Positions 1 to 64,000 of a stretch of 64,000 bases of DNA are shown here, one piece after another; position 1 is the stretch's first letter; each line of letters starts with the position of its first letter. The DNA is taken from positions 108,562 through 172,561 of the forward strand of contig JAXMKZ010000044.1 of assembly GCA_034370385.1 (NCBI GenBank). The letters run 5' to 3'. The translations under genes were made by a program, and so were the position numbers. This stretch comes from Coriobacteriia bacterium. GTDB lineage: Bacteria > Actinomycetota > Coriobacteriia > Anaerosomatales > PHET01. The notes beneath the pieces are model-generated. The model made no database searches. It saw only the letters and a list, made by a program, of their open reading frames with translations, and was not told where the DNA came from.

Positions 1-699
1 GGTGACGTGCTTCGCCACGACTCCGCGCGGCCCGACTGGCCCGATCGCGACCGGTTCGTTCTGTCGAAGGGACATGCAGGCCCGGTACTCTACGCCGCGC
101 TCGCTGAGGCTGGGTACTTCGGTCGGGATCAGCTCGCGACGCTGCGCAAGTTGGGGTCCATGCTTCAAGGCCATCCGGACTGCAAGAAGACGCCGGGTGT
201 GGAGGTGTCGACGGGCTCGCTTGGTCAGGGACTGTCCATCGCCGCGGGGCTCGCCGCGGGTCTCAGGGGCTCGGGCGGAGACGACCGCACGGTGTTTTGC
301 CTGCTTGGTGATGGCGAACTGCAGGAGGGGCAGGTGTGGGAGGCGGCGATGTTCGCGGCTCACCACGGCCTGAGCAATCTCGTCGCCATCGTCGATGACA
401 ACGGCCTTCAGATCGACGGCGCCTGCAACGAGGTCATGTGTCTTGGCCACATCGCGCAGAAGTTCGTCGCGTTCGGCTGGGATGCCATCGAGGTCGACGG
501 GCACGATGTGAGCGCGCTGCGCGAGGCGCTTGTCGCCGCGAAGCACGAACAGCATCCCGTGGTCGTTGTGGCACGCACCGTGAAGGGGAGAGGCGTCTCG
601 TTCATGGAAGGCCAGGCCGGATGGCACGGGAAGGCCCCCTCCGCCGACGAACTCGAGCGTGCGCTTGCCGAACTCACGCCGACGGAAGGTGAGCAGTAG
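1..699 (+). CDS. Transketolase, N-terminal subunit (5' end outside window)
   Basis: N-terminal half of a split transketolase, which with the next gene makes a two-subunit enzyme moving two-carbon ketol units in the non-oxidative pentose phosphate pathway. The frame is already open at base 1, so the start lies upstream. The thiamine-diphosphate signature is visible as GDGELQEGQ followed about 30 residues later by DDN, and the SKGHAGPVLYAAL segment is typical of the family. It abuts the C-terminal half exactly (TAG then ATG), so the two are co-translated. Split transketolases are common in anaerobes and archaea. A split DXS-like enzyme is less likely because the sequence reads as transketolase throughout. 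Confidence 0.93.
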   Translation, partial: GDVLRHDSARPDWPDRDRFVLSKGHAGPVLYAALAEAGYFGRDQLATLRKLGSMLQGHPDCKKTPGVEVSTGSLGQGLSIAAGLAAGLRGSGGDDRTVFCLLGDGELQEGQVWEAAMFAAHHGLSNLVAIVDDNGLQIDGACNEVMCLGHIAQKFVAFGWDAIEVDGHDVSALREALVAAKHEQHPVVVVARTVKGRGVSFMEGQAGWHGKAPSADELERALAELTPTEGEQ

Positions 700-1629
700 A
701 TGAGCCCCAAAGCCACCCGCGAAGCGTTCGGTGAGACACTTGTCGAGCTCGCGACCGAGGGTCTTGACGTCGTAGCCGTCGAAGCGGACCTCTCCAAGTC
801 GACCACCACCGCCAAGCTTGCCGACGCGTTCCCCGAGCGGTTCTTCAACGTGGGCATCGCGGAACAGAACATGATCGATGTTGCCGCGGGCCTGGCGGTA
901 TCGGGCAAGATCGCCTTCACGGGTTCGTTCGCCGTGTTCGCCACCGGGCGGGCCTACGATCAGGTTCGTAACACCGTGTGTTACTCGAGTCTGGATGTGA
1001 AGCTCGCACCGACTCACTCCGGCATCACCGTCGGGCCGGATGGCGGAAGCCACCAGATGATCGAGGACATCGCTCTCATGCGTGTTCTGCCCGGTATGCG
1101 GGTTCTTGTTCCGGCCGACTTCACGGCAGCCAAGGCGGCGTTGCGCGCCGCAGCGTCCACGCCCGGGCCGTTCTACATCCGTTTGGGGCGCACGAGTTTC
1201 GCCGATGTCTATAGCGAGGGCTTCGAGTTCGAGATCGGTCGCGCGTACGTGTTGCGTGAGGGTGCCGATGTCACGCTCGCGGCGTGCGGCATCATGGTGG
1301 CAGAGGCGCTCAAGGCGGCCGACACCCTGGCGGCCGCGGGTGTATCGGCCGAGGTGATCGACGTGGCTACTGTCAAGCCGCTCGATGTCGACACCCTCGC
1401 CGCAAGCGTCGCCAAGACCGGCCGAATCGTGACCTGCGAGGAGCACAGTGTGCTCGGCGGGATGGGGTCGGCGGTCTCCGAGGTGCTCTCAGAGGTGTGC
1501 CCGGTGCCTACGCGCAGGATCGGGGTAGCGGACGTGTTCGGCACGAGCGGCGAGCCCGCTGAGCTGATGGAGCACTTCGGCCTGACCGCCGACCACATAG
1601 CCGAAGCTGCCGCAGAGCTCGTCGGGTGA
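700..1629 (+). CDS. Transketolase, C-terminal subunit
   Basis: A 309-residue protein carrying the pyrimidine-binding and C-terminal transketolase domains, the partner of the preceding N-terminal half. The family segment FNVGIAEQNMID (around residues 48-60) contains the Glu that activates the thiamine ring. FAVFATGRAYDQVRN and the later TCEEHSVLGGMGSAV are standard for this half. The start follows the upstream stop directly. Nothing looks degenerate. The substrate (pentose phosphates) is inferred from the family. Confidence 0.93.
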   Translation: MSPKATREAFGETLVELATEGLDVVAVEADLSKSTTTAKLADAFPERFFNVGIAEQNMIDVAAGLAVSGKIAFTGSFAVFATGRAYDQVRNTVCYSSLDVKLAPTHSGITVGPDGGSHQMIEDIALMRVLPGMRVLVPADFTAAKAALRAAASTPGPFYIRLGRTSFADVYSEGFEFEIGRAYVLREGADVTLAACGIMVAEALKAADTLAAAGVSAEVIDVATVKPLDVDTLAASVAKTGRIVTCEEHSVLGGMGSAVSEVLSEVCPVPTRRIGVADVFGTSGEPAELMEHFGLTADHIAEAAAELVG

Positions 1630-1695
1630 GGTACGCGCAGACCGAATCCACAGGCTCTCCATCGGCCGAATCGGTGTCGCAGGGCACGGCTTTGG

Positions 1696-1701
1696 TAGAA
1701 T
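1696..1701 (+). promoter_or_regulatory. Possible -10 element upstream of ftsE
   Basis: TAGAAT lies 36 bases before the TTG start of ftsE, in the only gap of this stretch. The same hexamer precedes several other genes in the window, but no convincing -35 is visible here. Confidence 0.35.
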
Positions 1702-1737
1702 CCCGTTGGGAATCGTCGCCGCGAATTGGAGCATCCC

Positions 1738-2502
1738 TTGAGTGATATCGCAGACGTGTCGAGTGTTGCGCAGGCAGTGCCTGAGGTCGCAGCATCCACG
1801 CGAACCGGCCCCTCGATGATCAGCCTGAGGAGCGTGTCGAAGGCCTACGTGGCCGAGAAGCCCGCTCTCGTCGATGTCGACTGCGACATCAAGTCAGGCG
1901 AGTTCGTCTTCATCGTCGGGCACTCGGGCTCAGGTAAGTCGACCTTCATCCGTCTGTTGCTGCGCGAGCTGCTGCCGACTCGCGGCCAGATCGTCGTTGC
2001 GGGCCAGGACCTCGTCAAGCTCAAGAGCTGGAAGGTCCCGTACCTTCGCCGCAACATCGGTTGCGTCTTCCAGGACTTCAAGCTGCTGCCCAACAAGACG
2101 TCGTTTGAGAATGTGGCGTTCGCTCTGGAGGTCATCGGCAAGAGCAAGCATGTCATTCGTACCCAGGTCCCCGAAGTCCTGCGGCTTGTGGGCCTGGAGG
2201 ACAAGGTCGACAGCTATCCCGATGAGCTGTCAGGCGGCGAGCAGCAGCGCGTGAGCATCGCGCGGGCGTTCGTCAACCGCCCTCCGCTGCTGCTGTGTGA
2301 CGAGCCCACCGGAAACCTCGACCCGCAGACGTCGCTTGGAATCATGAAACTGCTCGAGCGCATCAACAAGACCGGTACGACCGTGCTCGTTGCCACGCAC
2401 GACCGCGAGATGGTCGACAACATGCGCAGGCGCGTCATCGCCCTCGAGGGCGGCCGCATCATCCGCGACCAGGACCGAGGGGTGTACGGGTATGTCGATT
2501 AG
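1738..2502 (+). CDS. ftsE: Cell division ATP-binding protein FtsE
   Basis: ABC ATPase of the FtsEX complex, which acts at the inner face of the membrane during division and activates periplasmic or cell-wall hydrolases through FtsX. Walker A (GHSGSGKST), the signature LSGGEQQR and Walker B ([12 protein letters not shown]) are all intact. I chose TTG at 1738 because GGAG sits six bases upstream. An earlier TTG at 1726 would lie on that ribosome site. The core FtsE homology begins at an ATG at 1816, so this protein has about 26 extra N-terminal residues. It overlaps ftsX by 11 bases, and a C-terminal protease follows, a common FtsEX context. Confidence 0.93.
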
Positions 2503-3406
2503 TGTCGGTTACTTCGTTCGGGAGTCTCTTCAGAACTTCCGACGCAACTGGGTCATGTCTTTGGGTGCCGTCATCACCATCTACCTGTCGTTGCTTCTCG
2601 TGGGCATCTTCATCGCCACGGGATTCGTCGTTAACAGCGTGGTGGAGGACGTCGAGGACAAGGTCACCATCCAGGTATTCCTGAAGGATGGTGCAGCGAC
2701 CGAAGACGTCAACGCGCTCCAGAAGGTGCTTCTTGCTGACGCGCTGGTGGATGGCGTGGACTACACAAGCAAGGACGAGGCGCTCAAGAAGTTCAAAGAG
2801 GACATGAAGCAGTCGCCCGAGATCATCGACCAACTGGAGGGCAACCCGCTTCCTGCGTCACTGGATGTCACTCTGAAGGACCCCCGCACGGTCGAGGCGG
2901 CGGTGGCCAACATCAAGAAGGCCGCGCTGTTTGCGAAGGTGGCCGATCGCCCGGACGAGCCTGAGAAGTCGCTCAAGTACGGTCAGCAGATCGTGCAGAA
3001 GCTCTTCGCCTTCACGCGCATCATTCGCATCATCGAGGTCGTGTTCGTCGTGATGCTGTCGGTCGTGAGCCTGATCTTCATCAACAACACCATCCGTCTG
3101 GCTATCTACGCGCGCCGCAAGGAGATCGGCATCATGCGACTCGTGGGCGCGAGCAACTGGTTCATCCGCACGCCGTTTCTCCTCGAAGGCGTGATGCAGG
3201 CGCTGATTGGCGCGACCCTCGCTATTCTGACGGTGGTCGGTCTGCAGGCCCTGATCATCCCGAGGCTGGGTGAGGCACTGCCCTTCCTCGCCGTGTCTCT
3301 TTCGGGGGCCGCGACGGCGCAGATCGCACTGTGGTTGATCATAGGCGGGGTCGTCATCGGCGCTGCTGGCTCGTGGCTCGCTATGTCGAGGTATCTGAAG
3401 GTCTAG
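2492..3406 (+). CDS. ftsX: Cell division membrane protein FtsX
   Basis: Membrane subunit of FtsEX, 304 residues. One transmembrane helix lies near residues 20-45 ([17 protein letters not shown]), followed by an extracellular loop of roughly 120 residues that would contact a wall hydrolase. Three C-terminal helices follow, with the FtsX/MacB-type segment [19 protein letters not shown] between them. The ATG at 2492 is inside the end of ftsE, so translation is coupled. The open frame extends further upstream, but that part reads as the shadow of ftsE. Confidence 0.93.
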
Positions 3407-3443
3407 CGCGCCCGACACACTCGGAAGAAGGCATCAAGCACGC

Positions 3444-4646
3444 ATGAATACTCTGCTGAAGGTCCTTGTCGCGGTCAGTCTTGTCGTCATTCTTGCTTCA
3501 GGCGGATTCGTCGGCGGCTACGCGTTTGCACGATTCTCACCCAGCGCGATGCTCATGCCGGCCGTCGGGGCCGAGGAGGACACGGCGCTGACCGATGACG
3601 TCAACGAGGCCTTCGACATCCTGAAGGCCGAGGCGCTCGAGCCGCCTTCAGAGACATCGGCGACCGCGGGTGCCCTCCAGGGCCTGCTGGAGAGCGGTGG
3701 CGACCAGTACGGCGCGTACTTCGACCCGAAGCACTTCGAGTACTTCAACCAGGAGATGTCCGGTGAGTTCGGCGGCATCGGTGTCACGCTTGGCGAGCAG
3801 GACGGGACGACCTACGTCGTCGAGGTCTTTGAGGGTACTCCGGCCGAGGGCGGGGGCCTGAAGTCAGGCGACCGGTTCGTGGTCATCGACGACGTCCGTC
3901 GCGACAGGTGGACGAGCGATGAGGTCGTGAAGCGCGTTCGCGGCGAAGAGGGCACGCCGGTGAAGCTCACCATGCTCCGTCCCGGCAAGAAGGGGACGCC
4001 GGGCAAGGAGTTCTCGGTCGAGCTCACTCGCGACGTGATCACGTTCCCCAACACCAAGAGCGAGCTCAAGGGCGACGTCGGATACATCAGACTCGCACAG
4101 TTCAACGACAACGCCACGGGCGAGATCTCCGAGGCGATTCGCGAGTTGACCAAGAAGGGCGCGAAGTCGTTCGTGCTCGACCTGCGAAACAACCCTGGTG
4201 GCGCGCTGCAGCAGGCTGTGAACGTAAGCTCGCTGTTCATCGATGACGGGGTCATCGTGCGAGTTGACGAGCGCGGCAAGCCCGAGACCGAGTATCGGGC
4301 CGTCGGCAAGACCATCACGGACGCCCCGCTCGTCGTGCTTGTCAACGGCAACTCGGCTTCGGCGAGCGAGATCGTCGGCGGCGCACTGCAGGACTACGAT
4401 CGCGCGATCCTCGTTGGCGAGCAGAGCTTCGGCAAGGGCAGCGTGCAGACGATCAAGCGTCTGTCCACCGGCGGGGCGATGAAGTTCACCACAGCCCACT
4501 ACCTGACGCCGAAGAGCCGTGTCATCAACAAAAAGGGACTCACCCCGGATGTCGTCGTCAAGATGGACATCGAGGATGAGATGGATCCAGAGAAGGACGC
4601 TCAGCTCAAGCGTGCGCTGGTCGAGGCGAAGAAGCTCGCGAAGTAG
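3444..4646 (+). CDS. S41-family C-terminal processing peptidase (CtpA/CtpB type)
   Basis: Serine protease of 400 residues with one N-terminal membrane anchor (residues 6-28), a PDZ domain (about 95-180) and the S41 catalytic domain. The Ser of the SASASE motif (about residues 304-309) and the Lys of FGKGSVQ (K331) form the expected Ser-Lys dyad. It would act outside the membrane, trimming protein C termini. It lies 37 bases after ftsX. FtsEX-CtpA neighbourhoods are recurrent, and a link to wall hydrolase control is likely but inferred. Confidence 0.92.
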   Translation: MNTLLKVLVAVSLVVILASGGFVGGYAFARFSPSAMLMPAVGAEEDTALTDDVNEAFDILKAEALEPPSETSATAGALQGLLESGGDQYGAYFDPKHFEYFNQEMSGEFGGIGVTLGEQDGTTYVVEVFEGTPAEGGGLKSGDRFVVIDDVRRDRWTSDEVVKRVRGEEGTPVKLTMLRPGKKGTPGKEFSVELTRDVITFPNTKSELKGDVGYIRLAQFNDNATGEISEAIRELTKKGAKSFVLDLRNNPGGALQQAVNVSSLFIDDGVIVRVDERGKPETEYRAVGKTITDAPLVVLVNGNSASASEIVGGALQDYDRAILVGEQSFGKGSVQTIKRLSTGGAMKFTTAHYLTPKSRVINKKGLTPDVVVKMDIEDEMDPEKDAQLKRALVEAKKLAK

Positions 4647-4659
4647 CGGGGGCTGACGA

Positions 4660-5094
4660 TCAGTCCTCGTCGTCCTCGTCGTCAAGCAGTATCAGGCTCT
4701 CGAAGTCCTGCATCTCCTCGGTCATGAGCAGATGAGGGCGACGACTCTCCACGTCTTCCCCGTTGCCGTCCTCTTCCGGTAGCGACACGAGCTCGAGGAG
4801 GGTCTCGTCCCCGCGGAGCATGAACCGCCAGCGGTCCTCACCCGCGGCCTCGAAGTCCAGGTAGCGGAAGGAGGCGACGTTGAGGAAGAGACACCCGTTG
4901 ACCACGATCGTCGAGGAGTCCGGGTCCGCCATGAGCTTCACAAGCGCTGCGCGGCCCTCGTCGATGACGGAGCCATCGACAAGATAGCGGTACTCGAGGG
5001 TCTCGATCGTCTCAAGCGCCCGCAGCATATCGCGGAAGCTCGACAACGATCCTCGTCCAACGAGGCAGGGGGCAAGTGGGCGACGCTGTTCCAT
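4660..5094 (-). CDS. Hypothetical acidic protein
   Basis: A 144-residue protein I do not recognise. The first 80 residues look globular (alternating hydrophobic pattern, FRDMLRALETIETLEYRYLVDGS). The C terminus is strongly acidic and ends LLDDEDDED. There is no signal peptide, membrane segment or Cys motif. A GGAG site precedes the ATG at 5094 on the minus strand. It converges with ctpA (13 bases between stops) and diverges from the RNase R gene. Codon use resembles the neighbours, so it is probably a real cytoplasmic protein. Confidence 0.7.
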   Translation of the reverse strand: MEQRRPLAPCLVGRGSLSSFRDMLRALETIETLEYRYLVDGSVIDEGRAALVKLMADPDSSTIVVNGCLFLNVASFRYLDFEAAGEDRWRFMLRGDETLLELVSLPEEDGNGEDVESRRPHLLMTEEMQDFESLILLDDEDDED

Positions 5095-5208
5095 GGCAAC
5101 TCCGTGAGGTCGTTTCGCTTGGACGAGATTCTAGCACCGTTGCGAAGCGATGCTCATGCCATCTGGCGTGCGGTAGACTCGGTGCGACGAAAGGACGGGA
5201 GGAGCCGG

Positions 5209-7149
5209 ATGGCCAAGCCGAACAAGAGTGCGAAGAACAGGCGCTCCGGCTTCATCGTGGGACGCATCTCGATCACGCGGCGCGGCTATGGTTTTGTCGC
5301 CGCTGAGCACGGCGACTACTACGTCGGTGCCCGCGATACGAACGGGGCCATGCACGGCGATATGGTCTCGCTGCGCCCCTCATCCCAGCGCGGTCGTGAA
5401 GGTCGCAGCGGTACCGTCGTGCGCGTGTTGGAGCGTGCGACGACTCAGGTCGTGGGCCGATTCGAGCGGCACGGGGCCATCGGCATCGTCGTGCCCTCCG
5501 ACCGCCGCATACGCACCGACGTCTTCATCGCGAACAACGCGATAGGTGACGCGACCCCCGGAGACATCGTAGTCGCACGTCTCGTTGGGTACCCGTCACG
5601 CACCCAGGCCGCGCAGGGCGTCATCGACGAGATCGTCGGGCGCGAAGACGATCCCGGCATGCGCATCGAGATCATCATCCGGGAGCACGGGCTTCACACC
5701 GAGTTCCCCGAGGAGGCGAGCGCGCAGGCGGCCCAGATCGCGCTCGACGTCGACCGCGCGCTTGCGGCCGAACCCGAGCGCCGCGACATCCGTGACCGGT
5801 TCACCTTCACCATCGACCCGGTCGACGCTCGGGACTTCGACGACGCGATCACTATCGAGCACGTCGACGGCCTCGTGCGCCTCGGCGTGCACATCGCCGA
5901 TGTGAGCCACTACGTGCCGTGGGACTCACCTATCGACTCCGAGGCTCGTCAGCGTGCCACCAGCGTCTACCTCGTCGACCGTGTGCTGCCGATGCTCCCG
6001 GAGAAGCTCAGCAACGAGATCTGCTCGCTCAATCCCGGCGAAGACAGACTCTCCTTCACCGTGGACATCTACCTCGACGCCCACGCCCATGTGGAGCGCT
6101 ACGAGCTGTACCCGAGCGCGATGCGTTCCGACCGACGCTTCAACTACGCCCAGGTCCAGCGCATGCTCGACGGCGAGGAGGCGTTCCCGGACCCTCAGAG
6201 CGAGGCTGCTGTGCGCGACTTCGCGCGCGTGGCGCAGCGGATCGGCGAGGGGCGGGTGGCGCGGGGCGGGCTCGACTTCGAGACCGTCGAAGCGAAGCTG
6301 CGCCTGGCCGAGGACGGAACGCCGCTCGAGGTGGTCGTCCGCGAGCGCACGCAGGCCACGAACATGATCGAGGAGGCGATGATCCTCGCCAATGAGGTCG
6401 TCGCCGGGCACATGAGCCGGGCGAAAGTGCCGATGGTCTACCGCATCCACGAGGACCCGGATCCTGATGCGCTCGGCCACCTGGCGCAGATCCTCAAAGA
6501 GTTCGACTATCCCGTCAAGGACACGCATGGCGCTTCGCCAGCCACGTTCCAGCGCATCATCAAGTTCGCGCACAACCGCCCCGAGAAGCGACTCATCAAC
6601 TCGCTGCTCCTGCGTGCCCTGGAGCGTGCGCGCTACGTCGACTACCTCGGCTCCCACTTTGGTCTGGCGAGCGAGGCCTACACGCACTTCACGAGCCCGA
6701 TCCGCCGCTACCCCGACCTCATCGTGCACCGTCTGCTGCGCGCCCAACTGACGGGGACGCTTGAGACCGACCGCAACACGGCGCTCATGGTGCCCGAGCT
6801 GACGTGGCTGACGGAGCACTCGTCGTTCATGGAGCGCGAGGCGGAGATGGCCGAGGACGATTCCGTGAAGTTCAAGCTCACCGAACTCATGGCCGAGCAT
6901 GTGGGCGAGGTGTTCGACGCCTTCATCACCGGGGTGACCACCTTCGGGCTCTTCGTGCAGCTCGAGAACACCGCCGAGGGGCTCGTGCACGTGGACCGCA
7001 TGAGGGACGACCACTACCGCCTCGATGCCACGAAGTTCCTTCTCTACGGCGAGGACCGGGGCCGTGTCTACCGGCTCGGGCAGCCCGTGAGGGTGCGGCT
7101 TGTCGATGCGAGCGTGTCAGAGTCGCGGCTGGACTTCGAGATGGCGTGA
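5209..7149 (+). CDS. rnr: Ribonuclease R (3'-5' exoribonuclease, RNB family)
   Basis: Processive 3'-5' exoribonuclease that degrades structured RNA and works with tmRNA/SmpB in removing broken messages; smpB and ssrA lie 2.8 kb downstream. Order: cold-shock-like N-terminal domains (residues 10-150), RNB catalytic domain with the metal-binding DARDFDDAI (about 204-212), and a C-terminal S1 domain (VFDAFITGVTTFGLFVQL). The start is ATG 5209, preceded by GGGAGG. The frame is open upstream to a GTG at 5104 but that has no ribosome site. TAGACT at 5174-5179 may be the -10. At 646 residues it is shorter than E. coli RNase R and stops right after S1, lacking the Lys-rich tail. Confidence 0.93.
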   Translation: MAKPNKSAKNRRSGFIVGRISITRRGYGFVAAEHGDYYVGARDTNGAMHGDMVSLRPSSQRGREGRSGTVVRVLERATTQVVGRFERHGAIGIVVPSDRRIRTDVFIANNAIGDATPGDIVVARLVGYPSRTQAAQGVIDEIVGREDDPGMRIEIIIREHGLHTEFPEEASAQAAQIALDVDRALAAEPERRDIRDRFTFTIDPVDARDFDDAITIEHVDGLVRLGVHIADVSHYVPWDSPIDSEARQRATSVYLVDRVLPMLPEKLSNEICSLNPGEDRLSFTVDIYLDAHAHVERYELYPSAMRSDRRFNYAQVQRMLDGEEAFPDPQSEAAVRDFARVAQRIGEGRVARGGLDFETVEAKLRLAEDGTPLEVVVRERTQATNMIEEAMILANEVVAGHMSRAKVPMVYRIHEDPDPDALGHLAQILKEFDYPVKDTHGASPATFQRIIKFAHNRPEKRLINSLLLRALERARYVDYLGSHFGLASEAYTHFTSPIRRYPDLIVHRLLRAQLTGTLETDRNTALMVPELTWLTEHSSFMEREAEMAEDDSVKFKLTELMAEHVGEVFDAFITGVTTFGLFVQLENTAEGLVHVDRMRDDHYRLDATKFLLYGEDRGRVYRLGQPVRVRLVDASVSESRLDFEMA

Positions 7150-7262
7150 GGCCTTGCGCGCAACGCGACGGTGACGTCTGAGCCCGCTCTTGGCAACGCG
7201 TAGTGGGGCTGACCGCAGTCTGTGGCGATGATGTGGGTGTGCCCATCGCGAAGGGAGCCCGC

Positions 7263-8366
7263 ATGTACGATCTCGTCATCGTCGGCGCAGGCCCGGCCGG
7301 ATCCACGCTCGCAAGACTGGCCGGGGATGCTGGACGGGTGCTGCTGGTGGATCAGCGGTCGGCGGAGGCCGCTGCCCCTCATCGAGTCTGCGGAGGGCTT
7401 CTGGCCCCATCCGCGCAGCGCGCACTGGCGGCCCAGGGTCTGGGCCTGCCAGCTCACGTCACCGTCGGCCCGCAGCTGTTCGCCGTGAATGCGTTGGACT
7501 TGGTCAGCGGGGATAGCGGACTCTACCAGCGGCATTACCTCAACGTGGACCGCGCGGGTTTCGACCGTTGGCTGCAAGGGCTGGTGCCGGCCGAGGTAGA
7601 GCGGGCGTACGGCTGGCGTTTCACCGGACTTGAGCGCGAGGGCGCTACCTCGGTCGTGTCGTTCGGCACGCCGGGGGGCGGCCGCGCCAGCGTTCGCGCT
7701 CGCTTGGTCGTGGGTGCCGATGGAGCCGCATCAACCGTGCGGCGCGCAGCGTTCCCGGGCCGGGAGGCACCGCGCTACGTCGCCTTGCAGGGGGAGTTCC
7801 CGGCGTGGGGCGAGGAGCCGCACTTCGGCGCGATCTTCGACCAGAGACTCACGGACCATTACGGCTGGACGGTGCCGAAGGGCGACCGCGTGCTCGCTGG
7901 CATCGCGGTTCCGGCAGGCCGGCCCGCGCTTGAGTCCTACGAGCGATTCATCGTCGGTGTGCGCGAAGCTCGGCTGGTCTCCGGTGCGGAGCTGGACCGC
8001 GGTGCCGCGACGATCCTTCGGCCCTCACGGCCCGGGCATATCCTCGCGGGCGACGACCTCGTGCTTCTCGTCGGTGAGGCCGGCGGCTTCGTGAGCCCCA
8101 GTTCAGCCGAGGGCATCAGCTATGCGCTACGGACCGGCGCTGCGGCGGCCGAGGCGCTGAGGGTCGCGGGTGTCGGGGCGGCTGGGGCTGAGCAGTACCG
8201 GCGTGCGGTGCGTCCCGTCGCCTTCGAGGTGCTTGCGAAGGTGGCCAAGGCGCATGCGCTGCGGGAACCGCGCATGCGGCGCGCGATCATGCGCAGCGGA
8301 GTCGGCGGTATCTCGGGGTCAGGAGCCGATATCGGCGGGGTACTCGGCGAGCTGCTGGCGCCGTAG
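7263..8366 (+). CDS. FAD-dependent oxidoreductase, CbrA/geranylgeranyl-reductase-like
   Basis: Flavoprotein of 367 residues. The Rossmann FAD motif GAGPAGSTLARL is at residues 8-19, and CGGLLAPSAQ (about 46-55) and the late GEAGGFVSPSSAEGISYAL match the geranylgeranyl reductase/CbrA branch. Such enzymes reduce isoprenoid double bonds, but many members have unknown substrates. The start ATG 7263 has GGGAG nine bases upstream. An in-frame GTG at 7203 is unsupported. The lone context (between RNase R and an aminopeptidase) does not identify the substrate; a lipid or quinone is possible. Confidence 0.82.
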   Translation: MYDLVIVGAGPAGSTLARLAGDAGRVLLVDQRSAEAAAPHRVCGGLLAPSAQRALAAQGLGLPAHVTVGPQLFAVNALDLVSGDSGLYQRHYLNVDRAGFDRWLQGLVPAEVERAYGWRFTGLEREGATSVVSFGTPGGGRASVRARLVVGADGAASTVRRAAFPGREAPRYVALQGEFPAWGEEPHFGAIFDQRLTDHYGWTVPKGDRVLAGIAVPAGRPALESYERFIVGVREARLVSGAELDRGAATILRPSRPGHILAGDDLVLLVGEAGGFVSPSSAEGISYALRTGAAAAEALRVAGVGAAGAEQYRRAVRPVAFEVLAKVAKAHALREPRMRRAIMRSGVGGISGSGADIGGVLGELLAP

Positions 8367-8422
8367 TCGGTCGGCTGACGCGCTACACTACGGGCGTCCC
8401 GAAACGATAGAAAGGCCCATCC

Positions 8423-9490
8423 ATGCAGAAGAGAGACCTCGCGTTCCTTCAGGAACTCGTCGAAGCGCCATCGCCGTCCGGTTTCGAGCAGCCTGCGGCC
8501 GCGGTGTTCCGCAAGCGGCTCTCTCGTGTCGCCGACACCGTTGAGACCAACGTCATGGGATCGGTCCACGCCACGCTCAAGGGCACGAAGCGCAATGGCG
8601 TGAGCGTCATGCTCGCCGGTCACATCGACGAGATCGGCCTCATGGTCAACTACATCACGTCCGAGGGCTTCATCGCCTTTGCGGCGATAGGCGGCGTCGA
8701 TGCAGCGATTCTGCCGGGCATGCGCGTCCACGTGCACACGAGCGAGGGGCCGCTGCTCGGGATCATGGGTCGCAAGCCCATTCATCTTATCGAGGACGAC
8801 GAGCGCAAGAACGTCACGAAGATCGAGAAGCTCTTCATCGACTTGGGCCTGCCCGCCGACAAGGTCAAAGAGCGCGTCCGGGTGGGCGACTGCATCACCT
8901 TCGGCGTCGGATTCGAGGCCTTCGGTGATGACCTCGCCGTATCGCGTGCGTTCGACGACAAGATGGGCGCTTGGATAGCGGCGCGCGTGCTCGAGGAGGT
9001 CAAGAAGGCGGGTGGCGCGGCGGGCGACCTCGTCGCGGCGGCCACAGTCCAAGAGGAGATCGGCCTGCGCGGCGGCATCACGAGCGCCTGGGGAGTCGAT
9101 CCTCAGGTCGGCATCGCCGTCGAGGTGGGTCATGCCACCGACTACCCCGACATCGATAAGCGTAAGCATGGCGAGGCGGACTGCGGCAAGGGTCCGATCA
9201 TCGCTCGGGGGCCCAATATCAACCCCGCAGTGTTCGACCTGCTCCTTGCCGCGGCGGACAAGGCGAAGGTGCCCTACCAGATCGGAGCCGAGCCCCGCGG
9301 TACGGGTACCGACGCCAACGCGATCCAGCTGTCCCGTGGTGGTAAGGCGGCAGCTCTCGTGTCTATTCCGCTGCGCTACATGCACACGCCCACCGAGGTG
9401 CTCTCCCTCAAAGACCTCGACTCGGCCGTGAAGCTTCTGGCGCGGTTCGTGCTCGATCTGGCGCCCGGGACTGACTTCACACCTCGCTAG
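8423..9490 (+). CDS. M42-family metallopeptidase (TET/glutamyl aminopeptidase-like)
   Basis: Cytoplasmic aminopeptidase of 355 residues in the M42 family, which form large tetrahedral particles that trim peptides from protein turnover. Metal and catalytic motifs are in order: AGHIDEIG, FDDKMG, QEEIGLRG (catalytic Glu pair), EVGHATDYPD and the late RYMHTP. No export signal is seen. AAAGG precedes the ATG, and TACACT at 8384-8389 may be the -10. M42 members are sometimes annotated as endoglucanases; the metal motifs favour peptidase. Confidence 0.9.
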   Translation: MQKRDLAFLQELVEAPSPSGFEQPAAAVFRKRLSRVADTVETNVMGSVHATLKGTKRNGVSVMLAGHIDEIGLMVNYITSEGFIAFAAIGGVDAAILPGMRVHVHTSEGPLLGIMGRKPIHLIEDDERKNVTKIEKLFIDLGLPADKVKERVRVGDCITFGVGFEAFGDDLAVSRAFDDKMGAWIAARVLEEVKKAGGAAGDLVAAATVQEEIGLRGGITSAWGVDPQVGIAVEVGHATDYPDIDKRKHGEADCGKGPIIARGPNINPAVFDLLLAAADKAKVPYQIGAEPRGTGTDANAIQLSRGGKAAALVSIPLRYMHTPTEVLSLKDLDSAVKLLARFVLDLAPGTDFTPR

Positions 9491-9540
9491 GAGCATTCAG
9501 CCGCCTTGAAGATCACCTTCGTCCGTCCGGGAGCGCCTCT

Positions 9541-9927
9541 GTGGAGATAACCGCGTTCGCCAAGGTCCTCATCATCATGAACAACTACTTCCACGACGTT
9601 GCCACGGCGATGTTGTTCTCAAGCGCCCTCATCGTCTGGCTGCTCGGCAGACGCGTCGAGCGTGACGGGGGAGACGCGGCCGCCTGGTTCCCCGGGGCCT
9701 ACGCCACCCTCTCATCTATAGCCAAGTGGTCCATCGTCTGGATCGTGGTGGGCGGAATCCCGCGCACCATCTTCTTCGGCGACGTCGAGTGGAACATGGC
9801 CGACCCGTCGAACAAGTACCTGTTCACGGCGCTGATGATCAAGCACGCGCTGATGTGGATATTCGTCATCGCCGGATCGGTCATGTGGCTGCGTATACGG
9901 AAAGTCGCGAAGGCCACGGTCGCATGA
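9541..9927 (+). CDS. Small integral membrane protein, function unknown
   Basis: A 128-residue protein with about four hydrophobic segments (residues 20-36, 55-78, 92-118 and a weaker first helix) and His/Asn residues near the membrane ([14 protein letters not shown]). The His pattern is reminiscent of small haem or quinone membrane proteins, but I cannot place it in a family. The start is GTG 9541 with GGGAG eight bases upstream. It overlaps smpB by four bases (ATGA), so the two are coupled. Confidence 0.75.
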
Positions 9928-10397
9928 GCGAGCCGCAGAACCGTGCCATAGCCACCAACAAGAAGGCTCGCCACGACTACTTCATCGACGAGACCTTCGA
10001 GTGCGGAATCGTTCTGACCGGGACTGAGGTCAAGTCGTTGCGCGAGAACCGTGCGGCACTGCGCGACTCGTTCGCGACGGTTCGCAGTGGTGAGGTGTGG
10101 CTTCACGGCGTTCACATCTCGCCCTACAGCCACGGAAACCGGGCGAACGCAGACCCCGACCGCCACCGCAAGCTCCTGCTGCACAAGAAGGAGATCCGCT
10201 ACCTCATCGGCAAGACGAAGGAGCGCGGATACACGCTCGTACCGCTGAGCCTGTATTTCTCGCCTCAGAACAAGGTGAAGGTGGAGATGGGGCTTGCTCG
10301 CGGCAAGAAGAACTACGACAAACGCGACACCATCGCCAAACGCGATCAGCAGCGTGATGTGGAGCGGGCGCTCAGGGATCGCACGAAGGCGGAGTGA
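9924..10397 (+). CDS. smpB: SsrA-binding protein SmpB
   Basis: Binds the tRNA-like part of tmRNA and delivers it to stalled ribosomes. The 157 residues include the family core [27 protein letters not shown] and the basic tail ([15 protein letters not shown]) that reaches the decoding centre. Start ATG 9924 overlaps the upstream stop. The ssrA gene begins 124 bases after its stop, so both parts of trans-translation sit together. The frame is open upstream, but that portion is a shadow of the membrane protein. Confidence 0.96.
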
Positions 10398-10466
10398 ACC
10401 CGGTCGGCGAGGGCGCCGATTCCCAACGGTTCGCACGGCGTTTCCCCCCATGTCAGTTGAGGCGGG

Positions 10467-10472
10467 TATACT
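10467..10472 (+). promoter_or_regulatory. Probable -10 element of the ssrA promoter
   Basis: TATACT preceded by GGG (extended -10 style) lies 50 bases before the mature tmRNA 5' end, leaving room for a processed leader. The -35 region is poor. Confidence 0.55.
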
Positions 10473-10521
10473 CTGCCGTGCACGCTAGGCACATTGACAA
10501 CGTCGAGTGCCACCCTTATCC

Positions 10522-10873
10522 GGGGGTGACTGGTTTCGACATGATAGTTCTGACGGAGGAAGCAGGCCGAGGTCTCCTCGCCTCGTTAAACAGGGGTAAA
10601 GACGCTCAAGCGTCGACAATAATTACGCCCTCGCTGCCTAAATAGAGCAGCGACGCCAACCGGTATGCGTCTCCGATACCGCGACGGCGCCATTCAGGAG
10701 ACTGCCGCGACGTACGTAGTCGGTATGACGCTCGCGAAAGACTGAACCGACTGGGCGCGGGCACGTGGGTCACCGCGTGTCGCCTGAGCCGAGAAACCAA
10801 GCGGTGACTGAGCCTGGAGATGCCTCCCGGAGGGCTATTGTGGACATGGGTTCGACTCCCATCACCTCCACCA
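10522..10873 (+). ncRNA. ssrA: tmRNA (transfer-messenger RNA)
   Basis: Rescues stalled ribosomes with SmpB. The 5' end (GGGGGTGACTGGTTTCGAC) pairs with the 3' end (TCACCTCC, then A and CCA at 10871-10873) to form the acceptor stem, and a T-arm with GGTTCGACTCC precedes it. The tag frame ends at TAA 10639-10641 and reads ...DNNYALAA. The resume codon is probably GTC (10612) or GAC (10615), because an in-frame stop (TAA 10597-10599) closes the frame further upstream. Length is about 352 bases with encoded CCA. Confidence 0.95.
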
Positions 10874-10911
10874 CCACCGGTTCGGGTTCGCTTCATGCGG
10901 ATCCGGTTTTG

Positions 10912-10946
10912 ACGGCCCGTCGCTTCGTGCGGCGGGCCGTGTTTGC
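10912..10946 (+). terminator. Probable terminator after ssrA
   Basis: ACGGCCCG (10912-10919) pairs with CGGGCCGT (10933-10940), followed by GTTTGCTT. It is GC-rich with a short T-rich tail, about 40 bases after the tmRNA CCA. Confidence 0.65.
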
Positions 10947-11033
10947 TTCCGCGGGGAATAGACAACCCAGTAGGCCCGATGAGCCCGGTGCTCGCGGGAG
11001 GGTTTTCGTGCGCTCCGCGAAGGAGGACAGCCG

Positions 11034-12686
11034 TTGAGATCACCTGATGACACGCGTCCTGAAGGACTGGATGCGGCTACCGCGTTCTTCGAGGGCGCGG
11101 GGGTACCGGTGGCGCACGTGTCTGCCTCCGGGCTCCTGACCGCATACAACCCGGCATGGTCGAGCCTGTTGGGCGTGCCGCCTTCTGAGCCGTGGGGCTG
11201 GCTCGACGCATTCGTCAGCCCGGGGAGGGAGCGGGTGCGCGGAGAGCTGTCTGCCGTATTCTCGCGAGGATTCTCTGAGGAGATCGAGGTCTCAGGACTC
11301 ACTGCGACGGGCGCGATCTGCCAGCTCGTCATCGCGGTCGCCCCCGTCCGCAAGGGTGTCGACGGGGCCTTGGTCATCATCTGGGACATCACCGAGCGCC
11401 GGCGTAACGAGGAGCGACTCGCGTTCATGGCGGGTCATGATGCCCTTACGGGTCTGGCAAACCGAAGGACCTTCGATGAGGGCCTCGGGCGAGCCGTCAG
11501 CAGGGCTCAGCGCGGAGCGATGGCACACCTGCTCGTGTTCGACATCGACAATCTCAAGACGCTCAACGATTCGCGGGGTCACCTTGCGGGCGATCAGGCG
11601 CTCGTCAACGCGGCGCTGCTCATTCGCCGGCACGTCCGTGCGATGGACCTGCCTGCGCGCATCGGCGGAGACGAGTTCGCAGTCCTACTTGAGGATTTAA
11701 CCGCAGACGAGGCTTTCGTCATCGCCGACCGAATCCGAGCCGCCGCGGCAGTTGACGGGCTCGTCACGGGGGGAAGCGAACTCGGCCTGGGATTCTCGTG
11801 TGGACTGGCGGCTATCGACGCCTCGGGCGACGCGCGCAGTGTCATCGAGCGCGCGGACCTGGCGCTGTATGCGGCAAAGTCAGCGGGCAGGAATCGCGTC
11901 GTGGTGTGGGCTCCCGAGGTCGGTGGACCGGGAGAGTCAGAGCGCATGGCCTCGTTGGTGCGCAGCGCGTTCGCCTCCGAGGGGTTCAGTCTCGTGTACC
12001 AGCCGGTGGTCTGTCTGGCTGACAAATCGGTGGCCTACTACGAGTCGCTCGTGCGCATGGAGGGCACGGGACGGCGTAAACACGTGCCCGGCGAGTTTCT
12101 GGCCGTCGTTGAGCGACAGGGGCTGCTGCCACGCTTGGCGCGCCAGGTCTTCGACTTGGCGCTGGCACAGCTCGCGGCCGTTCCGACTGCAAGCATCTCG
12201 ATCAACGTATCGGGCAGCGAGCTGGAAGACCGGGAGCTGCTGAGCGAGATCGCCGATGCGATCGATGCCTCCCGTTCTGCCGCAGGACGGCTGATCATCG
12301 AGATCGCCGAGGTGAACCTGCTGTCTCACCTCGCCGCCGGACGGCTCTGGATGCAGACGCTGGCTCCGCTGGGATGTCGGTTCGTTCTGGACGACTTCGG
12401 AACGGGGACCGGGGTGTTTGCCCTCCTTCGTGAGCCCTACATCGAGCAGGTCAAGTTGTCTCGCGCGGCCACCCGCGCACTCTCGGGCGAGCGGGGACAT
12501 CAGGCGTTCGTGCTGGCACTGCGCGAACTCATCGAGTCACAGGGAAAGACCGTCGTCGCAACCTATGTCGAGACCGCGCGGTTGTTGGGCGAGGCGCGTG
12601 ACGCGGGGTTCGAACTCGGGCAGGGATACGAGTTCGGCGAGCCCGAGGCGGACCTAGCCGTCCTGGTCGCGCGCATGGGGCGATGA
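11034..12686 (+). CDS. PAS-GGDEF-EAL protein; diguanylate cyclase with degenerate EAL domain
   Basis: A 550-residue soluble protein. An N-terminal PAS-like sensor (about 15-125) is followed by a GGDEF domain with intact signature at 211-215, substrate/metal residues DIDNLKTLND and an inhibitory I-site RAMD exactly five residues before GGDEF. It should therefore make c-di-GMP with product feedback. The C-terminal EAL domain keeps some ligands (E337 in ESLVR, NVS, DDFGTG, K474, QGY). It has lost the first Glu of the EGVE motif (TYVE, T510), reads KLS for KID, and has GTGV in the loop after DDFG. It is probably not a phosphodiesterase. TTG start at 11034 with AGGAGG seven bases upstream. It could feed the chemosensory operon downstream, which has a c-di-GMP-type N domain. 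Confidence 0.88.
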   Translation: MRSPDDTRPEGLDAATAFFEGAGVPVAHVSASGLLTAYNPAWSSLLGVPPSEPWGWLDAFVSPGRERVRGELSAVFSRGFSEEIEVSGLTATGAICQLVIAVAPVRKGVDGALVIIWDITERRRNEERLAFMAGHDALTGLANRRTFDEGLGRAVSRAQRGAMAHLLVFDIDNLKTLNDSRGHLAGDQALVNAALLIRRHVRAMDLPARIGGDEFAVLLEDLTADEAFVIADRIRAAAAVDGLVTGGSELGLGFSCGLAAIDASGDARSVIERADLALYAAKSAGRNRVVVWAPEVGGPGESERMASLVRSAFASEGFSLVYQPVVCLADKSVAYYESLVRMEGTGRRKHVPGEFLAVVERQGLLPRLARQVFDLALAQLAAVPTASISINVSGSELEDRELLSEIADAIDASRSAAGRLIIEIAEVNLLSHLAAGRLWMQTLAPLGCRFVLDDFGTGTGVFALLREPYIEQVKLSRAATRALSGERGHQAFVLALRELIESQGKTVVATYVETARLLGEARDAGFELGQGYEFGEPEADLAVLVARMGR

Positions 12687-12706
12687 GCGCACCGCACCGC
12701 GTGGGT

Positions 12707-12712
12707 TAGAAT
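12707..12712 (+). promoter_or_regulatory. -10 element placed for a leaderless transcript
   Basis: TAGAAT ends exactly seven bases before the ATG at 12720, and there is no Shine-Dalgarno sequence between. Transcription would start at or next to the A of the ATG. Confidence 0.5.
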
Positions 12713-12719
12713 CGCCGCC

Positions 12720-13121
12720 ATGAACGTGCATCCTACTTTCGGCGAGCGCCGTTTCGGGCTCTCCTTCGACGAGTGGTCTGCGGCCGCAGGAGCGCTGGTC
12801 GACCTGCTTGACGCGGCTGCTGTACGTCGACAGACCGTCACCTATGGCCAGGCCGCCCGGGTCGCCTTCGGGGGCCGTTTCTCGGCTCGGTCCTCGGCGC
12901 TGATGGCGCTGCTCGCCGAGGTGGACGAGGCTGCACTGCGTGAGCGCGGCGTCATGGTCGCAGCTCTCGTGGTTCGTGCCGACACCGGTCGGCCGGGGGA
13001 GGGCTTCTACCGGTTCGCCGAGGCGATGGAGAACCAGCAGATCACCGACCGCGAGGAGTACTGGCGAGCCCAGGCGCAACGGGTGTGGAACGCCTACGAC
13101 GAAGAGAGGCGTATCCGATGA
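12720..13121 (+). CDS. Hypothetical protein, first gene of a coupled trio
   Basis: A 133-residue soluble protein I do not recognise. It is rich in Ala/Arg/Glu and mostly helical in appearance, with FYRFAEAMENQQITDREEYWRAQAQRVW near the C terminus. There are no Cys motifs or membrane segments. It has no ribosome site and a -10-like hexamer seven bases before ATG, so leaderless translation is likely. It overlaps the next gene by four bases (ATGA), which itself overlaps a NimA-like gene, so the three probably act together. Confidence 0.75.
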   Translation: MNVHPTFGERRFGLSFDEWSAAAGALVDLLDAAAVRRQTVTYGQAARVAFGGRFSARSSALMALLAEVDEAALRERGVMVAALVVRADTGRPGEGFYRFAEAMENQQITDREEYWRAQAQRVWNAYDEERRIR

Positions 13122-13972
13122 GCGATTCCGTGCTGTGGCGGGCGCTGTCCGGGGGCCCACCCATCACGGCCGTGGGCGTCACCTGGCTTTCCGATGAGGT
13201 TCGCGCCGTGCTGCCGGAAGGCGGCGGACCCGGCGGCCTTGCTGCCTTCGCGGTTGGCGCGGGTGCGCAGTTCGTCTTCGTGGATGCCGGCGCCGATCAC
13301 GCGCTGCAGGAAGCGCGCGCCCTGCGCCAGCACGCCATCGAGCCCGTGTGGGTTGTCGGCGGGCCGCTGGGTAGCGTCGCGGCGGAACTCGGCTGGGATC
13401 GAGTGATCAGGGCGTCTGCGAGCGGGTTCGCGTCGCTGCAGACCGAGATCGAGGAGGCCACGCGCACCGCCCTTGCCCGTGTCGCGGTTGGCCTGCGGGG
13501 CGGCCTGCGGGTCCACGTGATCGCCGATGACCTCGCGTCTGACGTCGGTTGGCTCGTGGACCCCGCCGCGGTATCGGTGCTCATGCCGCATTATCGGCGC
13601 CTGGCCGGGGCGGTGACGGGCGGCGGTGGGCGCGCCATCTTTCATTCGGACGGTGATCTGCGCACGGTCTGCCCGCAACTGGTCCGCTGCGGGTTCGTGG
13701 CCCTGCACGTGGGAGCGGTGCCGAGCGGGTCGCTTCGCGCGGTGCTCAGGGGGGTGCGCACCTGCGGACTGATTCCCGCCGGTGGGATCCCCGCGGCTGC
13801 TGCCGAGACGTCAGTCGAGGAGCTCGCGCGTCTCTGCGCCGAGGTCGCGCTCGAGGGTGCGTTCGTGTTGTGCGACGATGGGGGCCTCATGACGAGCGAA
13901 CAGCTGACGAGGGTCACGGAGGTCCAGCGCATGGTACGAACTCTGGCAGCCGAAGGGCCGGTGCCACGATGA
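13118..13972 (+). CDS. Divergent uroporphyrinogen decarboxylase-like (URO-D fold) protein
   Basis: A 284-residue protein. The segment IFHSDGDLRTVCPQLVRCGF (about 172-191) matches the HSDG strand-helix element of the URO-D/MtaA superfamily of TIM barrels, which covers haem-pathway decarboxylases and corrinoid methyltransferases. It is shorter than true HemE (about 340-355), and the Arg-rich N-terminal substrate loop of HemE is not seen, so it is more likely a methyltransferase-like or non-catalytic relative. No nearby corrinoid protein is found. ATG at 13118 overlaps the upstream stop. Confidence 0.65.
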   Translation: MSDSVLWRALSGGPPITAVGVTWLSDEVRAVLPEGGGPGGLAAFAVGAGAQFVFVDAGADHALQEARALRQHAIEPVWVVGGPLGSVAAELGWDRVIRASASGFASLQTEIEEATRTALARVAVGLRGGLRVHVIADDLASDVGWLVDPAAVSVLMPHYRRLAGAVTGGGGRAIFHSDGDLRTVCPQLVRCGFVALHVGAVPSGSLRAVLRGVRTCGLIPAGGIPAAAAETSVEELARLCAEVALEGAFVLCDDGGLMTSEQLTRVTEVQRMVRTLAAEGPVPR

Positions 13973-14439
13973 GGCGAGACGACAGGGCGATCACCGACCC
14001 TGCTCGACTCGACGCGATCATCCGTGCCGGCCGCTTCGCCAACTGCGCGCTTATCGCTCCCGACGGACCCTACGTCGTGACCCTGAGCCATGGGTACGAC
14101 GCCGAACGGGGCCGACTGTACTTTCACGTGGCCCACGAGGGCGAGAAGCTCGACGCGATCGCCATCGACGCCCGCGCGTGCGTGACGGTCGTGGTCGCCG
14201 GGGAGTACCTCCAGGGCGAGTGCGCCCACCCCTACGAGTCGGTCGTGATGCGGGGTACGATGCGGGTGGTCACCGATGCTGATGAGAAGCGTCATGCGAT
14301 CCGCGTTCTCGTGGAGCACCTCGAGGACGATCCCGAGACCTACTGGGTGAGCCGGAGCCTCGATGAACCGGCACGGACCGCCGGGTTCACGGCACTGTGT
14401 TTCGAGATATCTGAGGTGACCGGCAAAGCGGGTTCCTGA
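13969..14439 (+). CDS. NimA-like pyridoxamine 5'-phosphate oxidase family flavoprotein
   Basis: A 156-residue split-barrel protein of the FMN-binding PNPOx-like superfamily, closest in appearance to NimA-type nitroreductase-like proteins: ADGPY/VVTLSHGYD, RLYFHVAHEGEKLDAI and CVTVVV strands, ending in FEISEVTGK. Members bind FMN or haem and their substrates are often unknown. ATG 13969 overlaps the preceding stop (ATGA), so it is translationally coupled to the URO-D-like gene. It converges with the L,D-transpeptidase-like gene, with 13 bases between stops. Confidence 0.82.
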   Translation: MRRDDRAITDPARLDAIIRAGRFANCALIAPDGPYVVTLSHGYDAERGRLYFHVAHEGEKLDAIAIDARACVTVVVAGEYLQGECAHPYESVVMRGTMRVVTDADEKRHAIRVLVEHLEDDPETYWVSRSLDEPARTAGFTALCFEISEVTGKAGS

Positions 14440-14452
14440 CGCTTCGCGTCGG

Positions 14453-15184
14453 TCAGGGCTCCAAGAGTATCGTGGCGCCGAGGGGCAGTGCGGCCTCAAG
14501 AGCACCGATGTCAGCCGCCGAAACGATTACGCTTCCCTCGGGCCAGCCGCCCTCCTCGGTGCCGATGACAAGCCCTCCGCCGAGCGCCGTCTTCTCGGGT
14601 GGCGGTGTCATCGCCCGGCTCGCCGTGATGATCGCGCGGTGATCGCGCCGCGAGATCGCCCCGCGCTCGAGTGCTGCATCAGCATCGGATTCGCCTGGGT
14701 AGGAGATCTTCAGGTACTCGCCGCCGTCGCGGTGGCCCTTGGCGCACACGTGGTACTCGCCCTCAGGCGTTCGCCCGTCGGACCGGGCACACTTCGCTCC
14801 GAGGGGCTCACGGCCCAGCGAGATGATGGCGTAGCGGGCAACGGGAGCGCCATCAGAGCGAAGGACGATCTCACGTGCCGCTTTACGCACGACGATCGAT
14901 GGGTCGACGAGCACATCCGGAAGCGAATCCCGTTCGCTGTGGACGCGGTCGATGGACTCGATCGGGGGAGTGGCTGGGGCAGAATCGTCACGTCGAGGCT
15001 GCAGCGGTGTATCCGATGGGTCGGCCGCCGCCAAGGGCTCGTCGATCGGCGGAATGGTGCGTTGCGTCGTCGACCGTCGCACACGAGCCCGGCGCTCGGC
15101 GAGCAGGACCCCTACGGTCAGGCCGAAAGCCAGGCCGAGGAGCGCGAGCACATTGCGCCATGACGAGCCGTTGCGCACGATCAC
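14453..15184 (-). CDS. YafK-type L,D-transpeptidase-like protein lacking catalytic Cys and His
   Basis: A 243-residue protein with an N-terminal membrane anchor (residues 11-28) and a Pro-rich linker to about residue 90. A domain with the L,D-transpeptidase landmarks follows: IISLGREPLGAKCARSDGRTPEGEY and YLKISYPGESDADAALERG. In active enzymes the end reads IHG and then xxGCIxV. Here the aligned parts are VIG and EGSVIV, so His is lost and Cys is replaced by Ser. It probably sits outside the membrane and binds wall peptides or a partner rather than cross-linking. The start region diverges from the chemosensory operon; the 183-base gap 15185-15367 must hold both promoters. Confidence 0.8.
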   Translation of the reverse strand: MIVRNGSSWRNVLALLGLAFGLTVGVLLAERRARVRRSTTQRTIPPIDEPLAAADPSDTPLQPRRDDSAPATPPIESIDRVHSERDSLPDVLVDPSIVVRKAAREIVLRSDGAPVARYAIISLGREPLGAKCARSDGRTPEGEYHVCAKGHRDGGEYLKISYPGESDADAALERGAISRRDHRAIITASRAMTPPPEKTALGGGLVIGTEEGGWPEGSVIVSAADIGALEAALPLGATILLEP

Positions 15185-15367
15185 CGCCTTCCGTCGCTTG
15201 AGGACGATGATACCCGTCGGTGCCCTCAGCGATGCCTTTGAGCGGCGGGTTCGTCTTGGCGACGTGCAGGGCCTGCGTGCTAGGATGGGCGTGCGCGCGG
15301 TGGACCGCTCGGGGGATTGCGCGCGCCCGCATTTCAGGTCAGCCCCTTTTCAACGGAGGGTCGGTTA

Positions 15368-16114
15368 GTGGCGCTAGAGGGCAATCTCAAGGACTTCTCA
15401 CTCTCCGACATGTTCCGGTTGCTCCAGACCGGGTCGAAGACGGGCACTCTGCATATCGATCGCTCGTCCGCGCACGGGATCGTGTGCTTCCGAGATGGCC
15501 AGGTCTACCACGCCAACTCCACCGGCTCGTCGGAGGCGGTGGGCAAGCGTCTCGTCCGGGCGGGCGTCGTCTCTGAGAAACAGCTCCGTCAGGCCCAGGG
15601 GCTCATGAAGATCCAGAAGCGAGACAAGGCGGAGCGCAAGCTCGGTCAGATCCTCGTGGACGAAGGGTATCTTGAGGCGGAGGTTCTCGAGAGCTTCGTT
15701 CGTGACACCGTGTCCGATGCGCTGTTCGACCTCATGCGATGGGAGGACGGCGAACTGCGGTTTGAGCCTGACGAGACCGTCGCCGCCGCAGACCTCGGCA
15801 TCACCGTACCCGTCGACGGCGCCCTGACGGATGCGGCCAAGCGCCTCGAGCTGTGGAACCGCATCTGCGAGAAGATCCCCTCGCTCGACACGCGGTTCTC
15901 GATGTCGGGCACGCCGGGGGGCAAGTCCGGTGAGATCCACCTGAAGCCCCGTGAGTGGATGCTGCTGTGCTACCTACATGGCAGCCGCAGCGTGCGTGAG
16001 CTCGTGGAACTGACGGGCTACAGCGACTTCGACACGGCGAAGATCCTGTACGGCATGTATGCCGGAGGCTTGATCGAGAAGGTCGGACCCGCAGGCGAGC
16101 GGCTCGAGGACTGA
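15368..16114 (+). CDS. PATAN/DUF4388-domain protein, first gene of chemosensory operon
   Basis: A 248-residue cytoplasmic protein. The N-terminal PATAN (DUF4388) domain is clear: LEGNLKDFSLSDMFRLLQ, KTGTLHI, GIVCFRDGQVYHA. These domains are often fused to or encoded beside response regulators and PilZ proteins. A helical middle with repeated LGQILVDEGYLEAEVL follows, then a winged-helix-like C terminus (EWMLLCYLHGSRSVRELVELTG). Start GTG 15368 follows GGAGGG by nine bases; the upstream open frame is unsupported. It leads a nine-gene operon. A TAGGAT at 15281-15286 is a weak -10 candidate. Confidence 0.85.
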   Translation: MALEGNLKDFSLSDMFRLLQTGSKTGTLHIDRSSAHGIVCFRDGQVYHANSTGSSEAVGKRLVRAGVVSEKQLRQAQGLMKIQKRDKAERKLGQILVDEGYLEAEVLESFVRDTVSDALFDLMRWEDGELRFEPDETVAAADLGITVPVDGALTDAAKRLELWNRICEKIPSLDTRFSMSGTPGGKSGEIHLKPREWMLLCYLHGSRSVRELVELTGYSDFDTAKILYGMYAGGLIEKVGPAGERLED

Positions 16115-16119
16115 CGGCC

Positions 16120-17631
16120 ATGCCGAACGAGGAAGCGCTTCGCAAGGACCTCACGCCATCCGAGTTCCAGCTCTTCCGGGACTGGATCCACCAGCACTCA
16201 GGGATCTTTCTCGAGGAATCGAAGATGGACTCGTTGCGCATCTCGCTCGTGACGCGCGCGACCCGCTTCAGCTTCACCGACTACAGGGACTACTTCCGCC
16301 TCTTGTCGGCAGACGAGGACGAGTTCAAGGAGCTCATGAACCTCGTCACCATCAACGAGACGAGCTTCTTCCGTTTCCCCGCGCAGTTCGATGCGCTGCG
16401 AGACACGGTGATCCCCGAGATTCTTGACGCTCGGCCCATCAGTTCCTCGCGGCAGTTCCGGGTGTGGTCGGCCGGTTGTTCCACCGGCGAAGAGCCGTAC
16501 ACGTTGTCGATGACGCTGCTGGAATCGTGTCTGGAAGGGCTCGGCTACAACTTCGAGGTCGTGGGCACGGATGTCTCGACTCAAGCGTTGGAGCGCGCGC
16601 GCAAGGCGGTCTACCCGGCACGTACGCTGACGAGCCTGAACCAGTCGGTCCTGCAGCGCTGGTTCGAGCCCACCCCGGACGGCCAGCGCCCCGTCAAGCG
16701 TGTGCGAGACCGATGCTCCTTCCACTACCACAACCTCATCAAAGAACCGTACCCCCTCGCGCTCATGAGCAACTGGGACATCATCTTCTGTCGCAACGTG
16801 ACGATCTACTTCCGGGTCGAGTCCACACGTCGCGTGGTGGACCACTTCTTCGACGCACTCAATCCGGGCGGCTACCTCTTCATCGGCCACTCGGAGACAC
16901 TCACTTCGATCTCCGACCGGTTCGAGCCCGTCGAGATCGGTGGCGTCTTCTTGTACCGCAAGCCTGAGATCAAGCGGGCTCTGTCCTTCGATGACGTGGT
17001 CGCACGTCGTCAGGGGCGCACCGGTGTTCGTCGCGAGGATCCCGCGTCGCACCCGGCGGGTGTGCGCCCGGCGCGTGTCCGGCGCTACCAGCCCAAGCCG
17101 GAACCCGAGCCCGAGGAATCCGTCGCCGAGGTGCTCATCGCCGAAGCCAAGGCGAAGCTCGAACAGGCGAGCGCAGCTGATGCGTTGGTGCTTGCCACTC
17201 AGGCCATCCAAGCCGATCCGGAGAACACGGAGGCTCATCTCATGGCGGCGTTCGCGTATGCGGATCTCGGCAAGCTTGACGAGGCCATGGAACAGGCCGA
17301 GACGGTGCTTGAGACCTACCCGCTGACCGCAGGCGCCCGCTACATCAAAGGAATCATCTACCAGCAGCGCGGGCAGGTCGATCTTGCCATCGCTGAGTTC
17401 AAGCGGACCATCTACATCGACTCGGATTTCGTCTTGGCGCATTTCGCCATCGCGAATCTCCAGCGGCAGCAGGGCAACCTCGCGGATGCGTGCCGAGAGT
17501 ACGAGAACACCCTGAAGTCCCTCTATGCGAAACCCGAGGGGTCGTGGACGGCGTTTCTGGGCGGGTTCAGATCCGACCTTCTGGCACGGAGTTGTGAGCG
17601 CAGTCTGATAGAGTGTGGACGGAGCGGATGA
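16120..17631 (+). CDS. cheR: CheR-type MCP methyltransferase with C-terminal TPR repeats
   Basis: S-adenosylmethionine-dependent methyltransferase that adds methyl groups to chemoreceptor glutamates. The CheR N domain (residues 1-80, including TINETSFFR) is followed by the catalytic domain with VWSAGCSTGEEPY (SAM binding) and IIFCRNVTIYF. A charged Pro/Glu linker (about 320-345) leads to three or four TPR repeats (EAHLMAAFAYADLGKLDEAM, RYIKGIIYQQRGQVDLAI). TPR-bearing CheR proteins are typical of alternative, often type IV pilus-linked chemosensory systems such as Frz. It starts five bases after the PATAN gene. Confidence 0.92.
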   Translation: MPNEEALRKDLTPSEFQLFRDWIHQHSGIFLEESKMDSLRISLVTRATRFSFTDYRDYFRLLSADEDEFKELMNLVTINETSFFRFPAQFDALRDTVIPEILDARPISSSRQFRVWSAGCSTGEEPYTLSMTLLESCLEGLGYNFEVVGTDVSTQALERARKAVYPARTLTSLNQSVLQRWFEPTPDGQRPVKRVRDRCSFHYHNLIKEPYPLALMSNWDIIFCRNVTIYFRVESTRRVVDHFFDALNPGGYLFIGHSETLTSISDRFEPVEIGGVFLYRKPEIKRALSFDDVVARRQGRTGVRREDPASHPAGVRPARVRRYQPKPEPEPEESVAEVLIAEAKAKLEQASAADALVLATQAIQADPENTEAHLMAAFAYADLGKLDEAMEQAETVLETYPLTAGARYIKGIIYQQRGQVDLAIAEFKRTIYIDSDFVLAHFAIANLQRQQGNLADACREYENTLKSLYAKPEGSWTAFLGGFRSDLLARSCERSLIECGRSG

Positions 17632-17705
17632 CGCCTGTGCCCTGCTGAGGCGGGGTGTTCGCAGGGCGGATACGCTGGACACAGGATACGAGGGGAGTCA
17701 CCCGA

Positions 17706-18086
17706 ATGGCGACAGCGCGGATACTCGCGGTAGACGACAGCCCGACCATCCTCGAGATGATCAAGGCCATCCTCATCGCGGGCGGCTACGAGGTCATCAC
17801 GGCGGCGGACGGTGCGGAGGCGCTTGAGACCGCTCGCGCTGAGATGCCCGATCTCATCCTGCTCGACGTCATGCTTCCGAAGCTCGACGGGTATCGGGTG
17901 TGCCGACTGCTCAAGTTCGACCAGAAGTACAAGAGCATCCCGATCATCATGCTGACTGCCAAGACAGAGGAACAGGCGATGGCTACGGGCATTCGCACCG
18001 GTGCCAACCAGTACCTCACGAAGCCGATCGAGCCCGAGAGGCTGCTTTCTGCGGTCGCCGAGGAGCTCCAGCGGGCCCAAGGGTAG
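17706..18086 (+). CDS. Single-domain response regulator (CheY-like)
   Basis: A 126-residue receiver domain. The acidic pair (VDDS), the phospho-acceptor Asp in LLDVMLPKLDGY, the switch Thr (MLTAK) and Lys (YLTKPIEP) are all present, so it should be phosphorylated by the CheA downstream. Start ATG 17706 has GGGGAG upstream. With a CheA-REC fusion in the same operon, this may be the output regulator (or phosphate sink) for a motor or a PilB-like partner rather than a flagellar CheY. Confidence 0.9.
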   Translation: MATARILAVDDSPTILEMIKAILIAGGYEVITAADGAEALETARAEMPDLILLDVMLPKLDGYRVCRLLKFDQKYKSIPIIMLTAKTEEQAMATGIRTGANQYLTKPIEPERLLSAVAEELQRAQG

Positions 18087-18101
18087 CGGAAGGCTCGCGA
18101 A

Positions 18102-19916
18102 GTGGCTGAGGCGACGTCCATCGCATGCAGGGTGCTTGAGGCAGCCGTCGGCGCCGGGATGCTTGCCGTTGACCAAGTCAGCGCGGCACGGCGTGAGGCT
18201 GGCAGCGATGCCGCAGCCGGCAAGTCCATGCTCGCCAAGGGGCTGGTGACCGAAACCCAGCTCGCATCTCTGCTGGAAGATCAACTCGGCTTCCCCCGAG
18301 TGGACCTGCAAAGCTATGCCCCGGATGACGAGGCCCTGGCTCTCATGCCTACGTCGGTGGCTCGTGCGCGAGCGATGCTTCCCCTGTTCGAGATCGAGGG
18401 GACCCTCACCGTCGCTATCGGCAAGCCACAAGACATCTTCGACCTCGATGACATCGGGACTGAGCTGGGCGTCGGTATGGACGCCGTGCTCGCCGATGCC
18501 TCCGACGTTCAGGCTGCGATTCTGCAGTACCTCGGAGCTGAACCTGTCTTCGTCGAGCCGGTGATCGAGCTGCCCGCCGAGGACCTTGAGATCCTGGCCT
18601 CTGACTTCTTCGAACTCGGCGATGACACGCCGGTGGTCATGGAGGTTCCTGCTGCGGACGCTCCGGACGAGACAGCTGCCTCCCAGACCGTCGAAGAGGT
18701 GGTCGAATCGGCCGCTCCGGTCGGTGCCGCCACGGTCGACCTTGACGTGCTCGCGGTTGCCGATGAGCGCAAGGTCGCCGTGCTCGTCACCGACATTCTT
18801 GAGCAGGCGGTGCAGCGTGGGGCCAGTCGGGTGCACCTGCTTCCCTACAAGACCGACTTCTTCTTGGTGTTCCGCGTCAAGGGACGGCTCGAGAAGGTCG
18901 CCAGCGCGCCACTGTCGATGCAGCAGCCTCTGATCGACGGGTTCAAGTCGTTTGCGAAGCTCGGCGGCGTGGCGGCGAACCGTCCGACGCTTGGCCGTAT
19001 GCATGCCGACATCGCCGGCAAGCCGGTGGTGCTCACCCTTTCGTCTGTGCCTACCGTGGCGGGTCAGCGCTTGGTGGTATCGATCACCGCCCAGAAGCCG
19101 CAGCCTCGTGATCTTGCTGAACTCGGGATGTCGGAGGCGGAGAGCCGCGCGCTCTATGCGATGGTGGAGCGTGGTCGCGGCATCCTGCTGGTCGCCGGAC
19201 CGGTGGGTGGCGGGCGTTCGACGTCCTACTACGCGCTCTTGCAGCATGCCGCGCAGGTCGGAAAGACCGTCTACTCCGTTGAGCGCTCCATCGATTACGA
19301 GATTCCTGCCGTGGCGCAGGTCCTGGTCAGCCCCGGTCAGCCGATCGGCGCGGCCAGCTACTTCGCCGCAGGTATCCGTCAGGACACCGACGTCATGGCG
19401 ATCGACTCGGTCCAGTCCGCTGAGGACGTGCACCTCGCCATCGAGGCGGCCGGCCTTGGCAAGCTCATCGTGACCACGTTCGCCGGCGGAGACATCGTGC
19501 ACGGTGTGAGGCGGATGCTCGACCTGGGAACCGAGCCGGTCTCGCTTGCGAGCGCGCTCACCTTGGGTGTGGGGCAGCGCGTGGTGCGCACCAACTGCCC
19601 GAACTGCTCGGTCGAGGAGAAGAGTCCGCTCGCCGCGAAGATCCCGGGGGCCGAACCCGGTTTGGTGACCAAGCGGGGAACGGGCTGCCCGAACTGCGGC
19701 AAGACCGGTTTCGCGGGTGCTACCATCGTCTACGAGGTGCTGCCGTTCACCGAACCGGTGCGCGCGGTCATCGCGCGTGGGGGGTCCGCCGAGGCGATCG
19801 AGTCAGCCGCGCGTGCTGCCGGCATGCGACCGATGATCGCATCGGGACTCGCGAAGGTGCGCGACGGGCTCGTGAGTCCCGAGGAGCTCGACCGAGTCAT
19901 GAGGTTCGCACAGTGA
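18102..19916 (+). CDS. PilB/GspE-like protein with degenerate ATPase motifs
   Basis: A 604-residue relative of type IV pilus/type II secretion ATPases. An N-terminal GspE-N/MshEN domain (1-145, with LGFPRVDLQSYAPDDEALAL) is followed by an acidic linker and the ATPase fold. Walker A reads GPVGGGRS with Arg at 372 in place of the essential Lys. The Walker B stretch usually reading VGEIRD is here IDSVQS (D435, S436), so the catalytic Glu is gone, and the His box is absent. The zinc tetrad is retained (C499, C502, C529, C532). It therefore looks like a folded non-hydrolysing paralogue. It sits between cheY-like and cheW genes, so it may be a scaffold or output partner. GTG start with GGAAGG upstream. 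Confidence 0.85.
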   Translation: MAEATSIACRVLEAAVGAGMLAVDQVSAARREAGSDAAAGKSMLAKGLVTETQLASLLEDQLGFPRVDLQSYAPDDEALALMPTSVARARAMLPLFEIEGTLTVAIGKPQDIFDLDDIGTELGVGMDAVLADASDVQAAILQYLGAEPVFVEPVIELPAEDLEILASDFFELGDDTPVVMEVPAADAPDETAASQTVEEVVESAAPVGAATVDLDVLAVADERKVAVLVTDILEQAVQRGASRVHLLPYKTDFFLVFRVKGRLEKVASAPLSMQQPLIDGFKSFAKLGGVAANRPTLGRMHADIAGKPVVLTLSSVPTVAGQRLVVSITAQKPQPRDLAELGMSEAESRALYAMVERGRGILLVAGPVGGGRSTSYYALLQHAAQVGKTVYSVERSIDYEIPAVAQVLVSPGQPIGAASYFAAGIRQDTDVMAIDSVQSAEDVHLAIEAAGLGKLIVTTFAGGDIVHGVRRMLDLGTEPVSLASALTLGVGQRVVRTNCPNCSVEEKSPLAAKIPGAEPGLVTKRGTGCPNCGKTGFAGATIVYEVLPFTEPVRAVIARGGSAEAIESAARAAGMRPMIASGLAKVRDGLVSPEELDRVMRFAQ

Positions 19917-19923
19917 GGACGAG

Positions 19924-20415
19924 ATGACCGACGAGACTGCCATCGCACCCGAGGGTGCGCCCGAGGAAGACGCGACCTGTCTGTACGTGGACAGGGTGAT
20001 CACGTTCTATCTGGACTCCCAGCGCTATGCGCTTCCCATCGATCGTGTCCAGGAGATCCAGCAGATCGTCGCGTTCTCTGAGGTCCCAAGCGGTGGTTCG
20101 GGTGTCGTGGGCATGGTCAACCTTCGCGGTCACGTCATTCCGGCTGTGGACTTGAGACAGGTCGTAGGACTCGGCCCCAAGGAGTACGATCTAGAGACAC
20201 CGATGATCATCTGCCGAATCAAGGGTCAGCTTGTCGCGCTGGTTGTCGATGAAGTGCAAGACGTGCTCGAGTTGCCCGACGGATGTCTTCAGGCGGCTCC
20301 CCCGATGCACTCGCTCTCATCGAAGATGCTCGGCGTGGCCCGCATGAGTGATGGACTCATCTACCTGTTCGATCTTGACCCCTTGCTCGCATCGACGCTG
20401 TCAGGGGGGTGGTGA
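19924..20415 (+). CDS. cheW: CheW-like coupling protein (first copy)
   Basis: A 163-residue CheW domain that joins receptor to CheA at the membrane array. Core elements FYLDSQRYALPIDRVQEIQ, GVVGMVNLRGHVIPAVDLR and ALVVDEVQDVLELP are present. It has a 20-residue acidic N-terminal extension. GAGGACG precedes the ATG. It overlaps the second cheW by about four to seven bases. Two CheW proteins in one operon suggest different receptor or CheA contacts. Confidence 0.93.
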   Translation: MTDETAIAPEGAPEEDATCLYVDRVITFYLDSQRYALPIDRVQEIQQIVAFSEVPSGGSGVVGMVNLRGHVIPAVDLRQVVGLGPKEYDLETPMIICRIKGQLVALVVDEVQDVLELPDGCLQAAPPMHSLSSKMLGVARMSDGLIYLFDLDPLLASTLSGGW

Positions 20416-20975
20416 CGGTGGCGAATACCGAGATACACCGGGCGGGCTCTCTCGCCGAGACCGCCGAGGAGATCCTCAATCGGCGCGCGGAGTCTCTCGC
20501 ACGGGAGACGATCGAGGAAGAGGCGGCACACCGCCTTGCCCTCCTTCTTTTTCGAATCGCTGAGGAGTGGTACTGCGTGCGCGTTTCGGACGTGCGCGAG
20601 ATCTTCCAGGAGTACGACATCACGACCGTTCCCGGTGTCCCGGATTACATCCTCGGAGTGGTCAACGTGCGCGGTGAGATTCTCTCGATCACCGACCCCG
20701 CGACGCTCATGCACATCGGTGCCATCTCGCTCGACGGAGTAGAACAGCCTCCGGCGATCGTCATCGTCAACGGAGAGGTCGCGACGGCGATCGTGGTCGA
20801 CGAGATCGGCGATATAGCCGAGATTCCGGACGACTCTGTCGAGCCACCGATCAGCATCATCGATAGGGCGCAGGCAGCGTTCATCTCGGGCTCGGTCCAC
20901 GTCGGCGACAACATGGTCGGCTTGATCAACATCGAACGAATGCTCGAGCCGGTAATCACGGGCGGACGTCACTAG
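20412..20975 (+). CDS. cheW: CheW-like coupling protein (second copy)
   Basis: A CheW-domain protein of about 187 residues with a 45-residue charged helical N-terminal extension before the domain (LALLLFRIAEEWYCVRVSDV, YILGVVNVRGEILSITDP, AIVVDEIGDIAEIPDD). GTG codons at 20409, 20412 and 20418 are all possible starts. I give 20412 because it forms GTGA with the upstream stop. It is distinct enough from the first copy to be an old paralogue, not a recent duplicate. Confidence 0.9.
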   Translation: MTVANTEIHRAGSLAETAEEILNRRAESLARETIEEEAAHRLALLLFRIAEEWYCVRVSDVREIFQEYDITTVPGVPDYILGVVNVRGEILSITDPATLMHIGAISLDGVEQPPAIVIVNGEVATAIVVDEIGDIAEIPDDSVEPPISIIDRAQAAFISGSVHVGDNMVGLINIERMLEPVITGGRH

Positions 20976-21002
20976 TCACGCAGACCGAAAGCTGGAGGAC
21001 AC

Positions 21003-22229
21003 ATGGGTATCTGGAAGCGCATCAACAGTCAACTGCTCTACAAGGTGACGTTCTTCGTCGTCGTGCTGCAGGTGCTGTTCCTTCTGTGCCAGTTCGCGCT
21101 GATGGTCTCGCTGTTCGCTACTGACCTGAGGGCCGAGACCAGGGTACAGACGGGCGTCGGCATCATCTTCGGTGTATCCATTCTGCTGACGATCGTGTTC
21201 GGCGTGATCAACTACCTCCTCGTCAAGCGAACCGTGGGTCCGCTCACCGAGGTGTCCGAGTCGGTTCGTGTCGCGTGCCAGGGCGAGATCGGGCGCAAGG
21301 TGACCGTGAGGAGCGACGACGAGATCGGTACACTCGCCGCGAGTTACAACCAGATGCTGGACCTGATCGTGTATCTCATTCGCCAGACCCAGGAGTCCAG
21401 CCGCCGTCTCCAGCAGTCGGCCAACGACATCCTCTCAGCGACCGAACAGCAGGCGTCCGGTTCCGCTGAACAAGCCGCATCCATCAGTGAGACCACGGCG
21501 ACCATGGAGGAGCTGGCTAGCACGTATCGACAGATCGCGGAGAACGCCGATCATGTCGTGAACATGGCCGAGGCATCGCTCAGCAACGCCGAATCAGGTC
21601 AGCAGGCGGTCATGAACACGCTCACATCGATGGAGACCATCAAGTCGCGTACCCAGCAGAGCGCCAACAAGATTCTTGCGCTCGGCGAGCGCAGCCAGCA
21701 GATCGGACAGGTCCTCACGATCATCAACTCGATCGCGGACCAGACCAAGATCCTCGCCCTCAACGCTGCCATCGAGGCAGCCCGCGCGGGAGAAGCCGGC
21801 AAAGGCTTCAGCGTGGTCGCCATCGAGATCCGCAAGCTCGCGGAGTCTGTCGTGGAATCGACCAGCGAGATATCGACGATCATGACCGAGATTCAGGCCG
21901 CGGCCAACGAACTCGTGATGTCGACGGAGCAGGAGCTCAAGCAGGTGCAGTCGGGTGTAGACCTCGCTCACGTGACCGGCGAATCGCTCGAGCAGATTCT
22001 GGAGATGGTTGAGCAGACGACCGTCGCCGCCAAGGAGATCAGCGCGGCTACCCAGCAGCAGAAGTCAGCGACCGATCAGGTCGTCAAGGCGATGCGGGAG
22101 GTCGCCTCCGTGGCTCAGCAGACGGCCGCCGGTTCGCGCCAGGTGGCGGGTTCGGCAGAGTCGCTCTCGGCGATGGCCCGAGAGTCCAGCCAGGTGGGCT
22201 CGGCCTTCACCATCGTCGATGGCGCGTAG
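21003..22229 (+). CDS. Methyl-accepting chemotaxis protein with minimal external domain
   Basis: A chemoreceptor of 408 residues. Two membrane helices (about 15-38 and 56-80) are separated by only about 15-20 residues, so there is almost no periplasmic sensor. A HAMP domain follows ([14 protein letters not shown]) and then the signalling coiled coil, whose tip is canonical ([26 protein letters not shown]). Gln-rich helices carry possible methylation sites. Such a receptor must sense a membrane or internal cue, or respond to a partner such as the PATAN or PilB-like proteins. Confidence 0.93.
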
Positions 22230-22265
22230 GATTCGAAGGTCGGTCAGCGGACAGGAAGGCTCGCC

Positions 22266-24644
22266 ATGGTCGAGTTCGACCGCAGCGCGTTCATAGGGAA
22301 GTTCCAAGAAGAGGCGCAGGAACTACTCCAGCGCCTCAACGAGGGCGTCATCACGCTCGAGGGTGACCCTGAGAACCGCGAGCTCATAGACCAGATGATG
22401 CGCGATGCCCACACGATCAAGGGCTCTTCGCGGATGGTCGGCCTCATCGAGATATCAGACGTCGCACACTGGCTCGAAGACATCATGGTCAAGGTCCGCG
22501 ACGGTGACATGAAATACACGCCGCAGATGAGCGACTACTTCTTCGAGGCGCTCGACGCCATCGTCTACCTTGCCGACAACAAGGGCGTCAACGAGGGCGA
22601 TGTCCTCGACCTTGATGGCCTGAAATCTAAACTGGCTGCACTCGCAGACGGCGGCACGGATGCCGCGAAGGCTGCTGAAGCCGAAACGGCAGAAGCGGCA
22701 GCGAATGCCGCAGCTGAACCGGCTCCCAAGAAACGCAGTCGCAAGAAGGTCGCTGAACCGGTGCAGGAACTGGATGACGAGTTGCCGGACGATGATGACG
22801 ACGATGCCCATGAGGCTGTTGAAACGGAGCGAGTCACTCAGGACGCGGCGCCTAAGAGCCGTTCATCCGCGGGCAAGAACCTCTCGCCGGACGAACTCAA
22901 GACCAAGGTGCAGGCGACCATACGAATCAAGACCGCTCAGGTGGACTCGCTACTGAATCTCATAAGCGAGGTCGTGATCGGACAGATCAAGGCCGAACAG
23001 CGTGCCAACGAGATGCGGGTCATCCAGTCGGGTGCCACCGAGTCCTGGCAGGCGTGGGCACGAATCAGGTCCATGCTCGCGGCGCTCGGAGAAAGCGGGG
23101 CAGTCGACGGGCTGGCGGAGGACGTGAATCTGCTAGACGGCAGCCTCGCCAATAGCCAGCGGGCGCTCTCGGAGTTCGTCAAGGTCTATTCCGAGGATGT
23201 CAGCAGGACCTCGCTTGTGGTCACCGATCTACAGGAACAGGGCATGCGCCTGCGCATGCTTCCGGCCAACACGATCTTCCAGACGTTCCCGCGCGCCGTT
23301 CGGGACCTCGCCAAGCAGTTCAAGAAGGAGATCGACTTTCAGATTGAGGGCGGCGAGACCGAACTCGATAAGAAGGTGCTCGAAGAGATCAACGACCCCC
23401 TCGTGCACATAATGCGCAACTGCGTGGATCACGGCGTCGAGGATCCTGAGACCAGAAAGAAGCTGGGCAAACCGGCCGTGGGTCACGTCAAGCTGGAGGC
23501 TCGCCAAGAGGGTGACCGGATCATCATCGAGATCACCGATGACGGCGCCGGTATCGACCCCGACAAGGTACGGGAGTCCGCGGTTCGGAAGGGCTACCTC
23601 ACCGAAGCCGAAGCGAGCGCGATGTCGGACCGCGAGGCGAAGTACCTGATCTTCGAAGCGGGCTTCTCGACTGCGGCGATCATCACCGAGATCTCCGGGC
23701 GCGGAGTCGGCATGGATGTGGTGCGCGAGTTCGTCGTGGAGAAGCTGAAGGGGTCGCTCGACGTTGAGTCCGAGGTCGGCAAGGGCACCACGTTCAAGCT
23801 GACGATACCGCTCACCCTCGCCATCATCAGAGCTCTCATGATCCGAGTGGGCGAGAAGGTCTTCGCGATGCCTACGGGCTCCATCGACGAGACCCTCAGG
23901 GTCGATCCGGCCGAGATCATCAAGGTCGAAGGCCGCGAGGTCATTCGGAGGCAGCGCAGGACTATTCCGCTCGTGCGTCTGTCAGAGATACTCGGCGTGC
24001 CCGTCGCGCCCGCTGAAGGCATGAAACAGCCGATCGTCACCATCAGCTATTCAGGGCACCGGATGGGCTTCATGGTCGACGGCTTCGTCGGCGAGCAGCA
24101 GATCGTCATCAAGCCGCTGGGGAGCCACCTCAAGAAGATCGACAACGTCGCCGGCGTGACGATTCTGGGTGCGGGCGAGGTTGTGCCGATTCTCAACATT
24201 CCTGACCTGATGACCAATGCGCGAACCCGTTCGGGTCACCGGGCTGGTCCGACACACAGGGACGAGAGTGAGGGTCCGCGCTCGGTTCTCATCTGCGAGG
24301 ACTCCTTCACGACCCGTGAGCTCGAACGTTCGATCTTCGAGGCAGCCGGCTACCAGGTGGAGACGGCGGTGGACGGTGCACAGGGCTACGCGAAGCTGCA
24401 CGAGGGGCTCAAGGTCGATGCGGTGGTCACCGATGTTCAGATGCCGAACATGACGGGCTTCGAGCTGACCAAGGCCATCAAGTCGGACCCATCCCTCATG
24501 TCGATCCCGGTCATCATCGTCACCTCGCTCGAGCGTGATGAGGAGAAGGCCGAAGGCATCGAGGCAGGCGCCGATGCCTACATCACCAAGTCGGTCTTCA
24601 ATCAAGACACCCTGCTCGAAACGGTCGAACGCCTCATACGCTGA
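22266..24644 (+). CDS. cheA: Hybrid chemotaxis kinase CheA with C-terminal receiver
   Basis: A histidine kinase of 792 residues. The Hpt domain carries H49 in AHTIKGSSRM. An acidic linker (about 125-200, with a run of Asp) leads to the dimerisation domain and an intact ATPase (RNCVDHG, DDGAGIDP, GRGVGMDVV, GKGTTFKL). A CheW-like regulatory domain and a receiver domain with acceptor D723 (VVTDVQMPN) complete it. The P2 CheY-binding domain appears to be replaced by the acidic linker. CheA-REC fusions occur in FrzE and in type IV pilus chemosensory systems. No residue appears missing. Confidence 0.94.
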   Translation: MVEFDRSAFIGKFQEEAQELLQRLNEGVITLEGDPENRELIDQMMRDAHTIKGSSRMVGLIEISDVAHWLEDIMVKVRDGDMKYTPQMSDYFFEALDAIVYLADNKGVNEGDVLDLDGLKSKLAALADGGTDAAKAAEAETAEAAANAAAEPAPKKRSRKKVAEPVQELDDELPDDDDDDAHEAVETERVTQDAAPKSRSSAGKNLSPDELKTKVQATIRIKTAQVDSLLNLISEVVIGQIKAEQRANEMRVIQSGATESWQAWARIRSMLAALGESGAVDGLAEDVNLLDGSLANSQRALSEFVKVYSEDVSRTSLVVTDLQEQGMRLRMLPANTIFQTFPRAVRDLAKQFKKEIDFQIEGGETELDKKVLEEINDPLVHIMRNCVDHGVEDPETRKKLGKPAVGHVKLEARQEGDRIIIEITDDGAGIDPDKVRESAVRKGYLTEAEASAMSDREAKYLIFEAGFSTAAIITEISGRGVGMDVVREFVVEKLKGSLDVESEVGKGTTFKLTIPLTLAIIRALMIRVGEKVFAMPTGSIDETLRVDPAEIIKVEGREVIRRQRRTIPLVRLSEILGVPVAPAEGMKQPIVTISYSGHRMGFMVDGFVGEQQIVIKPLGSHLKKIDNVAGVTILGAGEVVPILNIPDLMTNARTRSGHRAGPTHRDESEGPRSVLICEDSFTTRELERSIFEAAGYQVETAVDGAQGYAKLHEGLKVDAVVTDVQMPNMTGFELTKAIKSDPSLMSIPVIIVTSLERDEEKAEGIEAGADAYITKSVFNQDTLLETVERLIR

Positions 24645-24656
24645 TAGGGGATGCGC

Positions 24657-25700
24657 GTGCCCGAAAAGAAGAGGATTCGAGTCGTCATCGCCGACGATTC
24701 ACTCGTCGCACGAGAGATGCTTGCAACCATTCTGGGCAGCGAACCCGACATCGAGGTCGTCGGTCAGGCGAAGGACGGCCACGAAGCGGTCGAGATGGTC
24801 GAGCGACTGCGCCCGGACTTGGTCACCATGGACATCCACATGCCGAAACTCGACGGCCTGCGCGCCACTGAGAAGATCATGGCGTTCACGCCCACTCCGA
24901 TTCTGGTGGTCTCATCCTCCGTTCACGGTGAGGGAATGGGCCGCGCGTTCGATGCGCTCAACCTCGGAGCCCTGGAAGTGATCAAGAAGCCCGAGCCGCG
25001 TGATTGGGCGGATCTGGACCGCATCGGCCGAGAGGTCATCAGGAAGGTCCGGGTGCTCTCCAATGTGCGCGTGATCACCCATATTCGCGGGCGACACGGA
25101 CCGGCTTCAGCGGGTCGGCTGCGGCAGGTCGGGTCAAGCTCGCGCACGCTGGTGGCTATCGGTTCATCGACCGGAGGTCCGTCCGCTCTGCTCGAGGTGC
25201 TTGGCAGGCTGCCCCAGGAGTTCCCCGCGCCCATCGTGGTCGCGCAGCACATCGCGGACGGGTTCGTTCCCGGGTTGGTGGGTTGGCTCGATTCAGGCTG
25301 CAGTATTCGTGTGGTCGCCGCGGAGTCAGGCCAGCGGATCGAGCCGGGCATCGCGTACTTCGCCCCGACGGGGTCGAACATGGCGCTCGATGGCGGCACC
25401 GTGAGGTTCCAGCCGCCGGGACACGGCCAACTCTATATTCCGAGCGCTGACACGCTGTTCGATTCGGTGTCGGTGAGCCACGGCAACCGGGCGGTGGGCG
25501 TGCTGTTGACGGGTATGGGCGCCGATGGAGCCGAGGGGCTCAAGCTCATGCGCAACAAGGGCGCTGCCACGATCGCTCAGGACGAAGAGACGTGCACCGT
25601 GTTCGGCATGCCGCGAGCGGCCATCGAGATCGGCGCCGCCGAGAAGGTCCTCCCGATCACCAAGATCGCCGAGGCTGTCGAAGCGCTCATCGCGGGTTGA
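24657..25700 (+). CDS. cheB: Chemotaxis methylesterase/response regulator CheB
   Basis: Removes receptor methyl groups when phosphorylated. The receiver (residues 1-125, acceptor D59 in TMDIHMPKLDG) is followed by the esterase domain with Ser in GSSTGGPS, His in AQHIADGF and Asp in MGADGAEGL. I chose GTG 24657, with AGGGG six bases upstream. The ATG at 24651 would directly abut that site. This is the last gene of the chemosensory run; no cheC, cheD, cheX or cheZ follows. Confidence 0.93.
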   Translation: MPEKKRIRVVIADDSLVAREMLATILGSEPDIEVVGQAKDGHEAVEMVERLRPDLVTMDIHMPKLDGLRATEKIMAFTPTPILVVSSSVHGEGMGRAFDALNLGALEVIKKPEPRDWADLDRIGREVIRKVRVLSNVRVITHIRGRHGPASAGRLRQVGSSSRTLVAIGSSTGGPSALLEVLGRLPQEFPAPIVVAQHIADGFVPGLVGWLDSGCSIRVVAAESGQRIEPGIAYFAPTGSNMALDGGTVRFQPPGHGQLYIPSADTLFDSVSVSHGNRAVGVLLTGMGADGAEGLKLMRNKGAATIAQDEETCTVFGMPRAAIEIGAAEKVLPITKIAEAVEALIAG

Positions 25701-25792
25701 TACGGACGCGGCGCTGAGCTCCTGGTGCGTCGCGATCTGCCGCATTGTCGTTCGATTGCCCCCTTTCGCCCAATTGCCATCTCGATTGGCGC

Positions 25793-25821
25793 TTGAGGCA
25801 CCCTTCCTCTGAGCCGATACT
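25793..25821 (+). promoter_or_regulatory. Probable promoter of the hydrogenase operon
   Basis: TTGAGG (25793-25798) and GATACT (25816-25821) are separated by 17 bases, about 92 bases before the first hydrogenase gene. The rest of the 213-base gap holds no open frame I can support. It contains three close CGATTG/CAATTG words (25752-25787) that could be a binding site. Confidence 0.5.
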
Positions 25822-25913
25822 GAGGCTATTCGCGTGTTGAGGCCGTGAGTCGCCCCCGGTAGGGCATGCTCCAGCCAGCGAAATCGGCGAGAGAGAATAA
25901 GGGGTGAGGGCGC

Positions 25914-27521
25914 ATGGCGCTCGGAGTCTTCCTGTCCCGCTGCGGCGGGCGAATCGAATCGGCGCTCGACATTCAGGCCGCACTTGCGGGAGTCGCTGGT
26001 CGTGCATCGGTCGTGCGCGTGCTCGATGACTTCTTCGATGCCGGCGTGGCCGAAGGCATCTCACGCGACATCGAAGAGCACCGGCTGGATGCCGTGGTTC
26101 TCGCGGGTCACTCTGAGGAGCACTTCGCCAAGAGCCTCTCGGCGAGCCACCTGCGGGACGCCATCGTCGCAGCAGGCGTGAACGCGAATCGAGTGGCGGC
26201 GGCCAACATCTTGGAGCAGTGCGCTCTGGCACATCCCGATGATGTCGCCGGCGCTACCGCGAAGGCGCGTGCCATCATCGACGTCGCCGCCACCCGGGCC
26301 GAGATGGCCGAAGCGGTCGAGGGTGAGATGATCCGGCCACGCAGCTCGGTACTGATCCTCGGCGTCACCGCTGAGGCGGTTGTGGCCGCCCAACGTCTCC
26401 TGCGTCTGGGATACAGCGTTGTTCTCGCAGATCGCGAGGACGGGTCCAAGAGGGCGGGACGGGCCTTCGAAATGCACGCCACGACGTCATACGTCTTGGA
26501 CCATCCCCAGGCCAGAGTCATCGATTCGGCGCGTCTGCAGGACGGGGACGGCTATCTCGGCGACTTTCGCATCGTCCTCGAGTCCGCCGACGGCCTCGAG
26601 ACCTATCGGGTGGGCGGGATCCTTCTTGCTCGCCCCGACCACACGGAGTGGGTCAGCGAACTGAGGCAGCACTTCCGCGTCGACGTGGACGATGCCGGGT
26701 TCGCCCGCTCACTGGATCCGGCGATGCACCCGGCCGAGACGGTCGACCCCGGCATCATGGTCATGCCTTTGAGGCGCAGTGATGCGCAACAGGTCGACAA
26801 GGTCGCAGCCGCCGATGCCGCTGCGATGGCCCTCGTCCTCAAGCTTTCGCACGACACCGTCGTGCACTACCGTGACACCTCAGCGGTCGACACGGCGCTG
26901 TGCGGAGGGTGCGCCACCTGCGTACGCACGTGTGCCTTCGGCGCCTGCTCCATCAGCGACGACGGCTTCAGTGACGTGGACATCCGTCGCTGTGTCGGCT
27001 GTGGCAAGTGCGTCGTGAGTTGTCCGGTGGGTGCTCGCGATATCGTCAGCTCGCCGCACGACTATCTGCTGGGGGCGGTCCGCGACCTGGCGCGTGCGAA
27101 GGTCGAAGGCGACAAGGTCATCGGTTTTCTGTGCGGCGGCTGCGGGTACCCTGCGGCCGACAGCGCGGCGAGCACCGTGGCCGGGCGCGGCGTCGGCTAT
27201 CCTTCATCGTTCCTGCCGCTGCGCATCCCGTGCGGCGGGCGCCTGGACGCACTCTACGTGCTGGAGGCCTTCAAGGTCGGCTTTGAAGGCGTCTGCGTGT
27301 ATCGATGTCGCGAGGGGCATTGCCACAACCTCGTGGGCAACCTCGACATGGACCGGCGGGTGAACCTGCTTCGGACCGTCTTGCGCTCGCGCAACATCGA
27401 CGACGCGCGTCTGCGCATCATCGATATCTCGCCCTTCGAAGGGGAGCACTTCATCCACACACTTGAAGAGGTGTACTCCACCATCGGCGGACTCGCCAAC
27501 GGGAAAGGAGGTCCGCTGTGA
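25914..27521 (+). CDS. HdrA-like/MvhD fusion, hydrogenase electron-transfer subunit without FAD motif
   Basis: A 535-residue protein. The start (GVFLSRCGGRIE, and ANILEQC near residue 100, compare NIREQC) matches the N-terminal domain of heterodisulfide reductase HdrA. The next domain reads VLILGVTAEA where HdrA has the FAD-binding GGGIAG, and the HdrA 4Fe-4S insert is missing, so FAD is unlikely to bind there. Two 4Fe-4S clusters follow (CGGCATCVRTC, CVGCGKCVVSC). The C terminus is an MvhD/FlpD domain with conserved Cys (FLCGGCGYP, RIPCGG, YRCREGHCHNLVGN). It would pass electrons between the hydrogenase and an unknown partner in the cytoplasm. It overlaps the small subunit gene by four bases; AAGGGGTGA precedes the ATG. 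Confidence 0.85.
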   Translation: MALGVFLSRCGGRIESALDIQAALAGVAGRASVVRVLDDFFDAGVAEGISRDIEEHRLDAVVLAGHSEEHFAKSLSASHLRDAIVAAGVNANRVAAANILEQCALAHPDDVAGATAKARAIIDVAATRAEMAEAVEGEMIRPRSSVLILGVTAEAVVAAQRLLRLGYSVVLADREDGSKRAGRAFEMHATTSYVLDHPQARVIDSARLQDGDGYLGDFRIVLESADGLETYRVGGILLARPDHTEWVSELRQHFRVDVDDAGFARSLDPAMHPAETVDPGIMVMPLRRSDAQQVDKVAAADAAAMALVLKLSHDTVVHYRDTSAVDTALCGGCATCVRTCAFGACSISDDGFSDVDIRRCVGCGKCVVSCPVGARDIVSSPHDYLLGAVRDLARAKVEGDKVIGFLCGGCGYPAADSAASTVAGRGVGYPSSFLPLRIPCGGRLDALYVLEAFKVGFEGVCVYRCREGHCHNLVGNLDMDRRVNLLRTVLRSRNIDDARLRIIDISPFEGEHFIHTLEEVYSTIGGLANGKGGPL

Positions 27522-28408
27522 GCAAGCCCACTTTGGCCACGGTGTCATTGGGCGGTTGCGAGGGGTGCCACGTCTCGCTCCTCGATGCCCACGAGGGCCT
27601 TCTCGATCTGCTCGAAGCGGCCGATCTCGTGCACTCGCCGTTCAGTGGCGATGAGGAGATTCCCGCCCACGTCGATGTGGTGATGGTCGAAGGTGCCATC
27701 ACCACCGAGGAGGACCTCCGCCGACTCCACGCAGCTCGAGCGTCCGCGACGACCCTCGTGGCTGTCGGATCGTGTGCGGTGCTCGGCGGCATCGGCGGTC
27801 TGAGGAACCTGAGCCCCGTGGCGGAGGTGAAGGCACGTGCCTTCGGAGACCACGTGACCAAGTCCGAGCGCCTTCCGCGTCTGAGGCGTCTTGTTCAGCC
27901 ACTGAGCGACTTCGTCGAGATCGACATCTCCGTACCCGGTTGCGCACCCGAGACAGGGCTCATCGTTGATGCGCTCGTCGCGGCGGTGAGCGGAAACGAG
28001 TTCTCGTTCGGAGTTCGCAACCTGTGTGACGAGTGTCATCGCGAGAAGCGTGCGCTGCTGGAGCACTCCTCGGAGTTCGTGTCCGACGACGTGCTCGCGC
28101 TGATGGAGCTCGATGAGATCGACCCGAAGCGCTGCTTCCTCGAACAGGGCCTCATCTGTATGGGCCCCATGACACGAGAGGGCTGTGGCGCGAAGTGCAC
28201 CGCAGCCAACGTGCCGTGCCGCGGATGCATGGGCCCGAGCCGGCTCGACTACGAGCAGGGCGCCAAGACCATCGATGCACTGGCTGCAGTCCTTCCGGCC
28301 GGAGGAATCATGTACATGGACGATCTGATAGGTACGGGGTACCGGTTCTCGATGCCGGTGTCGGTGTTCCCTGGTGCCCTTGACCACGAAGGAGGCGACG
28401 ATGACTGA
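27518..28408 (+). CDS. [NiFe]-hydrogenase small subunit (MvhG-like)
   Basis: Iron-sulfur subunit of a cytoplasmic group 3-type [NiFe]-hydrogenase, 296 residues, no Tat signal. The proximal cluster ligands are GGCEGCH, GSCAVLGG and PGCAP. Further Cys (LCDEC, CFLEQGLICMG, GCGAKC, CRGC) should hold two more 4Fe-4S clusters, as in MvhG/FrhG. It is flanked by the HdrA-MvhD fusion and the large subunit, with short overlaps at both ends. The 3c-like assignment follows from the MvhD neighbour and is inferred. Confidence 0.92.
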   Translation: MSKPTLATVSLGGCEGCHVSLLDAHEGLLDLLEAADLVHSPFSGDEEIPAHVDVVMVEGAITTEEDLRRLHAARASATTLVAVGSCAVLGGIGGLRNLSPVAEVKARAFGDHVTKSERLPRLRRLVQPLSDFVEIDISVPGCAPETGLIVDALVAAVSGNEFSFGVRNLCDECHREKRALLEHSSEFVSDDVLALMELDEIDPKRCFLEQGLICMGPMTREGCGAKCTAANVPCRGCMGPSRLDYEQGAKTIDALAAVLPAGGIMYMDDLIGTGYRFSMPVSVFPGALDHEGGDDD

Positions 28409-29813
28409 GACGGTCACGCTTCCTGCGATCAAGCGCATCGAAGGTCACGGCCGGGTGGCGTTGCACCTGGACGACGATGGTCGTGTCGCCGACGCCCATT
28501 TCGACGTCATCGAGTTCAGGGGCTTCGAGAAGATGCTCGAAGGTCGCATGGTCTGGGAGATGCCGCTCATCACCAGCCGCATCTGCGGCGTCTGCCCGGT
28601 CTCGCATCATCTGGCCGCAGTCAAGGCGGTGGACGCGCTCTACGGCGTCGAGATCCCGCGGGCGGCACTCCTCCTTCGAGAGCTCATGCACCTCGGGGGC
28701 TTCGCGCAGGACCATGCGCTGCACTTCTTCTTCCTCGCAGGGCCGGACTTCCTCACGGGAGGGGGCGCGAGCCGTGACCTGCTGGGCGTGATCGAGGCCA
28801 GGCCGGATCTGGCTCGAAGGGCCATCGCCCTGAGGCGCGCCGGGCAAAACGTCGTCGAGGTCGTCGGGGGGCGCAAGAGCCACCCCGTCGCTGCGATACC
28901 CGGCGGGATGAGCCGAGGCATCGACCGGTCACAGCGCGATGAGTTGCTGGCGGCCGCGAAAGGCATGTTCGACGACGCGCGCTCAGCGGCCGACCTTGCC
29001 GTCGAGACCACCGCGAGGCTGATGTCCGAGAACCCGGGATACGCCTCGACGCCGAGGTACAACATGGCGCAGATGCGCGGCGATGAGTTCGCCATCTACG
29101 ACGGCACGATTCGCATCGTCTCACCGGATGGATCGGGTTTTGCCGAGTTCGATGCGGCCGCCTACGCCGATCACCTCACCGAGCGCACCCTCGATGGCAG
29201 CTACGCCAACTCGCCGTACCTGACTGCCGAGGGCCCCGACAAAGGCGGCTATCGCGTGGGCCCGCTTGCTCGGGTGAACATGGCCGAGACGATGGGCGGT
29301 ACGCACGCCGATGAGCTGCTTGCGGGCTTCCGTGAGCGGTACGGGCGCCCGGTGCATTCGGTGCTCGCATTCCATCACGCCCGCATGATCGAGCTCGTGG
29401 CCTCCGTGGAGCGCATGATCGCGGTTCTTGAGGACGACGAGATCGTCTCCGACGCGGTCAGGGTGCGCGTCGACCGCGGGATCGAGGGGCGCGGAGTCGC
29501 CGCCGTCGAGGCACCACGAGGCACCCTCATCCATGACTACGAGGTCGACATGGTCGGACGGGTCACGAGGGCCAACCTGGTCGTCGCCACGACGCACAAC
29601 GTCGGATCCCTTGACGCCGCCGTGCTTGAGGCGGTACAGGGCTTCGCCAAGGAAGACGCGTTGACCGACGAGAGCGTGCTGCGCATGGAACTCGGCATCA
29701 GGGCCCACGATCCGTGTCTGAGCTGCGCGACGCACGAGATCGGGCGTATGCCCCTCGTCGTGTCCGTGCACAACCCTGACGGGACCCTCGTCGCAGAGCG
29801 GGGGGTGTCGTAG
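28401..29813 (+). CDS. [NiFe]-hydrogenase large subunit (MvhA-like)
   Basis: Catalytic subunit, 470 residues. Both nickel-binding motifs are intact: L1 [11 protein letters not shown] (C62, C65) and L2 DPCLSCATH (C439, C442, H445). Twenty-five residues follow the His; this tail would be removed by the maturation protease encoded at 30042-30491. The start is ATG 28401, with GGAGG five bases upstream. The longer frame to 28374 overlaps the small subunit and has no site. The enzyme should oxidise or make hydrogen in the cytoplasm. Confidence 0.93.
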
Positions 29814-29814
29814 C

Positions 29815-30054
29815 GTGGAGGCAAGCGGTGCGCTCGCTCAGCTGAGGGGCAGGCTGGAGGACAGCTTCGGCAGAGGCCTTGCGACGATGATCATAGCGAG
29901 CGCGAGCAACGCTGCTGATGTGTCGACCATCGGAATCGATGCCACGGGCTTCGTGAGGCTCGCAGAGAAGGTCAGTGCGGACCAGCGCGTGGTGGACATG
30001 TGGGGCACGGCCGGTGCGTCAGATGCCCTCGCGCAATGGCGTCAACTCGTCTGA
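29815..30054 (+). CDS. Small hypothetical protein of the hydrogenase operon
   Basis: A 79-residue protein I do not recognise, starting at GTG 29815 right after the large-subunit stop, with GGGGGGTG about six bases upstream. It has no Cys, no signal and one mildly amphipathic helix (residues 2-25). DVSTIGIDATGFVRLAE looks like a small alpha/beta unit. Its 3' end overlaps the 3' end of the opposite-strand maturation protease by 13 bases. Position and coupling suggest a hydrogenase-specific accessory role. Confidence 0.6.
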   Translation: MEASGALAQLRGRLEDSFGRGLATMIIASASNAADVSTIGIDATGFVRLAEKVSADQRVVDMWGTAGASDALAQWRQLV

Positions 30055-30491
30055 GCCTGGCCCACGATTCTGCGAATCACCGACACGGCCTCGAGCGCGG
30101 CCGAGGTCGCGGTCGCGCTGAGCCGCTCGCCGTGTCCCATCTCGGGGGCCGCCACCGTGACGGCGAACGCGCGCGGGCACCTGCCCCAGAGCGCGACGCT
30201 CATGGCCAGAAGCGACGCCGGATCGATCCCATGGCCGGTGGGGCGCGGTGCCGGTCCTGCGTGGAGAGCTCGCACGTCAACGGGCGGCTCGCCGCGGCGC
30301 ACCGCATCAACGATCACGAGCGCATCGACGGCCGCGACGTCCTCGGCCATGGCTACGTCGAGGTCGGTGGCGGACAGAACGACCACGTCCGGCACGGGCT
30401 CCGACTCTCTCATGAGCCGCGCGACCTCATGCCCGACTCCATCGTCGCCACGTGCCAGGTTTCCGATGCAGATGACCAGTGTGGTGCCCAT
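30042..30491 (-). CDS. Hydrogenase maturation protease (M52/HyaD-HycI type)
   Basis: Endopeptidase that clips the C-terminal tail of the hydrogenase large subunit after nickel insertion. The 149 residues start MGTTLVICIGNLARGDDGVGHEV, the family signature with the nickel-sensing Asp. ADALVIVDAV supplies the second acidic site, and GHGIDPASLLA follows. The frame is open to 30563, but that would run into murI, so I use ATG 30491. It is transcribed opposite to the hydrogenase operon and diverges from murI. Confidence 0.87.
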   Translation of the reverse strand: MGTTLVICIGNLARGDDGVGHEVARLMRESEPVPDVVVLSATDLDVAMAEDVAAVDALVIVDAVRRGEPPVDVRALHAGPAPRPTGHGIDPASLLAMSVALWGRCPRAFAVTVAAPEMGHGERLSATATSAALEAVSVIRRIVGQAQTS

Positions 30492-30527
30492 CGTCACAGT
30501 ATGACCGACTGTCGGCGCGACGAACGG

Positions 30528-30533
30528 TATACT
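30528..30533 (+). promoter_or_regulatory. -10 element of a leaderless murI transcript
   Basis: TATACT (30528-30533) ends seven bases before the murI ATG, and no Shine-Dalgarno sequence is present. The spacing is identical to that at 12707-12720. Confidence 0.55.
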
Positions 30534-30540
30534 TCGGTGC

Positions 30541-31464
30541 ATGGAACCTGCTGCAATCGGCATCTTTGACTCTGGCCTGGGGGGGCTTACGGTTGCGCGG
30601 GAAGTCGCGGCCGTTCTGCCGGGGGAGTCACTCGTCTACCTCGGTGATACCGCGCGCTGCCCGTACGGTCCGCGCGATCTGGCCGAGGTTCGCCGCTTTG
30701 TGCTTGAGATCGGATCGTGGCTGGAAGGCCGCGCGGTCAAGTTGATCATCATCGCCTGCAACACGGCGACCGCAGCCGGTCTGGCGCTCGCCCAACAGAC
30801 GTTCTCGGTGCCGGTGATCGGCGTGGTCGAGCCAGGCGCGCGCGCGGCTGTGATGGCTACGAACAACCGGCGGGTAGGGGTGATCGGGACGGTGGGAACC
30901 ATCGAGTCCGGCGCCTATAGCACAGCCGTCAGGGCGATAGACGCCGGCGTCACGGTGTTCTCGGCGGCCACCCCGCGATTTGTCGACATCGTCGAGGAGG
31001 GCCTTAGGCGGGACTCGGGGCGTATCGAAGACATGCTCGCGCACGCCAGCGAGGTGTTCATCCGACCTTCGTTCTATGAGATCGCGCGGGACTATCTCGA
31101 CCCGCTCAAGCGAACCGGGGTGGATACCCTCGTGCTGGGGTGCACGCATTTCCCGCTGCTCTCGGCCGCCATCGGGCAGGCGATGGGCTCGTCGGTGCGT
31201 ATCATCAGTTCTGCCGAGGAGACCGCGCTGGAGGTCGCCGAGACGCTCAGGCGTCGCGGCGCGCTGGCCGCGCCGGGCAGCGGCGTTTCGCGCGCCTTCG
31301 TCACCACAGGGGATGAGCGTGAGTTCGAGCGGCTCGGTTCGCGCGTGTTCGGTGCGCCGCTGGGAGCGGTCGAACGCATCACCCTCGAAGAACTCGCCGA
31401 CTTCGTCTCGCCCGAGGCGATGCGACGTGCCGCCGTCTATGAAGGGGAGCCCACATGCGCGTGA
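30541..31464 (+). CDS. murI: Glutamate racemase
   Basis: Makes D-glutamate for peptidoglycan. The 307 residues are slightly longer than the usual 260-285. GIFDSGLGGLTV opens the protein. The two catalytic Cys are C73 (ACNTATAAG) and C201 (LGCTHFPLL). It overlaps the following MBL gene by 10 bases. Start ATG 30541 is the only candidate near the family N terminus; the message appears leaderless. Confidence 0.95.
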   Translation: MEPAAIGIFDSGLGGLTVAREVAAVLPGESLVYLGDTARCPYGPRDLAEVRRFVLEIGSWLEGRAVKLIIIACNTATAAGLALAQQTFSVPVIGVVEPGARAAVMATNNRRVGVIGTVGTIESGAYSTAVRAIDAGVTVFSAATPRFVDIVEEGLRRDSGRIEDMLAHASEVFIRPSFYEIARDYLDPLKRTGVDTLVLGCTHFPLLSAAIGQAMGSSVRIISSAEETALEVAETLRRRGALAAPGSGVSRAFVTTGDEREFERLGSRVFGAPLGAVERITLEELADFVSPEAMRRAAVYEGEPTCA

Positions 31465-32204
31465 CTGTTCTCGGTTCGGCAGCGAGCCACGCAGCACAGG
31501 GGCAGGCGTGCGCGGGCCATCTCGTGGAGTGCGATGAGACGCGGGTGCTGTTCGACTGCGGCAACGGGGTCTTGGCCAACTTGTATCGGGTTGCTGATCC
31601 AACCGAGATCGACGCAGTGTTCGTCACGCATAACCATCCGGACCACTACGTCGATCTGTACTCGATGCAGTCGATGCTGCGCTACTCGCCCGAGGGCCCG
31701 GCTCCTGCCGTTCCGCTGTTCATGCCGGAGACGCTCTTCGAACGAATGCAGCTGCTACTCTCCGAGCGCGGTGCGTTGGAGTTCCGGGAGGCTTTCACCT
31801 TTCGCCCGTTGGAGCACGGCCGGGCCGTCAGCGTCGGCTGCCTGACCGTGACGCCGCTACTCGTTGACCATACCGAGCCGACGTACGCGCTCGTCGCGGA
31901 GTGTGCCGGGCGCAGGTTCGTCTACACTTCGGACACGGCGCCGGGTCCCCGTGTTGCGGCTGCGGCCGAGGGTGCGGACTTGTTGCTGGCCGAGGCGACG
32001 CTACCTGAGCAGTGGGCCGGCGCAAGCCCCCACCTGACCGCGCGGCAGGCTGGCGAGTTGGCGCGGGGCGCGGGCGTCAAACAGCTCGTGTTGGCGCACG
32101 TGTGGCCCACCAACGACCGTGAGGCGATGCAGCGACAGGCCGACGAGGCGTTCGGGCGAGCGGTCACCATAGCCACCGAGTTCGACGTCTTCGACGTCGG
32201 ATGA
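31455..32204 (+). CDS. MBL-fold metallohydrolase (RNase Z-like)
   Basis: A 249-residue metallo-beta-lactamase fold protein. Metal ligands are seen in THNHPDHYVD, the mid-protein Asp (YTSDTAP) and the late His (LAHVWP). Overall it resembles the RNase Z/ElaC or phnP-like branch without the long exosite arm. A role in tRNA 3' processing is possible, since rph follows, but is not established by sequence. Translation is coupled to murI by overlap. Confidence 0.85.
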   Translation: MRVTVLGSAASHAAQGQACAGHLVECDETRVLFDCGNGVLANLYRVADPTEIDAVFVTHNHPDHYVDLYSMQSMLRYSPEGPAPAVPLFMPETLFERMQLLLSERGALEFREAFTFRPLEHGRAVSVGCLTVTPLLVDHTEPTYALVAECAGRRFVYTSDTAPGPRVAAAAEGADLLLAEATLPEQWAGASPHLTARQAGELARGAGVKQLVLAHVWPTNDREAMQRQADEAFGRAVTIATEFDVFDVG

Positions 32205-32223
32205 CTTCAGGGAGAGGACTCAC

Positions 32224-32967
32224 ATGAGGGAACGTTCTGGCGGACGCGGTCCGTCGTCGCTTAGGCCTGTGAAGGTCACGCGCAACTACTTGAGACACGC
32301 CATGGGCAGCTGCATCTTCGAGATGGGCGACACGCGCGTGCTGTGTGCGGCCTCGGTCGAGGCGGGGGTCTCATCGTGGCGTCGCGGCTCGGGACTGGGC
32401 TGGGTCACAGCCGAATACTCCATGCTGCCCGCCTCCACCCACACCCGATCAAGGCGTGAGTCGATGACGGGACCGAAGGGTCGGACGCAGGAGATCCAGC
32501 GTCTCATCGGCCGTTCGATGCGCACTATCGTTGACATGGGCGCGCTGGGAGGCGAGGCGACGGTCACCATCGACTGCGACGTGATCCAGGCGGACGGCGG
32601 CACTCGCTGCGCGGCGATCACCGGCGCGTGGCTGGCGGTTCACGATGCATTGGCTGCCTGGCAGGACGCGGGCAAGGTCGCGGCCATCCCCCTGCTTGGT
32701 CAGGTCGCTGCCACAAGCGTCGGGCTCGTGGACGGCGAGCTGTTGGTCGACCTGGCCTACGAAGAGGACTCGATAGCCGAGGTCGACATGAACGTCGTCA
32801 TGGATGGTTCGGGCAGGTTCATCGAGGTGCAAGGGACCGGTGAACAGACCCCCTTCAGCCGGGAGCGTCTGGAAGCGATGCTCGATCTTGCCGCAGACGC
32901 CACGGGCGAGCTGCTGGCGATTCAGCGCCGTATCGTTGACGAGGGGCTTGAGTCCTATGGGTTCTGA
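32224..32967 (+). CDS. rph: Ribonuclease PH
   Basis: Phosphate-dependent 3'-5' exoribonuclease that trims tRNA 3' ends. The 247 residues carry the family elements GSCIFEMGDTRVLCAAS, the Arg-rich phosphate site (RSMRTIVD) and TIDCDVIQADGGTR. AGGGAGAGG precedes the ATG. It overlaps rdgB by 11 bases, the common rph-rdgB pair, and the tRNA array starts about 700 bases downstream. Confidence 0.95.
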   Translation: MRERSGGRGPSSLRPVKVTRNYLRHAMGSCIFEMGDTRVLCAASVEAGVSSWRRGSGLGWVTAEYSMLPASTHTRSRRESMTGPKGRTQEIQRLIGRSMRTIVDMGALGGEATVTIDCDVIQADGGTRCAAITGAWLAVHDALAAWQDAGKVAAIPLLGQVAATSVGLVDGELLVDLAYEEDSIAEVDMNVVMDGSGRFIEVQGTGEQTPFSRERLEAMLDLAADATGELLAIQRRIVDEGLESYGF

Positions 32968-33607
32968 CAACGTCAGGACGGTGGTCGTGGCTACCGGTAA
33001 TCGGCACAAGGTCGATGAGATCCGCGCAGCCATCGACCTTCCGGGCATCAAGTTCGTCGCGGCTACGGAGCTCAACCCCGAGTGGCCCAGTCCCGAGGAG
33101 GATGGCGAGACGTTCGAGGCGAACGCACGGATCAAGGCTCAGGCGGCGCGCAAGGACTTCGATCTTGCGTGTTTGGCCGATGACTCCGGCTTGGAGGTTG
33201 ACGCGCTCGACGGCGAGCCGGGTGTCTACTCCAGTCGCTACGCCGGACCGTGTGCAAGTGACGACGAGAACAACCGGCGGCTGCTTCTCGCACTCCGGGA
33301 CACTCCGCCGTCGGAGCGCGCAGCGAACTTCCGCTCGACCCTCGTGTTCGTGTCCGAGAACGGAACCGAGCTCGTGGCAACAGGCACGTGCGAAGGCGCG
33401 ATCGGCTTTGAGCCGCGTGGTGAGAACGGTTTCGGGTACGATCCGCTGTTCTTTCCTGCAGCGACACCCGGGGTGACCATGGCTGAGTTGTCCATGGTGG
33501 AAAAGAACGCGATCAGCCACCGGGGCGCCGCGCTACGGGCGTTGCGTGCACAGCTCACCGATTCGGTCGATGCGGTCGTCTCGGGCGAATCAGGCACGGG
33601 GGAGTAG
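32957..33607 (+). CDS. rdgB: XTP/dITP pyrophosphatase (HAM1/RdgB family)
   Basis: House-cleaning enzyme that hydrolyses non-canonical purine triphosphates. It is 216 residues long. VVVATGNRHKVDEI opens the family core. LADDSGLEVDALDGEPGVYSSRYAG holds the catalytic Asp, and GFGYDPLFFP and SHRGAALRAL close it. ATG 32957 lies inside the end of rph; the longer upstream frame is a shadow. A C-terminal tail of about 15 residues (SVDAVVSGESGTGE) extends beyond the usual end. Confidence 0.95.
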   Translation: MGSDNVRTVVVATGNRHKVDEIRAAIDLPGIKFVAATELNPEWPSPEEDGETFEANARIKAQAARKDFDLACLADDSGLEVDALDGEPGVYSSRYAGPCASDDENNRRLLLALRDTPPSERAANFRSTLVFVSENGTELVATGTCEGAIGFEPRGENGFGYDPLFFPAATPGVTMAELSMVEKNAISHRGAALRALRAQLTDSVDAVVSGESGTGE

Positions 33608-33626
33608 CGCACACCAAAGCTCGCGC

Positions 33627-33632
33627 TATACT
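33627..33632 (+). promoter_or_regulatory. Probable -10 of the first tRNA promoter
   Basis: TATACT lies 51 bases before tRNA-Pro, just after the rdgB stop. The -35 is poor. Confidence 0.5.
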
Positions 33633-33682
33633 GTCTCTCGCCCTGCGCCCGACGAACGTTCGCGCAAGGGGCGCGTTGAGAT

Positions 33683-33761
33683 GTCGGGCCGTAGCGCAGC
33701 TTGGTAGCGCATCTGCTTTGGGAGCAGAGGGTCGCAGGTTCGAATCCTGTCGGCCCGACCA
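33683..33761 (+). tRNA. tRNA-Pro (TGG)
   Basis: Acceptor CGGGCCG pairs with CGGCCCG, discriminator A, encoded CCA. The anticodon loop TTTGGGA gives TGG. Confidence 0.97.
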
Positions 33762-33766
33762 TTTTC

Positions 33767-33842
33767 GCGGCGGTAGTTCAATTGGTAGAGCATCAGCCTT
33801 CCAAGCTGATTGTTGCGGGTTCGAGTCCCGTCCGCCGCTCCA
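33767..33842 (+). tRNA. tRNA-Gly (TCC)
   Basis: Acceptor GCGGCGG pairs with CCGCCGC, discriminator T, encoded CCA. Anticodon stem TCAGC/GCTGA with loop CTTCCAA gives TCC. Only five bases follow tRNA-Pro, so the two are co-transcribed. Confidence 0.97.
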
Positions 33843-33944
33843 TGATCACCCCAGCCTCCCCGTAGGGCGGCTGATTGACAGAATCTCGCGGCTCAGAGTA
33901 CCGTACTGCCTCGGCACTTCCGGGCGGTTCGCGAGAACACATGT

Positions 33945-34021
33945 GCGCCCGTAGCTCAGCTGGATAGAGCGGGAGACTTCTAATCTCTAGGTCGGGGGTT
34001 CGAATCCCTCCGGGCGTGCCA
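33945..34021 (+). tRNA. tRNA-Arg (TCT)
   Basis: Acceptor GCGCCCG pairs with CGGGCGT (one G-T), discriminator G, encoded CCA. Loop CTTCTAA gives anticodon TCT. The 102 bases before it hold nothing I can identify. Confidence 0.97.
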
Positions 34022-34031
34022 AGCCACTCAC

Positions 34032-34109
34032 GGTGGGTGTAGCTCAGTTGGTTAGAGCGTCGGACTGTGGCTCCGAAGGCCGCGGGTTCAAGTCCCGTTA
34101 CCCACCCCA
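34032..34109 (+). tRNA. tRNA-His (GTG)
   Basis: Acceptor GTGGGTG pairs with TACCCAC. The extra G at 34032 can pair with the discriminator C, the G-1 expected of tRNA-His. Loop CTGTGGC gives anticodon GTG. CCA is encoded. Confidence 0.97.
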
Positions 34110-34121
34110 GTGATTCATGCG

Positions 34122-34150
34122 CGGCCCGCCCTCACCGGCGGGCCGTTGCT
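34122..34150 (+). terminator. Terminator after tRNA-His
   Basis: CGGCCCGCC (34122-34130) pairs with GGCGGGCCG (34137-34145) over a six-base loop, followed by TTGCT. Confidence 0.7.
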
Positions 34151-34164
34151 GTAGGCGTAGGCGC

Positions 34165-34192
34165 TTGCATTCCCGCGCGAACTGGGTAGAAT
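34165..34192 (+). promoter_or_regulatory. Probable promoter of tRNA-Lys
   Basis: TTGCAT (34165-34170) and TAGAAT (34187-34192) with a 16-base spacer. It lies between the upstream terminator and tRNA-Lys, which begins 18 bases later. Confidence 0.6.
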
Positions 34193-34210
34193 TACGATTC
34201 GCTGATTCAC

Positions 34211-34286
<76 letters not shown>

Positions 34287-34296
34287 TCGGACTTGC

Positions 34297-34326
34297 AAGG
34301 CCGGGAGGCTCGCCGCCCGGCCTTTT
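34297..34326 (+). terminator. Intrinsic terminator after tRNA-Lys
   Basis: AAGGCCGGG (34297-34305) pairs with CCCGGCCTT (34316-34324), and the T-run continues to 34326. This is the most classical intrinsic terminator in the window. Confidence 0.85.
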
Positions 34327-34348
34327 GCTATCATGGGACGCCGTATCC

Positions 34349-34433
34349 GCGGGCGTGGCGGAACTGGCAGACGCGCTGGATTTAGGTTCCAGTGGGGAAA
34401 CTCATGGAGGTTCGAGTCCTCTCGCCCGCACCA
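34349..34433 (+). tRNA. tRNA-Leu (TAG)
   Basis: Acceptor GCGGGCG pairs with CGCCCGC, discriminator A, encoded CCA. Anticodon stem CTGGA/TCCAG with loop TTTAGGT gives TAG. The variable arm is long, as expected for class II tRNA. Confidence 0.97.
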
Positions 34434-34501
34434 CAGCAGCAAACGCCGGCGCTGGTCGTCGGATCGACCGAACGAACACCCCGTGAAAGGAACGTACACC
34501 T

Positions 34502-35833
34502 GTGCTGACTACTTCTGTCGAGCGTCTCGAGGGCGTCACTGTCCGGCTTACCGTCACGGTGGCCGCCGACGAGGTTGACGCTGCCATCGAGCGTGCCTAC
34601 AAGTCCGCCGCCGCCAAGGTCAAGATTCCGGGTTTCCGCCCCGGAAAGGCGCCCAAGCCGATGCTCGAGTCGATGCTCGGACGCGAGTACCTCATGGCTG
34701 AGGCCACTGAGGATGTCGTCAACACGACGTACCCGCAGGCCCTGGACAAGGAGGGGCTGCGTCCCATTGAGGCCCCTGAACTCGAGGATCTCGAAACCGT
34801 CGAACCGAGCACGGAGTTCACCTACTCGGCCGACATCGACGTGCGCCCGGAGTTGACCCTCACCGGCACCGACGAGTTCGAAGTGACCTTGCCGGGCAAG
34901 GAGGCGAGCGACGCCGAGATCGACGCACAGATCGAGCTGGCCCGTGATCGTTTCGCCAGTCTCGAGCCTGTGGAGGACCGAGGTGCCCAGGAGAATGACT
35001 TCGCCCTGCTGTCGTTCGTCGGCACCGTGGAGGGGGAGGGCTACGAGGGCAACGAGGTAGACAAGTACCTCTACGAGCTTGGTCGTGGCCTCATGCCTCC
35101 GGAGTTCGACGCCGGCATCATCGGCCTCACGGGTGGCGACACGACCCGCGTCGAGTTCGTGATCCCCGATACGACATCCAATCCGGAGTTCGCCGGAAAG
35201 AACGCGGCGTTCGACATCACAGTGCACGAGGTCAAGGCCAAGGTTCTGCCCGAGCTCAACGAAGAGTTTGCGGCGCAGGTCGGCGGATTCGACTCCTACG
35301 AGGACCTGCGTGCCGATCTGCGCACGCGCATCACAACCCAGAAGACCGTCAACTATGAGCGGCTCAGGGAGCAGCGGTCGCGCGAGGCGGTCGCCGCACG
35401 CCTCGAGGGCGAGGTGCCTGAGGCGATGATCGTGGCGCGGCAGAGTTCGATGACGCGCGACTTCATCACGATGCTCGAAGGCCAGGAGCTCATGATCGAT
35501 CAGTATCTGGCGCAAGCCGGGGTCGACATGGAGACCTTCGAGGCCGATATGCGCGTGCAGGCGCTGCAGACCGTTCGTGAGGACCTCGCGCTTGAGGCGC
35601 TGTTCCGCGCTCTGGACATGGAGCTCACGGATGCGGATGTCGATGAGGAGCTCAAGGAGGTCGCTCAAGCGACGAACTCGACCCCCGATGAGGCGCGTGC
35701 TCGATGGGCAGATATGGGCCTCATGGCGGTCCTTCATGAGCAGATCATGCACCGCAAGGCCGTGATGTGGCTGCTGGACAACGTCGCGGTCATCGAGGCG
35801 CCGGATGAGCCGGACGCCGAGACAGAGGAGTAG
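34502..35833 (+). CDS. tig: Trigger factor, ribosome-bound chaperone and prolyl isomerase
   Basis: A 443-residue chaperone. The ribosome-binding N domain has the signature [13 protein letters not shown]. An FKBP-type isomerase domain (about 155-245, [32 protein letters not shown]) and a long helical C domain with an acidic end follow. GTG start with AAAGGAA upstream. It is followed by clpP and clpX, a widely conserved order for protein quality control. Confidence 0.95.
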
Positions 35834-35837
35834 ACGC

Positions 35838-36452
35838 ATGCTACCTGAGATCAACTCGCTCGTACCGATCGTCGTCGAGCAGACGAGCCGCGGAGAGCGC
35901 AGTTTCGACATCTACTCGCGGCTGCTCAATGAGCGCGTGATCTTCCTCGGCATGGCAATCGATGATCACGTCGCCAATCTCGTGATCGCTCAGCTTCTGC
36001 ACCTCGAGAGTGCCGATCCGGACAAGGAGATCAGTCTCTACATCAACTCGCCCGGCGGCAGCGTCACCGACGGACTCGCCATCTACGACACCATGCAGTT
36101 CATCAAGCCTCCGGTGTCCACTATCTGCATCGGACAGTGTGCGTCGATGGGCGCCGTTCTGCTGGCTGCCGGTGCACCGGGCAAGCGTTTCGCCTTGCCT
36201 CACTCGCGCGTACTGATACACCAGCCGTGGGGTGGCACGCAGGGCCAGGTCACCGACATCGAGATCCAGGCCAAGGAGATGCTGCGCATGCGCGCCCAGC
36301 TCGACGAGATACTCGCCAAGCACACGGGGCAGTCTGCCGAGACCATCCACGTCGATACCGAACGCGACAACATCATGATGGCCGACGAGGCCAAGACCTA
36401 CGGGCTCGTCGATGCGGTCATCGAGAGCCGCAAGTCGGTCGAGGAGAAGTAG
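35838..36452 (+). CDS. clpP: ATP-dependent Clp protease proteolytic subunit
   Basis: Serine peptidase chamber for ClpX, 204 residues. Ser103 in [11 protein letters not shown], His128 in VLIHQPWGG and Asp in HVDTERDN form the triad. [15 protein letters not shown] and RIIFLG-like strands fit a single canonical ClpP (here NERVIFLG). The start ATG 35838 is four bases after the tig stop; the earlier frame overlaps tig. No second clpP lies nearby. Confidence 0.96.
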
Positions 36453-36454
36453 CC

Positions 36455-37726
<1,272 letters not shown>

Positions 37727-37735
37727 CGCCGACCG

Positions 37736-37966
37736 TCAGGACGCGTGCGCGTGCGGTGCGCGGATGATCGTCAGCGCGCGCAGCCTCTCGTTGGGCGGCA
37801 GGTCATCGGGGATGGACTGTCTCCCCAGCCTCACGTACACCGCGTAACGGGCGCACTCGTGGTTGTGACTTCGGCAGTACCGGGCCTTGAACATCGCTGA
37901 CGTTGCCGGCGGCATGCCGGTGGTGGAGTTGAAGTATGGACAGCCGACGGACAGTTCGCACGCCAT
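37736..37966 (-). CDS. Small conserved-looking cysteine-rich protein
   Basis: A 76-residue protein with ACELSVGCPYFN near the start and KARYCRSHNHECARYAVYV in the middle: four Cys that could bind zinc or a small FeS cluster. It ends with PDDLPPNERLRAL. I recall similar short proteins (CPFFN ... YC ... CARY ... PPDLFPN) in other anaerobes without known function. ATG 37966 has GAGGTG six bases upstream; an in-frame GTG at 37975 overlaps that site. Confidence 0.7.
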   Translation of the reverse strand: MACELSVGCPYFNSTTGMPPATSAMFKARYCRSHNHECARYAVYVRLGRQSIPDDLPPNERLRALTIIRAPHAHAS

Positions 37967-38126
37967 GGCTATCACCTCGCTGGTCGGCGGCCCCTCCGCC
38001 CACTACCGTGGATTGTTCCACGTAGCGACGTGACCCAATCGCCAGTTTGGCCGTTGGCCGCCGGTCGCCCACCCGTGCCTGATAGAATCGCGCATACACG
38101 ACAATCCGGTGACGAAGGGACCGCCA

Positions 38127-40775
38127 GTGAGCGACATGCCGACCGCCTACGACCCCAAGGCCGTCGAAGGCCCCATCTTCGACTCGTGGACGAAGGGCGG
38201 TTACTTCGGCGCCGACATGGTTGAGGGCGTCAGGCCCTACTCGGTGGTCATCCCCCCGCCCAACGTGACCGGCTCGCTCCACATGGGCCATGCGCTCAAC
38301 AACACGATCCAGGACGTTGTCGTTCGCCGCCAACGCATGACCGGTCGTCCGACGCGATGGATCGTGGGTACCGACCACGCGGGCATTGCGACGCAGAACA
38401 AAGTCGAGCAGAAGCTCGCTGCCGAAGGCAAGAGTCGCCATGACGTGGGCCGGGAGGCGTTCATCGACGCCTGCTGGGAATGGCGTCACGAGCACGGCTC
38501 GACGATCATCAGCCAGCTCAAGGCGATGGGGTGCTCCTGCGACTACTCCGACGAGTGGTTCACCATGGACCCCAGCTATCAGCAGGCGGTTCGCAAGGTC
38601 TTCGTCGACTGGTTCGAAGCGGGTCTGATCTACCGCGGCAAGCGAATCATCAACTGGTGTCCGCGCTGCACCACGGCGCTGTCCGACATCGAGGTCGAGC
38701 ACGAGGATATGGACAGCCACCTGTGGCACTTGCGCTACCCACTCAAGGAGGCGGTGGGCGGCGTGGATCACGTCGTGGTCGCCACGACCCGTCCGGAGAC
38801 GATGCTCGGCGACACCTGCGTGGCGGTCCATCCTGACGACGAGCGCTATACGGCGCTGGTGGGCGCGACCGTGGTGTTGCCGCTGCTTGGTCGGGAGATT
38901 CCAATCGTCGCCGACGACTACGTCGACCCGAGCTTCGGCTCCGGGGCCGTGAAGGTCACGCCGGCCCACGATGTGAACGACTTCGAGATCGGCGCCCGGC
39001 ATGACTGTCCCCAGATCAACATCCTGGAAGCAGATGCGACGATCGCAGAAGCAGGGGGCGCCTACGCCGGACTCGACCGCTATGAGGCTCGCAAGCGCAT
39101 CATCGCCGACCTCGACGCAGCAGGACTGCTCGAGCACACCGACGACCACGTCCACTCGGTCGGGCACTGCTACCGGTGCCACACCACCGTCGAGCCGTGG
39201 CTTTCGGACCAGTGGTTCGTCGATATGAAGCCGCTCGCGGCCCCTGCGATTGCGGCGGTGCGCGATGGGCGCGTGACGTTCCATCCCAAGCGCTGGGAGA
39301 ACGTCTACTTCCATTGGATGGAGAACATCCGCGACTGGTGCATATCGCGCCAACTGTGGTGGGGTCACCGCATTCCGGTGTTCTACTGCGACGCCTGCGG
39401 CGCGATGGTGGCAAGCGAGGAGGACCTGACGGTATGTCCTACGTGCGGCAGCGCGGCGGTTCGGCAGGACGAGGACGTGCTCGACACGTGGTTCAGCTCG
39501 CAGCTGTGGCCGTTCGCAACGTTGGGCTGGCCCGATGCCGACCCGCGCGTGGACTACTTCTACCCGACGGGCGTACTGTCCACCGCCCGTGACATCCTGT
39601 TCCTCTGGGTGGCACGCATGGTGATGAGCGGCATGTACTTCGTCGACGGCAAGATCCCGTTCGATGATGTGATCATCCACCCGACGGTCTTCAACGCCGA
39701 AGGCCGACGCATGAGCAAGTCGCTCGGTACCGGCGTCGACCCCCTGGATCTCATGGAGCACTACGGTGCCGACGGTATGCGCTTCGGTCTGATGCTCCAG
39801 GTCACGGGCGCCCAAGACCTGAAGTTCAGCGAGGAGAAGCTCGTCTCCAGCCGGAACTTCGCCAACAAGATCTGGAACGCGAGTCGGTTCGTGCTGATGA
39901 ACCTCGACGGCTACGAGCCGGGCGAGCCGGTGGCGCACACCGTCGCGGACCGGTGGATCCTGTCGCGGCTTGCCGGGCTGTCCGCACGCGTGAGCGAGGG
40001 CCTCGACACCTACGAGTTCGGCGAGGTCGCGCGTCTGCTCTACGACTTCTTCTGGAATGAGTTCTGCGACTGGTACATCGAGCTGGCTAAGGGCCGTCTG
40101 CGTGACGACTCCCAGCGCGGCGGCGTGCAGCGGGTGCTCGTGTTCGTCCTCGACCAAGCGCTGCGGTTGCTCCACCCGCTGATGCCCTATGTGACCGAGG
40201 CGATATGGCGCAACGTGCCCCACGGCGATGACGCGCCCTCCCTCATGGTCGCATCCTGGCCGGACGCCGCAGCGCTCGCCCGCTTCGAGGATGAAGGGGC
40301 CGAGCGTTCCATCGGACGACTGATCGAGGTCGTCACCGGCATTCGCGCGGTGCGTGCGCGCTACCAGGTTCCGCCCAAGCAGGGCGTGGATGTGGTCTTC
40401 CGCACCGCGGGCGAGTCCGAGACGCGTTGGGTGGAGAGCGAGTTCTCGGAGATGTCGAGGCTGGCCGGCGTGAGTGGTTTCGTGGCGGCGACCGACTCGG
40501 TGAAGCCACCGCACTCGGCCACGGTCATCGCAAGCGGCCTAGAGGTCTACGTGCCGCTGGAGGGGCTAGTCGACTTCGAAGCCGAGGCGGCGCGACTCCA
40601 CCGCGAGCGCGGAAAGACCGCAGGCGAGCTGGAGAAGCTCGAGCGCAAGCTCGGCAACGAGGGCTTCCTCGCCAAGGCAGCGTTCGAGATCGTGGAGAAG
40701 GACCGTGCCAAGGCCTCCGATCTTGCCGACACGCTCCGAACCATCGAAGCCCAACTCGCCGAACTCGGAGGGTAG
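38127..40775 (+). CDS. valS: Valyl-tRNA synthetase
   Basis: Charges tRNA-Val. The 882 residues contain HIGH as PPNVTGSLHMGHALN, the KMSKS equivalent as RMSKSLGTG, the CP1 editing domain and a C-terminal coiled coil (LHRERGKTAGELEKLERKL). The start is GTG 38127, with AAGGGA six bases upstream; ATG 38136 and GTG 38109 are alternatives. TAGAAT at 38083-38088 is a likely -10. No T-box is visible in the short leader. Confidence 0.96.
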   Translation: MSDMPTAYDPKAVEGPIFDSWTKGGYFGADMVEGVRPYSVVIPPPNVTGSLHMGHALNNTIQDVVVRRQRMTGRPTRWIVGTDHAGIATQNKVEQKLAAEGKSRHDVGREAFIDACWEWRHEHGSTIISQLKAMGCSCDYSDEWFTMDPSYQQAVRKVFVDWFEAGLIYRGKRIINWCPRCTTALSDIEVEHEDMDSHLWHLRYPLKEAVGGVDHVVVATTRPETMLGDTCVAVHPDDERYTALVGATVVLPLLGREIPIVADDYVDPSFGSGAVKVTPAHDVNDFEIGARHDCPQINILEADATIAEAGGAYAGLDRYEARKRIIADLDAAGLLEHTDDHVHSVGHCYRCHTTVEPWLSDQWFVDMKPLAAPAIAAVRDGRVTFHPKRWENVYFHWMENIRDWCISRQLWWGHRIPVFYCDACGAMVASEEDLTVCPTCGSAAVRQDEDVLDTWFSSQLWPFATLGWPDADPRVDYFYPTGVLSTARDILFLWVARMVMSGMYFVDGKIPFDDVIIHPTVFNAEGRRMSKSLGTGVDPLDLMEHYGADGMRFGLMLQVTGAQDLKFSEEKLVSSRNFANKIWNASRFVLMNLDGYEPGEPVAHTVADRWILSRLAGLSARVSEGLDTYEFGEVARLLYDFFWNEFCDWYIELAKGRLRDDSQRGGVQRVLVFVLDQALRLLHPLMPYVTEAIWRNVPHGDDAPSLMVASWPDAAALARFEDEGAERSIGRLIEVVTGIRAVRARYQVPPKQGVDVVFRTAGESETRWVESEFSEMSRLAGVSGFVAATDSVKPPHSATVIASGLEVYVPLEGLVDFEAEAARLHRERGKTAGELEKLERKLGNEGFLAKAAFEIVEKDRAKASDLADTLRTIEAQLAELGG

Positions 40776-40783
40776 CGAGCGCC

Positions 40784-42163
40784 ATGAGCGAGGTCGGCTA
40801 CCTCGAGGCGGCGGCTGTGCTGGCGACCGCGCTCAGGTTCGGCATCAACCCGTCCCTCGACGGCATCGGGGCGATGTGCGAGGAGCTCGGCCGACCGCAG
40901 GACAGCTTCGACGTCATTCAGGTGACAGGAACCAACGGAAAGACCTCGGTGGCACGGATCACCGACGCACTACTGCGCGCCGAGGGCCTGGCCAGCGCTC
41001 TGTATACGAGTCCCGAACTGGAGCGCTACCCGGAACGCATGGAGATCGGTGGCTCGGTCGTGGGGGACGGCGAGTTCGCGCGCGCGGTGGGCGCGGCCCT
41101 TGAGGCGGCGGCCCGCGTGGCCATGAGCGCCGGCGCTGCGCCGGGCGCGGCAGCGGATGCCACCGAATTCGAGCTGCTCACTGCGTCGGCACTGTGGCTG
41201 TTTCGCGAGCGTGGGACCGAGGTCGCGGTTCTGGAAGTGGGGATGGGTGGTCGCTGGGACGCAACCAGCGTGACCACGCCGCGGGTCGCCGTGATCACGG
41301 GCGTGGGGCTGGATCACACCGCGGTTCTCGGCGCGACCCGCGAGGCCATCGCCGCCGAGAAGGCGGCCATCATCAAGCCCGGTGCAACTGCCGTGCTTGG
41401 ACCGGGAGTCGCCGGGGTCGAGGACGTGTTCCGTGCGCAGATCGCTCGGGTCGGTGGGCACGACTGGGTGGCGGTGCTGGCCGCCGATGAACCCTCCTTC
41501 GCGCACGAAGAACTGACGGTGCGCTACCACGTGCGCAGCCGCCCGGCGTCGCCTGACGGTTCTACCAGGATGGACGTACGAGGAACTCGCGGGTCCTACA
41601 CGGACCTTGAAGTAGCCGCCCCGGCGTACCAGGCAGGAAACGTTGCGATCGCCATCGCAGCTGCGGAGGCGCACCTGGGACGCGCGCTCGATGCGAAGGA
41701 TGTACGCAGGGCGGTGAGTGGCGTTCGGTTCCCGGGCAGGTTCGAGATGGTTCGTCACCACCCTGCGTTGATCGTGGACGGCTCGCACAACCCTGAGGCG
41801 GCTGCAGTGCTGGCGGGAGCCATCCGCGATGCGTGGCCCGATTCCGCACAGCGGCCATTGGTCGCGCTCGGTATCCTTTCGGACAAGGACGCTGACGGCA
41901 TCGTGGCAGCTCTTGCGCCCGTTGCGTCTGGTTTCGCGGTCGTAGCGCCCGACACGCCTCGTGCACGCTCGGCCGAGGAGATGGGCGCAGTCATCGGGGA
42001 GCGCACCGGGGTGGCTCCTGTGTTCGTCGGTACGCTCGCTCAGGGGCTCCCGGAGCTGGTGCGGACGCACCCGGGCGCTATGGTCATCACAGGGTCGCTC
42101 GCCACAGCCGGACAGGCGCGGGCTGCGCTTCGTGACATCCTGGCGACGAAGCTCGAGCCGTAG
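40784..42163 (+). CDS. folC: Folylpolyglutamate/dihydrofolate synthase (Mur-ligase family)
   Basis: A 459-residue Mur-ligase fold enzyme that adds glutamates to folates. The P-loop is VTGTNGKTSV, followed by the Glu-rich loop with EVGMGGRWDATS and GLDHTAVLG. The C-terminal domain has IVDGSHNPEAA. The start ATG 40784 is eight bases after valS, a common valS-folC pair. Whether it also has dihydrofolate synthase activity cannot be told from sequence. Confidence 0.93.
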   Translation: MSEVGYLEAAAVLATALRFGINPSLDGIGAMCEELGRPQDSFDVIQVTGTNGKTSVARITDALLRAEGLASALYTSPELERYPERMEIGGSVVGDGEFARAVGAALEAAARVAMSAGAAPGAAADATEFELLTASALWLFRERGTEVAVLEVGMGGRWDATSVTTPRVAVITGVGLDHTAVLGATREAIAAEKAAIIKPGATAVLGPGVAGVEDVFRAQIARVGGHDWVAVLAADEPSFAHEELTVRYHVRSRPASPDGSTRMDVRGTRGSYTDLEVAAPAYQAGNVAIAIAAAEAHLGRALDAKDVRRAVSGVRFPGRFEMVRHHPALIVDGSHNPEAAAVLAGAIRDAWPDSAQRPLVALGILSDKDADGIVAALAPVASGFAVVAPDTPRARSAEEMGAVIGERTGVAPVFVGTLAQGLPELVRTHPGAMVITGSLATAGQARAALRDILATKLEP

Positions 42164-42239
42164 GGCAAGGAAGTGAGCGGCTTCTGATATCATCCCTGCG
42201 TACGTCCGCGCGCCTGCGCGGGTGGCCTGATAAGGGGAG

Positions 42240-42680
42240 ATGATGGGCGACCTTCTCGCACCGGTTCTTGATAGCCCGCTTTTCAAGCTCGTATCCCAGC
42301 TGTGCATCCTGTTCAGCGTCGTCCTGTGGATCGCGCTCGTCTTCTGGACGTGGCGTGATGCGAACCGCCGCGGTGCCATGGGATGGTTCTGGGGCTTGGC
42401 AGCACTGATCTTCCCCGTGGCCGGGTGGATTATCTACCTGGTCGTGCGTCCACCGGAGTTCATCGATGACGCGCGTGAGCGGGACTTGGAGATTCGCGCC
42501 AAAGAGGTCACGTTGTCGCGCGATTTCGAATCTTGTCCCGCATGCTACAAGCCTGTGGACCACGACTTCTTGATCTGTCCGTACTGCATGAAGAAGCTGC
42601 GCAAGTCCTGCACAGACTGCGGCAGGGCGCTCAAGCTTCAGTGGACGGTCTGTCCGTATTGCAAGACGCGCCAGGAGTAG
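42240..42680 (+). CDS. Membrane protein with tandem zinc-ribbon tail
   Basis: A 146-residue protein. Two membrane helices (about 17-42 and 48-68, with GWFWGLAALIFPVAGWIIYLVVR) are followed by a cytoplasmic double zinc ribbon: CPACYKPVDHDFLICPYC and CTDCGRALKLQWTVCPYC. Eight Cys in CxxC pairs suggest two zinc sites. The family is not one I can name; similar zinc-ribbon membrane proteins are common in actinobacteria. AAGGGGAG precedes the ATG pair at 42240/42243. Confidence 0.8.
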   Translation: MMGDLLAPVLDSPLFKLVSQLCILFSVVLWIALVFWTWRDANRRGAMGWFWGLAALIFPVAGWIIYLVVRPPEFIDDARERDLEIRAKEVTLSRDFESCPACYKPVDHDFLICPYCMKKLRKSCTDCGRALKLQWTVCPYCKTRQE

Positions 42681-42719
42681 GCACCCTGCCACCTGCGCAT
42701 TTCGTACGACAACGATGAC

Positions 42720-42742
42720 CGCCCCGCCCTTGTCGCGGGGCG
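42720..42742 (+). terminator. Hairpin between the zinc-ribbon gene and thrS
   Basis: CGCCCCGC (42720-42727) pairs with GCGGGGCG over a seven-base loop. There is no T-run, so it may be a weak terminator or part of the thrS leader. Confidence 0.45.
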
Positions 42743-42768
42743 TTCGCGCACACGACAGGAGTCATGCG

Positions 42769-44694
42769 ATGCCTGACATCAACGTGAAGCTTCCCGACGG
42801 GTCTGAGAAGGCGGTTCCCGAAGGGGCGACCGTCCACGATGTCGCCGCGGCTATCGGCGCCCGGCTGGCGCAGGCCTCCCTTGCGGGCAAGGTGAACGGC
42901 GAGATGGTAGACGTGAACCGTGTGGTCGCAAACGGGGACACCATCGAGATCATCACCGATCGAAGCCCCGAGGCGCTCGACCTGCTTCGCCATTCGACGG
43001 CGCACGTCATGGCCGAGGCGGTCCGCGAACTGTTCCCTCATGCCGAGTTCGGCATCGGCCCCTCGATCGAGGATGGCTTCTACTACGACTTCAACATCGG
43101 CCGCACCTTCACGCCCGAGGATCTTGAGGCGATCGAGGAGCGGATGCGGCAGATCATCTCTCTCGAGGCGCCGTTCGTTCGCGAGGAGTGGACGCGGCTC
43201 GAGGCGTTCGATCGCATGGACGGTCAGACGTTCAAGCAAGAGCTCATCAACGAGCTGCCTGACGACGCGACCATCTCCACCTACTCGCAGGGTGGCTTCA
43301 TCGACCTGTGCCGCGGCCCGCACATCCCGGACTCGGGGCGCGTGGGCGCGTTCAAGCTCACGAAGATCGCCGGCGCCTACTGGCGGGGTGACTCGGATCG
43401 GCCGATGCTGCAGCGCATCTATGGCACCGCGTGGTTCACGCCCAAGGATCTCGAAGCGTATCTGACCCGCATCGAGGAGGCTGAGAAGCGCGATCATCGC
43501 AAGCTGGGCCGCGAGCTCGATCTGTTCTCGCTCCACGAACAGGCCGGCGCCGGCCTGCCGCTGTACCACCCGAAGGGTGCGCGCGTGCTGCGCATGATCC
43601 AGGAGTGGCTGCGCGCCGAGCTCTACCGTCGCGGGTACGTCGAAGCGATCACGCCGCACATCTACAAGGCCGACGTGTGGAAGATCTCGGGGCACTGGGA
43701 CAACTACCGCGAGAACATGTATTTCTTCCAGGTGGACGAGGGCGACGGGCGCGTCAATGACTACGGCATCAAGCCCATGAACTGCCCGGGCCACATCATG
43801 ATCTACAACAACGCCCTGCGGTCCTATCGCGACCTGCCCATCCGCATGTTTGAGTTCGGCACGGTGTATCGCCACGAGCTCTCGGGTGTCGTGCATGGCC
43901 TCATGCGGGCCCGTGGCTTCACCCAGGATGACGCACACATCTTCTGTACCGCCGAGCAGGTCACGCCTGAGGTCATGCTCATGCTCGACCTTGTCGACTA
44001 CGTGAACGGCGTCTTCGGGTTCGAGTACACCGCCGAAGTTTCCACGCGCCCCGAGAAGTCGATCGAAGGCTTCGACGATGAGTGGGAGCACGCCACCAAG
44101 GCGCTCATCGACGCACTCGACCAGCGGGGTATGGAGTACGACATCAACGAGGGCGACGGCGCGTTCTACGGGCCGAAGATCGACATCAAGCTGCGCGATG
44201 CCATCGGTCGCACATGGCAGACGGCCACCATCCAGGTCGACTTCAACAACCCCATGCGCTTTGACATGACGTATCGCACGGCGGACAACACCGAGGCACG
44301 GCCGTTCATGCTTCACCGTACGATCCTCGGATCGATGGAGCGCTTCCTCGGCATCCTCATCGAGCACTACGCGGGCGCGTTCCCGACGTGGCTCGCGCCG
44401 GTTCAAGCCGTCATCATCCCGATTGCCGACCGCCACCTGGAGTACGCACAGAAGGTAGCCGCCGAGCTGGTGGCCTCCGATGTGCGCGTGGAGGTGTACG
44501 CGGACAACGAGCCGATGCGCGTGAAGATCGCCAAGGCGCAGCAGCAGAAGGTGCCCTACATGCTGATTGTGGGCGATCGCGAGGCCGAGGACGGCACCGT
44601 GGGCGTGCGCGAGCGCACTGAGGGTGACATCGGCGCAGTGCGTGTTGCTGATTTCGCGCACCGGGTCGAAAGCGAGACCGCGGTGGTTCGATGA
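42769..44694 (+). CDS. thrS: Threonyl-tRNA synthetase
   Basis: Charges tRNA-Thr. Order in 641 residues: TGS domain (1-62, ITDRSPEALD follows), editing domain (LLRHSTAHVMAEAV), class II catalytic domain with zinc/motif residues (MNCPGHIMIY, the FGTVYRHELSGVVHGLMRARGF region) and anticodon-binding domain. ATG 42769 follows ACAGGAG by seven bases. An upstream in-frame start at 42715 overlaps the hairpin. It overlaps mnhE by four bases. Confidence 0.96.
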   Translation: MPDINVKLPDGSEKAVPEGATVHDVAAAIGARLAQASLAGKVNGEMVDVNRVVANGDTIEIITDRSPEALDLLRHSTAHVMAEAVRELFPHAEFGIGPSIEDGFYYDFNIGRTFTPEDLEAIEERMRQIISLEAPFVREEWTRLEAFDRMDGQTFKQELINELPDDATISTYSQGGFIDLCRGPHIPDSGRVGAFKLTKIAGAYWRGDSDRPMLQRIYGTAWFTPKDLEAYLTRIEEAEKRDHRKLGRELDLFSLHEQAGAGLPLYHPKGARVLRMIQEWLRAELYRRGYVEAITPHIYKADVWKISGHWDNYRENMYFFQVDEGDGRVNDYGIKPMNCPGHIMIYNNALRSYRDLPIRMFEFGTVYRHELSGVVHGLMRARGFTQDDAHIFCTAEQVTPEVMLMLDLVDYVNGVFGFEYTAEVSTRPEKSIEGFDDEWEHATKALIDALDQRGMEYDINEGDGAFYGPKIDIKLRDAIGRTWQTATIQVDFNNPMRFDMTYRTADNTEARPFMLHRTILGSMERFLGILIEHYAGAFPTWLAPVQAVIIPIADRHLEYAQKVAAELVASDVRVEVYADNEPMRVKIAKAQQQKVPYMLIVGDREAEDGTVGVRERTEGDIGAVRVADFAHRVESETAVVR

Positions 44695-45209
44695 GGTTGG
44701 CACTGCGATTCACCGAGCGCCTCGTAGCGTTCGCCTTCGTGTGGTGGGTGCTCGCGGAGGGCGAGCCGTCCTCCTGGTTGTTCGGCGTGCCCTTCGTCGT
44801 ACTCGCCTCCATCACGTCCCTGAGACTGACGCCGGCGCGTGCGTGGAGGCTGCGCGCGGGCGGAACACTGCGATTCATCGTCTTCTTCGCTCATCAGTCG
44901 ATTGTAGGAGGGGTCGATGTCGCGCTACGGGCCCTGCGCCCTTCCATGCCTATCTCTCCGGGTTTCGTGTCCTATCCTGTCAGGCTGCCTACAGAGTCCG
45001 CTCGCGTTCTGCTCGCAGACACGGTGAGTCTGCTGCCGGGCACATTGAGCTCGGGATTCGAAGGTGACACGCTCGTGATGCACGTGCTCGACTGCAATCT
45101 GCCTATCCTCGACGATGTGCGGCAGGTCGAATCGCGAATCTCCGAAGCGCTGGGGCTGTCGCTCGAGCCCGCGGCAGCTGCGGGTCGGGGCGGTGGTGCG
45201 CGTGAGTGA
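44691..45209 (+). CDS. mnhE: Mrp/Mbh antiporter subunit E (MnhE/MbhA-like)
   Basis: A 172-residue membrane protein, the first of an eight-gene antiporter module. Two or three N-terminal helices are followed by a cytoplasmic domain with LLADTVSLLPGTLSSGFEGD and MHVLD, diagnostic for MnhE. It starts with ATGA on the thrS stop, so the module may be read through from thrS; no separate promoter is visible. Confidence 0.9.
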   Translation: MRLALRFTERLVAFAFVWWVLAEGEPSSWLFGVPFVVLASITSLRLTPARAWRLRAGGTLRFIVFFAHQSIVGGVDVALRALRPSMPISPGFVSYPVRLPTESARVLLADTVSLLPGTLSSGFEGDTLVMHVLDCNLPILDDVRQVESRISEALGLSLEPAAAAGRGGGARE

Positions 45210-45492
45210 CGTCGTGTACGTCGCGTTCGCTACCGTTCTGCTTGCGACGATCGTGGTCGGGCTGATCAGAGTCGAGCGCGGGCCGTCGCCCGCCGATCGG
45301 ATGCTGGCGGCACAGCTGTTCGGCACCTCCGGCGTCGCGATGCTCCTGCTTCTCTCTGAGGGGCTGAACATGCCGTCGTTGAGGGATGTCGGCCTTGTCT
45401 TCGCACTGTTGGCTGCGATGACCGCGGTGGCCTTCGTGAAGCGTGCATGGCACAAGGGTCCGCGCGATACCTCGGTAGGCGAGCAGCCATGA
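45202..45492 (+). CDS. mnhF: Mrp/Mbh antiporter subunit F (MnhF/MbhB-like)
   Basis: A 96-residue protein with three membrane helices. The motif RVERGPSPADRMLAAQLFGT between helices one and two is characteristic of MnhF. GTG codons at 45193, 45196 and 45202 are all in frame; 45202 is given because the homologous region begins there. It overlaps mnhE. Confidence 0.88.
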   Translation: MSDVVYVAFATVLLATIVVGLIRVERGPSPADRMLAAQLFGTSGVAMLLLLSEGLNMPSLRDVGLVFALLAAMTAVAFVKRAWHKGPRDTSVGEQP

Positions 45493-45791
45493 CGCTGAAG
45501 GATCTCTTGACGCTTGCGCTGCTTGTGATCGGGACCGTCTTCTTCGTCGCCGGATCCGTCGGGGTTCTGCGCTTCCCCGATGTCTACACGCGTCTCCATG
45601 CGCTCACGAAGGCGGACAACCTGGGCCTTGGCTTCATTGTCATCGCCCTGTCTGTCCAGGCAGGATCCCTGGTCGTTGCCGCGAAGCTCGTGCTCACATG
45701 GGTGCTCGTGCTGATAGCTGGCGCCACCGCGGGGCATCTCATCTCTGAAGCCGCTCGTGTAAGCGGCACAAAGCCGTGGAGGCGTGGATGA
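45489..45791 (+). CDS. mnhG: Mrp/Mbh antiporter subunit G (MnhG/MbhC-like)
   Basis: A 100-residue protein with three helices. GSVGVLRFPDVYTRLHALTKADNLG is the MnhG signature. ATG 45489 overlaps the mnhF stop (ATGA). It is the last of the three small subunits and is followed by a DUF4040 gene, the Mbh-style order. Confidence 0.92.
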   Translation: MTLKDLLTLALLVIGTVFFVAGSVGVLRFPDVYTRLHALTKADNLGLGFIVIALSVQAGSLVVAAKLVLTWVLVLIAGATAGHLISEAARVSGTKPWRRG

Positions 45792-46087
45792 GCGCGACGG
45801 GCATCTTGTTTGACACCGTGCTACTGCTCGCCATCGTGTGGCTGGCCCTCCGGACGCTTGCTGAGGTCAAGCTGTTCCGGTCAGTCGTGCTCTTCATCGC
45901 CTTTGGTCTGCTCACCGCGCTCGCGTGGGTGAGACTGGCGGCGCCGGATATCGCTCTAGCGGAGGCAGCCATCGGAGCCGGCATCACCGGGGCGTTGCTG
46001 CTCGACGCGGCGGGACACCTGCGCGGGCGGGACGTGCCGTTCCCGGTGGCCGGGCCGTCAGTGCGTGAGGGTGATGGCGATGAATGA
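45788..46087 (+). CDS. DUF4040 membrane subunit (MbhD-like)
   Basis: A 99-residue protein with three helices, corresponding to a C-terminal piece of MrpA that exists as a free subunit (MbhD) in membrane-bound hydrogenases. LAWVRLAAPDIALAEAAIGAGI is the conserved core, with an acidic residue in a helix as expected for ion transfer. ATG 45788 overlaps the mnhG stop. Confidence 0.88.
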   Translation: MSATGILFDTVLLLAIVWLALRTLAEVKLFRSVVLFIAFGLLTALAWVRLAAPDIALAEAAIGAGITGALLLDAAGHLRGRDVPFPVAGPSVREGDGDE

Positions 46088-46784
46088 ATCGCGGCGGCCG
46101 CTTCGTGTGGGTCTGCGCTTCGTCGCGGGCCTCTTGTGTGTGCTCGTGTTCGCGATGCTCGCATCGGGCGTTGTGGCGATTCCCGAGAAGGAGCCGGGGC
46201 TCGCGCCGGTCATCGAGCAGAATCTGGCTCAAAGTGGCGTGAAGAACGCTGTCACAGCGGTACTGTTGAACTTCCGCGGCTACGACACCCTGCTCGAGAT
46301 CGCGGTGCTGATGCTGGCCACCATCGGGGTGCTTTCGCTTCGTAAGGGTACCTCCGGCATCTGGGCTCCGCTGGCGCCCGCCGCTGACCCCGTGCTGTCG
46401 AGCATGACGCGAGTGCTCGTTCCGCTCATGGTTCTCACGAGCGGCTACCTGCTGTGGGCAGGGGAGCACGCGCCCGGTGGTGCCTTCCAGGCCGGGGCGG
46501 TGTTGGGTGCCGCGGGCGTGTTGCTTGCGCTGTCCGGGTACGCACGTCCTGGCTGGGTGACTCGGCTTGCGCTTCGCGTGGCCATCGCTGTGGGCTTCAT
46601 CGTGTTCCTGCTGATCGCGCTGATGCCGCTGCTCTCAGGGGGGACGCTGTTGGACTATCCCGATGGCCTCGCGAAGCCTCTCATGCTTGTGATCGAGTCG
46701 TGGCTCACCTTCTCTATCGGCGTGATACTCGTGAGCCTGTTCATCTCGTCAGCGACGCCCGAGCGTCACGAGCGAGAGGGGTGA
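46080..46784 (+). CDS. mnhB: Antiporter subunit B, fused MbhE/MnhB-like
   Basis: A 234-residue membrane protein. The first part (to about 95, NAVTAVLLNFRGYDTLLEIAVL) is the MrpA-C/MbhE piece. The second (about 105-230) is MnhB, with YLLWAGEHAPGGAFQAGAVLG. About seven helices. ATG 46080 lies inside the previous gene's end. A fusion of these two pieces is plausible within the Mrp family and makes the module compact. Confidence 0.88.
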   Translation: MNESRRPLRVGLRFVAGLLCVLVFAMLASGVVAIPEKEPGLAPVIEQNLAQSGVKNAVTAVLLNFRGYDTLLEIAVLMLATIGVLSLRKGTSGIWAPLAPAADPVLSSMTRVLVPLMVLTSGYLLWAGEHAPGGAFQAGAVLGAAGVLLALSGYARPGWVTRLALRVAIAVGFIVFLLIALMPLLSGGTLLDYPDGLAKPLMLVIESWLTFSIGVILVSLFISSATPERHEREG

Positions 46785-47110
46785 TCGGACACGTGCCGAG
46801 TCAGACCGATCTGTATGCCGTTGCGGGCGCCCTGCTCTTCTGCATCGGGCTCTACGGCTTGATCACGCGGCCGCATCTGCTCCACAAGGTGCTTGCGCTC
46901 AACATCATGAGCTCCGGCTGCTTTCTCGTGATCGTTGCTATCGCGCGACGCGTTCCCGGCGACGTGCCCGACCCGCTGCCGCATGCCATGGTGCTGACCG
47001 GCATCGTCGTCACGGTCTCGGCGACGGCGTTCGCGCTCGCGCTGGTCAAACGCATCTTCACCGAGACTGGCTGCACCGACCTTGAGAGTGCGGAGCGCGG
47101 GGATGTCTGA
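46781..47110 (+). CDS. mnhC: Mrp/Mbh antiporter subunit C (MnhC/NuoK-like)
   Basis: A 109-residue NuoK-like protein with three helices: CIGLYGLITRPHLLHKVLALNIM and PLPHAMVLTGIVVTVSATAFALAL, including the conserved Glu-free MnhC helix pattern. GTG at 46781 (GTGA on the previous stop) and GTG 46793 are both possible starts. It overlaps mnhD by eight bases. Confidence 0.88.
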   Translation: MIGHVPSQTDLYAVAGALLFCIGLYGLITRPHLLHKVLALNIMSSGCFLVIVAIARRVPGDVPDPLPHAMVLTGIVVTVSATAFALALVKRIFTETGCTDLESAERGDV

Positions 47111-48584
47111 GGCTCTGATAGTCCAGCTGCCGGCGTTGTGCATCGTGACGCTGCTGTTCGCCGCGCCCATCGCGTTCGTCGTCAGCGCGCGCGGCGCGCG
47201 TGTCGTCTCGGTGCTTACCGCAGTCCTCGAGACCGCTCTCGCGATCGCCCTTGCCGTTGCCGTGGCATCACGCGGCGAACTGCGCTACGAGATAGGGGGC
47301 TGGGGGGCGCCGCTCGGCATCGACCTGGTTGTCGACGGCATCTCGGCGGTACTCATTCTGCTCACGAGTGTCGTCGCGCTCGGCGTCACCATCTACTCGG
47401 TGGCCTACTTCGGCTCCGACGAGCGCTACCGGCTCTTCTGGCCGCTGTGGCTCTTCCTGTGGGGATCTCTCACCGCGCTGTTCTCGACGAATGACGCGTT
47501 CAACCTCTACGTGTGCCTCGAGTTGGTGAGCGTCTCGGCCGTCGCGCTCGTCTCCGTGGCCGGATCGCGCAGCGCGCTTACAGCTGCGATGCGCTATATG
47601 CTGGCTGCGGTGGGCGGTTCCTTGTTCTACCTGCTCGGCGTGGCGATGCTCTACGGTGCATTCGGCGTCTTGGATCTTGATGCGCTTTCGACTGTCGCCG
47701 GCAACAGCCCCGCGGGCTTGGTGGGCCTCGCTCTCATCGTGACCGGGCTTGTGCTCAAGACGGCGCTCGTGCCGTTGCACTTCTGGCTTCCGCCGGCTCA
47801 TGCGAACGCGCCGGCGCCCGTCAGCGCGGTCCTGTCGGCTCTGGTCGTCAAGGGCTCCTTCTACGTCCTGCTCTCGATCATCGGCGTGTTTTCGGTCTCC
47901 GGAGCGGCGGATGCACTCTCGACTGCACTCGGTGTGCTGGGAGCCGTCGCGATCGTCTGGGGGTCGGTGCATGCGTTGATGCAGTCGAGACTGAAGATGC
48001 TCGTCGCGTACTCGACGGTCGCGCAGATCGGCTATCTGTTCATACTCTTCGGAGTGACCGCTGCCTCAGGTGGCACCGCGCCGGCAGCGACGGCGATCAC
48101 AGCGGGCGTGTTCCACGCCGTGAGCCACGCTCTGGCAAAGAGCGCGATGTTCCTTGTCGCCGGGACCGTACTGGTGCGAGCGGGGCATGATCGCATCGCC
48201 GACCTCACGGGGCTCGTGCGTACCGCGCCCGCGCTCGTGCTGGCGTTCGGCGTCGCGGGGGTCTCTATGCTGGGACTGCCGCCCAGTGGCGGCTTCGTCT
48301 CCAAGTGGCTCTACGTCTCCGCCGCACTGGGCTCGACCGCTTGGTGGTGGGCCATACCGGTCCTCATCGGTGGCCTTCTTGCCGGTGCGTACGTCTTCCG
48401 TGTAGTCGGAGTCTTCATGCGGGCTCCGGTCGGGGAGGCCGTGGTGCTCCAATCTGCTCCGGCAGCTTTGACGTGGGTGCCGCTTGCACTGGCATTCGCG
48501 TCGCTGTTCGTGGGCGTCCTCGGACAGCCCGTGCTCGACCTCATCGGCCCGGCCGCCGCGTCCTTGGCGGGTGTGGGCCGATGA
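47103..48584 (+). CDS. mnhD: Mrp/Mbh antiporter subunit D (MnhD/NuoN-like)
   Basis: A proton-channel subunit of 493 residues with about 14 helices. The central antiporter core carries LVPLHFWLPPAHANAPAPVSAVLS (channel Lys and His) and SRLKMLVAYSTVAQIGY, typical of the complex I/Mrp antiporter family. It drives coupled Na+/H+ exchange with the other subunits. It overlaps both neighbours. Confidence 0.92.
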   Translation: MSEALIVQLPALCIVTLLFAAPIAFVVSARGARVVSVLTAVLETALAIALAVAVASRGELRYEIGGWGAPLGIDLVVDGISAVLILLTSVVALGVTIYSVAYFGSDERYRLFWPLWLFLWGSLTALFSTNDAFNLYVCLELVSVSAVALVSVAGSRSALTAAMRYMLAAVGGSLFYLLGVAMLYGAFGVLDLDALSTVAGNSPAGLVGLALIVTGLVLKTALVPLHFWLPPAHANAPAPVSAVLSALVVKGSFYVLLSIIGVFSVSGAADALSTALGVLGAVAIVWGSVHALMQSRLKMLVAYSTVAQIGYLFILFGVTAASGGTAPAATAITAGVFHAVSHALAKSAMFLVAGTVLVRAGHDRIADLTGLVRTAPALVLAFGVAGVSMLGLPPSGGFVSKWLYVSAALGSTAWWWAIPVLIGGLLAGAYVFRVVGVFMRAPVGEAVVLQSAPAALTWVPLALAFASLFVGVLGQPVLDLIGPAAASLAGVGR

Positions 48585-51500
48585 CATTTACTCAGTTCGC
48601 TCTTCTGACGACGGCGTTCATGCCGTTCGCTTGCGCGGCGGTCGTGTTTGCGCTGGGAGAGGCTCGCGGGCGCATCCGCGAGACGATCGCCCTGTGCGCA
48701 GCGACCGTGACCACACTCTCCGCGGTCGCGGTGGGTCTTGATGCTGCCAGCGGTGATACGCCTGCCAGAGTCGGAATCGAGCTTCTGGGTATCGGTCTTG
48801 CGCTGCGCGCGGATGCGCTCGGCGCGGTCTTCGCTGTCGTCGCAAGTGCCCTGTGGCTGGTGACGACGGTCTATGCGATCGGCTACCTGTCACATGGCCG
48901 AGACAAAGCGCGGTTCTTCGGCTTCTTCGCACTGTGCGTGGGGTCGGCGGCGGGAATCGCTTTGTCCGCGAACCTGCTCACCCTCTTCGTCTTCTACGAG
49001 GTACTGACGCTCGCAACGTACCCGCTGGTGGTTCATTCCGGCACGCCGAAGGCCATCGCCGGAGGGCGCACGTACCTGCTCTACGCGCTGGGCGGCGGCG
49101 TGCTGCTCGCGCTGGGGATCATAGGGCTCGCCACCCTTGGGGGAGTCGGCGACTTCGCGGAGGGTGGTGCTCTTTCGGCAGAGCTGATGGCGGGTCGGCG
49201 CACCGAGCTGATCGCCATCTTCGTGCTGCTCATCGCGGGCTTCGGGGTCAAGGCCGCGCTCTTCCCGGCCCATGGGTGGCTACCGGCTGCGATGGTGGCG
49301 CCGGCACCGGTGAGCGCGTTGCTCCATGCCGTCGCCGTGGTCAAGGCGGGGGTGTTCGGTATCGCGAGAGTCGTCCTACACGTCTATGGACCACAGGCGG
49401 CCGGAGTCCTCGGAGTGCTCGTGCCTCTCGCCGCGCTTGCCGCGTTCACGATGATCTTCGCATCGGTGCGCGCGTTGGCCTTCGACGACATCAAGAAGCG
49501 GCTTGCGTACTCGACCATCGGGCAGCTCTCCTACATCGTACTGGGGCTGGCGATCGGCACGCCGGTCGCCGTGGCGGCTGCAGTCGCACACATCGCGCAC
49601 CACGCGGTCATGAAGATCACGATGTTCTTCACGGCCGGAGTGCTCGCTGAGGAGCTTGGCGTCTCACGTGTGAGCCAGATGAATGGTGTGGGGCGCCGCA
49701 TGCCCTTCACCATGGTCGCATTCTCACTGGCTGCGCTGGGCATCATCGGAGTGGCGCCCATCTCCGGCTTCGTCACCAAGTGGGGGCTGGGATCGGGGGC
49801 GCTCGACGCCGGTCAACTGTGGCCGCTCGTTGTTCTGGGGCTGAGCAGCGTACTCAACGCGGCCTACCTGATGCCGATGATCGGCAAGGCGTGGTTCGGG
49901 GCGACGGAGCGCGAATGGCCCGAGCCGAAGCGGGCAGCCTTCGGGGTGCGCGAAGCCGATGCGCGCATGGTGTGGCCGCTCGGACTCACCGCACTCGCCG
50001 GAGTTGCGTTCGGCGTGGCCGCCGGTGCACCGTGGACGCCCTCCGCGTGGTCGGCGGCAGTGGCCGGTATCGTCCCAACGGCACTTCGGCCCTGGGATCC
50101 GGCGGCCTTCGGGCTGGACGGCGCCGGAGTCGCGTTCCTCGTGCTGGCATCGATCGGGTGGCTCGCAGCGGCCGTGAGCACCTGGCGGGCCCCGCGCTCG
50201 CATCCCCTGCGCTTCAGGACGCTCCTGACGCTGTCGGCCTTCGCATCGCTGCTGCTCGCCTTTGCGCGTGACCCCGCCGCGTTCTATGCGTGCTTTGGCG
50301 TGATGGCGCTGTCCGCTTACGGCCTGATCGTCGATGACGGGACGCCGCGTGCGAGCGCCGCAGGCAAGGCGTATCTCGCGCTCACGGTGGTGGGGGAGGC
50401 TTTGTTGCTCACCGGCCTGCTCGTGGGCGCTGCGGGCGAGGGACCGTTTGCCTACAACCTCCTCGTGTCACCGTGGTTCATGGCAGGCACGCTCTCGATT
50501 CTCGCCTCGTTCGGCCTGAAGGTGTCGATGCTCGGGCTGGGTGGATGGATGCCCGGTGCGTATCGGGCGGCGACGAGGGGATCGGGTGCTGCCTTGGCCG
50601 GCGTCGTCTCGACGGCAGGAGTGCTGGGGCTCGTGCGCTTCATGCCGGGTGGCGTGATCGATCTGGCCGAGTGGGGGCTCGCGCTTGTCATATTCGGCCT
50701 TGCGAGTGCCTTCTACGGAGTCGTGTGCGGAATCTTCCAGCGCCATGCGCGCCACGTGCTCGCTTACTCGAGCGTGAGCCAGTTCGGGCTCATGTGGGTG
50801 GGTGTGGGGGCCGGACTCATGAAGGCGGAACTTTGGCCGGCGGCCGTGGCGGCCGTGGCCGTGTATCTTCTCCACCACGGTCTCGCCAAGGCTGCGCTCT
50901 TCGCGGGCGATGACGTCGCGGCCGCAGGCGCCCGCCCGCGTGCGGTCGTCGTGGCGTTGGCACTTCCGGCACTCTCGTTGGCCGGACTGCCGTTCACGAG
51001 CGGAGCCGTGGCGAAGATGGCGCTCAAGGCGGTCGCGGGCAAGACGCCCGATGCGGTCGCTCACGCGCTCGAGCTCCTGCTTCCGCTTGCGGCCGTGGGG
51101 ACGACGCTTTTGATGGTGCGCTTCCTCGCACTGGTATACCTGCGGACTGGATCGCGCACCGAGACCGAGACGGACTCGGTACCGCGTGGGCGGTCGATAG
51201 CGTTCGGGCTGCTGTTCGCGTTCGTCGTCGGTTGGGTGTGGTTGGTGGACGCTGAGGTTGTGCGCTCGGCGGCCTTGAAGTCACTCGACAGCCACTACCT
51301 GTGGGCTCTCACGTGGCCCGTAGTGCTCGGGACGGCCCTGGGCGCGGTCACGTGGGTGCTGCGCGAGCGCATCCCCGCGCGCTGGTCGCTGCGCCTGCCA
51401 CCCGGAGATGTCTGGGCACCTCTGCTCGCTCTGTACGAACGACGGTGGGAAGCGTACCAGTCGTCGCTGGAAGCCCAGGAGCAGAAGGTGCCGGTCGAGC

Positions 51501-51643
51501 CGGCATGGCGTGCGGTGACGCGTCAGCGCGTCGTAGCAGTCGCGGGCGGCCTGACGCGCGCCGAGGCTTGGCTCCTCACATGGGCTATCGCAGGGACGGC
51601 GCTCGGCGTCTTCGGCGTTCTGGCATTACTGCTGGTTCGGTAG
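48581..51643 (+). CDS. 1020-aa double antiporter-like subunit (two NuoL/MnhD-type modules)
   Basis: A very large membrane protein. Residues about 1-520 form a full NuoL/MnhA-type antiporter domain (FPAHGWLPAAMVAPAPVSALLH, KKRLAYSTIGQLSY). Residues about 540-890 repeat the fold in divergent form (GLKVSMLGLGGWMPGAYRAA, RHVLAYSSVSQFGLM). In the second copy HxWLP is GGWMP, while the Lys is kept. Further helices and a short cytoplasmic tail end the protein. Usual MnhA is about 750-800 residues (NuoL plus the C-terminal pieces); here those pieces are separate genes and a second antiporter domain is fused instead. A GTG/ATG start at 48581 overlaps mnhD. No hydrogenase or dehydrogenase arm follows. 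Confidence 0.85.
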   Translation: MTFTQFALLTTAFMPFACAAVVFALGEARGRIRETIALCAATVTTLSAVAVGLDAASGDTPARVGIELLGIGLALRADALGAVFAVVASALWLVTTVYAIGYLSHGRDKARFFGFFALCVGSAAGIALSANLLTLFVFYEVLTLATYPLVVHSGTPKAIAGGRTYLLYALGGGVLLALGIIGLATLGGVGDFAEGGALSAELMAGRRTELIAIFVLLIAGFGVKAALFPAHGWLPAAMVAPAPVSALLHAVAVVKAGVFGIARVVLHVYGPQAAGVLGVLVPLAALAAFTMIFASVRALAFDDIKKRLAYSTIGQLSYIVLGLAIGTPVAVAAAVAHIAHHAVMKITMFFTAGVLAEELGVSRVSQMNGVGRRMPFTMVAFSLAALGIIGVAPISGFVTKWGLGSGALDAGQLWPLVVLGLSSVLNAAYLMPMIGKAWFGATEREWPEPKRAAFGVREADARMVWPLGLTALAGVAFGVAAGAPWTPSAWSAAVAGIVPTALRPWDPAAFGLDGAGVAFLVLASIGWLAAAVSTWRAPRSHPLRFRTLLTLSAFASLLLAFARDPAAFYACFGVMALSAYGLIVDDGTPRASAAGKAYLALTVVGEALLLTGLLVGAAGEGPFAYNLLVSPWFMAGTLSILASFGLKVSMLGLGGWMPGAYRAATRGSGAALAGVVSTAGVLGLVRFMPGGVIDLAEWGLALVIFGLASAFYGVVCGIFQRHARHVLAYSSVSQFGLMWVGVGAGLMKAELWPAAVAAVAVYLLHHGLAKAALFAGDDVAAAGARPRAVVVALALPALSLAGLPFTSGAVAKMALKAVAGKTPDAVAHALELLLPLAAVGTTLLMVRFLALVYLRTGSRTETETDSVPRGRSIAFGLLFAFVVGWVWLVDAEVVRSAALKSLDSHYLWALTWPVVLGTALGAVTWVLRERIPARWSLRLPPGDVWAPLLALYERRWEAYQSSLEAQEQKVPVEPAWRAVTRQRVVAVAGGLTRAEAWLLTWAIAGTALGVFGVLALLLVR

Positions 51644-51646
51644 GAC

Positions 51647-51675
51647 GTGACACCTCGCGGCGGTGCAGGTATACT
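51647..51675 (+). promoter_or_regulatory. Promoter of the infC-rpmI-rplT operon
   Basis: GTGACA (51647-51652) and TATACT (51670-51675) with a 17-base spacer, the best-matched promoter in the window. It starts three bases after the antiporter stop. Confidence 0.7.
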
Positions 51676-51681
51676 CCCCGA

Positions 51682-51895
51682 ACCAATCGAATATCGCCTA
51701 CAAGCGGGACCCCGTCCGATGAGGACGAGAATGGTCCCCACCCGAGCGGCGCCGAACTTAGGGCAGCTGCCAGGTCGATGAGATGCGAGCCTGAGGCCCC
51801 CGTGGGTCCGCAGTGCGCGTGACACTCCCGTCGGCCTTCGCCGTGCGGGAGTTCTTTGTTTTGCAGGAAGAGGAGCCGCCCGTAGGTGCGGCTCC
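51682..51895 (+). promoter_or_regulatory. infC leader RNA with attenuator hairpin
   Basis: The leader, over 200 bases, holds a nested hairpin at 51706-51738 (GGGACC with GGTCCC around CGTCC/GGACG). A strong intrinsic terminator follows at 51824-51863 (ACTCCCG ... CGGGAGT, then TCTTTGTTTT). A last hairpin at 51872-51895 (GGAGCCGC/GCGGCTCC) sits just before infC. Similar leaders upstream of infC-rpmI-rplT are known to be bound by L20 in Firmicutes. Control by L20 or another signal here is inference. Confidence 0.7.
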
Positions 51896-51918
51896 GTGAG
51901 CACGGAGGTGAGCTGCCT

Positions 51919-52500
51919 ATCAGCAGCACGGAGTACAGGCTCAACGACCGCATTCGCGCGTCGAAGTGCCGGCTCATCGGATTTGACGGAAGCCAGCTCG
52001 GCATCTTCGCCATGAGCGATGCGCTGCGCATAGCGGACGAGCAGGGATTCGATCTCGTTGAGATCGCCCCGACTGCGGACCCGCCCGTCTGCAAGATCAT
52101 GGACTTCGGCAAGTTCAAGTACGAGCAGTCGATGAAAGAGAAGGCCGCTCGTAAGAACCAGTCGAAGATCGAGCTCAAGGAAATGAAGTTCCGCCCGAAG
52201 GTCGACAAGCACGACTACGAGACCAAGAAGAAGCACATCCTTCGCTTTCTCGACGCGGGTGCCAAGGTGAAGGTCACGATCATGTTCCGCGGTCGTGAGA
52301 TGGCCCACCCGGAACTCGGTTTGAATATCCTCGAGAAGCTCGCCGGCGAGTTGCAGGATCTGGCGATCATCGAGACGCAGCCCAAGCTTGAGGGCCGCAA
52401 CATGCATATGCTGCTCGCTCCTTTGAAGAAGAAGGAGATCAAGGAGCAGCCGATCGAAGACGAGAGCGCCGCCGAAGAGCCGGCGGACGAGAGCAGCTAG
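51919..52500 (+). CDS. infC: Translation initiation factor IF-3
   Basis: Binds the 30S subunit and checks the start codon. The core ISSTEYRLNDRIRASKCRLIG ... PPVCKIMDFGKFKYE and the C domain (VTIMFRGREMAHPELG) are complete, with an acidic tail. The likely start is non-canonical: GGAGGTGA (51904-51911) is followed by CTG at 51913 and ATC at 51919, and no ATG/GTG lies at a usable distance. The in-frame GTG at 51886 sits in the hairpin loop/stem of the leader. IF-3 is known to autoregulate through a rare start codon in other bacteria. ATC at 51919 is my choice; CTG is possible. Confidence 0.93.
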   Translation: MSSTEYRLNDRIRASKCRLIGFDGSQLGIFAMSDALRIADEQGFDLVEIAPTADPPVCKIMDFGKFKYEQSMKEKAARKNQSKIELKEMKFRPKVDKHDYETKKKHILRFLDAGAKVKVTIMFRGREMAHPELGLNILEKLAGELQDLAIIETQPKLEGRNMHMLLAPLKKKEIKEQPIEDESAAEEPADESS

Positions 52501-52515
52501 GGAGGAACGGCAGAT

Positions 52516-52713
52516 ATGCCCAAGCAGAAGACGCACAAGTCGACCGCCAAGCGGTTCCGTGTGACCGGCACCGGCAAGGTCATGCGAGGAAAGGCGTTCA
52601 AGAGCCACATCCTCGAGCACAAGAGCCCCAAGCGTAAGCGCGGGTTCCGCCAGGAGACCGAAGTCGCAGCCTGCGACGCACGTGTCATCAAGAAGAACCT
52701 CGGCCTCGGCTAG
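52516..52713 (+). CDS. rpmI: Ribosomal protein bL35
   Basis: A 65-residue basic ribosomal protein. [20 protein letters not shown] and the [16 protein letters not shown] segment are diagnostic. GGGAGGA precedes the ATG. It lies between infC and rplT in the conserved order. Confidence 0.97.
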
Positions 52714-52761
52714 CCCGAAACGGCCGTCTACCCTCGACGCCAAAGCAAGGAGTGATCAGTT

Positions 52762-53118
52762 ATGCCTCGCGTGAAGCGCGCAGTGGGCGCGAAGAAGAAG
52801 CGCCGCACCGTACTTACCAAGGCCAAGGGCTACTACGGTGCGAAAAGCCGTAGCTACCGTGCCGCCAAGGAGCAGGTCCAGCACTCTCTCCAGTACGTCT
52901 ACCGTGACCGCCGCAACAAGAAGCGTGAGATCCGCCGCCTGTGGATCACCCGCATCAACGCCGCGGCTCGTCTCAACGGGCTGTCGTACTCGGTGTTCAT
53001 GAACGGCCTGAAGAAGGCCGGCATCACCCTCGACCGCAAGGTGCTCTCGGACATGGCCGTCAACGACGCCGCATCGTTCGCAAAGCTCACTGAGATGGTG
53101 AAGAACCAGGCCGCGTAG
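52762..53118 (+). CDS. rplT: Ribosomal protein bL20
   Basis: A 118-residue 23S rRNA-binding protein ([51 protein letters not shown]). AGGAGTGAT precedes the ATG. L20 represses its own operon in several bacteria and is the obvious candidate to act on the leader upstream of infC. It ends just before a perfect palindrome. Confidence 0.97.
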
Positions 53119-53160
53119 GGACTCCCCGCGCGTAGCTTACGGCGTGACAGGATCTACCCA

Positions 53161-53190
53161 CGAAGGGCCCCGCCGCGGCGGGGCCCTTCG
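53161..53190 (+). terminator. Bidirectional terminator-like 30-bp perfect palindrome
   Basis: CGAAGGGCCCCGCCG is followed directly by its exact reverse complement (53161-53190). It lies between the converging rplT and lipoprotein genes. There is no T-run on either side, so it probably acts as a Rho-assisted or very strong GC hairpin for both. Confidence 0.7.
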
Positions 53191-53214
53191 GTTCGTCCGG
53201 TGAGTTGCAGCCGA

Positions 53215-53754
53215 TCACGGGGCGAGCAGTACGCCCAGCGTGCCGTCGGTCCCGCCCTGTGAGTGGCAACCCTCGCACGGCTCTGTGCCGACGCCTTCCT
53301 CTACGACCGGGTCGCCCTCGGCGGACCACTCGCCCCAGTACCAACCGTCGGCGGTCTTTTCCATGGCGGCGAGCTGGATCACCTCGCCGCCGGCGAGGAT
53401 CTCCTTGACGATGATGCTGCGCTCGGGCCACGTGTGACCGCCCGATGCGGAGCTTGCCGCGGCTTTGAAGTAGCCGTCTTCGGCAGCCGGATCGAGGAAG
53501 ATGCGCACCTGCTCGCCGTGCGGCCCCTTCGCGGGGGCGGGCTCGGCGAAGTCGGGTGCAGGCTTCCACGACTCGTAGCTTTCGATGCGAGAGTACAGGT
53601 CGGCGGGCAGGGACTGGCCCGTCTCCGGCGGTTCGGCCTCAGCTGGAGCGACCGGCAGCGGCGCGGCCGGTTCTTGTTCGGGGGCGCAGCCGCCGACGCT
53701 CAGGGCAAGCAGGAGGGCGATGAAGACGGACGCGAGGGCGATGGGGCGGTTCAT
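53215..53754 (-). CDS. Lipoprotein with CxxCH haem motif (cytochrome P460-like)
   Basis: A 179-residue secreted lipoprotein: hydrophobic signal and lipobox LSVGGC (Cys about 23), a Pro/Glu/Ala-rich linker, then a compact domain with WPERSIIVKEI, WYWGEWSAEGD and a single haem-c motif CEGCHSQG near the C terminus. The layout matches cytochrome P460/c'-beta-type proteins, which bind haem c outside the membrane. The electron partner is unknown; it is monocistronic and ends at the shared palindrome. Confidence 0.8.
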   Translation of the reverse strand: MNRPIALASVFIALLLALSVGGCAPEQEPAAPLPVAPAEAEPPETGQSLPADLYSRIESYESWKPAPDFAEPAPAKGPHGEQVRIFLDPAAEDGYFKAAASSASGGHTWPERSIIVKEILAGGEVIQLAAMEKTADGWYWGEWSAEGDPVVEEGVGTEPCEGCHSQGGTDGTLGVLLAP

Positions 53755-53970
53755 GGGTCCTCCTCGGCTGTGCAGTCATTGAAGAGCTCATACCCCACTC
53801 GTGGTGCCGCATAGGCAGTCGCACGGCGTCGCCGGAGCGCGGCCCGGCATTTTGACATTCGAAAGAAAGCGGAAAGCGTCGTCGGCTAGCTTGAATCCGG
53901 CCGGGCATCCGCACGGCAGCGGGTATGCGCGTCTCCCCTCGACGTGCGTCTTTGAGAGGAGGACGTCATC

Positions 53971-54456
53971 ATGCTCAGAAAGGTCATCGTGACCGCGGTG
54001 GGTGCAGTGCTGGCCCTGTCGGTCGGCGCGGCGAGCGCGTACTTCACGGCTCAGGTGCAGGTTCCCGATTCAGTGATACGGGCGGGGACGGTTGCGATCT
54101 CGACCGAGCCGACGGTCGCGCCACTGTCCATCGACGCGCTCGCGCCAGGAGCGGTGGTCGCACGGGATGTGTCGGTCATCAACGATGGTTCACTTCCGGT
54201 GGATGTCGTCGTCACTGCATCGAAGAAGGCCGGCATAACGGATTTCTACGAGGCGTTGACGTGCCGGGCGACCTGCGGAGAGACCGAGCTGTACCGGGGC
54301 CCGCTGTCGAGCATGCGCACGGCACCGGTGCGGCTCGCTCCGGCCGCTCGAGGTCAGGTGCGCTTCGAGGTGGGGCTGCCAGCTGAAGCCCCGAACACGT
54401 TGGCTAACGACTACGTGCGGCTGTCGCTCTACGTCGATGCCGAGCAGGTCCACTGA
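53971..54456 (+). CDS. SipW-dependent secreted protein (TasA/camelysin-like)
   Basis: A 161-residue exported protein. The N-terminal signal ends GAASAYFTAQ, the ASAYFT pattern seen in substrates of SipW-type peptidases. VIRAGTVAIST and beta-rich segments with SVINDGSLPVDVVVTA follow; a pair of Cys (TCRATC) may form a disulfide. GAGGAGG precedes the ATG. The gene overlaps the following SipW-type peptidase by one base, so the pair is a secretion cassette. The 216-base gap before it holds a TTGACA at 53856 but no clear -10. Confidence 0.78.
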   Translation: MLRKVIVTAVGAVLALSVGAASAYFTAQVQVPDSVIRAGTVAISTEPTVAPLSIDALAPGAVVARDVSVINDGSLPVDVVVTASKKAGITDFYEALTCRATCGETELYRGPLSSMRTAPVRLAPAARGQVRFEVGLPAEAPNTLANDYVRLSLYVDAEQVH

Positions 54457-54881
54457 TGCTTGAGCGGTTGAATCAGGCTTTGCCCATGGTCGTCGCCTAC
54501 ATCCTGGTCGCTGTCCTGGTCGTCGTCGGTTCGCGGGAGTACATCCCGGTCGCCGTCACGGGCGGGTCCATGCGTCCTGCGCTCGCACACGGAGACCTGG
54601 TGATCTTCAGGCGTGGGGCCGGTGTGCGGCAGGGAGACATCGTCCTTGCCGTCTCACCGGGCCACGGCCCGGTCGTTCACCGCGTGGACCGCGTGATGCC
54701 TGACGAGGGGGTTCGGTTGCGTGGAGACGCCAATCCCGTCGTGGATGCATCCGCAACCCCGCGCACGTGCGTCCGCGGTCGAGCCGTGCTGGTTGTGCCC
54801 GTCGGAAGCACGCTTGAGCGCTGGCGGGGCGACGGCGATAGCGCTACAATCTCGGCTCAATCGAATAGTGCAAGGCGATGA
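54456..54881 (+). CDS. SipW-type (ER-type) signal peptidase I
   Basis: A 141-residue membrane signal peptidase. One N-terminal helix (residues 10-26) precedes the catalytic Ser in TGGSMRPALAHGDLV. The second catalytic position is His (GPVVHRVDRV) instead of the Lys of standard bacterial LepB, which marks the ER/SipW branch. RGDANPVVD is the conserved box E region. It should process the preceding protein. Its last 40 bases contain the TACAAT -10 of the downstream T-box leader. Confidence 0.88.
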   Translation: MLERLNQALPMVVAYILVAVLVVVGSREYIPVAVTGGSMRPALAHGDLVIFRRGAGVRQGDIVLAVSPGHGPVVHRVDRVMPDEGVRLRGDANPVVDASATPRTCVRGRAVLVVPVGSTLERWRGDGDSATISAQSNSARR

Positions 54882-55212
54882 CGGAGAAGACGGTGGGCGG
54901 AAGGATCGTCGGCCCAGGGAGGAGTCTCGAGACTGAGAGGGCTCCACGACGACGGCACCACCGGTTCACTCCATCAGCCGCGACCTGAAAGCACCGATCG
55001 TGAACGGTGCCACGTAGGGGAGCCGGATCCTCCGATACCGGGACGGGTGAGGTGCGAGCTTCACCAAGGCATACGCCATGGCGTAGCCGGAACAAGAGGG
55101 CCCGCAGGTTCGGGGCCAACCGAGGTGGTACCGCGGGAGCCGCTGCTCCCGTCCTTGGGGCGAGATGCCTCTCGGGCGGGGTGGCGGCTCCTTTCAGTCT
55201 CGATGGGAAGGA
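54845..55212 (+). promoter_or_regulatory. T-box riboswitch controlling pheS-pheT (Phe, UUC specifier)
   Basis: TACAAT (54845-54850) is the -10, within sipW. Stem I closes through GATG/GGAG with CTCC/ATC (54877-54886 with 54969-54975) and CGGTGG/CCACCG (54891-54896 with 54958-54963). The internal loop GTTCA holds the specifier TTC at 54965-54967. Stem III is GCACCG/CGGTGC (54991-55010). The T-box AGGTGGTACCGCG is at 55123-55135, with bulge TGGTACC for the tRNA NCCA end, and the antiterminator helix closes with CGTCC near 55150. TCCTTTC (55189-55195) can pair with the pheS ribosome site (55206-55212), so translational control is possible. Confidence 0.9.
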
Positions 55213-55220
55213 CCGCGAGT

Positions 55221-56282
55221 ATGGGCGTTGCAGAGGAACTGATGCAGGCGCGCGACGACGGGTTAGCGGCTATCGCCGGAGCCGACGATCTGGCTGCGCT
55301 TGGGGCGATTCGCGTCGCGATCTTGGGCAAGAAGGGCTCGCTCACCGCGGTGTTGCGAGGGCTGGGCTCGCTTTCGACTGACGAGAGGCCCGTCGTAGGC
55401 AAGAGGGCCAACGAGGTCCGAGTCGCGCTGGAAGAGGCGCTGGCAGACCGCAACGCCGAACTGTCCGCTGCCGCGATGGATGCGCGTCTGATCGCCGAGG
55501 CCGTGGACGTGACGCTCCCGGGGCGAGCGCGTCCCCTCGGCAGCCGGCACCTCATCAACCGGATCACCGCAGAGATCACGGAGATCTTCCTCGGGCTGGG
55601 CTACCGGGTTGCGGAAGGCCCGGAAGTCGAGCTCGACTACTACAACTTCACCGCGCTCAACACGCCGCCCGACCATCCTGCTCGCTCGCTCGCCGACACG
55701 TTCTACGTGCGTGACCTGTCCGGCGATGAGGCAGCGGTCAAAGGTGAATCCGACGTGCTGTTGCGCACCCAGACCTCTCCGGTCCAGGTGAGGACCATGG
55801 AGCGCGAGAAGCCGCCCATCTACGTGCTCTCCCCGGGGCGCGTGTACCGTCGTGACATCGCCGATCCGAGCCACCTTCCGCAGTTCACGCAGGTCGAAGG
55901 TCTCGTGGTGGATGAGGGGATCACGTTCGCTGACCTCAAGGGAACCCTCGATCACTTCGTCCACCAGATGTTCGGGCCGGACCGCAAGACGCGGTTCCGC
56001 CCGCACTTCTTCCCGTTCACTGAGCCCAGCGCTGAAGTGGATATGAGCTGCGGCATCTGCGACGGGTCAGGTTGCCGCTTCTGCAAGAACTCGGGATGGC
56101 TCGAGATCCTTGGCTGCGGCATGGTCGACCCGAACGTGTTCGGATACGTCGGCATCGACCCCGAGAAGTACTCAGGGTTCGCGTTCGGTATGGGTGTCGA
56201 GCGCATCGCCGCTCTCAAGTACAACGTGCCCGACCTTCGCATGCTTGTCGAAGGCGACATGCGCTTCCTGCGCCAGTTCTAG
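55221..56282 (+). CDS. pheS: Phenylalanyl-tRNA synthetase alpha subunit
   Basis: Class II catalytic subunit, 353 residues. The N-terminal coiled coil is followed by the catalytic domain (LPQFTQVEGLVVDEGIT, GMGVERIAALKY). CGICDGSGCRFCKNSGW (about 275-291) is a Cys-rich insert seen in many PheS. ATG 55221 follows GGGAAGGA by eight bases; an ATG at 55203 overlaps that site. It is regulated by the T-box immediately upstream. Confidence 0.96.
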   Translation: MGVAEELMQARDDGLAAIAGADDLAALGAIRVAILGKKGSLTAVLRGLGSLSTDERPVVGKRANEVRVALEEALADRNAELSAAAMDARLIAEAVDVTLPGRARPLGSRHLINRITAEITEIFLGLGYRVAEGPEVELDYYNFTALNTPPDHPARSLADTFYVRDLSGDEAAVKGESDVLLRTQTSPVQVRTMEREKPPIYVLSPGRVYRRDIADPSHLPQFTQVEGLVVDEGITFADLKGTLDHFVHQMFGPDRKTRFRPHFFPFTEPSAEVDMSCGICDGSGCRFCKNSGWLEILGCGMVDPNVFGYVGIDPEKYSGFAFGMGVERIAALKYNVPDLRMLVEGDMRFLRQF

Positions 56283-56316
56283 ATCCACGACGCGAGACAA
56301 CGGAAGGACGCACTCC

Positions 56317-58734
56317 ATGCGAGTATCGATGACATGGCTCAAAGAGCTGGTCGAGGTAGGTATCGCGCCTCGCGAGCTTGCGGAACGTCTCGACATGACC
56401 GGCACGGCCGTTGAGGCCATCCACGAGACCGGGGAGTCGCTCTCAGGGGTGGTGGTCGGCCTCATCGTCGAGCGCGCGAAGCACCCTGAGGCCGACAAGT
56501 TGTGGGTGACCACGGTCGACGTCGGAGACGGCACGCCGCGGACCATCGTGTGCGGTGCCCAGAACTTCGATGCCGGCGACAAGGTTCCGGTCGCGCTCGT
56601 CGGCGCGGTGCTCCCCGGGGGCTTCGAGATCAAGAAGGCGAAGCTGCGCGGCGTGGTGAGCGAGGGCATGAACTGCTCGCCGCGCGAACTGGGCTTGGGT
56701 GAGGACCACGACGGACTCATGATCCTGCCGGCGGATGCGCCTGTGGGAGCCGCATTCGCTGAGTGGTATGGCGTAGGCGACACGATTCTCGAGCTGGAGA
56801 TCACGCCGAACCGTCCTGACTGTCTGTCGATGGCTGGTGTCGCCCGCGAGGTGGGCGCGGTGCTCGGGACACAGGCCGCGGTTCCTGCGTCCAAGCCGTC
56901 TGAGTCCGGAACCGAAGCGGCAACCGCGTGCACCGTTGAGATTCTCGACTCGGACCTGTGCCCGCGCTACACCGCCCGCGTGATTCGCGGGGTGCGCGTC
57001 GGACCTTCTCCGGACTGGCTGGCCGAGAAGGTGAGCGCGGCAGGCGCGCGTCCCATCAACAACGTCGTGGATGTAACCAACTACGTGCTGTTCGAACTCG
57101 GACAGCCGCTTCACGCCTTCGACCTCGGTACGTTGGCACCTGAGCCGGATGGAACGGTTGCGATCACCGTGCGGACCGCTGGGGTGGGAGAGCGCCTGCG
57201 CACGCTCGACGGGGTCGATCGCGAGCTGCGCTCAGACACCCTGCTGATCTGCGACGGCAGCGGACCGGTTGCGCTCGCCGGCGTCATGGGTGGCGAGGCC
57301 ACGGAAGTCTCAGATGCGACGGTCGACGTGCTGCTTGAGTCAGCCTGCTTCCAGCCAGCGTCGATCTCGCGCACGAGCCGGTCGCTGGGCCTCGTTTCTG
57401 AGGCCTCGATGCGTTTCGAGCGCGCGGTGGACCGAACCGCCTGTGTCGCTGCGCTCGATCGTGCCGCAGCGCTCATTGCCGAGGTGGCCGACGGCACGGT
57501 CGCCCCCGGGGTGATCGATGCCTACCCTGCGCCGCTGGCCCCGAGAGCCCTCACACTGCGCCTGGATCGCCTCGGGGCGGTTCTCGGTGTGATGCTTGAT
57601 CGTGTCGAAGTGGAGCGCATCCTTGGGTCACTGGGGTGTGAGGTCGAAGCGCATCCGGACCGCCTCGAGGTGCGAGCCCCGAGCTTCCGGCCCGACCTTG
57701 AGCGCGAGATCGACCTCATCGAAGAGGTGCTGCGCATCTGGGGCATGGAGCGGGTCGAGTCGACGCTGCCCGGCGGCCGCGAGCGCATAGGGATGCTCAC
57801 GCGCGAGCAGATGCTTCGCGAGCGAATCGGCGAGATCATGCGCGCCTGTGGTCTGAACGAGACCATGACCTACGCGTTCGGCGACCCCGGCGATCCCGAA
57901 CGGGCATCGATGCCCCTCGCCGCGGACGAGCTGTTGGTCGAGCTGCTCAACCCGATGTCGGTTGAGCAGGCGGTCTTGCGCCGCTCCCTGCTGCCGGGGC
58001 TACTCTCGAGTGTGTCGTACAACCAGCGACGCGGGGTGTCCGATGTGCATCTCTACGAGGTCGGCGGCGTCTTCTGGACCTCCCCGGGGCGCAAGCAGCC
58101 CAAGGAGCGCACGGTCGTGGGCGGCGTGCTTGCCGGTGGGTGGCATCGATCGTCGTGGAACTCGCCGGCCGTCCAGCTCGACTTCTTCGACGGCAAGGGC
58201 GTTGTCGAGAACTTGGTCCGCGAACTCGCTATCGAGAAGTTCAAGGTGCGGGCGTTCGAGCCGCCACATCTGCAGCCCGGGCGAGCTGTCGAACTGCTGA
58301 TCGGTGGCGAGGTGGTGGGTTGGCTCGGTGAGGTGCATCCGCTGGTGCTCGAGCGCTTCGACGCCACGGCGCCGGTCGTGGCATTCGAACTCGACGTGAG
58401 GAGGCTCATACGTGCGGCCCGTGATGCTCGGCCGTTCGTGGAACCCGCGCGGTTTCCGGCCATCGCGCACGACATTGCCATCGTCGTGGATGAGGAGGTC
58501 TCCTCAGAGCGCGTCGAGCAGGCGATTCGCTCGGCGGGTGGCAAGCTCTTGGCCGACGTACGCGTCTTCGATGTCTACCGCGGAACCGGCGTGGAGTCGG
58601 GCAAGAAGTCGATAGCGTTCGCGCTGGAGTACCGCGCGGCGGATCGCACCCTGACTACCGAGGAGGTCGATGCGGCGCACGAACGGCTGGTGCGCAAGGC
58701 GACGGGTGCCGTGGGGGGAATACTCAGGGCATAG
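56317..58734 (+). CDS. pheT: Phenylalanyl-tRNA synthetase beta subunit
   Basis: An 805-residue subunit. Order: tRNA-binding EMAP-like domain (residues 40-150, KHPEADKLWVTTVDVGDG), B3/B4 editing domain, B5, the core class II fold and a C-terminal FDX-ACB anticodon domain (FPAIAHDIAIVVDE). It starts 34 bases after pheS with GGAAGGA upstream. No missing domain. Confidence 0.95.
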   Translation: MRVSMTWLKELVEVGIAPRELAERLDMTGTAVEAIHETGESLSGVVVGLIVERAKHPEADKLWVTTVDVGDGTPRTIVCGAQNFDAGDKVPVALVGAVLPGGFEIKKAKLRGVVSEGMNCSPRELGLGEDHDGLMILPADAPVGAAFAEWYGVGDTILELEITPNRPDCLSMAGVAREVGAVLGTQAAVPASKPSESGTEAATACTVEILDSDLCPRYTARVIRGVRVGPSPDWLAEKVSAAGARPINNVVDVTNYVLFELGQPLHAFDLGTLAPEPDGTVAITVRTAGVGERLRTLDGVDRELRSDTLLICDGSGPVALAGVMGGEATEVSDATVDVLLESACFQPASISRTSRSLGLVSEASMRFERAVDRTACVAALDRAAALIAEVADGTVAPGVIDAYPAPLAPRALTLRLDRLGAVLGVMLDRVEVERILGSLGCEVEAHPDRLEVRAPSFRPDLEREIDLIEEVLRIWGMERVESTLPGGRERIGMLTREQMLRERIGEIMRACGLNETMTYAFGDPGDPERASMPLAADELLVELLNPMSVEQAVLRRSLLPGLLSSVSYNQRRGVSDVHLYEVGGVFWTSPGRKQPKERTVVGGVLAGGWHRSSWNSPAVQLDFFDGKGVVENLVRELAIEKFKVRAFEPPHLQPGRAVELLIGGEVVGWLGEVHPLVLERFDATAPVVAFELDVRRLIRAARDARPFVEPARFPAIAHDIAIVVDEEVSSERVEQAIRSAGGKLLADVRVFDVYRGTGVESGKKSIAFALEYRAADRTLTTEEVDAAHERLVRKATGAVGGILRA

Positions 58735-58743
58735 CGCATCAGG

Positions 58744-58795
58744 GAAGCATAATTACGCATATTGATTGACTTGTATGCATAACTTTGAATATAGT
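58744..58795 (+). promoter_or_regulatory. argC promoter with two ARG-box-like operators
   Basis: TTGACT (58766-58771) and TATAGT (58790-58795) have an 18-base spacer. Two AT-rich partial palindromes resembling ArgR sites overlap it: 58744-58761 (around GCATAATTACGCAT) and 58774-58791 (TATGCATAACTTTGAATA), starting 30 bases apart. This patch is strikingly AT-rich against the window. An arginine repressor is expected but its gene is not in the window. Confidence 0.7.
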
Positions 58796-58834
58796 ACCGA
58801 CTCAGTACCTGGCTGTGAGTCGGAGGCGATCGTG

Positions 58835-59875
58835 ATGGACGTAGCTGTCATAGGGGGGTCGGGTTATACCGGAGCCGAGCTCCTTCGGTGGATTCTCGGG
58901 CATCCTGAGTTTGCGCTGTCGCTGGTCACATCCGACGCCGAGGCGGGCAGGCCCGTGGCTGCGATCCATCCCGCGCTGGCCGCATCGACAGATGCGGTGT
59001 TCGAGCCCGTCGATGCGGCGACCATCGCGAGCAGGGCGAAGCTGGCGTTTCTAGCGGTGCCGCACACCGCCGCGATGGCAATCGTTCCTTCGCTTCTGGA
59101 TGCCGGCCTGACCGTCATCGACCTGTCGGCGGATTTTCGTCTGAGTGACGCCTCGATCTATGAGCACTGGTACGGGGTCACGCATGCTGCGCCCGACCTT
59201 CTGGCGAAAGCCGTCTACGGTCTTCCTGAGGCCGACAGGAGCGGTCTGCTCGGCGCGAAGCTGGTCGCGGTGCCCGGCTGCTACCCGACGGCCACTGCGC
59301 TGGCTGCCCTGCCGGCGCTCGAGACGGCGGGCCTGTGGGACGGCCGTCCCGTACATGTCGATGCCAAGTCGGGCGTGACCGGGGCCGGCAAAGGGCTCTC
59401 GCCGGGTTCGCACTTCGTCGCCGCGAACGAATCAGTACTGCCGTACAAGGTCGGCACTCATCGTCACACGCCCGAGATCGAGCAGACACTGGGCCGGGCG
59501 GCGAACGAATCGGTCCCCGTGGTGTTCGCACCGCATCTGGTGCCGCTGTCGCGCGGGCTTCTGTCGACGGTGTACCTCGGGATGGCGCGGGAGATCTGCG
59601 CAGATGAGGCAGTGGAGATGTACCGCGCGCGGTACGCCGGAGAGCCGTTCGTCCGGGTCCTTGAGGCCGGCTCGATGCCTTCGACGGCCGAAGTCCGCGG
59701 AACGAACCGTGCGGTCATCGGGGTGACCGTGGACGAGCGGACATCGACGCTTATCGCGGCGTGTGCCCTAGACAACCTCGGCAAGGGTGCCGCGAGTCAG
59801 GCCATCCAGTGCGCCAACGCGGTGCTCGGTCTTCCTGAGGACACGGGGCTCACGTCGATAGGCCCGGTGATCTGA
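58835..59875 (+). CDS. argC: N-acetyl-gamma-glutamyl-phosphate reductase
   Basis: NADPH-dependent reductase, third step of the acetyl-arginine route; 346 residues. The NAD motif GGSGYTGAELLR is at the N terminus, the catalytic Cys is in AVPGCYPTATALA and the His-rich site is GTHRHTPEIEQ. ATG 58835 follows GGAGG by eight bases. First gene of the arg operon. Confidence 0.96.
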   Translation: MDVAVIGGSGYTGAELLRWILGHPEFALSLVTSDAEAGRPVAAIHPALAASTDAVFEPVDAATIASRAKLAFLAVPHTAAMAIVPSLLDAGLTVIDLSADFRLSDASIYEHWYGVTHAAPDLLAKAVYGLPEADRSGLLGAKLVAVPGCYPTATALAALPALETAGLWDGRPVHVDAKSGVTGAGKGLSPGSHFVAANESVLPYKVGTHRHTPEIEQTLGRAANESVPVVFAPHLVPLSRGLLSTVYLGMAREICADEAVEMYRARYAGEPFVRVLEAGSMPSTAEVRGTNRAVIGVTVDERTSTLIAACALDNLGKGAASQAIQCANAVLGLPEDTGLTSIGPVI

Positions 59876-59876
59876 G

Positions 59877-61106
59877 ATGCCATCCGGACACTCCGTCCCT
59901 GTCTTCGAGGACGTTGGAGGCGGGGTCACGGCCCCGACAGGATTCTCCGCATCCGGCGTTCACTGCGGTCTGAAGCCGGAAGGCCGGCTCGATCTGGCGC
60001 TGGTGGATGCCGGTGATCGGGTCCCCGCTGCCGCCGTGTTCACCATCAACCGCGTCGCCGCGGCCCCGGTGGTCGTATCGCGGCGACATATCGCTGATGG
60101 GCACGCGCGGGCGGTCGTGATCAACGCAGGCAACGCGAACGCATGCACAGGTGAGCCGGGCGAGTCGGCCGCGATCGCTACGGCGCGGGCGCTCGCCTCG
60201 ACGCTTGCCTGTGACCCGGGCGACGTGATCGTGTGCTCTACCGGTGTGATCGGTGTCCCGTTGCCGGTCGACCTCATCGTCGCTGCGGTTCCGTCGGCCG
60301 CACGTGCTGCAACGCGGTCGGGTGCCGGGGATGCCGCCGCCGCGATCATGACCACGGACACCTTCGCCAAGCAGGCCGCGGTCGCGTTCACGTACGACGG
60401 CGCGCGCTACACGGTTGCCGGCATGGCCAAGGGCAGCGGCATGATCCGACCTGACATGGCTACCATGCTTGGGGTTCTCACGACCGACGCGCCTCTCACA
60501 AGCAGCGCGTGCGATGCAGCCCTGCGCGCAGCGACCACAACCACCTTCAACCGGGTGACCGTCGACGGCGACACGTCCACGAACGACACGGTGGTGCTTC
60601 TTGCCAACGGTGCGGCGGGGGGTGAGCCGATCGGGCCCGATGCACCTGCTTTCGCTCACGTCGCTGAGGCCCTTCGGATCGTATCTGAGCGGCTCGCCCG
60701 GATGCTCGCCCGTGATGGCGAGGGTGCGACGAAGCTCGTCACCGTGACGGTGACCGGTGCATCGACCGAGGCTGACGCGGAACTCGCGGCCTTCGCGATC
60801 GCCGACTCGCCGCTCGTCAAGACCGCGCTTTTTGGCGGCGACGCCAACTGGGGCAGGGTGGCCATGGCAGCTGGGAAGTCGGGTGCCGCGTTCGATCAGA
60901 GCGCGTTGGCAATCCGCTTCGCCGGAATCGAGGTCTGCAGCAAGGGGACCGCAGTTCCCTTTGACGAGGAGGAAGCTGCTGCTGCGCTGGCAGCCGACGA
61001 GGTCTCCATCGCTGTGGACCTGGGCGCCGGAAGCGCGGCCGTGACCGTCCTTACCTGCGATCTGTCATACGACTACGTTCGCATCAACGGCGACTACCGA
61101 AGTTAG
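59877..61106 (+). CDS. argJ: Glutamate N-acetyltransferase/ornithine acetyltransferase ArgJ
   Basis: A 409-residue precursor that cleaves itself into two chains and recycles the acetyl group in arginine synthesis. The cleavage signature KGSGMIRPDMATMLG starts at K185, with Thr196 as the new N-terminal nucleophile. GNANACTG and SIAVDLGAGSAAVTVLTCDLSY near the end are typical. Whether it also uses acetyl-CoA (bifunctional) cannot be decided by sequence; no argA is seen. It starts one base after argC. Confidence 0.95.
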   Translation: MPSGHSVPVFEDVGGGVTAPTGFSASGVHCGLKPEGRLDLALVDAGDRVPAAAVFTINRVAAAPVVVSRRHIADGHARAVVINAGNANACTGEPGESAAIATARALASTLACDPGDVIVCSTGVIGVPLPVDLIVAAVPSAARAATRSGAGDAAAAIMTTDTFAKQAAVAFTYDGARYTVAGMAKGSGMIRPDMATMLGVLTTDAPLTSSACDAALRAATTTTFNRVTVDGDTSTNDTVVLLANGAAGGEPIGPDAPAFAHVAEALRIVSERLARMLARDGEGATKLVTVTVTGASTEADAELAAFAIADSPLVKTALFGGDANWGRVAMAAGKSGAAFDQSALAIRFAGIEVCSKGTAVPFDEEEAAAALAADEVSIAVDLGAGSAAVTVLTCDLSYDYVRINGDYRS

Positions 61107-61138
61107 CGGTGTGGTGACGATCACTCGGTCGAAGCCAC

Positions 61139-61170
61139 ACGGCACGCGGACTCGACTCACGTCGTGCCGT
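61139..61170 (+). other. Inverted repeat between argJ and argB
   Basis: ACGGCACG (61139-61146) and CGTGCCGT (61163-61170) form an 8-bp stem with a 16-base loop in the 99-base gap. There is no T-run; it may temper read-through or stabilise the messages. Confidence 0.4.
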
Positions 61171-61205
61171 CAGGCACCCCCGACGACAAAGAATGGTGTG
61201 AAGCG

Positions 61206-62081
61206 ATGAAGGACTCACTTGCCAAGGCCGCAACCCTCATGGAGGCTCTCCCGTGGATCAAGCATGCGTGGGGCCGGACGGTTGTGATCAAGTACGGGGG
61301 GGCGGCCATGACCGACTCCGCGTTGCGCGACGCCGTCGCCGCCGACATCGTGCTCATGAAGCTCGTGGGCGTGAACCCCGTCGTCGTGCACGGCGGAGGA
61401 CCTGAGATCACCTCGTTCATGGAGCGGCTCGGCATGCCCGTGCGTTTCCATCAGGGCCTCCGGGTGACGACTGACGAAGCCATGGACGTCGTGAAGATGG
61501 TACTTGTGGGCAAGGTCAACAAGGAACTGGTCAGCGCCATCAACTCTCACGGTCGCTATGCCGTCGGGATGTCGGGCGAGGACGGCAACACGGTGGTTGC
61601 CACAGCGCTCGACCCCGAGCTCGGCCGGGTGGGAGAGGTGACCGAGATAGATACCACCGTGCTGGCGAACCTCATCGAGGACGGATTCATTCCTGTGGTC
61701 GCGACGGTGGCCGCTGGCGATGACGGCGGATCGTTCAACGTCAACGCAGACCTCGTCGCGGGCCGGTTGGCTGCAGCGCTCGGTGCGGACAAGTGCATCT
61801 TCCTGACCGACGTGGATGGGCTGTATCGCGACTTCTCCGACAAGGGCTCGCTCATCAGCGCGCTCAGCGCCGTCGAGGCTGAGGAGATGATCATGGCCGA
61901 CGAGCTTGAGGGCGGCATGGTGCCCAAGGTTGCAGCATGTGTGCATGCCCTCCGAGGTGGCGTGAGGCGCGCACACATCCTCAACGGCACGGTGCCCCAC
62001 GCTCTGCTGCTGGAGGTCTACACCGACGAAGGTGTGGGTACGATGATCACTCATGAGGCCGAGCAGGGGGGTGCTGAGTGA
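61206..62081 (+). CDS. argB: Acetylglutamate kinase
   Basis: Amino acid kinase of 291 residues that phosphorylates N-acetylglutamate. KYGGAAM, VHGGGPEITSFMERLG and FLTDVDGLYRDF are family motifs. The N-terminal helix (KDSLAKAATLMEALPWI) is of the kind that makes arginine-sensitive enzymes, fitting an ArgJ-type cycle. I use ATG 61206; an in-frame GTG at 61164 would fall in the inverted repeat. Confidence 0.94.
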   Translation: MKDSLAKAATLMEALPWIKHAWGRTVVIKYGGAAMTDSALRDAVAADIVLMKLVGVNPVVVHGGGPEITSFMERLGMPVRFHQGLRVTTDEAMDVVKMVLVGKVNKELVSAINSHGRYAVGMSGEDGNTVVATALDPELGRVGEVTEIDTTVLANLIEDGFIPVVATVAAGDDGGSFNVNADLVAGRLAAALGADKCIFLTDVDGLYRDFSDKGSLISALSAVEAEEMIMADELEGGMVPKVAACVHALRGGVRRAHILNGTVPHALLLEVYTDEGVGTMITHEAEQGGAE

Positions 62082-63286
62082 TGGGTGCCCTCTTCGAGGC
62101 GGCCAGAGAGCGCGACGCCGCGTGCGTGATGCAGACCTACGCGCGCAAGCCCATCATGTTTCTCTCCGGGGACGGGATGCGCCTGTTCGATGATGACGGT
62201 CGCGAGTATCTCGACTTCGTGAGCGGCATCGGCGCGGTGAATCTCGGCCACGCGCACCCGGCGGTCACCGAGGCGGTGGCTCAGCAGGCCGCCAAGCTCG
62301 TCCACGTCTCCAATCTGTTCTTCGTCGAGCACCGCGCCGAGCTGGCGTGCGACTTGAACCGGCTGCTGGGCGGCGGTATGCGTACCTTCTTCGCCAACTC
62401 AGGGGCTGAAGCCAACGAGGGCGCCATCAAGATCGCCCGGCGCTGGGCCGGGGAGACGAAGCCCGGAGCCTTCACAGTGGTGACCACCCATCGCTCGTTT
62501 CACGGTCGGACCCTGGCCGCGCTTGCCGCCACCGGGCAGGCGAGCAAGCAGGAGGCCTTCGCGCCGCTGCCCAGCGGGTTTGTCCACGTGCCGCTGAACG
62601 ACATCGATGCGCTGTCCGAGGCGCTCGACGAGGGAGCAGCAGCGTTCCTCGTCGAGGTCATCCAAGGCGAGGGAGGCGTGTGGTCGGCCACACCCGAGTA
62701 TCTGAGGGCCGCTGAAGGGTTGTGTCGAGAGCGCGACGCGTTGTTCATGATCGATGAGGTCCAGACGGGCTTCTTTCGCACAGGTCCTGCATTCGCGCAC
62801 CAAGCGTTCGGTATCACGCCCGATGTCGTGACCCTCGCCAAGGCTATGGCGAATGGATTCCCGATCGGCGCTGTGGTGGCCCGCGAGGAGGTCGCAGCGG
62901 CGTTTCGCCTCGGAGACCATGGCTCGACGTTTGGCGGCGGTCCGGTGGTGTGTGCGGCGGGTCGCGCCACGGTGGCGGCGCTCATCGCCGAGAACGCCGG
63001 CGAGAACGCCCTGAGATCAGGCGAGTACCTGCGCGCGGGCCTCTCACGTCTGGGCGATGCGAGCGGAGCCGTGACCGACGTACGGGGTGCGGGGTTGATG
63101 TGCGGCTGCACTCTGGCTGCTCCCAAGGCCGCCGAGGTGGCGTCGTCGATGCTGCAACGCGGGTGCGTCGTGAACCACATAGGAGCGGAATTCTTGCGGT
63201 TTCTCCCGCCTCTCGTGTGTGGCGAGGCCGAGATTGATACACTCCTGAGCGCGCTGTCGGATGTCATCGAGGAGGTTGTCGCGTGA
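62081..63286 (+). CDS. argD: Acetylornithine aminotransferase
   Basis: PLP-dependent class III aminotransferase, 401 residues. FFANSGAEANEGAIK binds the cofactor phosphate, DEVQTGFFRTG gives the Asp, and LAKAMANGFPIG holds the PLP Lys (K254). It overlaps argB (TGATG), with an additional in-frame GTG at 62078. Confidence 0.95.
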   Translation: MGALFEAARERDAACVMQTYARKPIMFLSGDGMRLFDDDGREYLDFVSGIGAVNLGHAHPAVTEAVAQQAAKLVHVSNLFFVEHRAELACDLNRLLGGGMRTFFANSGAEANEGAIKIARRWAGETKPGAFTVVTTHRSFHGRTLAALAATGQASKQEAFAPLPSGFVHVPLNDIDALSEALDEGAAAFLVEVIQGEGGVWSATPEYLRAAEGLCRERDALFMIDEVQTGFFRTGPAFAHQAFGITPDVVTLAKAMANGFPIGAVVAREEVAAAFRLGDHGSTFGGGPVVCAAGRATVAALIAENAGENALRSGEYLRAGLSRLGDASGAVTDVRGAGLMCGCTLAAPKAAEVASSMLQRGCVVNHIGAEFLRFLPPLVCGEAEIDTLLSALSDVIEEVVA

Positions 63287-64000
63287 ACAACGAACTGTTT
63301 CGGGGGCGCGATCTTCTCGCTCTGGACGATTTTTCGCCCGAGGAGCTCGTCCACCTCGTGGGGGTCGCGGAGGCGCAGAAGCGCATGTGGAACACCGGGC
63401 TTCGCAAGGCGCCGCTTCCCGGCAAGTCCGTCGCGGTCATTCTGCAGAAGCCGTCGCTGCGCACGCGAGTGAGTTTTGAGATGGCGTGCGTACAGCTCGG
63501 CGCCCACTGTGTGGTCATGAGCGGACCTGACGGCGCGTTCTCGCGCGGCGAGACCGTGCATGACACGGCGAAGGTGCTCGAGCGCTACGTCGACGCAATC
63601 GTCATTCGGACCTACGCCCAGTCCGTCGTCGAGGAGCTGGCCGCGCATGCGTCGGTTCCCGTGATCAACGCGCTCACCGACGACCATCATCCCTGTCAGG
63701 GACTCGCCGATCTTCTCACCATCCAGGAGCGCTTCGGAAGGCTCTCGGGGCTACGATTCGCCTACGTCGGGGATGGCAACAACATGGCCAACACCTACCT
63801 GTTGGCCGGTGCCCTTGCGGGTATGGACGTCGCGATCGCCTGTCCTGCGGGCTACGAGCCGTCGGCAGACGTCGTGGGTCGTGCCTCGGCCATCGCCGAG
63901 CGCACCAGTGCTCGCGTGCATGTCGGAGACGACGCGTCGGCGGCTGTCGCCGGCGCCAACGTCGTCGTCACCGACACCTGGGCGTCGATGGGGCAAGAGT
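63283..64000 (+). CDS. argF: Ornithine carbamoyltransferase (3' end outside window)
   Basis: First 239 residues of OTC. The carbamoyl-phosphate site is KPSLRTRVSFEMA, and HHPCQGLADLLTI binds ornithine/transition state. GDGNNMANT continues the fold. It starts at GTG 63283, overlapping the argD stop by four bases, with GGAGG upstream. The reading frame is open to the window end. Confidence 0.95.
   Translation, partial: MNNELFRGRDLLALDDFSPEELVHLVGVAEAQKRMWNTGLRKAPLPGKSVAVILQKPSLRTRVSFEMACVQLGAHCVVMSGPDGAFSRGETVHDTAKVLERYVDAIVIRTYAQSVVEELAAHASVPVINALTDDHHPCQGLADLLTIQERFGRLSGLRFAYVGDGNNMANTYLLAGALAGMDVAIACPAGYEPSADVVGRASAIAERTSARVHVGDDASAAVAGANVVVTDTWASMGQE

Follow-up and report, generated by a model that had tools for sequence, protein, structure and literature searches.

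It has long been asked how a chemosensory system acts on the motor of the type IV pilus, and the locus described here raises the question anew: what would a PilB-like protein that lacks the residues for catalysis be doing inside a chemosensory operon? The gene lies on the forward strand at 18102-19916 of the window, by which we mean the whole 64,000-nucleotide stretch of Coriobacteriia DNA that was analysed, and it is an uninterrupted open reading frame with a GTG start that encodes 604 amino acids. The protein matches Pfam T2SSE (PF00437) over residues 221-598 with 210 bits against a cut-off of 24.9, which places it in that superfamily, and Pfam MshEN (PF05157) over residues 62-147 with 53 bits. 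A degenerate MshEN domain (approximately residues 1-145) is followed by a low-confidence linker (147-207), an N2 domain (approximately 208-340), an ATPase-fold core (approximately 341-497) and a CxxC/CxxC zinc tetrad (C499/C502/C529/C532) that is invariant among orthologues. The nearest sequences with solved structures are Geobacter PilB and Vibrio EpsE/GspE, and an AlphaFold2 model (mean pLDDT 83.7) resembles PilB crystal structures with TM-scores of up to 0.85, normalised to target length. The best structural matches are to Geobacter PilB (5tsh/5zfr), with which the protein shares domain order, fold and zinc tetrad. Thus, the full PilB/GspE-like architecture proposed in the preliminary description, which had called for a structure model aligned with PilB and GspE, is supported both by the domain matches and by the model. 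On the PilB equivalog model, TIGR02538, the protein scores 269.9 bits, under the curated cut-off of 675.65.

Unlike PilB, the protein has no Walker A lysine, no Walker B glutamate and no His box, and its gene sits in a che operon devoid of pil genes. The degenerate Walker A region (19185-19223, forward strand; residues 362-374, LLVAGPVGGGRST) contains GPVGGGRS in place of the consensus GxxGxGK[ST], with R372 instead of lysine. The degenerate Walker B region (19392-19418, forward strand; residues 431-439, VMAIDSVQS) reads AIDSVQS where canonical PilBs have VGEIRD, with D435 for glycine and S436 for glutamate, and the HTND of the His box has become AGGD. These readings, together with the intact zinc tetrad, agree with those first made from the letters of the sequence. 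The protein retains 44 of the 90 positions that are invariant in canonical PilB. Several arginines invariant in canonical PilB, R256, R312 and R327 of the N2 domain, are lost, and so the formation of a normal mixed ring with PilB could be prevented. The absence of its catalytic residues rules out the 604-residue protein as a PilB motor, and its ATPase activity has probably been lost. For these reasons we refer to it as a pseudo-ATPase.

Of the 69 genomes available for the order, the Anaerosomatales-like Coriobacteriia, 58 have an orthologue, one in each, and these are spread over 16 families. When 298 genomes from across the class were searched at E <= 1e-60, the same number, 58, were positive, and every one of them falls inside the order. 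The alignment reveals the Walker A lysine in 0 of 58 orthologues and the Walker B glutamate (GE[IV]RD) likewise in 0 of 58, whereas in the same family of genomes the canonical PilBs retain both. Residue 372 is R in 30 orthologues, A in 17, S in 7, G in 3 and C in 1, and residue 436 is G, S, P, A or T. Thus, of the expectation that both R372 and the loss of the glutamate would be conserved, the absence of lysine and glutamate stands in all 58, but R372 itself does not, being replaced in 28. At residue 461 of the His box, the orthologues have P, S, A, V or T, compared to histidine in 11/11 canonical PilBs, and the Asp box residue D395 has been lost from the family along with the His box. The ATPase-fold core is nonetheless the most conserved part of the protein and contains residues that are invariant specifically in this family (D435, S392, Y376 and T429). 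The aspartate at 435 is present in all 55 complete orthologues, whereas all canonical PilBs have glycine there.

Conservation of D435 brings up the possibility that nucleotide continues to drive the protein as an enzyme, through an unusual chemistry in which D435 restores the Walker B aspartate (hhhhD) and the P-loop binds nucleotide without its lysine. The P-loop residues P367, G371 and S/T373 are retained among the orthologues, and the outgroup relatives described below display a standard hhhhDE together with GKT. Against such chemistry, residues 372 and 436 drift through the substitutions listed above and both the Asp box and the His box are gone, and we consider it improbable. With P367, G371 and S373 conserved, the P-loop may still accommodate some ligand.

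The opposite possibility, that the gene is a relic of a former motor gene in decay, draws on the intact and intermediate relatives that we describe below, one of them intact in the same operon context, and on the orthologue of genome G014, which is split over two frames (L090:5566-7751) by an apparent frameshift that is perhaps a sequencing or assembly error. It is contradicted by the retention of the gene across the order, in 58 genomes and 16 families, by the conserved ATPase-fold core with its family-specific residues, and by low dN/dS values. Relative to three relatives, these values are about 0.08, 0.14 and 0.23 by the NG86 method, with dS greater than 1 and thus near saturation, and the NG86 values for cheA and cheB are similar. 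The low dN/dS indicates purifying selection despite the missing catalytic residues. We therefore reject the decaying relic, to which we attach next to no likelihood.

The pseudo-ATPase gene is the fourth of nine on one strand, in the order DUF4388, cheR(TPR), cheY, pseudo-ATPase, cheW, cheW, MCP, hybrid cheA and cheB. The first gene (15317-16114, all coordinates here being on the forward strand) has a true start that is possibly further in, and its product, whose DUF4388 domain we take to be a PATAN domain, gives a weak, sub-cut-off match to an MshE-related c-di-GMP-binding model. It is followed by genes for a CheR methyltransferase with TPR repeats (16120-17631; Pfam) and a CheY-like single-domain response regulator (17706-18086, with its ATG at 17706), the latter being the most conserved operon member at 76-94% identity across the order. 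Downstream lie two genes for CheW (19924-20415 and 20409-20975; Pfam), followed by those for an MCP with two TM segments, a HAMP domain and a signalling domain (21003-22229), a hybrid CheA with Hpt, HATPase_c, CheW and C-terminal receiver domains but no Pfam match to a P2 domain (22266-24644), and a CheB methylesterase (24651-25700). The pseudo-ATPase gene is separated from its neighbours by 15 bp upstream and 7 bp downstream, in keeping with the tight placement between cheY and the two cheW genes noted at the outset. Sequence motifs and operon placement thus agree on a PilB paralogue without catalytic residues inside a chemosensory operon. The nine-gene order is identical at all 57 other loci as far as the contigs reach.

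Several other features were observed around the operon. Directly after it (25914-29813) are a gene for a FlpD/ferredoxin-domain (HdrA/MvhD-like) protein and the genes for the small and large [NiFe] hydrogenase subunits; part of this block is near the che operon in several relatives, and in G521, a genome of another class, homologues of the block lie directly upstream of the che operon (L204:3-2864). Upstream, a conserved protein without a Pfam match is encoded at 13085-13972, with homologues of 27-38% identity near the che operon in many relatives, and a tmRNA gene with the tag VDNNYALAA is present at 10522-10873.

No FliG was found in the 69 genomes of the order, with the flagellum being judged by FliG_C alone, which makes a flagellum a very unlikely target, and we reject flagellar chemotaxis as the role of the operon. 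As the preliminary description had supposed, real PilBs are encoded elsewhere: the window's genome has three canonical PilBs, two on contig C16 and one on contig C22, and canonical PilBs are also present in all searched genomes carrying the che-linked copy. A complete che operon, a hybrid CheA, pilus motors and no flagellum, the features by which we recognize a type IV pilus chemosensory system, are therefore found together here. On contig C16 (L143:1898-10250), a DUF4388 gene and a roadblock (Robl_LC7) gene lie between the two canonical pilB genes, and in another class several genomes also have DUF4388 genes after pilB. The same genome has a second che cluster on contig C51 (L142:3453-15852) encoding CheR, MCP, CheW, CheY, CheB, a P2-type CheA and CheD; next comes a GAF-GGDEF gene, and approximately 5 kb downstream of the cheA of this cluster lies a PilT-like gene.

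The pseudo-ATPase gene is missing from 11 of the 69 genomes, some of which are incomplete assemblies, and MAGs may miss genes. A search with the operon's CheA revealed no close orthologue of the cognate cheA in 10 of these 11. The exception, G031, has a CheA fragment of 77% identity at a contig end, and a gap in the assembly may therefore account for the absence of the gene there. In G033, which is 99% complete, neither the pseudo-ATPase gene nor the cognate cheA is present, and canonical PilBs are kept in both G033 and G051, the two gene-negative genomes that were searched for T2SSE. Since the cognate cheA is lost together with the pseudo-ATPase gene while canonical PilBs persist, the distribution of the gene matches that of the che operon and not that of the pilus.

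The MshEN match suggested a further possibility, that the domain binds c-di-GMP and the pseudo-ATPase links this messenger to CheA/CheY, and a PAS-GGDEF-EAL protein is encoded upstream of the operon at 11034-12686. MshEN domains bind c-di-GMP through two copies of a 24-residue motif, RLGxx(L/V/I)(L/V/I)xxG(L/V/I)(L/V/I)xxxxLxxxLxxQ, and substitutions at several of these positions are reported to have cost the GspE of Xcc17 its binding (Wang et al., PMC5013675), a precedent that counts against binding here. The orthologues do not conform to the motifs, their key glycine, leucine and glutamine residues being replaced, in a divergent region whose alignment is somewhat uncertain: Gly11 has become leucine or isoleucine, Leu10 is valine in 52/55, Gln32 is never glutamine (alanine in 47/55) and Gln61 is glutamate in 45/55. 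In contrast, canonical PilBs of the same family mostly keep Arg9-Leu10-Gly11 (9-10 of 11) and Gln61 (11/11). With most residues of both motifs lost, c-di-GMP binding is unlikely, and we regard the c-di-GMP sensor put forward in the preliminary description as very improbable and reject it.

Relatives outside the order came from screening 396 genomes across the phylum with a profile, followed up in the 36 genomes of one other class, in which five further che-linked PilBs were found (G511, G577, G521, G463 and G617). The G511 protein is intact, with GPTGSGKS, GEIRD and HTND and 85 of the 90 canonical invariant positions. The other four keep the lysine, within GKT, and the glutamate, within DEIRS, DEIKE, DELDS and DEADS, and have lost the His box; they have the Gly-to-Asp change at 435 in common with the pseudo-ATPases of the order. 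In another genome, G299, an intact PilB gene adjoins cheY and other recognizable che genes are absent from its 11-kb stretch. Phyla beyond Actinomycetota were covered solely by a nucleotide-pattern scan of genome contigs, which reaches close relatives and gave matches in the order plus one weak match in Sphingomonas. It had been reasoned beforehand that homologues with intact Walker motifs in the same operon context would make this copy a merely decayed one. Such homologues do exist in the other class, one fully intact and four with lysine and glutamate, but within the order the loss is fixed in 58 of 58 orthologues under purifying selection, and we therefore regard the pseudo-ATPases as an old specialized family and not one decayed copy.

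The CheYs closest to that of the operon in the phylum sample are those adjoining che-linked PilBs. In the PilB tree, all CheY-linked PilBs are on one side of a branch with support of 100/98 before G299 was added and 99 with it, and the degenerate che-linked PilBs group together (100/100). From these sequences we infer an order of events: a pilB gene would first have become linked to a cheY gene, and the pair would then have belonged to, or been taken up into, a complete che operon; the His box and Gly435 would have been lost next, and the lysine and glutamate last, and only among the Anaerosomatales-like Coriobacteriia. In the Anaerosomatales lineage, the copy would thus have lost its ATP-binding and hydrolysis residues, while the fold, the zinc tetrad and the place in the operon were retained. 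Drawn from a tree without a root, in which long branches lead to the degenerate copies, this sequence of steps is put forward as an inference.

Known systems offer parallels for a PilB-type protein in chemosensory signalling. The P. aeruginosa Pil-Chp system is a chemosensory cluster that acts on type IV pili and has a hybrid CheA and CheY-like regulators, features that the present operon shares, and to our knowledge its cluster has no PilB-like gene. Pil-Chp is covered in a review (PMC12632253). In Synechocystis, a PATAN-CheY regulator has been reported to bind PilB1 (PixE-PilB1), and it has been proposed that signals of the phototaxis or chemotaxis type pass to the pilus by way of contact with its extension motor (reviewed in PMC7690835). 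Similarly, the present operon combines genes for DUF4388, CheY and a PilB-like protein, although the Synechocystis target is an active PilB1 and the present protein is a dead PilB. We know of no dead PilB in the cyanobacterial PATAN-CheY systems. In Myxococcus xanthus, PilB sends a signal to the Dif MCP/CheW/CheA pathway from an upstream position; the Walker A mutant K327A of this PilB, a poor ATP binder, gives a dominant gain-of-function signal, and the authors proposed nucleotide-free PilB as the active signalling form (PMC5544727). Both cases involve a PilB-type protein defective in Walker A and linked, here by the position of its gene, to an MCP, CheW and CheA. In M. xanthus, one active PilB does both jobs and K327A was made in the laboratory, whereas here the che operon encodes its own paralogue, which is dead by nature and distinct from the true PilBs encoded elsewhere in the genome.

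Does the pseudo-ATPase act at the input or at the output of the array? The two TM segments of the MCP are separated by a very short loop, likewise in the orthologues examined, indicating that it has no extracytoplasmic ligand-binding domain and therefore that its input comes from elsewhere. This keeps an input role in consideration: the dead PilB would register the condition of the pilus machine, or some other cue from the cytoplasm, and feed it to MCP/CheW/CheA in place of the missing sensor, as the upstream position of M. xanthus PilB might lead one to expect (PMC5544727). However, the most persistent partner of these PilBs is CheY, an output protein, G299 has its cheY-pilB pair without other recognizable che genes nearby, and MCPs can receive signals by other routes, such that an input role is possible but unlikely. 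Since no linkage is more widespread than that of cheY and pilB, we favor an output role in which the protein is a CheY partner acting on the pilus machine. Gene adjacency suggests contact with CheY, to which the pseudo-ATPase most likely still docks, perhaps along with the DUF4388 protein. Fixed in a nucleotide-free-like shape, it would pass the CheA/CheY signal on to the genuine pilus apparatus; it could do so, for instance, by rivalling canonical PilB for the PilC platform or by assembling there together with it. Taken as a whole, the reading of this PilB-derived paralogue as a dedicated non-motor part of a type IV pilus-type chemosensory system that relays the CheA/CheY signal is one that we judge about equally apt to be right or wrong. 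Only tentatively would we go on to propose that the order-wide family is a permanently nucleotide-free array subunit that either replaces the receptor's sensor domain or is the sole output target of CheY.

In the open-licence literature, no account of a PilB-like pseudo-ATPase encoded among che genes came to light, nor anything on the periplasmic domain of DifA, and a survey of Geobacter chemotaxis does not mention PilB. The family described here adds a clear set of pseudo-enzymes to a superfamily known mainly as engines: a protein of motor descent has been released from motor duty and has become a constant neighbour of CheY. It seems that evolution made a signalling component out of an engine, and the relatives form a stepwise series that runs from the intact G511 protein, through four that keep lysine and glutamate without the His box, to the fully dead proteins of the order. 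The idea that nucleotide-free PilB is itself a signal came from one laboratory mutant of M. xanthus, and these natural proteins make it testable by comparison. If the proposal is true, the order-wide pseudo-motor would be the natural counterpart of that Walker A mutant.
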